Shown piece by piece: positions 1-64,000 of a stretch of 64,000 bases of DNA. The stretch is from Escarpia spicata (taxonomy: Eukaryota; Annelida; Polychaeta; Sabellida; Siboglinidae). The stretch is from contig OZ023205.1 of the NCBI GenBank assembly GCA_963995525.1, forward strand, positions 60,760,609 to 60,824,608, in the 5' to 3' direction. Both the position numbers and the translations under genes were made by a program. Positions within the stretch are counted from its first letter, which is position 1; each line of letters opens with the position of its first letter. The notes under the pieces were generated by a model that was not told the origin of the DNA, made no database searches, and worked only from the letters and a program-made list of their open reading frames with translations.

Positions 1-449
1 AAGTGACCTATACAGCATAATAATATGCTTTATTTGTATATAATATACAGCACATCGGTCCATAAAGTTAACACATTGTATAAATGCAGTATTGTTATTA
101 TTTAATATACAAGAAACATGACTGACTGGAGGATAATTTCAGTTTGTTCTGCAAAGTTGTAACATTAATGGTATGCTCCCATTTTAGTATCTTTGTACAT
201 GGTGTGTGTAGGAAGTGTTGAATATATTTTTGAGTGAACATTTTACTAAGAGAGGATTAGTTTCTATGTGGGCACTATGTGTATAATAAGGCATCTTCTT
301 TTCGGGAAAAAACTTTTAAAGATGCTTTGAGAAAAAAATAATGATGGGCATAATTTTTAAAGATGTGTTTGACTGACTGTGTTCAACTGATCATGACTAT
401 TGTACAATCATGTGATTGTGTAGTCTATAAATGACTTGTTTTTCTTCAG

Positions 450-3400
450 TTACACAACATCGAAGTATGTCTCCGTGGTGATGATCACGGTCGGTATCAT
501 CTTGGCGACAGTCATATCAGCACGAGAAGCAGTGAGTGTCACCCTTTAATAATCTCCCTCAACAAAGCAGCTGGTCTCATAGAAGAAGTCAAACAGTTGA
601 AGCAGTGGCATAGTGATTAGAAAAGCAGACAGAGTGTCACCCTTAGAGCGGGGCTGTCTGTTCTGTTACACAGAATCATCATCTCATACCAAAGGTGATC
701 ATTATTAGCAGGAAGTTCACTGAATCAAGTCATGGTTGTGTGGGAACCAAGCGATTGTGCTGAACAGCAAACAGCAATTTCAGTTAGCCCCACAAGCCCC
801 CATAATACTGCCAATAAATGATGTTTATTATGTGACTGTTTTCTTTACGTTTTGACCACTTCACGAGTACAACATTACAACACTGTTTTGGACTTATTAA
901 GGGGAGGTATAGCAGCTAGATAGGACACTTTTTAAAATGCATAATTAATATAATTTTTTGGCATCCAAGCTGTAGAAAATCTATTACTGAGTAAAAAATG
1001 TGTGACATTTTTTTCTGCCAGACCCCCCGTTTCCATGGTAATAAACAAAATGGCCGCCAAATGGTGGTATTCATAGCACATCTAGAAAATTGCAACACTC
1101 TGGAAGTAAAAATGATATGGTAATCTAACTTAGCCTGTTGTATTCTCCTGGATATTCTTCACAATCCGTATAAAAAACATTTCAATTTTGTTTAATATTT
1201 ATATTTTATTTTGAATTTTCAAAACCGATTTATTGAAAATGCAACTTTTTTTGACTTTTTTTTAGATAACTACAAAGGTAAAACACAAATCCAAAATGTT
1301 TTTTATACAGATTGTGCAGAATACTCGGGAGAATACAACAATCAAAACCAGATTATCATATCATTTTTACTTCCAGAGTGTTGCAAGTTTATATGGCCAA
1401 AAACGTGATTTTCTGTAAACGGCCGTCAAAGTTTACACAGTGATAATATGAATAATATTATTGTAAACAAGTAAAACATTCAATAAATTGTGTTTGTTTA
1501 TCTCCCAGACATTAATTATGCACAATAAATAATATCTGAGATGAAATACACCCACAGAATTTATACAATTTTGCTTTTTTTTATAAATATAAAGGTCATT
1601 TGCATCATCATCTGATTTTCTGTAAACGTCCATCTGACACTGAAATGTCAAGATGTGAATAGTAATGGCTGTAAACAGCCAAAACAATTCAATTAAAGGT
1701 GTTTGTTTTCTCACAACATTAATTATGCATAACAAGCAATGTTTATGATGAAATATATCCACATGATAATAATAAAATTTTATTTATATGCCAACAAATG
1801 AAATATATCCATATGATAATAATACAATTTTATTTATATGCCAACAAATCTGGGGCAACAGCAAGTTACAGGTTTTACTGAAAAGAACAGACGCCCATAT
1901 ATAAGTTGCACAGTTCTGAAAATATAAGTTAACAAAGCAATAACTTAGTCTTATATACCAAACAGTTAACATGTCAAGCCCAAGGGCAAGGCCTGTTAAC
2001 AGGCCTGCTGTCATCACGCATCAGTACTAACTTTGTCCGGCTACAGGACGCACTATTTGGCAAAGCTGCAGTCTCTTTAACTATCGTACCGTCACTGGTG
2101 CCGATAGTAACATTAGCACAAGCCCCACACTCAGACATGGCAACGGGCAGCGAAGTCGAAGTGACAGCTCTGACTGGCATTGCCGCGTCTTCGCCAGCGT
2201 TTCTGACACACGACGAAATTAACTTGCGTTTTCCCCACGCAGAAGCCGCCAATAACTGCCGCCTTTTCTTCACAAATGACATTCAGCCACAACGTCCCTT
2301 TCCGCAACTTTTCTCTATGCTAACTAACTCTAAACTATCTCTTATCAACATCGTCAGAGACAAAACTCACATCGCTCGAGAAAACCGCCATATTTTATAA
2401 ACAATGGGAAGTAGCAACAAGTGGCATGCTGGGAGAGTTTTGCGCTCGCGCAACTTCGTAAACCAATCAGAGTGTTCATAGACACGAGGCGCGTCACGGA
2501 ACTTAGCGGATGACGACACGACGGTTACCGAATGCCAAATAAGGTCATTCTCGGCAAAATATAGCTTGCATAAATACCGATGTTGGCCGAATGCTTTCAT
2601 AAGGGCGGGATTACCGACTACGATAATTGACAGACGACATTTTGGCGGTTCCAAAAATATCAAACAAGATGGCGTAAGTCGAAGGAAGGACCGCGTTGTC
2701 ATGGCGTAAACATTGACAACTTTCAGCGCATTTCGCGTCTTCCCAATAAAAATGGATATATCATTGTGATAAGGGTGGACTTTATACATGAATAAAAGTC
2801 GTTTAGAGGTATGTTGTTGGTCTAAAAGTGAAGTTTATTTATAGTAAACATACAAATCTACTATCTGGCGCTGGAAAATTAAATTGACATATTTTTTCAA
2901 AAAAGCATAAATTAGCACCCGTACCAGGCCTTAATTGCAATTTGATGGGCAGTATACCTTCAACATGTTTATTAAGAGCATAATGTGAGGAAATGAGGAA
3001 CAAACCGCCTCAGTTGAAATAGTGTCCTCCGACACAAAGCAGCTGATGTCATAGAACAAGTTTTTATATTGATCACATAGCAACCCTTTGAAACACACAG
3101 TTTGATGACTATATGTGACGAGTCCGGACGAAATGAGTCGGATGTACAGATTTGTCGAACGTCAGGAAATGCCAAAATGTGTTGCAACCGCAACATTTAC
3201 GATTGTGCGTTTTTTCAATAAACTTGGTCCTTAATATGTCTGTTATCGACTGACGTCGCTATTTTTGTTAAATGTGCATTCATTTGCTGTTTATAGAGTA
3301 GTTTTGTGATACTTGTGTAAAATGTCATGCATGAATTCGCTAAAACAAAGCTGAAAACGCAACATTTGTAACGCAGTTTTTCGCGGAAATTGTGGGCTGT

Positions 3401-6400
3401 CCCTCAACATTTTGATACCGCCAGAGAGCGCTGGATGTCATCTTTCTAAATATAGTGAGGCCGCCGTGACCTGGTTTGAATTTAGCCAATAGGAGGGCTT
3501 GACGTGCGAGCTATAATGTAAACATTCGAAGCCTTGACTAATGCTACTGCTGTCATTGGCTGCGCAGCTGCGGCGCATGCGCATTGCGGCTTTCTTTGCC
3601 AGTCCCTTTAAAAATGGCACTCGAGTTAGCGAGGTTGATTAATTGCAATGTGGCGGATTCCGATAGAGAAAAGATCGATAGTTTGTTGGAGGAGTACAGT
3701 GTGGCAAAGGTGACGAACCAGACTCAGATTCAGAAGTTTGTAATAGCAGGTCATCCCACGAGGATGACCATTTTGATGACCGAAGGAATGACTTCGGTGG
3801 CTGCCGAGTCTGAGGACATAGTTTTTGACTCGGTGGACGAAGAACTGGCTAAAGTTTCAGGTATGCATGCTATCGAAGTGTATATTATATACACTATGAA
3901 ATTATTATTTGAATACCGTCTCACTGTCTGTGGTTCGTTATATTTATATGAACAGTGGCACAGGCCATTGTCATGATTGTATCTGGGTAAATGCATGTGC
4001 ACGTTATCAGGCCATCAGGGTGAGATCATGACAGATTACTAATTAATTAGATCGTTACTATAACCAAGCCTAATAGACTATGCTAATATGAGTTTCATTA
4101 AACTGGTGTTAGTCAGGGCTTGACATAAAGAGTAAATTAAAATTGTGACTTTCTGTGATATGGAGGAATGATGTCAGACATACTGATACACCACTGCACT
4201 GATAGTAGGATAGGTTTATTAATTCCTTATTATTATTATTAATGTAGCCTAAATTTCCATTTGTGTCTACAATAATGTTTTTGGCATAACTCTTAAAAAA
4301 ACAGATACTTTACGCATTTCAAAGGGACATAAAATGATATTGCATGTCATGGCAATGTTTTTTTAATGTGCATCATAACAAGGCACTGGACTATTATGAT
4401 TGGCCTTTTTATAAATGCATATGAAATTATATTTGCCGTTTGTGTACGTGCCTACCATAACTGGTCGCATTTTACAGGAACACCTGCGAGTTGTTGACAT
4501 GGCCAGGACATTCTACAACGGGATGGTGACAGCTGCCAAGCAGACCTGCAGCGAGATGAAACTGGTGGAGTTCAGCAGGAGTGCTCCCTGCAGCCGGCAG
4601 ATCTCGATGCACTACAGTTTCGACTTTGCGCAGCAAGTTCACCTGCCGAGTGACCCTCTCCAGCCAGGCTCCATGTACTTCCTGGTTCCTAGAAAGTGTG
4701 GCATATTTGGGGTCTGCTGGGAGGGGCTCCCGAAACAGGTGAACTTCCTGATTGATGAGGCCCATCTCATTTCTAAGGGGTCGAACGCTGTTGTGTCCTA
4801 CATACACTACTTTTTTGAGTGTTTTTGCAGCCAGCCCGGGCATGGTCTTTGTAAAGACAACATGCGGCAGCCCCGAAGAGGTTTGATGCAGCCAGCCCGG
4901 GCATGGTCTTTGTAAAGACAACATGCGGCAGCCCCGAAGAGCGCTTCGAGTTCCTGGTTTGCAGTGATGCCTTGCTGCCTTCTGCACCACCAGTCGCCAT
5001 CAAGCCACCCGGCCTCAGTCACGACCGCCAACACTACCTCCTCACAAACATTCGTCCATTTGTGAAGGACCTGTATAAGGACGTGCTGTGTCCAAGCCCC
5101 TCTGAGAGGGAGGATGCCCCCATGGCGGGGCCCTCCACAGCTCCCGATGCTGTCGCATCCACACCACGCAGAGGAGGTATTCGTGGCCTAGGTCGCCGTC
5201 CTCGCCAGCCATCGCCTTCTCCGACCGAGGCATCTGAGAACTCATGGTAGTGCTCGCAGGGGACGTGGTAGTCCTGGCAGGGGACATGGCAATGCTGGCA
5301 GGGGTCGTGGTGGTGCCAGTGTGGGAAAATGAGAATAAACTCACTGACTGGTTTTGTGAGTCATATAAACTTGCAGCAGTTTTCTTTTGCAATTTTATTT
5401 TGTTTTTGTTTGTAGCAATGAACTTCACTTATTAGAACAATGTCAGTTTATAAATAAATGCATTTACCCGACAAACCAGACTGTTTTTGTGTGTGCTGTA
5501 AAATTCCTAAAAAACATACCACTCCACTAGTATACATAGAAAAGTCTTTTGCTCATAACTTTTTTAATATCCCATACATTTTGTTCATATTTTCAGATAC
5601 TTAACAGGATATCACTATCTAAGATGGTGCTGAATTTCAAAGAAATCCGTTAAGAGTAACTAAGGTACTTTTCAGTAAACGTACCAAAACTTCAAACGGC
5701 TTTTTCTCAGTTTGAACATTTCAACCCCATATGTGTTCATTGTGACATAACTTCAGCTAGGATTATGCTACGCCCACAATATATGTACCATGTTAAAGCT
5801 GATTATATGCTCTTTCCAACGGTATATATAACTCAATATTTTTAAATTTGTACATGTGACTCATTTCGTTAGGACTCGACACATATTGTTTTATCTGGTA
5901 GTTGTAGGTACCCACTAAACACAGCAATTTTACTGTTAATATTTGGGGTCGGGATATTTTGTCTTTAGCAACATCTTTCAAAATATTGAATACTGATAAG
6001 AACTTTAGTACAGAAACAGCAGCAAGATTTCTTTAAGTTGGATGTATTTCTGCTGCTATCATCTTCTACAAAGGTTATAATTAGGATTGATTAATTAACG
6101 TATCTGATATTTTGTAATTATTTGAGAAAGGAGAAACTAGTTGCACAAAAATGTATCAATTTGTCCTCTGAAGCATGATGGCTGTGATACTATAGTGTAG
6201 CATACACTTGGTCCTAGACTTTGATCTAGTAAGTCACTAATATTGTTTTGTTTGCAGAATGGGTCAGATACAGAGTTTACTGACGAGGAGAAGTTATACA
6301 ATACGTTACGATTGCTCTTAGGTATGTACTTGTACATGTCAATTTAGTATAAATTCAAACGTGGATTGCATATGTATGTCACAGTAATTATTGCCTTGTG

Positions 6401-9400
6401 AACAAATATACCAGAGATCTAACGTTGTGATGAGAGGTAAGTATTCGTGGAGTTAACGTTACGTTGAGTAACATGGCTTAACTAATAGTAATAGCAGATT
6501 TATTAGCAAGGTGAACCGTCTAGCTTGTAGCCTGACAGACAACACACAAGTATGTTTTAAATATAATACTATTATATAATCAACATGATTTCAGCTATTA
6601 CAAGCAAGCATTCCTTCAGTATGCAGGTATAACGCTGCTACTGTTTGTGCTGTATACAGTTGTCATGGTTTCCCCTGTTACAAGTGCATGTTTCCTCTGT
6701 GTGCAGGTATAACGCTGCTACTGTTTGTGCTGTATACAGTTGTCATGGTTTCCCCTGTTACAAGTGCATGTTTCCTCTGTGTGCAGGTATAACGCTGCTA
6801 CTGTTTGTGCTGTATACAGTTGTCATGGTTTCCCCTGTTACAAGTGCATGTTTCCTCTGTGTGCAGGTATAACGCTGCTACTGTTTGTGCTGTATACAGT
6901 TGTCATGGTTTCCCCTGTTACAAGTGCATGTTTCCTCTGTGTGCAGGTATAACGCTGCTACTGTTTGTGCTGTATACAGTTGTCTTGATTTCCCCTGTTA
7001 CAAGTGCATGTTTCCTCTGTGTGCAGGTATAACGCTGCTACTGTTTGTGCTGTATACAGTTGTCATGGTTTCCCCTGTTACAAGTGCATGTTTCCTCTGT
7101 GTGCAGGTATAACGCTGCTACTGTTTGTGCTGTATACAGTTGTCATGGTTTCCCCTGTTACAAGTGCATGTTTCCTCTGTGTGCAGGTATAACGCTGCTA
7201 CTGTTTGTGCTGTATACAGTTGTCTTGATTTCCCCTGTTACAAGTGCATGTTTCCTCTGTGTGCAGGTATAACGCTGCTACTGTTTGTGCTGTATACAGT
7301 TGTCATGGTTTCCCCTGTTACAAGTGCATGTTTCCTCTGTGTGCAGGTATAACGCTGCTACTGTTTGTGCTGTATACAGTTGTCATGATTTCCCCTGTTA
7401 CAAGTGCATGTTTCCTCTGTGTGCAGGTATAACGCTGCTACTGTTTGTGCTGTATACAGTTGTCATGATTTCCCCTGTTACAAGTGCATGTTTCCTCTGT
7501 GTGCAGGTATAACGCTGCTACTGTTTGTGCTGTATACAGTTGTCATGATTTCCCCTGTTACAAGTGCATGTTTCCTCTGTGTGCAGGTATAACGCTGCTA
7601 CTCTTTGTGCTGTATGCAGTTGTCATGATTTCCCCTGTTACAAGTGCATGTTTCCTCTGTGTGCAGGTATAACGCTGCTACTGTTTGTGCTGTATACAAT
7701 TGTCATGATTTCCCCTATTACAAGTGCATGTTTCCTCTGTGTGCAGGTATAACGCTGCTACTGTTTGTGCTGTATACAGTTGTCATGGTTTCCCCTGTTA
7801 CAAGTGCATGTTTCCTCTGTGTGCAGGTATAACGCTGCTACTGTTTGTGCTGTATACAGTTGTCATGGTTTCCCCTGTTACAAGTGCATGTTTCCTCTGT
7901 GTGCAGGTATAACACTGCTACTGTTTGTGCTGTATACAGTTGTCATGGTTTCCCCTGTTACAAGTGCATGTTTCCTCTGTGTGCAGGTATAACGCTGCTA
8001 CTGTTTGTGCTGTATACAGTTGTCATGGTTTCCCCTGTTACAAGTGCATGTTTCCTCTGTGTGCAGGTATAACGCTGCTACTGTTTGTGCTGTATACAGT
8101 TGTCATGATTTCCCCTGTTACAAGTGCATGTTTCCTCTGTGTGCAGGTATAACGCTGCTACTGTTTGTGCTGTATACAGTTGTCATGATTTCCCCTGTTA
8201 CAAGTGCATGTTTCCTCTGTGTGCAGGTATAACGCTGCTACGGTTTGTGCTGTATACAGTTGTCATGGTTTCCCCTGTTACAAGTGCATGTTTCCTCTGT
8301 GTGCAGGTATAATGCTGCTACTGTTTGTGCAGTATACAGTTGTCATGGTTTCCCCTGTTACAAGTGCATGTTTCCTCTGTGTGCAGGTATAACGCTGCTA
8401 CTGTTTGTGCTGTATACAGTTGTCTTGATTTCCCCTGTTACAAGTGCATGTTTCCTCTGTGTGCAGGTATAACGCTGCTACTGTTTGTGCTGTATACAGT
8501 TGTCATGATTTCCCCTGTTACAAGTGCATGTTTCCTCTGTGTGCAGGTATAACGCTGCTACTGTTTGTGCTGTATACAGTTGTCATGGTTTCCCCTGTTA
8601 CAAGTGCATGTTTCCTCTGTGTGCAGGTATAACGCTGCTACTGTTTGTGCTGTATACAGTTGTCATGATTTCCCCTGTTACAAGTGCATGTTTCCTCTGT
8701 GTGCAGGTATAACGCTGCTACTGTTTGTGCTGTATACAGTTGTCATGATTTCCCCTGTTACAAGTGCATGTTTCCTCTGTGTGCAGGTATAACGCTGCTA
8801 CTGTTTGTGCTGTATACAGTTGTCATGGTTTCCCCTGTTACAAGTGCATGTTTCCTCTGTGTGCAGGTATAACGCTGCTACTGTTTGTGCTGTATACAGT
8901 TGTCATGATTTCCCCTGTTACAAGTGCATGTTTCCTCTGTGTGCAGGTATAACGCTGCTACTGTTTGTGCTGTATACAGTTGTCATGGTTTCCCCTGTTA
9001 AAAGTGCATGTTTCCTCTGTGTGCAGGTATAACGCTGCTACTGTTTGTGCTGTATACAGTTGTCATGATTTCCCCTGTTACAAGTGCATGTTTCCTCTAT
9101 GTGCAGGTATAACGCTGCTACTGTTTGTGCTGTATACAGTTGTCATGATGTTCCCTGTTACAAGTGCATGTTTCCTCTATGTGCAGGTATAACGCTGCTA
9201 CTGTTTGTGCTGTATACAGTTGTCATGGTTTCCCCTGTTAAAAGTGCATGTTTTCTCTATGTGCAGGTATAACGCTGCTACTGTTTGTGCTGTATACAGT
9301 TGTCATTATTTCGCCTATTACAAGTGCATGTTTCCTCTTTGTGCAGGTATAACGCTGCTACTGTTTGTGCTGTATAGAGTTGTCATGATTCCCCCTGTTA

Positions 9401-12400
9401 CAAGTGCATATTTCCTCTATGTGCAGGTATAACGCTGCTACTGTTTGCGCTGTACATGTCAGCCAGAATGGGCATCTACCAGGAGACAGTGTATGCACAG
9501 TTCGGCAAGCATCCTTCTGAGGCTCTCTTTTACAATGTAAGATTCTGACTCATTACTTCAGTTCATCCTTGAGAGCATTGCTGACAGCATCTCTGTCAGA
9601 CTTAGATTTGTTTTTTTAATTAACTGCCAGAAGTGTTTTGAGCAGTCATAAGGATTGGATACTGCGCTATATAAGAACTTATTGTTGATGTTTATGTTTT
9701 ATTATTTCTTGCCACTGGTTGGGTGGGCAATGATGTACATACTTCCTTGAGCTTGGAACCTGGAATCATGGGATGTGAACAATAAATGGGACAAAGAAAC
9801 AACTGATTGAGTGTATGTCTGTGTATTATCATGGGGTAATAGTAATATAAGATTGAAGTAATAGTAATAGGTTGAATAAAAACACAATATAATACTAAAT
9901 AATGTAATAGTAATTTACTTATTACTTTTATATTACTAATGGACATTTCAATTTGAGTAGCGCTTATTTTCCAGTCTAGTTATGTAATTATTTACAAAGA
10001 AAAGAATATTCCACTAGTTTCACCTCGTTTTATGATTGGTACCCTGTAAATTGTGGCCCTCAGTCAGTTACACCTGGGAGGTTATGAGAGTTTACATAGT
10101 GGGAGACACTGGGACAGTGTGACAACTGCATGGCTAAAGACATTGTAGGTCTTTGAAGTTGGTTCTTTTAGTGCTAAAAATAGTGCAGTCTATGGTTTCA
10201 GGAACATTTGACAATGTTAATGTAGCTTGAAACAACAATAGTATAAGAAACACACATAACATTGTGACCAAGTGTGTGTAATTACGTAGTCTCCTGCTGA
10301 CGTCCTTTCCTGTTTCTCTCAATGCAAAAAGAAAACTTGTTTCTTGGTGGAAATTGCAACCTTTTCAAAATGAACTATTTACACCTCTAATTTACCAAAA
10401 CATTAGCACATTAATTAGTTTTAGATTAAGTAACTGGAATGTGAGCAATAATAGAAAAACATGTCATGGGCACTTTTCAAAATATTAATTTTTATACATC
10501 TAATCTGCAAAAAAATGAGCACAGTAATTCGTTTTAGATTAATTAACAGGAATGTGAGCTATAGTAGAAACACTATAACGTGCTTGTCTTTGCCACAGAT
10601 ACTGGGCTGAATATATTTATTACTGATTTATTATTAGTTATCATCGATGACTTAACATTTTGTTTGATCCTTGCAGCATTTCCTTCCTCTTCCTGCATTC
10701 CTCTTCCTCTCCAAAGACATCTACAGTCACATGATCATCTACAGCCAATCAAGTGAGTGTCAACGGCATCTAACTTCATTTATAGAAGGCATAATTTATT
10801 GACACACTGCAGACTTAATGTAAAGCTACAAACTTATTTGATCTGTCTCCAGTCGAACCTCGCTCTACAGACAGTAAACAATGTATTTCTGTAGTAAAGT
10901 ACAGTGGAACCTCATTTTAAGGTAACCTCGGTAATACAGCCACCTCATAATTAAGGTCACCCTAGAACAGTCACACATTATTTCCATGTATAATAAAGTA
11001 TAGGATATTAGTCCTGCTAATATGGTCACCTCGCTATTCAGGTCACTTGTCCAGTCCAAAGTTGACCATAATAGTGAGGTTCCACTGTACATGACATGAG
11101 TTCAGTTAATTCAGTCACCTCACTAATTAGGTCATTTTGGCTCAGTCCCAAGAGTGACCTTAATGGTGAGGTTCCACATTGATGCATTTAATCTGCAGTT
11201 CTACTTAATGTTGATGTTTAATCAGGAGACAATTTGACTTAATTGCTACTTACAAACACACCTGTCGGCAAGTGCCTACATCATTTGAGCATCACATGTT
11301 CAGTTATTGTGGCAGTGACAATCTGTGACAGTCTGTGTGTGCTCTGTCATTGCAAGTGATTAACTAACCAATGTCTTCTGTTCACTTTCAGCACCAATTG
11401 TTCTGCCTCTCCTTGGCATTGCCGTGCCCAAACTGTGGCTCTTTCTCATTGGAAACACCCTCACGCAGTATCCTTTGTTTACTCAACAACTCCAAGACAT
11501 CAACTCTCGTGGTTCTTACACATATATAACAATAGTGTTATATTGATGTAAAAACCACATGAAAATGTAATATCTGTAATAATATGCAGCAAATACATTA
11601 TCGCTGATGTCTGATGATTGAAGTTGAACTATTAACTTGTTTGGAGATCGCCAATTTACACTACAGTCTGCTGTGCATGTGCGCACATGGAATTGTTGGA
11701 AAGCTTGCATTAAAACTGTTGGGGAGAGACACTGCAACTAAAATTAAATTTTTTGACAAAAATACTCAAAATGTGATTCTTCTGTAATCTGATAGCATTT
11801 TATGTTCACTATTAATAACGGTCTCTTTTATAACATTTACATACCTCTAAGTAACTTATGTTCATGGATAAAGTATGCTTCTGTCATGTGATAAATCCCA
11901 TTACTGAATCTTTGACAGCCGTTTAAACCCATTTGCTAAAACCTGTGTTTTTCCAATTTGGAAACATCTTTAGAAGTAATGATGCTACGTTAATGAAATT
12001 TTGACTGATGTGATCCTTGCTAATTTATCTATGCAATGACGAGGATACATTTTTTATTTTGTTTTTAGTTATGCTGAACATACTGATCGTAATAAAAATT
12101 ATGGTGTTTTACCAACAAAATTTAAACATATTAAAAAAATATTAAGTGATGACAATACATAAAATATATCTTCAACATTGGATTGAATGAGGTGTTATAA
12201 ATAAGAACTAGACAGAATTAAATTGTTTACTGCATTATTGGAGGAGCTACAATGTTTCCAAATTATGCTATATTTTCCCTCTCCGGCGGCCATCTTTGAT
12301 TGTTGCCACGGAAACGGGAGTTCTGGCAGAAAACAATTTCAATATATTTTGGTATAAGACATATTCTATATCTTGGGCACAAAACATTGCATTAATTGTG

Positions 12401-12925
12401 TATTTTAAAAAAATTTCCTAATCTAAACAGAAGAATCTATAGCAAATGTTGTTTGTTTGCTTTGTGATTGGACTGCCAATTGGTGTAAAATATTTATGAG
12501 TTGCCTATCCTCAATACTCACCACAACGTTATCACACAATATTCGCAACACTTGTGCATCCAGTGATGTGATGTGCTGCGAATATCACGCATTGTATTTA
12601 GAGACCATAGTTATTAGCCGAATGTGTCTACAGCAAAACTGGCAGCCTTCGTTGGTTCCTTGACATGGCCCACAGATACGTGTGTATCCGTGCCGTGTTC
12701 ATCCTGACGACCGAGTGCACGTCGCTGAGTGTGACGCTGGTCGTGACCCTGCGCAAGTTCCTCTCCCTTCTCTTCTCCATCATCTACTTCAGCAACCCCT
12801 TCACCCAGTACCATTGGCTCGGCACGGCCTTCGTCTTCAGTGGCACACTTCTCTTCACCGACGCCTTCACACTCCTCACCAAGGCTTTCAGGACACTGGT
12901 CTCAGACAAGAAGAAAACGGCGTAG
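450..12925 (+). CDS. SLC35B4: SLC35B4-like UDP-xylose/UDP-GlcNAc transporter, 3' part (six exons)
   Basis: This is the C-terminal 218 residues of a multi-pass nucleotide-sugar transporter; the 5' exons lie left of the window. Exons are 450-531, 6258-6321, 9427-9536, 10677-10752, 11392-11467 and 12676-12925. All have AG/GT borders and phases that join without a shift, and the last ends in TAG. Landmarks matching the vertebrate SLC35B4 family are YTTSKYVSVVMITVG, ALYMSARMGIYQETVY, FGKHPSEALFYN, TQYVCIRAVFILTTEC and TLVVTLRKFLSLLFS. The family carries UDP-xylose and UDP-GlcNAc into the Golgi/ER lumen in exchange for nucleotide. The chain ends in KKTA, which fits a KKXX dilysine retrieval signal (inference). 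Exon 9427-9536 is preceded by a 2.8-kb tandem array that repeats its own splice acceptor. The gene is convergent with TATDN2. Confidence 0.93.
880..1075 (-). repeat. Dispersed repeat, copy 1 (inverted relative to 12240-12440)
   Basis: Read on the minus strand, the stretch around GGCGGCCAT, CATGGAAACGGG, TCTGGCAGAAA and a following AT-rich run matches 12240-12440 on the plus strand (GGCGGCCATC, CACGGAAACGGG, TTCTGGCAGAAA). The similarity is moderate and runs for more than 100 bp. Both copies lie in introns of SLC35B4 in opposite orientation. They are likely two copies of one transposon end; the family was not identified. Confidence 0.5.
1089..1387. repeat. Foldback element with about 90-bp inverted arms
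   Basis: The left arm (about 1089-1180, beginning GCAACACTCTGGAAGTAAAA) is repeated in reverse complement at about 1293-1387. The arms differ by a few substitutions and small indels, and an AT-rich spacer of about 110 bp separates them. No coding sequence is visible, so a MITE-like or foldback element is the simplest reading. Confidence 0.7.
1405..1849. repeat. Imperfect ~205-bp tandem duplication followed by a ~50-bp tandem duplication
   Basis: GATTTTCTGTAAACG begins two similar blocks at about 1408 and 1613; each contains ACATTAATTATGCA and a GATGAAATA run. The second block ends in two direct copies of about 50 bp (1750-1799 and 1800-1849) starting GAAATATATCCA. The sequence is AT-rich and noncoding. 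Confidence 0.6.
1974..2282 (-). other. Short unrecognised ORF with GC-rich context
   Basis: An open frame of 102 codons starts at 2282 on the minus strand in a locally GC-richer island. A TATA-like TATAAAATATGG lies about 110 bp upstream, near 2390-2400. The peptide has a basic start (MSFVKKRRQLL). I recognise no domain. It could be the first exon of a mobile-element gene or a chance ORF inside the SLC35B4 intron. Confidence 0.15.
3108..3157 (+). repeat. ~45-bp inverted-repeat arm left of the DUF7869 pseudogene
   Basis: The segment containing CGAGTCCGGACGAAATGAGT recurs as a diverged reverse complement at 5844-5888. The two arms bracket the pseudogene at 3614-5319, so they may be (sub)terminal inverted repeats of the element that carried it. 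Confidence 0.45.
3614..5319 (+). pseudogene. Degraded DUF7869-type (transposon-associated) gene
   Basis: Two separated coding stretches resemble the DUF7869 proteins abundant in cnidarian, fish and invertebrate genomes, which are probably mobile-element derived. The first runs from ATG 3614 to about 3860. The second opens after an AG at 4477 and contains HYSFDFAQQVH, PRKCGIFGV and QVNFLIDEA, the usual start of the domain. It then jumps straight to the C-terminal block (PPGLSHDRQHYL, IRPFVKDLY), so roughly the middle of the domain is missing. A 61-bp tandem duplication at 4829-4942 sits at the break. The C-terminal Arg-Gly-rich tail (about 5249-5330) is in another frame after a TAG. Joining the first two stretches in frame needs a weak donor at 3854; the stronger GTATGC donor at 3861 shifts the frame. 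It is non-functional as read and lies wholly in an SLC35B4 intron, same strand. Confidence 0.6.
4829..4950 (+). repeat. 61-bp tandem duplication carrying a splice-acceptor-like CAG
   Basis: CAGCCAGCCCGGGCATGG occurs at about 4828 and again 61 bp later. Each copy holds a CAG followed by about 50 bp of coding sequence ending GAAGAG, and the copies are joined by GTTTGATG. The unit spans an acceptor and the start of the following coding block, as in the larger arrays in this window. Confidence 0.8.
5320..6257. other. Intronic stretch with no gene
   Basis: This is AT-rich SLC35B4 intron. AATAAA motifs at about 5333 and 5453 follow the DUF7869 remnant and may be its old polyadenylation signals. 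The right inverted-repeat arm (5844-5888) is here. Nothing else was recognised before the exon at 6258. Confidence 0.5.
5844..5888 (-). repeat. ~45-bp inverted-repeat arm right of the DUF7869 pseudogene
   Basis: Its reverse complement matches 3108-3157 (shared cores CGAGTCC and ACGAAATGAGTC, then ATGTACA) with several differences. Confidence 0.45.
6596..9426 (+). repeat. 80-bp minisatellite, 35 copies, reiterating the SLC35B4 3' splice site
   Basis: Thirty-five head-to-tail units of exactly 80 bp run from 6627 to 9426, with a diverged partial unit before them (6596-6626). Each unit ends in TTTCCTCTGTGTGCAG (a pyrimidine-containing acceptor) and begins with GTATAACGCTGCTACTGTTT, which is the start of the genuine exon at 9427. 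About 28 nt of each unit are exon-derived and about 52 nt intronic. No unit has an indel. Internal units differ at one or two sites (TCATGG, TCATGA or TCTTGA). The five units next to the exon are the most diverged. Short ORFs of 62-75 codons across the array are by-products of the period. Confidence 0.97.
9625..9700 (+). repeat. Dispersed repeat tail with a CGCTATATAAGAAC motif
   Basis: The stretch with GAGCAGTCATAAGGATTGGA followed by TACTGCGCTATATAAGAACT matches the reverse complement of 21950-22020. This GCGCTATATAA tail is seen at the 3' end of many animal L2-like LINEs and SINEs; the family assignment is inference. Confidence 0.45.
10902..11087. mobile_element. Small TIR element (MITE), Tc1/mariner-pogo (Tigger-like)
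   Basis: CAGTGGAACCTC at 10902 is mirrored by GAGGTTCCACTG ending at 11087, and both ends are flanked by TA, the target of the Tc1/mariner superfamily. The 186-bp body has repeated AAGGTCAC-type motifs and no ORF. A second, truncated right end lies at about 11105-11178 (GTGAGGTTCCACA). Confidence 0.75.
12240..12440 (+). repeat. Dispersed repeat, copy 2
   Basis: Partner of the minus-strand copy at 880-1075; see there for the shared motifs. It lies in the last SLC35B4 intron. Confidence 0.5.
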
Positions 12926-13104
12926 ATAAGGCAGTGGCGCCATCTAGTGGGTGTGTTCATTCAAAGCCGGTTCGCTGGATCTCCACCAGGGGTGCTGTTG
13001 TAGCTGATATCGTGATCTCATGTCGTCCGTTGAGATGCGCTTTCAAGGTTCTTCCTACGTCAGGTGTGACCCTTAGCAAAAATGCTGTAGGATATATTCT
13101 GTAG

Positions 13105-13110
13105 AATAAA
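13105..13110 (+). terminator. Candidate polyadenylation signal of SLC35B4
   Basis: The first AATAAA lies 180 bp after the SLC35B4 stop codon. Further AATAAA motifs occur at about 14763 and 16925, so a much longer 3' UTR is possible. Confidence 0.4.
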
Positions 13111-16100
13111 TTGTAGATGTTTAGAGATTAACTATTTTACATCAGAATGCACAAATCAGTACTTATTATGTAAAGTTGCAGAACTTAGCTATTATTACAT
13201 TTGGTCTGCTACTGAATATGACCCCACCTTCCCCTACCATCCATATATATCTTAGGTTCTTCGTGGCGAGTGTACAATCATATTACACAGATGGCTCCAG
13301 CTGGTGACATTCCCTACAACTAAACTTTCAGTCACGTCCATTTTATGTGCTCAGTGGCGACTTGTGTTAATTGTCATAACTTTTACAAAGTCTCTGTATT
13401 GTAGCGAGGCGCTATATCAGATATAAACATACCAAAGAATAGTGTTAGGTATCCAGTGTGCTTGTGTATGCCATGCTCTACAGGTGAAAATACCTGGTCA
13501 TTGTAACAACTCGTCACAATAGAATTCCATGTGCCACGTTAAATATATTAACATGTATTGTATGTTAACATGCCATATACCTAATCACTTTGATGCATAA
13601 TGCCAGTATGGTCTGTCAACGGTGTTGGTATGTGTTGTCATTAATGCCAGTATGTAGTGTATTGTGAGTGGGGCCAGTACATGCGACAGTAACGCTGTCA
13701 ATAGTGTATGTGTCTCACTCCCTCCGTCAGTGTCGGGCTGACCCATTTTTCAGTGGCCCTGATTGCGTCTATCTTTGTTCATCCTTGGATCCCTCTCACA
13801 TACTGTATTTATATTACGTCGGTGGTTTGTCTGCACCATAAATTTGTCTCCGTCAGTGCTACAGCCTTCGTGCAATCTTCCTGGAATAGTTGTTACGTGA
13901 TGACCACCAATGTAGTCACATGACATAGGGGAATGGTTCAATTTGATGTTCAGGATGTGACTGAAAGGGTCAGGAATGCTCTGTCGAGCTTACATGGAGA
14001 TGGAACGGGGACTTTTCTTTCTTTACTATGAATATGAATGTCACCGAGTGTGGTACCACTAATTGGTTCTTGTTGGTGGAAACTATGTCGTTATGAGTCT
14101 GATATTTTACAAAGATTGGTATTATTTGTGCTCATGACAATATAAGCAGCAGCATTTTATACTGCACAGAAAACACTTGAGGTTTTATCCAACACAAACA
14201 TTTGCCAAATAAGAGTGATTTACCCGAGGCTTGCAGATAAGACAAAACACAACATTGAAAAAATAACATCATTACAACATAATGGATTATAAATATGAAT
14301 GTATCATTGGATACAGATAACATAAAACATATATATGGATCACAATATCCACATGCCATGTGGGGTTTTTGCTCTGGATACTAATCTTGTTACCTACCAG
14401 GCCCCTCTCGCAATTGAATGTGTCATTAACTATGACAGGTATATAAATTAGCCCAGTTAATTGCTGTATAATGGCTAGACCGGCTTAGTTGGCAGGTGTA
14501 AAATCGTAACATGGGTAGAATTATTTTTGGTGCACATTTAGTGTTTTTGAGCTTTTGTGGGAGAGTGCAGAGTACATTTTTGTTTTACTGCTGTGGATGT
14601 GTTGTATATATGCGAACAAAGTATTATTTGATAATTATTATATTATACTCTTGTTACTCTTGTTGTTGTTATCTTTCTGTGTGACACTAACTATGGCAAC
14701 ATTTATCAAAACATCCTAAATGACTCTTGTTCAGTTAGTAATATTATGATTAATTGATTCTGAATAAAACATGAATACAAACCTATACAAAGTGATAGCT
14801 AGGCAAACATGTCAGTCAATATTTTGATTTGAAGAAGCTGATTTTGGTGCACTATTGATGTGTATCTCATGCATGCATGCCTTAGTTACACAATTCTTAA
14901 CGGGTTTTGTATTGTCAAGCAGGTAAAATACTGCAAAAATACCACACACATTAGAACACTCTTCAGTATGATAGTTGTTAAAGCATACACATGTTTAACC
15001 ATTTAGTTTTAAGTAGATGTGTCTGATAGGGTATTTTATTAAGACACATTAGAAGTTAAGTCTTCCACTCCTCCCTGTTTATGTGTAAATGAGCTTTTCT
15101 ATGTAGACATGGGGAATATCCAGTATCTATATTTAGGGTAATAGCTGTATAGTGGCTGAATACTTAAAAAGCAAATTTAAGTAGGTATTTACCAGAATCA
15201 AGTTATTGCATTCATAGGTTCATCTTAACCCAACTGATTACCAAATAAACAGCACTTTTAGTTGCCAGTATAATTTGTAAAATTATGGAATGATAATTAT
15301 GCCACTTAAGATGTTGCCACAATAATACCCGTCGATTCACAATATGATTTAACCATAAGCACTAGTTTTATAAATAGAAGTAAGGCTACACGCATAGTCA
15401 GAAACTGTTTCAGCTTGTGAAATAATTTTGTGTTTTCATACTGTTGTTTTATTTTTAATTTGTTCATCCGACATAAGTCAAATGTGAAATCTCACCAGAC
15501 AACCTTTGCGATTGGCTCTGTTTTCAGAGCTTGGTAAAATTCCCATTCAATCTGGAAATGAGCACTCAAAAGTCGTCTATACATGCCATGTCCAAGTGCA
15601 GTAGGAACAGTGTGCTATCCGACACTGGAATAGATAACAGACTAGATGTACGAGTAACAAGATCAATGTTGAAAGCGAAAGTTTCTGTACAGTTTAAATA
15701 TCAGTGGATTGCAAAATTTTAGGAAGTTATAGAATATTAAAAACAAGGTCATTTATTATCTCTGCTCTTAACTTAGTATTATAGCAGCAGCAATAAAAGG
15801 TCAGTATTTTATGCAGCAATTCTTGTTACATATACTCCAATGCATTATAAAATGTGTGGTTTTGTAAACCAATTTGTAGCTTTTTATCTGCATAGATTAC
15901 TGTTTTGGTTGACAGGCTGCAATATGTGTAACATAATGTAATTAGTGCAACATTATTGTTTTCCCAAAGTTCAAAATGGAAACACCACCAGTGACATCGT
16001 TGCTTCTGCCCAACAGTCAGTAGGAATATCAGTTATTCCACTGTTTTGGTACAATATTTGATGTTGCCAATGGAGCCCAAAACAGTCGGTTGCACAAATA

Positions 16101-17397
16101 TTTGTAAGTGGATGCAGGAGAGAAGTGAATCTTAATGTTGCTCATTTCATTTTATCATCAGTGTGCAAGTTTCAGTACATTTATTAAGTGACACTTTTGG
16201 TATGTTATATCAACTAAGTGACATGTTATGATGTCACTTTCAGTATGTTATATCAAATGTCACTTTCAGTGGAGATGTCACTATCAGCACTTTACTTACC
16301 ATGATGTGTTTTGCTGTGGTGAATAATACCAATATTTATGCATGTATTTTATTGTAGCCGATATTGAAATACAAATGTTGCCATGGAGGGTTTGTTTTGC
16401 TGGGTTTTGTTTTATTTTTAGACGTGAAACAACAAAACTGGTATATATATGTGCACCATACAATTAACCTTAAAATTCATGTTTTACTTGAAAATTCAGA
16501 ATAAATCCATGATCCTTACTTTGTATTGTTTTTCATTGGTTAACCAGAATATAGCATTTCTATTGTGTCCCCATCAACCATTCCTACTAAAAATCCAAAT
16601 GTTGAAGAAAACTTGGATTTATGTTGCGGTGACAAAGGTGTAAGAAAGTGTCGCCAGAAAACATGTCACTTTATTCATTCAGCACATCACGAACAAAAAC
16701 CTTCCTGCTACATGCTATGCTTATTTATACTGCACAGTAAACACCTAACATTTCATTGTGATGCGGTCATTTTTTCTGCATATAGTTTTGAATGTTGCCA
16801 ATAATACTTTGTGACACCAGTGATACTATCTGTGATGTGTTTATATATATGGTATGTTTTCTTTGCTTAATTTGTTGTGCTCATTCATGTTTAGCTCTGA
16901 TAGCAAAAATAATTAATTTGGGCAATAAAGATTATTATTATTTCTCTGCATTCTGACTAGGAATTCCAGTTTATCCAACATTACAATAACAACCACTATA
17001 CTATGTACGTCCAACGAAATGACTGTGTGTACCCCCTGCTTCCTTCAGATGCTTGCAGGCTTCTTGCCTATTGTTAAACCGTGACTATGGAATGTCATAC
17101 AACACCCAATGGAGGCACATCTTGATATAGATCTACAGAAATTCTCAAATTCAATATTAAATTCTCAACACAGAATTAATTATTTCGCGCCTAAAGATTA
17201 TTTCTAGGTTGTCAGTGAAACTATTGTGATAAATAAAAGGTATCACTATTCCCATTAGCAGTGCAATAAATAAAACAATCTCACAGAAAACTAACATGCA
17301 GACTGCTACTCTGACAATATTGTCAGTACCCTCGTCTATTTGGAAATAACCTACATGACCCTGTATTCATGTATGCTAGGTTACTTGACAAAAATTA
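13111..17397. other. Long noncoding stretch (possible extended 3' UTR / intergenic)
   Basis: The sequence is AT-rich with no exon I could support. Around 16180-16290 a GTCACTTT...TATGTTATATCA motif is repeated loosely. No RNA gene was recognised. Confidence 0.5.
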
Positions 17398-17559
17398 ATA
17401 AAAATCCAGGATAGGAATACCACCAGCACTCTCCCACATAGTGACATCTTCATTCTAAATCTTTTACGCATGTTTTTGAAATAACAAGCGTAAAAGATTT
17501 AGAATGAAGATGTCACTATGTGGGAGAGTGCTGGTGGTATTCCTACCCTGGATTTTTAT
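17398..17559. repeat. Near-perfect hairpin, 72-bp arms, 18-nt loop
   Basis: The left arm 17398-17469 and right arm 17488-17559 are reverse complements with a single mismatch. The loop TTTTTGAAATAACAA is echoed just right of the right arm (TTTTTGAACTAACAA), as if a segment plus its flank had been copied in inverted orientation. Nothing else explains it. It could be a foldback element or the source of a hairpin small RNA. Confidence 0.95.
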
Positions 17560-17605
17560 TTATTTTTGAACTAACAAAAATTTGCATAAAAACACTACCA
17601 CTTAG

Positions 17606-17802
17606 AATATGATTCAGCACTTGCTATCATTGTCGTTCTGTTTGTCGTTGTATGCATTTCAGTGATTACCTGTTTGTATTACAACTGGAAATACACAATT
17701 ATTCTGGGCATGAAATCAGATATTGACAGAATGGAAAGATCAAACATCGCTGGCTCCTACCGAGTTAAGAAACCTACCTTGATCATAAAAAATGGCAGTT
17801 AG
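17606..17802 (+). CDS. Candidate terminal exon of an unrecognised single-pass membrane protein
   Basis: After CACTTAG an open frame of about 65 codons ends at TAG 17800-17802. It reads as a membrane span (ALAIIVVLFVVVCISVITCL) followed by a tryptophan and a basic cytoplasmic tail with RVKKP. That layout is typical of the last exon of a type I membrane protein. No upstream exons were found, and the host gene, if any, is unknown. A second open stretch of 87 codons follows at 17992-18255 (contains LCNECICCFEYQGFH), also unrecognised. Confidence 0.3.
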
Positions 17803-18623
17803 GCAACAACGGCTATCCACAAAATCACTGTGAGAGCAACATACATTATATTCAGTAGTGTTTTCCTGGACAAACAAGGAAAGGCTAGGCAAGATGTTCA
17901 CTGAAAAATCATATTTATAACAATGTTATACCTATGGATGTCAGGAATAAAATAATTAACCACCAACTAGTAAATTAATATTATTTTAGTTTTGAAGGGA
18001 ACTGATTCTCGAACAATGTCACCAGAGAACTTTAGAACCAACCAGTACCAATGTGTAATATTCGGTGGGAACTTATCTCGTCTTTGTAATGAATGCATCT
18101 GTTGCTTTGAATACCAAGGATTTCATCCATCAAAACCTGACCACCCGGTCAGACTTCTAAAGATCAATATCACCGTTTCCTCGAGTACAGGAATTTCAAA
18201 TGCAATTTCCCATATCAAAATATCAGTATCCAGTTTCTACAAAAATAATGTTTAAGATGGCGATAACGTTAGTCCAACTCTAACTGGAACAGTGAATTAG
18301 AAAGTGGATGCACTTGATGAGGAACACTTCTCCGTCACAACGCATGAAGAGTTACAGGGCAAACTGCGATATATCCACTTTGTTGGTTTTGACATAAGCT
18401 CACTTCTGTATTTTATTCTCAATGTTTAAATGGAAACTTGTACATGGTGTCGGAATATCATAAGAATCCAAAATGAAAGAGACATGTAACAAACGTAGAA
18501 ATATTTATTGCAAATAATTTTTTTTATACAAAACGAGATATTAGAAGAAATTGTTATCAAGACACGGTATATAGCCATGTTTTTTTGTCAAAATGCAATA
18601 ATTATATCCATACAGCACGCGCC

Positions 18624-18910
18624 ATCACTACAAATAGCAGGAAGAATAGCAAGGTGTTGCTGACTGGCGGAGACAGATATATCACTACAAATAGCAGGAA
18701 GAATAGCAAGGCGTTGCTGATTGGCGGAGACAGATATATCACTACAAATAGCAGGAAGAATAGCAGGCGTTGCTGACTGGCGGAGACAGATATATCACTA
18801 CAAATAGCAGGAAGAATAGCAAGGCGTTGCTGACTGGCGGAGACAGATATATCACTACAAATAGCAGGAAGAATAGCAGGCGTTGCTGACTGGCGGAGAC
18901 AGATATATCA
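18624..18910. repeat. Minisatellite, about 5 copies of a 56-57-bp unit
   Basis: Units start TCACTACAAATAGCAGGAAG and end GGCGGAGACAGATATA; copies differ by single bases and a 1-bp deletion. It lies downstream of the TATDN2 stop codon. Confidence 0.9.
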
Positions 18911-19236
18911 CATTTTGATTAAAAAAAGACGGGTGGCATGTAATCGCATTTTGAAAACAAACACTTCTTTGAACATGTCGTCTAACAGGAATATATCGCA
19001 TTTTGGTTTAAACTAAAAATTGCATTTGCTCAACACATGGTAGAACAAACGTTTGATCCCTCTTCGGGCAAAATTTCATTGCATTTTGTACTGAAACCCT
19101 TCATACATAAACACATATATTGTACTGCACAATTAACGTATCAATCTGAACATTGCAACTATATTTGCCGTCATCCAACAGGCAGACTATTCAATCGTGC
19201 AACGCTGTGGCACCCGATGGTGTTTGCAGTCATACA

Positions 19237-22200
19237 TCAAATGCCGTACATGTCACGTGTGTTCTCATAGCAGGCCTTGAGCACGACGTCAATGTGGATG
19301 CCCTTGAGTCGGGCCACTTCGTCTGCTACAGTTATCACCATGCCTGGGTGGCAGAACTCCATGTCTGTCTTTGGGATCTACAACAGACATGGTATAAGTG
19401 CTTGTGTTTCTACCTCATTAATGCACTCAGGCTGTCAAATACGGCAACTCTACTGGCTCACTCAGGCTGTCAGATACGGCAATTCTACTGGCTCACTCAG
19501 GCTGTCAGATACGGCAACTCTACTGGCTCACTCAGGCTGCAACACTATGTAGTGTATGTAGTTGAGACAGGATTCAGTGGTTCGCGGAAGCGGAACTGGA
19601 CCAAGTAGATGAGTACAAGTGTTAGTTATTTCAAAACCCAAAGTTCAAGTGCTGAAATTCTGAATGAAATACAGTAGTCCCTCTCTTCAGCGGACACTCT
19701 GACGAGGGGACACCCACTATGTCGGGACACTTTGTCAATGTACAGACCATTTTGCCATGTTAATGTCCCTCTGATATGGGGACACCTCGTGTACGCGGAC
19801 AGGATATTTTGGTTATATGTCCCTCCTAAGACGAACAGTATTAATTAATTCAAAGATTTTTTTGCCAAATTTGTTTTAAAATGGTGGACATACAGCTCGG
19901 TGTGTGTCAATGGTAACGCCGAGTACACATGTACCCGTAACAACGAGCTTGTCTTCCTTGCTGTAATCATTGTGTTTGTCCAAACTACTCAGAGTTCCTT
20001 TGATTACGCTTTGTAAATTTTAGACAGAGTGAATGTGGAGGAAGGTATTGTTAATTTTGTGCTGTTATCAGTCACATTTGCCACCAGTGATGACATGAAT
20101 GATGGCTTCCCCGTTCATGCCTCCAGCCTCAGTCAGCGCTTCAGCTTGGCTTCGCCTTTTCATCTTGTAAATTGCAATTAAGATTCAAAAATATGATGTA
20201 TAAAAGGTTCATCTCAATTTTTTTCAATGTAGTCCAACATTAAGCCTAAACTGAGGTGAAATAATAAACAAGCATCATCAAATTATGCTGTGCTACGCCA
20301 AATATTACCAGTGCCTGGAAAAGATGAAATGGTTGCCAGTGTATGAAACGGTGGAATCCATTATCAAGTGATGCACAATTTGTGCATTGATGAATCTTTC
20401 GAAATTGGATGAAAAATTAAGTGAGATAATTAATGACTGTACCCGTTACCATTTTTAATATTTAATTAACGTTCACGCTACATGTAGCAACCGATTTAAA
20501 TATTAGGTTGATCATTTCCAGGTTATTATTTTAGCCGGTAGGGGGCAGCCAAAATCGTCAACTTGCGAATTACTTATAAAGTATTTTAGTTGTTAGTTAG
20601 TTGTTGTAACGGAGATGTTTCGTTCGACATTTTTGGTTGAATGCTACCATACGCGCAGCTAATTTTACTGCAACGCTGGGTCGATACCGTTGTGTAGGCT
20701 AGTGGCAGGAGTGAGTTACCAGTGTGCGGTTGAGGAAAATCTCAGATCGACAGGGAGTCGGGCGGACGGTGCCAGGTGGGCAATATGACTTCATGACTAA
20801 CTGTTTATTTGTTAATACATAATAGTAATAATAAACATGTATATATATATATAGTGCTTAATTCCTATCAGTCAATGCGTTGACATATTGCCACAATTTA
20901 TCATGTGTCGGTTGTACTGGTCTTGGACTCTGGCTCTAAGATGCCTGTCCCTCCGATGAGCGGACACCTGCCATGTCAGGACACTTACGCTTTGATACAT
21001 TATGTGTCCGCAGAAGAGAGGGACTACTGTAGTGTAAGTAACCTTGTTGATCCCATGATGTCTAAAAGAGAAATACACTCAGATTCCCCACAACACACAT
21101 ACAATTTCAGCAAAATATGTTTATAAATAACTCTAACATTCATAGTAAAGACAAATGCCCCTAGTGTACAGAAAAGAAAATAAGGTTAAAAAAGACATAT
21201 CACACAATTAGCAGAGTTAAGGCACCACATGAGCTGGTAAAATTCAGCTTATCCAACGGGCATCTAAGGATAGTTGGGGAAAATAACAGACTTGGTAGTT
21301 GGGGTATAATCCCTCCCCAACCCTTATGAGAAAGAAATAAACAACGCTTCAGAAAATGCGGGAAAGAAAGAACCAAGTACCGACCCTCCATGGCACAAAG
21401 TAGGGTGTGTGAAATCCAAGTATCTACCCTCCAGGGCACAAAGTAGGGTGTGTGAGATCCAAGTATCTACCCTCCAGGGCACAAAGTAGGGCGTGTGAGA
21501 TAGAACCAAGTACCTACCCTCCAGGGCACAAAGTAGGGCGTGTGAGATTCAAGTATCTACCCTCTAGGGCACAAAGTAGAGCGTGTGAGATAGAACCAAG
21601 TATCTACCCTCCAGGACACAAAGTAGGGCGTGCAAGATAGAACCAAGTACCTACCCTCCAGGGCATGAAGTAGGGTTTGTGAGAAAGAACCAAGTACCTA
21701 CCCTCCAGGGCACAAAGTAGGGCGTATCGGTCTCAATGAGGAGCTTGTCAAGGGGGATGTAGCGGGCAACGTCCTTGAGAGGGAAGGCGCGTCGACTGCG
21801 GTGGGTGAGCAGGGCAGTGAGACCGATGTAGGAGTTGGGGAATTTGTGCAGCCAGGTGCGAGCCTCCTCCCACGTGCCCGTGAAGCAGTGCCGGTGGATC
21901 TTGTGGTTACGTGGGATGTGCTAGAAACACAAACACAAAATGTAAAAAAAATTTAAGGTAAGTTCTGATATAGCGCAGTATCCAGTCCTCAGGACTGCTT
22001 AAAGCACTTTACACTTTACTCCCTGGCAGACCTGTTCAATCGAACACAAACTCAACATCTGTGGGAAGCATCCAGCCACAATGCAATTAAAGGCGTTGGA
22101 CATTTTAAAAAGGAAAATTGCATATTTACATTTTTTTGATAGATTATGGTGATATAAACTATTTGCGAAAAAATATATATATATTCCCGCAAATTAGTTG

Positions 22201-25200
22201 CAGAAATTAAGGTTTTAGTTTTCCGTCTGCGCTCTCTTGAAGGCACTGTCTGATAACTAGGTCATGACGTCAAGTAGCGGATTGCCTCAACGCGTCATTT
22301 GTTATTTACATTATAAACAGTGACAGCGGTTTTCGCATTCATCGTCTGTTTTTTTTACAATATATGTTAACATTTTACATAGTTTTTTCACTTCATCTTG
22401 TTCTACATGGATATATTTTAATATCAACATGGTAAAGACGTGTGTTGTGCAGGGTTGTATGGGTACAAAGACAAAATTTAATGTCACCCTGCAAAGATTC
22501 CCTGTTGAGTCGACGCGATGTAGTAAATGGCATCGGTTCGTCCGAGCGACTTGATCCCATTGGAAACCGACGCGGCATTCACATATATGTAGTCAGCATT
22601 TCATTCCAAGTGATTTTTATTAATAATCTGGAATATGAAATGGGATTTGCGCGCTATCCCCTCCTTAGCAAGACGGCAATTCCCACCGTTCGGCATCGTG
22701 TACAAGCGCCCAATGGCACAGCCACAGTGGCACAGGTAATACTCATTATACAGTCGGAGCCTCTGCCTCTGTGACTCGCCCACTGCTTCACAAACGTGAA
22801 ATAAAAAGGGTAAATAAGTAGTTTATAATATTAACTAAATAGTTAAGCACTTCAGCAGCATATGTTACGACAACCAGAAACTAGTATTCATTTAAGTGGA
22901 ATAGCATTCAATACAGGAAACACTCGCTATAAAAGAAACACTCGTTAATTTTCAAAGCCGTCTTTGAAATCGTGTCGCTTCCCGGAAATCATTGTCGTAG
23001 TATTATGTGCTCTTGACTAAACAAGAAACATCATATATAAGGAACAGGATTAGGTCCCAACATGTTGCTTAATTATAGCGAGTGTGCACTGCATGTAATG
23101 GATGTTTTAGAAGTCTAGTTTAACTACGAACGCAGTGCCAGTGGTAAGAGTTTGTAACATTACTTATGTGTTCTAACACTAAATTCAGTACCCTTTTGCC
23201 AGGGTAGTGTCAATTGTTGTCTTCTGTTTTACTGTATCGGTGAAAGTTTCTTTTGAACTAATATGTTAAATTGCCAATAAACCTGGTTGGCATGTCTTCA
23301 TTCAGTGTAAAGGTTTTATATGAGAAAAGCGACCCAATATTGCATTGCCACGGAATTACGCGACGCACCAAATTTGCCCACTAGCAATGCAGTATTTAGT
23401 AAAATACAAGCATACCGGATTTTTGCGCATTAACACAAAGTGTGATAAAGATAATTTCTACAAATGTTTTTGTGGTGTACATCAATTGCTCCACTACATA
23501 CATATCAAATTATGATCAAATTATACTAAATTTTATGTTTTGCACCAATGTTAAAAACATGTCACTAGAATGAGTTGCTAATGTCATGATCTAGTGTACA
23601 GACTATACAAAGAAATCCTGTAGACAAGTTACATATAAAAATATATATTTTATGAAAGGTTGCAGTGTTAGTCCTCATCTTCAGAGTATGTGACAAGCCT
23701 GACGACAGAGCTCACTAAAGTGATGCTTGGTCCAAGTAATGCTTGGCAAGCGTGGGAGGAGATCAATTTTGTGTGCAGTCTTTTAAAAAAACGTCAGTAA
23801 CATCAGGCTATATTTAAACAATACATTATAAATTGCTTATTTCCAACAACAAAATACCTCACTGTTCGAGGCCTTTAATTCGCGAAGACTATTCGTACAC
23901 AAATGTCCACCACTGTCTACAGCCAGGTACTCATTCATACAGCTGAGTAAACTGGAGCAACGTATAGTGAATGAACTTGCCCAAGGTTCGACACCGCCGC
24001 ACAGGATTTGAACCCGGGTTCTCTCGGTTGAGAGTCCGGATCTCTAGCCACTGCACCACGGCGCTGCACAACACTTGTTTGTCGTATCAAGCTGGGTGCA
24101 AGACTTGCAACCTACATATTAATGCGCTAACTTTGGAGCATTGTAAGTGCATCTCCACCAGGCACTCAGCTTAATCGCCTCTTTCTATGTTCAGTCATTT
24201 CCTTCAAACATTCAACTCTCATCTACCTACTGGTGTTGCGTCTAAGGAAACAGAACATCAGTTAATAACCTACAGTTATTTACTCATGAGATTTTTATAT
24301 GCACTGCTTTTCTTGAGGGCCTTTCTCCTACCTGAGAGAACCAGATGGTGAACCACTCTCCTCCAGAGGGCACTACTTAAACAAATGTTTAGTTGCTCTA
24401 TGGATGGGTGTACGCTGGTTTGTTTATTTCAACTAAAAATTTTAATCTGTGTATGTACTGTTTGAATTACAGGGAACCTCGTTAATCTTGATTAAACCGT
24501 TGACTGGAAAGATTTAAAATAAGCAAGAAAGTTTGACACAACCTGTCATACCAAACTATAACAAATAAAAAAATATATACTTTGCCAGAATGAATGTTTT
24601 TCTCAGGAAAAGCCTTCAGTGTGTGTGCACTCATGCGTGCGTGCTGGTCTCACCTTCTCTAGTTCGCTGATGATGTCTGACTCTGACTCGCGTGAGTGGA
24701 TCACAATGGGTTTGTTGATTTCTGTGGCGAGCTTCAACTGGCGTGCTAACACTTCCTTCTGGGCCTCGTGGTGCTGGTAGAAACTACAACACTGCTCAGT
24801 GAACTACAGGTACGTGTAAACTGCTTAGCAAACTACACCGTTTGTCATTGGGCTAGAAGTTATATGTTTAAACTCAACATTACTTGTTATACTGGTTGTA
24901 TTTAAATATGCATTTGGTTTCTTTCTCACTAATTACTAACCAATGCTCACAGCTAACCGATACTGAAATATCACATATTTAAAAGAAATTTCGAGGGTAC
25001 TGACAAATGGGTAATAATCGAGGGTTTTTAATCACCGTTCAGCATTAATTTTAAACTCTCGTCATTTGCTATGGTTCAGATGAATGATCAATGTACTTAC
25101 GTTCCTGAGTAGTCCAGTCCTATTTCTCCGACAGCGACCATCTTATCATGCTTCAACATGACCCTCATCGCTCTCTCGGCCCGCGCCGTGAAGTTGGTCG

Positions 25201-28200
25201 CACATTTCGGGTGACACCCGACGGCTCCCCAAACATTGTCCTCACGCAGTACATCAGTCCACATGCCAGCTAACACACAAAAACATAGTGACATCACACA
25301 ACACGTCAGTCCACACACCAGCTAACACACAATAACAACACAGTGACATAACATAGCAAACATAACACGCCAGCTGACACACAACAGAAACACAGTGACA
25401 TAACATAACACGTCAGTCCACACACCAGTTAAAACACAACAATACAGTGACATCACACAACACGTCAGCTGACACAACAGAAACACAGTGACACAACATA
25501 ACACGTCAGTCCACACGCCAGCTAACACACAACAACACAGTGACATAACATAACACGTCAATCCACACACCAGCTAACACACAACAACACAGTGACACAA
25601 CATAACACGTCAGCCCACACGTCAGCTGACACACAACAGACACACAGTGACATAACAGAATACGTCAGTCCACACACCAGTTAAAACACAACACAGTGAC
25701 ACAACATAACACGTCAGTCCACACGCCAGCTAATACACAACACCACAGTGACATAACATAACACGTCAGTCCACACACCAGCTAACACACAACAACAACA
25801 CAGTGACATAACATAACAAACATAACACGTCAGTCCACACGCCAGCTGCCACACAACAGAAACACAGTGACATAACAGAACACGTCAGTCCACACACCAG
25901 CTAAACACAACAACACAGTGACATCACACAACATGTCAGTCCACACGCCAGCTAACACACAAAAACAACACAGTGATACAACATAACACGTCAGTCCACA
26001 CGCCAGTTAACACACAATAACAACACAGTGACATAACATAACACGTCAGTCCACACACCAGCTAACACACAACAACAACACAGTGACATCACATAACACG
26101 TCAGTCCACATGCCAGCTGACACACAATGAAGAATGCTGTGACCTCACACATGCCAGCTAACAGTAATACCAAATGAAGAACACGCTGACCTAAGAGGAA
26201 CACACATGATGAACAAGTTTTGGACATATTGTATTTATATGGATGTATAAACATAGTTTCACAAGTATGTAGCTGTCAAACCATTCTTGGTAATTTTGTA
26301 TATTATACATTACAACATGTAGTAATATGTAGTAACAAAAATAATCATGTACTTGTTTATTTCAGACTACATAAAAAAACTCACCCTCAGTTGTGAATGT
26401 GTGTGGATGACAGAAAACGGTCACGCAGCCAGCAAAGTTGTCACAGAATGTGTCCTCATTAACAGCCACATACTTCTTGAACGTCCCCTTGAAACTAATG
26501 CGATCGAACAGAAAGTCCAAGTGGCAGTGCGAATCCAGAAACTGCTCTGAACTCTTCTTGAATATCTCCTTCAACTTGGTACGCCAGTCGAAGCTCTGCC
26601 ATGAGCTGCTGTGGTCACTGCGCGTGTCAGCATATGTTGACACTGGCTGCTGTATCTTTGACATGAGGGACTGAGCCCTGGAGGCAGCAGCGGACTCCTG
26701 AAGCAGGCGTTGCATACGAGGCGGCAGGTTCCACCTATTGCGGGCATGGTTCGTGTTGTTTGCTTGCAGATCGGTGCTGTAACTCCCGCCGTACAAACTG
26801 TTGCCGAGATACGCTTTGTTGGTGGTGTCTCGCTTGTCCGGAAACATCTCGTACCTGTTGTGTGACTTCTCCGTCAACTGGCGGCATTCTCCATCAAACC
26901 AGTCAATCTCGCCCTCTTCTTTCTTGCCGCTTTGATCTGGGTCGGTGACGTCCAATTTGCCCGGTGATGCGACATCGTCGAACGACATAGACAGTTCACT
27001 CCATGTCTCCTGAGAGTTGTTGCTGGAGACAGAGCAACACGAGAACCGACTGATACGTTGTGAAGTACACGGACTCGATTCAACCGAGCTTCCCAGGCCA
27101 CACAGGTTCAAATCACTGTCGACGGAGCTTGATACAGACGTACACGACACGCCACCACGATTGCTATTCTGAGCCCCACCCATCAAAACGGTGCCGGTGT
27201 TCTTAGAAGGCCCCGTCGGAGGGGCGACACTGCTCATATCGCCACTTACTAACAACCGTCTCACTTGGGCACATTGTGCAGACTTGCGCCGAGGCGTCTG
27301 AAACGTGAACTCACTGGCACCATCTGGTGTGCGTGCACAAGCTTTGGCATGTGTCACCGGAGTACTGGTACTTTGCCAAGGCCCATAAGGACTGCATCGC
27401 GGACTTGGGGGCACCTTGCCTGAAGGTGTAGATTCCTGTCCGTTGTCGTATGCCCCACTCACATGGGAGCTGTCTATATTTCCAGAGAAGCCGAGATTCG
27501 GCAGTGTCACATTTGCGTCTTTGGGGCATCCGGGCATGCGGTGCACCGACTCTGCGGAGGTGACCGTACTGAAACTACTCGACAAGCGCATTGTTGGCGG
27601 CACGTAATGCGCAACCCGGAATTTCACCTTCCCTCGTGACTCTGCTGCACCCTGTAGGCAGTTTTCAGTTGTCGTTGCCATGGATATTGCCATATCTGCA
27701 CAGTGGTGCATCAACGAATCATCCATGAGCGAGTCGTCGGCTTTGTACGGTGACACGACCACCTGATCATCATTCTGGCTTGCGGGCGATTTTACACGTG
27801 GCTCCTGATCTGCTACGTCTTTCCGACTACCGTCATTCACCCATGTACAATTGCTGAAAACTGCGTTGGCAAACTCATGTGATGTAGCTGGCGGCACTGA
27901 ATTTGATGGGGCATTGCTCGCAAGCCCTGAAGCAACTCCTTTGTCGACAGCCGAAGAATTATAGTTTCTCGAAGGAATATTCAACAGATTTTCATTGCAA
28001 TGTGACGATTGTTTGGTTGCCTCAACATTGTTCTGTGCCTCACCACCACTTGTACTAGACGACGATGGGGGTGTGTCATATCGCACAGACGGCGCCCCGT
28101 AGTGGAACACTTGACAAGGGGGTCGTGTGACATAAGACGCAGTGGTGGGCTGGGTCGTAGGCCATGAGGAGCAATAACCACCTGCGGGTTTCCCCTCTGA

Positions 28201-31200
28201 CAGGTTTGTGATCAGGGGGCAGTTTGGCGGGGGTGTGGAGGGTGGGGGTGGAGGGGGAACAAGGCAATTTGCCAGCAACTGAAGATCCCCCGAGAGTGGG
28301 CTGGTCATGGGAGACCGCTCTGGGGCAGTTGATGCCTGCATCGCACTGCTTACGAGTGGAGTGTCGTCACCCTGGAACCGGACAGGTGCGTACCAGCCCT
28401 CGGAAGGGCTGGCATGGCGGTACCAGTCTTGGCTTGGGTGATACCCAGTTGGTTTTGGCCACAAGTGTCCAGAGTTGTCGAAGAACATCAGGTCCGGTGG
28501 TGGTGCTGGAGACCCAGAACCACTGCCCTGTAGGTACCACTGTGGGGGTGGGCCATACCTCGGCCTCGGGCTGCAGGTGGGCAGGAAGGGTGCACACCCC
28601 GGGTAACTTGGCTGCTGGAGCGTGTCTGATGGTGACTGGGTCAAGTTCCCTGCAACACATTTACGGAGCATTTAATGGACAGACAAATAATTAAGTATCG
28701 GTTTACATCAGTTGGGTTTGATTCTAATCAAGTCATTTACCTGTAAATGTAATCACAATAAGCATTTTCGAAGGTACTGTATCAAGACACAAGACTCACT
28801 CATCAAAACTCCTTTTTTGCGATCACAGTCATTACAAGACATCAATCTCAGGGCAGTGACTGACGTGGTGTGTGGATCTGGGTTCATGAGATTTAAAACC
28901 CCTTTCAGACAAATACTTTGACAATTTTAGAGCATTTCTGTGATAAATTCAATGCTACAAATTAACAACAAAGACATTTTGTTCAAACATCGTCTAGGAG
29001 CCATTAATTTTCTTTATTTAGCAATGAAATTGCATCATTTCATTTTGATAAAAGAAGCAGATCACTCTCAGACATTCGGTGATATGCAATTGTTTCCATC
29101 CTTGTCAAAATGTAGTTTTGGTGAAACTAAACTTGTGATCTTCATAGATATTTGGTCAAAAATCCCTATTTCAAGACCACAAAAATTTAATATTCAGTCT
29201 TTGCACACACACACCCTCAGGTCAAAACACAATAATTCGGTAGTATCTAGCATTGACGATTTACCTGAACTCAAAACTTTAAAAAATTATGATGAACTTG
29301 AGAGATTTTACTGGTGAAACTAAATTGATAAGACTTCCAACAAAGGCAGTTCCAACTCCAAGCAGAGTGGCTAGGAAAGGGCAATGAATTAAACTTTCTA
29401 TTTTAAAAACAACAATGATCTTAGCTACGACACTGTCCAATAAACAAATATGCATTACATTTCATTTGCATCAGTCGTATTTTGCTGTGCACAAATGTCA
29501 CTGATACTGACACACACAAAAATGTTTAACCAATTTGATCTTTACCAAGGTGTCATCAAGTTTCATGCAAAAAATGGCCCATGATAAGATCTTAAGAATG
29601 AGAAAGCAGAGAAACAGCCCTAACTTAAACCAGTATTTAAATTATGTGCTGAACAAAGCGAACATGTACAAGTAAAAATAATTTATAAACCTACCTGTGC
29701 GGGAGTCCTGGTTGCCCGACTTGTGCCGTTTGAACCCGTTGACCCTTGCGGTATCCTCCAGATGACCGGTCTCTTCTGGCGGTGACAGGGACATCACAGG
29801 GAGGTAGTCGTAGGAGGATCGCCGATGAGACCAGAATGGAGGAAATGGACAGCTCATTGCGGATGCACCTCTCATGCAAGGTCTCATCAGACGAGTGTGG
29901 TATGAGTGGCCAGCCGCTAACAAATAGAAAGAGGAACCTGTGTCAACTATCTGAGTGTAACTGTCACTGGCTGTGAGGTCATGAGGCGTCATGGTGGCTT
30001 CAGCATGACCCTGACTGACCGTGACAATGTCATCGTTCATAGGTGGTTCCACGGAATGATGTCGGTCATCAACAGTGATAGTGTCACTGCGTCTGTCTGG
30101 GACGTAGATGTCGGTGACAATAACTACGGGGTGCACCAACATGTCTGTATTGTGACTAGATGTGACGTTAGAGTCATTGTGACAATATCTGGGTGAAGTG
30201 TCACGAGATTGAGACGTGGCTGCTGTTTCACTGTCAACGTCACAAACAGTCATGTGACTCCGTTCACCAGTATCCTCATCTCGGCATAACACAGAACTCT
30301 CACCAGACACCAGTGGTCTTTCTATTGTCACAGGCGATGTCACATGTGACACACCATAGTGGTCCATGTTCCAATCATCCTCATCTTCTGACACAATTGG
30401 CCATCCTGTCATTCTCTGGTGTCCTTCCAACACATGTCTTGACACACACAGTGCAACATTAACACCAGATAAGTTCTTTATTTGCACCTTTTCGTTGTGG
30501 TCAACAATGCTTCTCTTAGGACCCATAATCTTGGCATTTCCACCGCACTCTGAGGTCTGTGTCCTTTGCATACCGCCACATTTCTCATTTGGGTCAACAA
30601 CTCTTTGTTTGCTACCCAGATTTGCAACAACTGTCCCATGCTCCAAGTTGGACTGTCTTCCTCGAGCATAACCAGACTTCTTTTTAGGGTCAAAAACCTC
30701 TTCTCTGACACTCAATTTCTCTACATGTGTTCCATGCTCTGAGTTTGTTTGTCTCCTTTGTCCAGCACCAGTTTTCATTTTAGGATCAACAAGTCTTTCT
30801 CTGCTATCTATAATTTCACAACTTCTATCATGATCTGGTTTGACTTGTCTCCTTTGTCTACCACCAATTTTTTCTTTAGGGTCCACAACCCTTTCTCTGC
30901 CATCCAGACTTTCAGGAATTGTTCCATGATGTCCTGAGTTGATTTGTTTCCTCTGTCCACTACCAATTGTTTCTTTATGGTCAACATTCCTTTCTCTGCT
31001 ACCCAAATTCTCAGCAATTATTTCATGTTCTGAGTTGGTCCGTCGTCTTTGTCTGCCACCAGGTTTCTCTTTGGTGTCAACAATCCTTTCTCTGTTGCAC
31101 AGTTTCGCAGCATGTGTTCCGTGCTCTGAGTTGGTTACTCTCCTTCGTCCACCTCCAGTTTTCTCTTCTTTAGCATCAACAATCCTTTCTCTGCTACCGA

Positions 31201-34200
31201 GCTTCTCAACACGTGTGGCATGTTCTGAGTTGGCTTGTCTCCTTCGTTCAACACCAGTTTCCATTTTAGGGTCAACAATCCTTTCTCTGCTACCCAGATT
31301 CTCAGCAGTTGTAACATGCTGTAAGTTAGTCTGTTGTTTTTGCACACCACCTCTTTTCTTTTTAGGGTCAACAATCCTTTCTCTGCTATTCAGATTCTCA
31401 GCACTATTATTGTCTTCAGAGTTGTTCTGTCGCCTTCTCGCAACACAAACTTTTTCTTTAGGGTCAACAACATTTTCTCTGCTACCCAGATTCTCAACAC
31501 TTGTTTTATGTTCTGAGTTGGGTTGTCTCCTTCGTCCACTGCCAGTTTTTGTCTTAAGGTCAGTAACCCTTTCTCTGAGGCCCAGATTCTCTGCACTTGT
31601 ATCGTGCTCTGACTCCGAGTTGATTTGCATCTTTGATCTGCTGCAACGTCTTTTCTTCTTTGACTTCTTGTCACTTTTGTATAAGATTGGCGGTAAGTAG
31701 CATGCCACAGTGGCTCCCTCTGGTGAATCACAACAGCCTCCTCGTTGATGGGGAGCAGAGCCCTGGTTGTTCTTTGTGCTAGTTGAATCAGAGTATTTGT
31801 CAGGCATATTTTGGCAGATGTCTCTTTGACATGATGCTGGTTTCAAAGTCGATGACTGGTCATTGACCTCAATTCTTCGGTCATTTAACACACCCCTTTT
31901 TGGAATGCTGCCAACAGGATGACCAGAACCACCATTGCCATCAAGTGGAGTCTGCCTGGAATGAATGTTACGATGCCTGCGGGTTTTGTCATTTACTGCC
32001 TGAAATGGTGCAGCTTGTGAATTACGAGTAGATAGTTCACGCTGCCCAATACAAAGTTTCTCTGACTTGCCTACTGAATCTACACAGCTGTCTGACTGCT
32101 GGACATTACCTGAGCCCAGCCCATTATCATCAGCACATGGGGCTGACTTATGGGAGTGCTGTCTACCAGAAGATGCCCCCCGTGATTGTTCTGGGGGCTC
32201 AAACCCTGGTGGGACAATGCTCCCTGTCAGACCAATAGGGGATGACCACATTTGTGGCACATCATCGAGGAGTTTGACACAAGACGACCCACAGTCTCCC
32301 CTTCCATACTGTGACATCAGATCCACCTGACTGCAGGAGTTGAGTCCTTGTACAGACAGGGCAAATATACGAGAGGCTCCTCGCCGTGTACGTTCGGATG
32401 TTCCTTCCCAGTGACTGGGAGTGATACGGCGGGAGCAGGGCAGAGCAGCTTGGGACCTATCCCTGGGGTTGGTGGCATAGTCGTCTTCCGCAGATGAAAC
32501 TGCAAAAGACAACAATCCAGTGTGAGTGGATATTGTCTACAATCGAGTGTCAGCTACAATTAGGACCATGCAACTACAGACAGGATCATGCAGCTACCAT
32601 TAGGACCATTCAGCTACAGCTGGGACCATGCAGCTAATACTTGTGTTCAACACTCTGCAGCTACAGTTAAACTTGTTCATCTGCAGCTACGAGTTTCCAG
32701 TTACCCGTGGACTCAGATGTGAGACCTCACAGCAAGGGGAAGCTTAACCATGCAGCAACACATGGGACCATGTAGCTTCTACACATCCACGTAGTGAGAA
32801 CTAATGTTCAGTAACAGCCACTGGCACCTTCAGGTGGCTTTCCAGCTACAGACCTACATAGTACATATGCGACTTTTACAGCAGTAGACGAAATTGCAGC
32901 CAACACCATGCAAATACTGTGCATACATACTAAATATACCAATTCATGTAACGAAGGTACTGGGGAGGATATTATAAATTATATCTGCCATAAAAAATAT
33001 TTAGCAACAATTAATAAATACCAATTATCAATTAACAACTTAGTACTAATCTCTTTTGTGCACATGCGTGAACAGTGAACAACTTTGTAAAGACACATAC
33101 AAGTGTTTAATAATATATCGTAAATGTTTTTAAAATTTTCTTAGGTGCAAGTCAGAAATCTCTAACTCCAGATGTTGACATAGAATAGTCACAAATAATC
33201 GATACATGTACTTACAATCAATTATTTGTCCAGAGCAGAATTTGTTTAAATATTCAATCTTGTTTAAATTATGCACATTTATATTATATCAAAGGATAAT
33301 TAAATATTTATAATGCAGTTACTAGTGCATTTCAAATTTTAACACAATCAATATTTTAAACAAAACATTAACAATTTAAACAAGGTCTAGATAACGGACT
33401 AACAGGAACAGTACCAAACTTGGTATCAATCAAACACAAGTCTAAACAGCAATCACTCAATGCACCCAGACCCACAACCCTGACCGTCTGACTAATTAAA
33501 TTAATTAGCTGGACATTCACCAGTAATAAAGGCATAACAATCGATGTAATTAACTTTGATGCAAATCTGCATCACAACTGTTAAAAAAGAAAGTTATTTC
33601 TGAGTCTGCTCATCCTCGCAAGCCATGGCTGTTTGCCATGCAAAACTAGCCCTGGCTGATCCCCTACGCGAAGTGCGGAAGTTAGCCAAGTCAAACTAAT
33701 AATTGACTTTGCCAGTCGTGACGGCATCACCGTGAGAACAGTGCAAATACCCACCCCAATTTGAAGACGGATAAACGACTTCTGGGAATCCCTGTATATA
33801 ATGACCCATTCGCCCATTAGAACGTGCAGCTGAGCGATATTGTGTATTCGAATAATTGCTTCTACTTCCTAAATATTGCATGTAACCATGGTTGGGGTCA
33901 ATTATAATTGTAATTCGTAATTGTGTAAATAATTACAATTACGGTATAATTGAAATATTTGAAAGTATCGTAACTGTAACTGATTTTGAGTGTGTGTCGT
34001 AATTGTAATTGGCCATTGTAATTGCCTTAATTGTTCAATTATAATTCAATTACTTTCCCATTGTTTCTCCAATTGTGGGTGAAACTCCCAGAACTGTTTT
34101 TTTTATTTCATTATGAAAACTAAGGCTGTTTCCCTATGAAATCGTGTTCCCTCTCATAAATTTTTGGGTGTGTTATAGTCAGACAGTGACTCTTTCTGGT

Positions 34201-35749
34201 GAACATGGGCAGATAATAGCTGTCTGCCTGTCCTGCCACAGTCATGTTGCATAAAGCATTTAGCAGTGTTTTTCCAAACAATCAGTCACCCATGGACAGG
34301 CATAGTGCCAACTAGTCTTTATTTGACTTATTGACTTGGTACATTGGAAGCACTGATAGAGAGATAAAAATATGGCTTCTCTTCCATTGGGAAGGGCATA
34401 TAGAGCTGATCCATTGAAGCATTAGCTCTAGCAGTAGTAGGCTTCAGCAGTTGACAAGTGTCAAGTAGGAGGCCAAGAACAAATGATAGGCCTGTGGTCC
34501 AGTGCTACACAGGCTAGCTGTACTAATTGTAATTTAGTTAAATAAGGCTGTGCACTAACACTATCCTTTCATTGTGGAATTATTTTCTAGTAAGCTTGAT
34601 TGCAGCAAGGTGCTGAGAAGCCAATTGTGTGGTAATGATATAAATGTGGGATGATCTGAGATATACCATTAGTTCTGTTTATATTGTGTTAAGCGAAACT
34701 AAAATCCTTTGTAATTGATAATTATAATTGTAATTGAATATATTTTGGGATGGTAATTGTAACTGAAATGATAAATAATTGTAATTGTAACTGTAATTGA
34801 AAATTATCCAGTCATGTAATTGTAATTTATCAATGTAACTGTAACCGTAAATGTTACCCAGCATGTAACACAAGCCACAGTTGGTTGAAATTAGTTTTAT
34901 TATGACAACCTGACCTGCCGACATCCACTGATCTAGTGAGCAATTTCATAGGCTGAGGTTAAATTCAGAGTTTCGCAGTGATCAGCCAGGGGTACTGGCT
35001 GGCACTGACGTAATCAGCAGCAACGATCCCTGGCGAGCGAGGATGGATCTGCTGTATCAGTATGTACAGGTTTTAAACATCAGACTGATTGACACTCAAC
35101 CTCAGCCTCAGGCCTCTTTCTGCAAAATTTTCTGTTTCGAATAGGCCCTAGACTAGTGAATGTTTGTGTAAATTGTTAAAACTAAAATGCCCACGTAAAA
35201 TTGCACATTTGAAATTGAATTGTTCAACGTTACATTTTGAAATTTGATGCACAGCCTTGCAGGCCTAATTTCTAATGATATTTGTTTACAATATTACTTG
35301 GACATGTCACATATACAGCTGCAGTGTAGTGTTATTCATAAATTAATTTTATAAAAAACAGTGTGAATATTCGTAAGACAAATTTGCAAAGGTTTTTTCA
35401 ACCCGTCCTTTTTTCAAAGGGTTTCTAATCTGCAACTTGAAAGTGGATTAAATTTGGAATTATTTGCTAGAAAAAAAATGACTTTGTTACTTGGCCAGAG
35501 CGCTGATTGCATTTGAATCAGTTTACAAACTGTCTAAAAACAGCATCCACTGTCCGACACTGCTAAGTACGTAATTAGTTCTAAGTGAAAGTAAAACTAT
35601 TATGTAAACGATATGCACTTACCCCCGTTCGCCGCGCCATGTTCAATCGAAGCAGGAGCAGAACCTCGCCGCTCAAAACGACGCTGGCTGCTACCTCTAT
35701 CATTGCCACCATGTTCGCGTCCTCTAAATCGTCCTCGCCTCAAAAACAT
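19237..35749 (-). CDS. TATDN2: TATDN2-like TatD nuclease, seven coding exons, 1951 residues
   Basis: Coding exons in order are 35749-35623, 32499-29695, 28649-26385, 25269-25101, 24783-24654, 21920-21702 and 19377-19237. All borders are GT-AG, every phase matches, and the total is 5856 nt with the stop. Residues about 1-1675 are low-complexity: an Arg/Gly start (MFLRRGRFRGRE), about twelve 32-residue repeats in exon 2, and Pro/Ser-rich exon 3. Residues about 1678-1951 form the TatD domain with its metal ligands: DSHCHLDF, GEIGLDY, IVIHSRES, HRHCFTG and IETDTPYF. TatD proteins are metal-dependent nucleases; human TATDN2 is reported to act on R-loops. The human protein is about 760 residues, so this N-terminus is greatly enlarged. 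Two introns carry arrays that copy the adjoining splice site. The start was chosen as the only ATG in the short first exon. Confidence 0.93.
19425..19545. repeat. 35-bp tandem repeat, about 3.5 copies
   Basis: CTCAGGCTGTCAGATACGGC with CTCTACTGGCTCA repeats head to tail in the last TATDN2 intron, about 50 bp from the exon border. It does not include the splice site. Confidence 0.85.
19672..21029. mobile_element. Non-autonomous TIR transposon, pogo/Tigger-like
   Basis: CAGTAGTCCCTCTCTTCAGC at 19672 matches the reverse complement of the end at 21029 (GAAGAGAGGGACTACTG). Both ends abut TA. Inner subterminal motifs (GGGACAC, GCGGACA) recur. The 1358-bp body has no intact transposase. It is inserted in the last TATDN2 intron. 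Confidence 0.8.
21377..21701 (-). repeat. 43/47-bp minisatellite, 7 copies, reiterating a TATDN2 5' splice site
   Basis: Exon 21920-21702 ends, on the minus strand, CCCTACTTTGTGCCCTGGAG then G|GTAGGTAC. The next 325 bp repeat this exon end plus donor seven more times, at 43- or 47-bp spacing (GTAG marks near 21400, 21443, 21486, 21533, 21576, 21623 and 21670). Most copies keep a GTAGRTAC donor; the farthest has GTCGGTAC. Read-through past the genuine donor meets TAG in the next unit. Confidence 0.95.
21945..22030 (-). repeat. Dispersed repeat tail, second copy
   Basis: The reverse complement carries AAGCAGTCCTGAGGACTGGA and TACTGCGCTATATCAGAACT, matching 9625-9700. It lies in a TATDN2 intron. 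Confidence 0.45.
22429..22740 (+). pseudogene. THAP-domain pseudogene
   Basis: ATG at 22429 opens a THAP zinc-finger start (MVKTCVVQGC) with F/W positions typical of the fold (RFPVES, CSKWHRFVR). An in-frame TGA at 22552 interrupts it. The same frame then continues with HWKPTRHSHICSQHFIPSDF, supplying the second Cys and the His of the C2CH ligand set. After a further stop and frame change comes NNLEYEMGF and the AIPTV box. The motif order is that of a complete THAP domain, broken by a nonsense codon and a frameshift. THAP domains occur in P-element-type transposases and in host proteins; which applies here cannot be said. It lies in TATDN2 intron 5, opposite strand. Confidence 0.75.
22741..23889. 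other. Intronic stretch without a recognised gene
   Basis: This is TATDN2 intron. No exon, RNA gene or clear repeat was seen. Confidence 0.4.
23890..24068 (-). mobile_element. tRNA-derived SINE, copy 1
   Basis: On the minus strand the element begins GCGCCGTGGTGCAGTGGCTA, an A-box-like sequence. A B-box-like GGTTCAAATCC follows about 40 nt later, then a body with GGCAAGTTCATTCACTATAC and CAGCTGTATGAATGAGTACC. A second copy at 52390-52551 shares head and body. It is not a functional tRNA gene. Confidence 0.8.
25270..26165 (-). repeat. ~50-58-bp minisatellite, about 17 copies, reiterating a TATDN2 3' splice site
   Basis: Exon 25269-25101 starts, after TGTGTTAG, with CTGGCATGTGGACTGATGTA. The upstream intron consists almost entirely of units carrying GTGTTAG or GTGTCAG followed by CTGGCGTGTGGACTGACGTG, then GTTATGTCACTGTGTTGTTG. 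Copies lie near 25314, 25369, 25420, 25465, 25512, 25567 and so on to 26152. Some lose the AG (AACTGG variants). Unit lengths vary, unlike the SLC35B4 array. Confidence 0.93.
28650..29694. other. TATDN2 intron 2, no further feature seen
   Basis: This is the intron between the two giant coding exons. It is AT-rich with no repeat or ORF I can support. Confidence 0.5.
30466..31606 (-). repeat. In-frame 96-bp coding repeats in TATDN2 exon 2 (about 12 copies of 32 residues)
   Basis: Translated on the minus strand, units follow the pattern SEH-x(4)-ENLGSRERIVDPKEK then a Gly/Arg/Gln-rich stretch such as GGRQRRQTN. About twelve copies run head to tail with 30-60 percent divergence between units by eye and almost constant length. 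The repeat is basic and hydrophilic, so probably unstructured. I know of no such block in vertebrate TATDN2. Confidence 0.9.
32540..32790. repeat. Degenerate ~26-bp repeats with ACCATGCAGCTAC
   Basis: Motifs such as GGACCATGCAACTACAG, GATCATGCAGCTACCATTAG and GGACCATTCAGCTACAGCTG recur loosely just upstream of TATDN2 exon 2. They do not contain the splice acceptor. Confidence 0.55.
33887..34861. mobile_element. Non-autonomous hAT-like element with GTAATTGTAATTG subterminal repeats
   Basis: An 8-bp direct repeat CATGTAAC flanks the segment (33879-33886 and 34862-34869). The ends are imperfect inverted repeats (TTGGGGTCAATTATAATTG against CTGGGTAACATTTACGGTTA). Both subterminal regions are packed with TAATTGTAATTG motifs around a 640-bp unrelated core with no ORF. 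The 8-bp duplication points to hAT. It lies in TATDN2 intron 1. Confidence 0.65.
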
Positions 35750-36110
35750 GGTTAATTAATGTAGTAACATTTCTCAGGAAACAGGCACAAAGTATTGTCA
35801 ACAAAATTCGATACGTAATGGTAAAGACTTTCACGGTTCCAGTTCCAAGAACTATCGACTTGAACCACGAGAGCATCCAACGTCTGCGCATCCAGTTTGC
35901 ATTTCCCTCCTTTAAATCTATAGTAGCCCCACCATGCGGCAAAAGAAAACTACCGCCTCAAAACTATTTTATTCACTGCTCCTCGCCTCATCTATAGTGT
36001 AGTTATAGGATGTGATGTGTATTGGAATCTGCTGCGCGTTGCTAGGTTTATGAAGAGAAAGAGAGTCACGGAATAAGGGTGGAAAATGGCAATGCCCTTT
36101 AATTACATGT
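35750..36110. other. TATDN2 upstream region
   Basis: This is sequence 5' of the TATDN2 start codon. It probably holds the 5' UTR and promoter, but no TATA box or defined site could be assigned. Confidence 0.4.
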
Positions 36111-36114
36111 AGTC

Positions 36115-37716
36115 AATAGTAATAGGAAAATAATTATGTCCTCCCCAAATAAATCTTGTGCACTTGATCCATTTCCAACAATACTGCTAAAAGCATGTCT
36201 CGATACACTAATTGGACCTATAACAAATATTATAAATGCATCACTTTGCTCTGGCTGTTTTCCTGATGATTTTATATACGCCACTTCTTAAGAAGTCATT
36301 TCTGCCTAAGCAAGACCTAAACAGTTATATACTTATTTCTAATCTCAGCTTCATTTCCAAAATACTAGAAAAGGTTGTAGCAAGTCGTCTAAGGTCTCAC
36401 ATTAGCACAAATGTATTAACTAATGTGTCACAATCAGCATATATGCAGTTTCATTCAACAGAGACTGCCCTCTTAAAGGTTCATAATGACATTAACTTGA
36501 ACATTAATAATGGTAAAGTGACTGCACTTACCTTACTAGATCTCTCTGCCGCGTTTGACACGATTGATCACAGCATTCTCATCGAACGCATATTAAAGTG
36601 GTACGGCATATCTGCCACAGCTCTAAGCTGGTTTTCTTCGTATCTAACTGATAGATACCAAACTATAAAGATTGGGAACTGCTTTTCAGCTGCACTGCTG
36701 GCTTTATTTGGTGTTCCCAGGGTTCTGTTCTTGGGCCTTTGCTTTTTACTCTTTACACCACGCCACTAAGCTCGGATACAAATCGCTCCCTTAACCAACT
36801 TAGTGATTGCCTTCAAGATATCTTCCATTGGATGACTGACAGCAAGTTGAAATTAAACGCAAATAAAACTGAATTGATCATTATTGGTACTCCAATGCAA
36901 CGTTGTAAACTGGATGGTTTTTTCCCTACGCGTATTTTGAATCAGTATATCACGCCAGCAACCTCGGTGCGGAATCTAGGAGTGATCTTTGATAGTAACT
37001 TCAATTTCCGACAACATATATCTCAAACATGTCGCTGCTGTTTTTATCATATTCGTGATCTTCGCCGTATTCGCCGGTATATGTCATTTTCTGTTGCTAA
37101 GACTATTGCAACAGCGCTTGTTAGCAGCAGACCTGACTATTGCAATTCCCTCCTTTATAATATCGCTAGCAAGGATATCACAAAACTTCAGCGTGTCCAA
37201 AATTGTCTAGCAAGAGTAATTACAAGATCTCCTCGTTTTTCTCGCTCTGTGCCACTTTTGAAATCTTTACATATATCGTAGACTATTTAAGATCTGTACC
37301 ATTACATACCAGGCACTGTCCAATAAGCAACCATCTTATTTGCATTTATTGCTTACTCCTGTAAGAAAATCTATCCAGCTTCGATCATCTAGTTCTGACC
37401 TACTTTTTGTTCCTAGAGTCAACACTAACATTGGAACTAGGGCTTTTTCTGTTGCTGCACCAACTTTTTGGAATATGCTTCCTCTTAGTGTTAGATCAGT
37501 TGAAAATATAAAAAAATTCCGTCGTCATTGAAAAACGTATCTTTACAACCTTGCTTATCCACCGTAGCTCCCTAGCGCCTTGACCCATCTGTTGACAACT
37601 GGAAAACTACTTATGGATTTTGAGATTGACCAACCCTTTTGTTTTGATGCGCCTCTGAGCTTGGTTTCCAGGGATTTAGGCGCAATAGAAGTTATCTTGT
37701 TATTATTATTATTATT
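36115..37716 (+). pseudogene. CR1/L2-type LINE reverse transcriptase, broken
   Basis: The RT core is recognisable across several frames: SCALDPFPTILLKACLD, NLSFISKILEKVVASRL, TLLDLSAAFDTIDHSILIE, TDSKLKLNANKTELIIIG, VRNLGVIFDSNFNFRQHI and LQRVQNCLARVITRS. A deletion joins the GVPRV...FTLYTTPL block directly to SDTNRSLNQL, removing the YADD catalytic box. Frameshifts occur near 36290, 36740 and 37280. The 3' end carries GATTTAGGCGCAATAGAAGT and a TTA-repeat tail, typical of this class. It is non-autonomous. Confidence 0.85.
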
Positions 37717-37922
37717 ATGAATGAAAGAGACCAACTATAAATGGCCAGCCAGGTTGTTATTAATACATGGTCATTAGTAACACTTATCATTTTACTGTCA
37801 TAATGAATATATTGCAACTGATTGGTAGGTGTATTTACTGTTTGATAAAACCAACACTCATGCAATATATATAACCCCTGATCTGATCACGCAAATTGAA
37901 CCATGTAATATTTAATATTACT

Positions 37923-38090
37923 CGTTATGTAGTACGTCATATTAGTATATGTATAGAACATGATGTACCACGGTAATGATAGATACCAGTACATTATGTA
38001 CACTAGTAGTAGTAGTACACCATATTAGTAGATGTATACGACATTATGGAATGGTAGATACCAGTACATTATGTACACTAGTAGTGGTTT
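37923..38090. repeat. ~78-bp tandem duplication
   Basis: TAGATACCAGTACATTATGT followed by ACACTAGTAGT occurs twice, each preceded by a CATATTAGTA-ATGTATA motif. Confidence 0.7.
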
Positions 38091-38137
38091 CCAAGGATTT
38101 AGGCGCAATAGAAGTTATCTTATTATTATTATTACTA
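38086..38137 (+). repeat. LINE 3'-end fragment
   Basis: GGATTTAGGCGCAATAGAAG and a TTA tail match the 3' end of the LINE at 36115-37716. Confidence 0.7.
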
Positions 38138-38617
38138 AATGGTAAAGACAGACAATGGGCATTGCCGTCAACCTAGATAGCAAAAGGCAATTCCCCTTAC
38201 AAACGTAGATGAGTCGTACATATCTGTCGATGGGAATGCCAATAATTAACTATCTAAACAGAATAAATGTGGGGCCCAGAAACCACCCAAACCACCCAAA
38301 CAACCCCACACAAAACTATTTCTAAACAATTTGTTTGATTTTAAAACACATGATACAGAAAAAGTCGTATTAGCATTCATACATTGTTGGAGTTGATTTT
38401 ATTTAAACAATTTGGTAATTAATTATTTAGGGTGGAACAAAAACAGTCCGTAAATGCTCAATGTTGTCTGACAATGAATGACATTTTATTTCACAATCTA
38501 TAATTTATTATTTATTATTACTACGTTAACTGTGTAAGTTTCAGGCGCCAAGTTCACTCGACTCTTTAGACTTCATGTTTATATTCATTTGCCTCCTCGG
38601 AGCATATTAGTCTTTGA

Positions 38618-38745
38618 TCTAACAATTGACAACTGGCTGGAATACTGCTTATGGATTTTGAGATTGACCAATCCTAGCGTATGTCTTGATGCGCCTCTGA
38701 GCTTGGTTTCCAAGGATTTACGCTCAGTAGAAGTTATTTAATCTT
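38618..38745 (+). repeat. LINE 3'-end fragment
   Basis: TGACAACTGG...TTATGGATTTTGAGATTGAC...GATGCGCCTCTGAGCTTGGT matches the same LINE's last 130 bp, with more divergence. Confidence 0.7.
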
Positions 38746-39154
38746 ATCTTTATTTGAACAAACATTTAAGATAGTTATTTTAGTTGTTTACTTTCTGTTG
38801 TAAGCAATTCCCCAGGTGGCGCCACAGCAGATACGCTAGTTGTGCATAATTCGTGAAATATTACACATTTCATCTGAATAGGAACAAAAGTGAAATAGGG
38901 AAGAAATTAGAAGTTGTTCCACTGATATAAAGTGTTTTTTTCTCCATAATTAACATCAGCGTTTAACATTCAGCGAATGTATTAAGAACTATTTTAAACA
39001 ATTGTTTCACTATATAGTTTCTCCTTATGCATTAAACATAGGGCGGTGTAGGACGCAGCCACTCACCACCCCTTATTTAAGGCTTACCAAAACGTCCAAC
39101 TGCATCGATCCTCCCCTTGAAGCTCCAAAATACCCCCTTGATCGAGACTTACAA
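38746..39154. other. Intergenic stretch, nothing recognised
   Basis: AT-rich sequence between LINE fragments and the hAT remnant. Confidence 0.4.
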
Positions 39155-40393
39155 CAGACCTGCCACATTTTTTTGGGGTTGCAATCTGTATTTTTGACTT
39201 AAAATTCTGTAAGAATCTATATCAATCTGTATCATTCATATATACATATATATCGCACATACCATAACAACAAGTACGTAATTTCATTACTCACACATTA
39301 TACCCAACATCTTCCACAAACTACATTCATCACTGTGACTCAGCATGCGTTGCAGATTTAGCCAGTCTCAGCATATCAGCTGACACAGCCAACTGGTGGC
39401 AGCGGCTGTCGATGTTCAGTTTACACTGAAGGTACGGAGTAATGGTATCTGCATTCAAGCTGTGGCGTGCGTCTGTGTGTATTTTCCGCAAGATGGAAAA
39501 CAGTCTCTCTATATCAGCATTGCTGCATGTGTGGGAGGCAGAGAAGCGGTGTCATCACCTTTGCCAACAGCGGGAAGCGGAAGGCTTGCAACGGCGTCAG
39601 ACGAGACGTGGTCGATCTGCCGCGCTTGGCCATCCTCCTCCAGCATGGCGTCATCGGCCAACAGCTGAAAGTTCTCGTACTCATCTTTCAGATATTCGGC
39701 ATCAACGTCTGGAGCAAAACGGGCTGCTAGACGCACAATCGGCTCGTATGTGAGGTTCACACGGGCTGCAGGGTCGAGAACAGTCAAGTCGCGCAGCACC
39801 GGGTTGCCGAACATAGACTTTGCGACCATCTTGCGCACGACCGCACTGTAAAATGCGCGCACATCGTTTATGAATGACGCCCGGACGGCTGGCGTGACAT
39901 CTTCACCCTCGAAGAAGGAGTGCACTATCAAACTGACCGTGATTGTCGAGTCATTGTGCTAGATGGAGCGATCGTCGAAGTTGATGGTGCGCAAATCAAC
40001 AACGTTACGGGTGTGGCGATTAGCTGTTTCCCGCCGTTGAGCCACCTGCAGCATTTTTCAGATCTACAATTTACGAACGCGCCATATATTGGCTATTGCG
40101 CGCTACAACGGACTAAGTCACTGACTATTGTCGGTGCTTTAGTTCGTTCTTTCGATGTAGTTAGTCACTAAGTTAAACGATTACTTTATTGCACCGAAAG
40201 CTGTTGGTTTTTTCGACTGATGACTGCAATATAGTTTTGTGATGCATTCAAGTATATAGTGTAGCTATATAAAGATTTTTCTAAATGTTATTGAAATCCG
40301 TATCAAAATGGAGTACGGCCGTATTACTAAAAAATAGACAAAATCCGTACCGGATACGTGTATTACCGTAATCCGTATCATGTGGCAGGTCTG
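39155..40393 (-). mobile_element. hAT transposon remnant with CAGACCTGCCACAT termini
   Basis: CAGACCTGCCACAT at 39155 is inverted at 40393 (ATGTGGCAGGTCTG). ATCTGTAT/ATCCGTAT motifs are scattered inside both ends. The interior holds the 3' part of a transposase on the minus strand (39340-39931). No clean 8-bp target duplication could be seen. Confidence 0.65.
39340..39931 (-). pseudogene. hAT transposase C-terminal fragment
   Basis: An open frame from 39931 to about 39512 (MIVHSFFEGEDVTPAVRASF and following) passes by frameshift into a segment with NADIERLFSILRKIHTDA, CKLNIDSRCHQL and a stop after THAESQ. The ERLFS...ARHSL pattern is that of the hAT C-terminal dimerisation region. The N-terminal zinc finger and most of the catalytic domain are absent. 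Confidence 0.65.
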
Positions 40394-40843
40394 TTACAGA
40401 AACCTCCAACTGCACCTCATTTAGGCCAAAAAGTGGGCCTGCACCCCCACATACGCACACAGGATCCACAAGATACACCCAACTAAGCTCCCATTGACGG
40501 TCACTCAATCAAAATGGGGGATATGCCCCTGGAACCGCGCCTGATTAATATTTTTAAATGCTGAAAAAATCGACTGTGTTTCCAATTTTGAAATACTTTT
40601 TTTCTGCTACAGTTGATTACGCATTTCGAGAAATACTTTCCATTCGGCTTTGAGTTTGTATATGTTCTCCTTTCTGTTCTAAATAGATCGGGATGCATGC
40701 AGACTAACCTGGCGTTTAAAATGTTGTTATGATTGATCTTTGCTTAGCCAAGTGCTACCATCTACTGGATGGGAGCAATTGCTTGGCGTCTGTAGTCTCT
40801 AGATGGTAGCATTTGCATACATAGTCTGCTGCCCGGCGTATGC

Positions 40844-40902
40844 GCGTGTATGTGGTGTGCGTGCGCGCGCGTGTGTGTATGTGTGTGTGCGTGCGTGCGT
40901 AT
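40844..40902. repeat. GT/GC microsatellite
   Basis: A run of GTGTGC and GTGCGC repeats downstream of the P450 gene. Confidence 0.9.
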
Positions 40903-40989
40903 AATTTTAGAATATCCAAAGGACACATTCGCTTTCCTCACGGCAAATCTACTTTCCGCTTATCCAAGCGAAACTGCTTGGAAATATTT

Positions 40990-41066
40990 GTTTCTTTTTC
41001 TCTCTTTGTTTCTATTTCTTTCTTTTGTTCTTTCTTTCTTTCTATTTCTTTCTTTCTTTCTGCCTG
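40990..41066. repeat. TTTC microsatellite
   Basis: An imperfect run of TTTC and TTTCTA units. Confidence 0.9.
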
Positions 41067-41264
41067 ATGTAATCGTTGTTGATACTAAGGATATACAGCA
41101 ACACGAGCGAATAACTACTAATTGCTATACTCTAATCAGCGCAGTCTGCTGTCAATTTCGAGAAAATAACGATGTTCCACCGTCATATTGGCACTCGTGA
41201 AATGCGTCCATGTTTCTAAAGGGATGCACACATGTACGCGCGTGTGGGTGCGGGTGCGGTGCGT

Positions 41265-41346
41265 GTGCGCACTCACTCACTCATTCACTCACTCGCTCAC
41301 TCACCCACTCACCCACCCACCCACCCACCCATCCATCCACCCACCA
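41265..41346. repeat. CACT/CCCA microsatellite
   Basis: CACT repeats grade into CCCA and CCAT repeats, ending about 70 bp past the P450 stop codon. Confidence 0.9.
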
Positions 41347-41389
41347 TCCCAATCAATAATTCGATTGTCTGCGACATGACGAAGTCTCG

Positions 41390-41395
41390 TTTATT
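41390..41395 (-). terminator. Candidate P450 polyadenylation signal
   Basis: AATAAA on the minus strand, 22 bp after the P450 stop codon at 41417-41419. Confidence 0.4.
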
Positions 41396-41416
41396 TCTGT
41401 TCTTACAATTTTGATC

Positions 41417-52952
<11,536 letters not shown>

Positions 52953-54234
52953 CGTTATAACGATTTCTTCGTCAGACGCAATATGTCGCGGTCGACAACA
53001 ACTCGATCTAGGTCAGTGTACGTCATTGCTGTACTGGTCAACTGTCGAGTTATTGATAAGCTTCGCGACGCGTGTTTGTCAACAATCAAAGTACAATTTT
53101 CAGCGCTGTACCAATATGTGTACAACCCAGCTCGCGAAAACGCGCAGCGCGCCATTGATGCTTCGTGCAGGCTGGAGTATTAATTACAGGACGAGGCGTA
53201 CTCCAGCCTTTCTGTGTCGCGTTACTGCTATATTGTATTATTGCGATTGTCGATATTGACTCTGTCTTGCTTACTTAAGCCTACTACGATTAAAACAAAT
53301 ACGCCGTGTTTGGAAATGGAGACAACGAGAGCCATCTAGCTGGGGACTCCTCGATATGAAGGTCAAAAAGCTCTTAAACATCTTAAAATTTGTTTTTGCA
53401 TAATAGGTTTCAAAGCAGACTATCGTTCACAAAATATTTGATTAACTTAGGACAAACAAAATAATACCAGTGTTTCCGGTAACTCGACCGTCCCTAGTAT
53501 TTCCGTGCGACCCTATGAATTTTTTCAAGAGCAAATTTTTTTGGTTATGATGCCGACCCTCGACCCTTGCCTCAGAAAAAAATCAACGTGATAAAAAAAG
53601 ACAACTAATCATTGCAAAAGTCCTGAAAAGCAGTCTTTTAAAGACTGCCGGAATTTTTTTTAGACCGACGAAAATAAAATGAAATATTACAATAGGTTTG
53701 CATACCCTATTTTGTTCGCATTAAAATGTTTTTCAAAATGTTTCCTACTTACCTGCTCCTCCCCATGTAATATATTTATTTTGAAGTATTTGCATCCCTT
53801 TTTGCGGGTCGTATATCAACATCGCGTGTCATCTTTGCCAATTTGTTGTCGCTATACTTATATTCACTTCATCAACACTACTTGAACATTCTGCCAACGA
53901 TCAGCTAAAGAATACATAAACACTTGAAATTTGTGTCTAGTGAAATTCCCCTGCCTCCAATTGACCTTTCGCCTGCAACACACCTGAACTATGCAGTTCA
54001 CAGTGTACTAACCACTACGCAACACTGCCATAAGACACATATATTTTAATAAGTTGATATTCGCATAGCGGTTGAGTATAACGTTCTAGCTAGTGCGTTT
54101 TGAACTGCAATACAGAGGTGCACGGCTAAACACACTACTACACAGTAACATCGATATTACATAACGCAATCCTATCTGCACTTTCGGTTTCCATATGGTA
54201 TCATCATTTTTCTGAAATGTGAAGGATAGAGCAT
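52953..54234. other. Intergenic region between head-to-head P450 and GHL10 genes
   Basis: The two start codons lie 1.9 kb apart and point away from each other, so promoters of both should be in 52953-54857. No TATA box or defined element was assigned. Confidence 0.4.
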
Positions 54235-54440
54235 GTGTTAAAAATCCCTTGGAAATCATCATTAGATATTGTTTTGTACAGCGTTACGAACGTCTCCTTA
54301 TTGAGATGCCAGAACGTTCTTACTAAACTTCCCAGTAATCGGTTGGCTTTCTTGACATTGTTCTCAATGTGGTCAGATAAACTGAGCTGTAGGTTAACAG
54401 CTAATCCGAGGTCCTTTTTTGAGGTTACAGCATCGAGTCA
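54235..54440 (-). pseudogene. LINE reverse-transcriptase fragment
   Basis: On the minus strand TSKKDLGLAVNLQLSLSDHI, NNVKKANRLLGSLVRTF and LNKETFVTLYKT match the region just after the RT catalytic core in CR1/Jockey-like LINEs. Only about 60 codons remain. It is a different LINE from the one at 36115. Confidence 0.75.
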
Positions 54441-54857
54441 GTGACTGTCTCTATTTCCCATGTTCAGGATCACCCCTGGATTCTGGAGTTCCCATATTCT
54501 CAGAGCTGTATCACACTAGGTTGGCTGTTTTAAAAAATGGATCTTCAACTCCACCTCACTTACGGTTGGCATCAAAGGCTTCCAGTTAAATTTCAAATTG
54601 CATACGTAGCTGCACAAACGAGGAACATTCTTTACCAAATTAGCTTACGGGTATCATCGAAAATTCGACCCCAATCATCGACCTAAGCGTATTCCATAAA
54701 ATATATACTTTGCGGGTTTACAGTATGACGCCACCACGCGGACGGCGGGTAAAGGTTACTTCCGTATCAGAGTGACGCAGTGGTATCAATAGTCTTCTTT
54801 ATACATTCCGTCCGCTGAGCTCTTGGGTAACACCGCAGTCGCCAATACTCTTTCAAC

Positions 54858-60624
<5,767 letters not shown>

Positions 60625-60913
60625 GTATATCGATCTCGTCTTTTTATTTACATTAAACCGAGACTCGCTGCTCCTCATTTTATTAATACTAGAATGAGTA
60701 GTCAGTATGGTGCACTGCCGGTCAACTTGTTTTTGAAACGTTCAAATTGTAAAGAAAACATTCATATTGTAAACGCCCTTTATTAGAGATATTGTGGAGG
60801 CCAGTGGGGCTAATCGCAAGTTCCCGATGATGCTCGGCGTGTTCACTTTTGTTCCCACACATTCAAGACATGATTTAGCAAACTTCCTGCTAATGATTAC
60901 CACCGTTGCATGC

Positions 60914-63799
60914 AGTGCCGGATTAACAACGTAGCAGATGTAGCAAATACTATTGGCCCAGCGCTTTCAGGGGCCCCGCGGATCGACTCATTTTTGTACA
61001 AGGGCACATTACGGTTATTAGGCCTACTGTCTGCAATTAGAGGCTAGAATGTTATTATGTGGTGCAAAACAAAGTGAAACAAAGTAGGCTGCTGCGAATC
61101 CCTGCTATTACTCCATACGTGCACACGCGTGACCATAACCTATTATATGTTTCCTACGTCTAGGTTCTAATAATCTAATCAATATTTGTAGTGCTCGGCA
61201 TTGCTCGCATAACGATAGCCTATGTGACGATAGCTTACAAGTGTAACACTGTAATCGTATAATTGTAACCGATTCTTTAAAGACATAATTAAAATGCACG
61301 TTTCTACAATAGTAGACCTATGCAACTGACGCTTGCACAGAAATATATTAATTTTGATGTTATTTAACGGTATCGATGTGCCTATGCAGGTTATCAAGAG
61401 CGGAACCGGCAGACACAGGGGTAGCTATCGATGTCAGCATGCTTCAGGGTTTTCAAAACGAAAAGTAAAAGAACGTAAAGAGAAAGAACTACTGAAAAAA
61501 TTCAGAAAATGACGGATATCTTTCAAAGAGCAGGATCCATCTCTGGCGCTGCATTGTCGGCTTCTGAGACTGATGTCACACATGCGTCTTCTTCAGCAAG
61601 TGGTGATAGTCTGTTGACATCGACCGACATCGTTGAACAGGAGCAGCAAGGTTCATCAGTGGCTACAAATACTTGTACAACGACGGAAACTGAACCGAGT
61701 GGTTCTGATGATGCGGTTGAGCAAACTCTGCAGTCGACGGGTGCTTACTTCGCTGATCTTGGTGAATGGCCGATATGCATTACTGGTGAATTATGTGAAT
61801 ATATGACCATATTCCGAAAAACTGGCTATGCTGTTCACCTAGCACAGGTTGCCTCTTCTGTTTCCCCTGCATACCTGTTTCTGACAACTCACTATTTGCA
61901 AAGCAACGCTTTAATGACTGCAAGAATGCGAGCAACCTGATACATCGTTACGAATCTAGCGCCGCACACTGACAGGCGATGGTTGTCATACTTGCACGCA
62001 CGGACAGCAGGGAGCGGGTTGACTCAATTAATTAGCCAGATTGAGGTCGAACGCGACTAATGGCGTGCATGCTTGTTCGCCTTGCAGAGATCATTCGTTT
62101 TTTGTCAGAACGAGGCTCCCATTCCGTGGTACTGATGAAACAATGGGGTCGCCACATAATGGCAACTATCTGGGAGTGATTGAGTTGTCCAAGTTTGACC
62201 CTTTCCTTGCACAGTACAAGATACGCCACGTGCGATGAGTTCATCAAATTGATAGGAACTTGTGTTCTCGACCGCATTGTCGAAGAAGTGAAAAGGGCCA
62301 AGTATTATTCCGTGTCCGTTGACTCTACACCCGACATGTCGCACGTGGATCAGCTTACGTTCATTCTGCGATACGTGCTGCCACCAGGACCAGTAGAGCG
62401 ATTCATCAAGTTTTTAGATATGCAGGGACACAGTGGCGAGCAACTCGCTTTCCTTGCCGAACTTAACATCAAGCTAAGTTGCTGTCGTGGACGGTCGTAT
62501 AACAACGCCAGCAACACGTCTGGCAAGTACAGTGAAATGCAGACGCATGTTCGAAAGTTGAATCCATTGGCAGAGTACGTGCCATGTGCCGGACACTCTC
62601 TCAATTTGATGGTTCAGTTTGCAGCCTCATGTTGCGAACACGCAACCATGTTTTTCGATTTTGTACAGCGTTTTTGTATTTTTTCAGCATCGACGTACCG
62701 TTGGTCTCTTCGATCGGCTGCATAGTCTGAGAACAGACTACTCTGTGTAAAGCGCATGTCTGACACACGATGGTCGGCCCGAGCTGACGCACTGAAAGCA
62801 CTGTACAACGGCTATAGTGAGATAAACAACGTCATCGACAGCATTGCTGCAGATGAAGATCAGAAAGCTGAATGTTGACAGGAAGCACGTGGTCTTGTAG
62901 ACACAATGGACCGACTGGAGAATGGCATACTAACTGTACTGTGGCATCAGCGAATCCTGATGTGCAGCGCTAGTCTCCAAGACCTAAACACGGCATACGC
63001 TATATACAAGTCACTGATCGTCTTTGTTCAAAAGCTACGGCCAACGTTTGGATACGTTGAACATAAAGCCAAGGAATTAACAAATTGCAACGAATGTCGA
63101 CAAGACACACAGAGGGTGCGCAAACGCAACCGTAACTATGATGAGTTCGGGTCGTCATCTGAAGAGGTGACAACTGAAACGGCTGCAAACAAATTTCGAG
63201 TCGGCACGTTCCTGGTGATCATCGACAGTTTAATCGTTGCACCGGAGAAACGTTGGCAAGCGTACGAGGGAATCAGCAACAAGTTTTGCTTATAGCGAAA
63301 ATTAGGGTCCTTGTTCGAGGAAGAACTGTCTAAATCGGCGTTGGCACTCGTTGACTCGTATCCAAATGATTTGGAGACCAGTTTGGCAAACGAACTTGTT
63401 CGTGGCACTGCTCAACACTGAATTCGGCAAGCAGGCTACTACCATTGGACCGTGCAGGAGTGATGCTCGGTCAGATGCTGCGGTTGATGACAGCGACGTG
63501 ATGATCAGCGGCGAGGCAGTGGAGCTGCGCATGTATCGACTCATCAGGGACAATAACATGCAATCGTGCTTTCTCAACGTTGAAATCATGCTGCGCATGT
63601 ATTTATGTCTGAAGGTAACAAAATGCACGGACGAGCGTTCGTTTTCGGCATAAAGGACGCGCAACGAACAACGATGGAACAGAAACGTTTGAATATGCCG
63701 ACATTGATGAGCATCGAGAGCGAGTTGCTGCGCACGGCTGACACTACTTGCATCATAAATGACTTCGCTCATCTTAAATCTCGAAGGCGCGATGTGTAA
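60914..63799 (+). mobile_element. Decayed hAT element encoding a DUF4371/ZMYM1-like transposase
   Basis: CAGTGCCGGATTAAC at 60914, followed by a GGGGCCCC-rich stretch, resembles the terminus of hAT elements. No matching right end was found before 64000. From 61509 the sequence reads as a transposase of the DUF4371 type, broken by stops and frameshifts: a Ser/Thr-rich start, LPFRGTDET, VKRAKYYSVSVDSTPDMSHV, YVPCAGHSLNLM, then the hAT dimerisation segment (ERSFS, QKRLNMPTLMSIESELL) ending at TAA 63799. Confidence 0.75.
61509..63799 (+). pseudogene. DUF4371-type hAT transposase pseudogene
   Basis: Fragments in order: 61509-61940, then about 62102-62725, 62906-63295 and 63351-63799 in differing frames. 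The catalytic-region DSTPDMSH and C-terminal dimerisation motifs survive, but at least four frame breaks prevent expression of one protein. Same strand as the GHL10 gene. Confidence 0.75.
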
Positions 63800-64000
63800 C
63801 CTAAAGCCTGAACCACACTAGTCTGGTGGCCTGGTGAAGTTTTAGTTTAATGGCGTTTACTATAATTATTGGTACTGTTGGCAAAGTTACTGTTGTTACC
63901 ACAATACATGCGACTGATTCTCCGCACAATATGTTTCGTTTATTGTGTCACTATGTAAGCCTATGGTGATACGGAGGGGCATGTGTAACACGCTACCGTT
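63800..64000. other. Right edge of window, nothing recognised
   Basis: About 200 bp after the transposase stop; no terminal repeat of the hAT element could be identified. Confidence 0.4.

Follow-up and report, generated by a model that had tools for sequence, protein, structure and literature searches.

Two genes and an array of splice sites

The 64-kb window (the whole stretch of DNA analysed, 64,000 nucleotides) contains part of an SLC35B4-type gene on the forward strand and a TATDN2-type gene on the reverse strand, and both carry minisatellites at borders between intron and exon. The 5′ part of the SLC35B4-type gene, including its start, lies upstream of the window. Its six exons within the window join into a single open frame of 218 residues plus stop that matches SLC35B4 proteins, and a sequence-only reading made earlier was right about both the identity of the gene and its exon at 9427. 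The features of this gene are as follows.

450..531, + strand: SLC35B4-type exon, first within the window (joined frame)
6258..6321, + strand: SLC35B4-type exon upstream of the array, 64 nt, donor TTAG/GTATGT, phase 1 (joined frame)
6572..6626, + strand: half of a diverged unit, its intron part, bordering the array on the 5′ side (local alignment against shuffles)
6622..9454, + strand: 80-bp minisatellite, with 52 nt of intron end and 28 nt of exon start per unit (repeat finder, site count)
6627..9426, + strand: 35 decoy acceptors GCAG/GTATAA spaced 80 bp apart, their exon-like parts starting at 6627, 6707 ... 9347 (site count, frame test)
9427..9536, + strand: SLC35B4-type true exon at the array end, 110 nt, donor AAT/GTAAGA (Pfam UAA transporter family, E 1.9e-10)
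10677..10752, + strand: SLC35B4-type exon (joined frame)
11392..11467, + strand: SLC35B4-type exon; the next intron is U12-like (joined frame)
12676..12925, + strand: SLC35B4-type last exon (Pfam UAA transporter family, E 6.8e-24)

The top protein matches are UDP-xylose and UDP-N-acetylglucosamine transporters (SLC35B4). Among the best 120 of 1282 matches, proteins of vestimentiferan tubeworms are closest (89% for Lamellibrachia satsuma; 88% for Ridgeia piscesae across 78% of the query) and the remaining 118 are at 56-61%, including Lineus at 57%, Capitella at 59% and Branchiostoma at 60%. Over residues 52-200 the tubeworm proteins match at 142/149 and 141/151 positions and the other three compared at 101-108 of 146-149. 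The Ridgeia piscesae protein P0002 is without the exon that precedes the array. In its model the exon one further upstream appears, by eye, to be out of frame, which resembles an annotation error, and for that reason no inference is made from the missing exon.

The minisatellite at 6622-9454 has 35.4 copies with 97% matches, 0% indels and a score of 5351 in Tandem Repeats Finder. The sequence GCAGGTATAA occurs 36 times in the 64-kb window, from 6627 to 9427, with all 35 spacings exactly 80 bp, and these sites are 35 decoys plus the true acceptor at 9427, just as had been claimed. The unit does cross the intron-exon border in the proportions first described, 52 nt being intronic and the other 28 nt agreeing with the start of the true exon at all but one position. 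The earlier wording of exact or near-perfect copies holds for GCAGGTATAA and its core, the GCAG/GTATAA border, which is identical in 36/36 sites, but not for whole units, of which only 9/35 match the consensus fully while the remainder have 1-4 differing positions. When centred on their acceptors, units 2-36 have a mean pairwise identity of 97.4% and a minimum of 90%. Five diverged units had also been noted beside the exon; units 31-35 do depart from the consensus, at 1, 3, 4, 4 and 4 positions against a maximum elsewhere of 3 (unit 22), but they are not alone in this, as units 13, 14, 17, 21, 22 and 30 likewise have 2-3 differences. The diverged half unit 5′ of the first site (6572-6626) has a local alignment score of 43, where the maximum for shuffled sequence is 30 (n=1000). 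Together the 35 units amount to 2800 nt, or ~90% of the 3105-nt intron (6322-9426). Predicted RNA structure of three units has no extra stability compared with shuffles (z -0.42; 60/200 shuffles equally stable).

At one position within the exon-like part the true exon codes Ala, which is also present in 109/109 of the proteins that matched the surrounding motif pattern (from 241 proteins, of which the SLC35B4 search supplied 120; the remainder of those 120 fall outside the pattern), and the decoys read Val in 35/35 cases. Since Ala is kept in the last copy and Val stands in all the decoys, coding constraint looks to act on the last copy alone.

Two further arrays in a TATDN2-type gene

Five exons of the TATDN2-type gene form a single open frame of 981 residues, and two of them adjoin arrays.

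28671-26385, - strand: TATDN2-type first exon used (from 28671; the true start may differ) (joined frame)
25254..26127, - strand: third junction array, a 3′ splice site in a ~52-bp unit with 16.5 (about 17) copies (repeat finder)
25101..25269, - strand: TATDN2-type exon beginning at the third array (joined frame)
24783-24654, - strand: TATDN2-type exon (joined frame)
21702..21920, - strand: TATDN2-type exon ending at the second array (TatD_DNase, E 3.4e-15, on 21651-21920)
21365..21725, - strand: second junction array, a 5′ splice site present 8 times at a spacing of 47 or 43 bp (repeat finder, site listing)
19377-19237, - strand: TATDN2-type exon (joined frame)

Among 8000 scored candidates the long model has three protein matches, all unnamed. 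The 329 residues at its C-terminus match TatD proteins of bacteria and TATDN2-like proteins, and the best 120 of 7842 matches to this part include no named tubeworm protein. The donors of the second array are GAGG/GTAGGTA or GTAGATA with one GTCGGTA, and the first of them, at 21701, keeps the frame and is taken as the true one, its score of 3.58 on an approximate splice-site matrix being the joint best with two decoys. The acceptor of the third array is TTAG/CTGG.GTGTGGACTGACGTG, and position 25269 is taken as the first of the true exon. A fixed pattern, outside which fall copies with other changes, finds 18 third-array sites including the true one, with AG kept in 15; with an approximate matrix the true acceptor has 2.62, and the 14 decoys with AG range from -2.67 to 3.08. 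Units of the second and third arrays are more diverged than those of the SLC35B4-type array.

How often arrays would fall at junctions by chance was estimated with 15 of 42 repeat rows, one per place and with a period of at least 20, the rows dropped having shorter periods or being overlaps, or the TG-rich row at 43185-43251 (period 28), and with 19 junctions, all from the SLC35B4-type and TATDN2-type genes. The exon-side end is at most one unit from a junction in 3/15 arrays, whereas 50,000 trials of random placement have a mean of 0.19 and reach three or more in 0.09% of cases, though this form of the test was selected after the arrays had been seen. With placement limited to 450-28671 (10 arrays) the random mean is 0.29 and three or more are reached in 0.24%. 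When every array that overlaps a junction is counted instead, the result is not significant (6.1%; 17.6% within 450-28671).

What the decoys may do

Use of a decoy acceptor is predicted to give 28 codons and then the TAA of the next unit, for 35/35 decoys, so that the frame stays open only from the 36th site and, as first proposed, only the end copy would join a coding exon. When one, two or three units are spliced as a cassette to the true exon, the identical stop is met in 35, 34 and 33 combinations. Such a uniform outcome fits the suggestion that productive and unproductive acceptor choice is regulated, with nonsense-mediated decay of transcripts spliced to decoys lowering SLC35B4 output and copy number tuning it. 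The strength of the decoys is in keeping with this too. On approximate matrices, from which come all splice scores here for acceptors and donors alike, the true acceptor has 5.39, while 30 decoys have 5.53, a value reached by 1.0% of 7044 AGs (both strands, the array's own included); two decoys have 5.39 and the first has 3.09. Altogether 34/35 decoys score at least as high as the true acceptor on the approximate matrix, and the two nearest to the true exon have 6.10 and 7.68, which leaves unsupported the idea that diverged neighbours favor the 3′-most site. The stop is not peculiar to this array, however, as early stops also follow from the TATDN2-type decoys, for 7/7 donors and for 13/13 tested acceptors (three rows without AG and a weak site at 26157 being left out of the latter). 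Nor is there any sign seen of selection on the decoys. With like arrays at other junctions of an unrelated gene, and with splicing suggested to be undisturbed in the papers on comparable lancelet arrays (PMC3087553, PMC3902484), a regulatory device of one gene is unsupported though possible, and regulation is considered unlikely.

Each decoy is both acceptor and potential donor, and because of this a recursive route is conceivable in which the AG/GT decoys serve as zero-length exons, removal of the intron proceeds by multiples of 80 nt, and choice of a decoy is corrected by a further step. AG stands directly before GT in 36/36 sites and each unit, beginning with GT and ending with AG, has the formal make-up of an 80-nt intron. 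Taken as a donor, CAG/GTATAA scores 0.23 on the approximate matrix, which 7.3% of 8834 GTs on both strands attain, but all four U2-type donors that the gene has are higher (1.92-5.17; the true exon's donor at 9537 has 3.32), and the donor rebuilt after the exon ending at 6321 is lower still at -1.4 on the approximate matrix, where those four are at least 1.92. The third array has AG/CT, and recursion is therefore not the general reason such arrays are tolerated. Recursive splicing is on balance improbable for the SLC35B4-type gene. Even less is to be expected of a broader version, in which vestimentiferan splice junctions would be hot spots for minisatellite birth and the SLC35B4 array a 35-site AG/GT ladder with recursive 80-nt steps, such that wrong acceptor choice is corrected and not punished. 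Long tandem arrays often have the wrong copy number in assemblies, which raises the issue of whether the array was created or inflated by assembly error. According to PMC3087553, one lancelet array was aberrantly assembled in a genome draft. Against this are the scattered single differences among units, the greater divergence of the 3′ units and the presence of like arrays twice more in the window with units that are more diverged, and an assembly origin is regarded as very improbable indeed.

A minisatellite probably tolerated at the border

The reading favored here, with a probability of roughly 0.7, is that a minisatellite born at the border is carried as tolerated sequence with splicing to the last acceptor, and that the same habit has acted in the TATDN2-type gene. 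A repeat habit that is tolerated is likelier than regulation by acceptor choice. Tandem duplication of the intron-exon border would have started the minisatellite, whose anatomy is directly visible, and the array would then have spread into the intron and been homogenized there. The spliceosome would join the exon at 6258-6321 to the last acceptor by exon definition, perhaps because that acceptor alone lies 110 nt from a good donor, a decoy presumably offering merely 28 nt of exon followed, 80 nt on, by the weak donor-like GTATAA. Arrays at borders could grow without harm to the protein because splicing removes all that precedes the last copy; growth within an exon, by contrast, would often break the frame. 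The two arrays of the TATDN2-type gene may well share this cause. Counting against the favored reading, decoys that are as strong as the true acceptor on the approximate matrix and nearer to the donor lead one to expect some decoy use. PMC3087553 also allows that copies in the lancelet arrays could still serve as cryptic sites. The lack of significance in the any-overlap placement count is a further point on that side.

Comparison with known systems

Recursive splice sites are zero-length exons that occur as single sites in long introns. The decoys resemble them in having GT directly after the acceptor, but differ in their weak donor half and in forming a regular minisatellite instead of lone sites. 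In one model of intron gain, cited in PMC3087553, a segment carrying AG/GT proto-splice sites is duplicated in tandem, and a potato case is reported (PMC4974935). Tandem AG/GT-bordered copies, each a potential donor and acceptor, are common to that model and the tubeworm array; the latter, though, sits within an existing intron and needs no new one. It also offers a natural experiment on how tandem AG/GT copies may seed new introns.

Closest are the lancelet "mirages", which in PMC3087553 and PMC3902484 are minisatellites straddling exon borders. The sequence-only reading overlooked that this kind had already been described, and likewise the double nature of the decoys as acceptor and GT donor. 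Mirages occur at either exon end, 5′ or 3′ (PMC3087553), and PGBD5 and troponin C (TnC) are further lancelet genes with them (PMC3902484). What defines them, a unit containing the intron-exon border, is found here at 6622-9454, 21365-21725 and 25254-26127, and the likeness to the mirages of Adh3, BflGb6, BflGb9, PGBD5 and TnC extends to border-spanning tandem copies with multiplied AG/GT signals. The ends of mirage clusters are said in PMC3087553 to escape homogenization, an edge effect in BflGb6 with which the divergence of the 5′ half unit and of the 3′ units in the tubeworm array is consistent. Sizes differ: there are 35 decoys here and 6 and 3 units in two BflGb6 haplotypes (PMC3087553), and the unit is 80 bp here compared with 150-160 bp in BflGb6, 157 bp in BflGb9 and 10-72 bp in Adh3. 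The suggestion that mirages leave splicing undisturbed comes from Adh3 data and globin RT-PCR (PMC3087553); for the tubeworm array the evidence is DNA sequence.

The host is a vestimentiferan-like annelid (Siboglinidae) and not a lancelet, the Branchiostoma protein being distant as noted above, a difference of reported occurrence and not of structure. In a literature search with few queries aimed at annelids or tubeworms, and with subscription journals mostly outside it, lancelet arrays at exon borders and no annelid case were among the matches listed, and the repeat and intron passages of the Ridgeia genome paper (PMC9921365) do not mention exon-border arrays. A 21-base unit pattern has no matches in viral contigs, and of 15 peptide-pattern matches in prokaryote genome contigs none was confirmed; animal genomes are not to be expected in either collection, and the window's own genome is possibly omitted from both. 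In light of the lancelet papers, exon-border minisatellites are a known phenomenon, and the novelty lies in the animal and in the density. Splice-junction minisatellites are thereby carried from lancelets to an annelid, and an annelid host with three arrays in one 64-kb window suggests that the phenomenon may be wider than reported. The 35 near-identical acceptors before one exon are a natural experiment on spliceosome choice among equal sites, with copy number as its variable.

The SLC35B4-type gene

Two introns of the SLC35B4-type gene have features of their own:
4826-4941, in the intron that separates the exons ending at 531 and starting at 6258: 61-bp unit, perfectly duplicated (1.9 copies)
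11468-12675, plus strand: last intron, starting 5′ with GTATCCTTTG and with TTCCTTGAC near its 3′ end

Both copies of the 61-bp duplication open with TGCAG, and its surroundings within the intron are gene-like; a Pfam scan of two open frames at this stretch gave no matches. The duplication is possibly a young border array of two copies.

In the last intron 11 nt separate TTCCTTGAC from the intron end. Counted as patterns across the window, TTCCTTGAC occurs once on the plus strand and nowhere on the minus strand, and GTATCCTTTG once on the plus strand and three times on the minus strand. The intron looks to be U12-type, judged by motifs of this class.

Mobile-element-like and other gene-like stretches

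Open frames, repeats and domain matches elsewhere in the window are:
30591-31577, within a 964-residue minus-strand open frame: array of 10.2 copies of a 96-bp unit, with 69% matches
36236-36769: RVT_1 match (E 6.8e-13), part of a reverse transcriptase
47368-51363, minus strand: 1331-residue open frame, from the frame list
57740-60786: GHL10 (Glycosyl hydrolase-like 10), two stretches (E 1.1e-22 and 3.1e-08)

By eye the 1331-residue frame reads like a Ty3/gypsy-type polyprotein, and the frames flanking it on both sides read like pieces of cytochrome P450, with no Pfam matches in a scan of two such flanking frames (45519-45881 and 44805-45059). There is also a weak match to DUF4371 at 62180-62725 (E 0.00045), its 20.6 bits being below the curated cut-off of 32.1. 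If coding, the 96-bp units would be 32-residue protein repeats; the Pfam scan of the frame that holds them returned no match.

Possible relatives of the TATDN2-type gene

For 26362-28671 of the window, two unnamed proteins, P0121 and P0122, match the TATDN2-type model at 71% over 58% of the model. These are encoded on contigs of 320 kb and 236 kb, where there may be relatives of the TATDN2-type locus.
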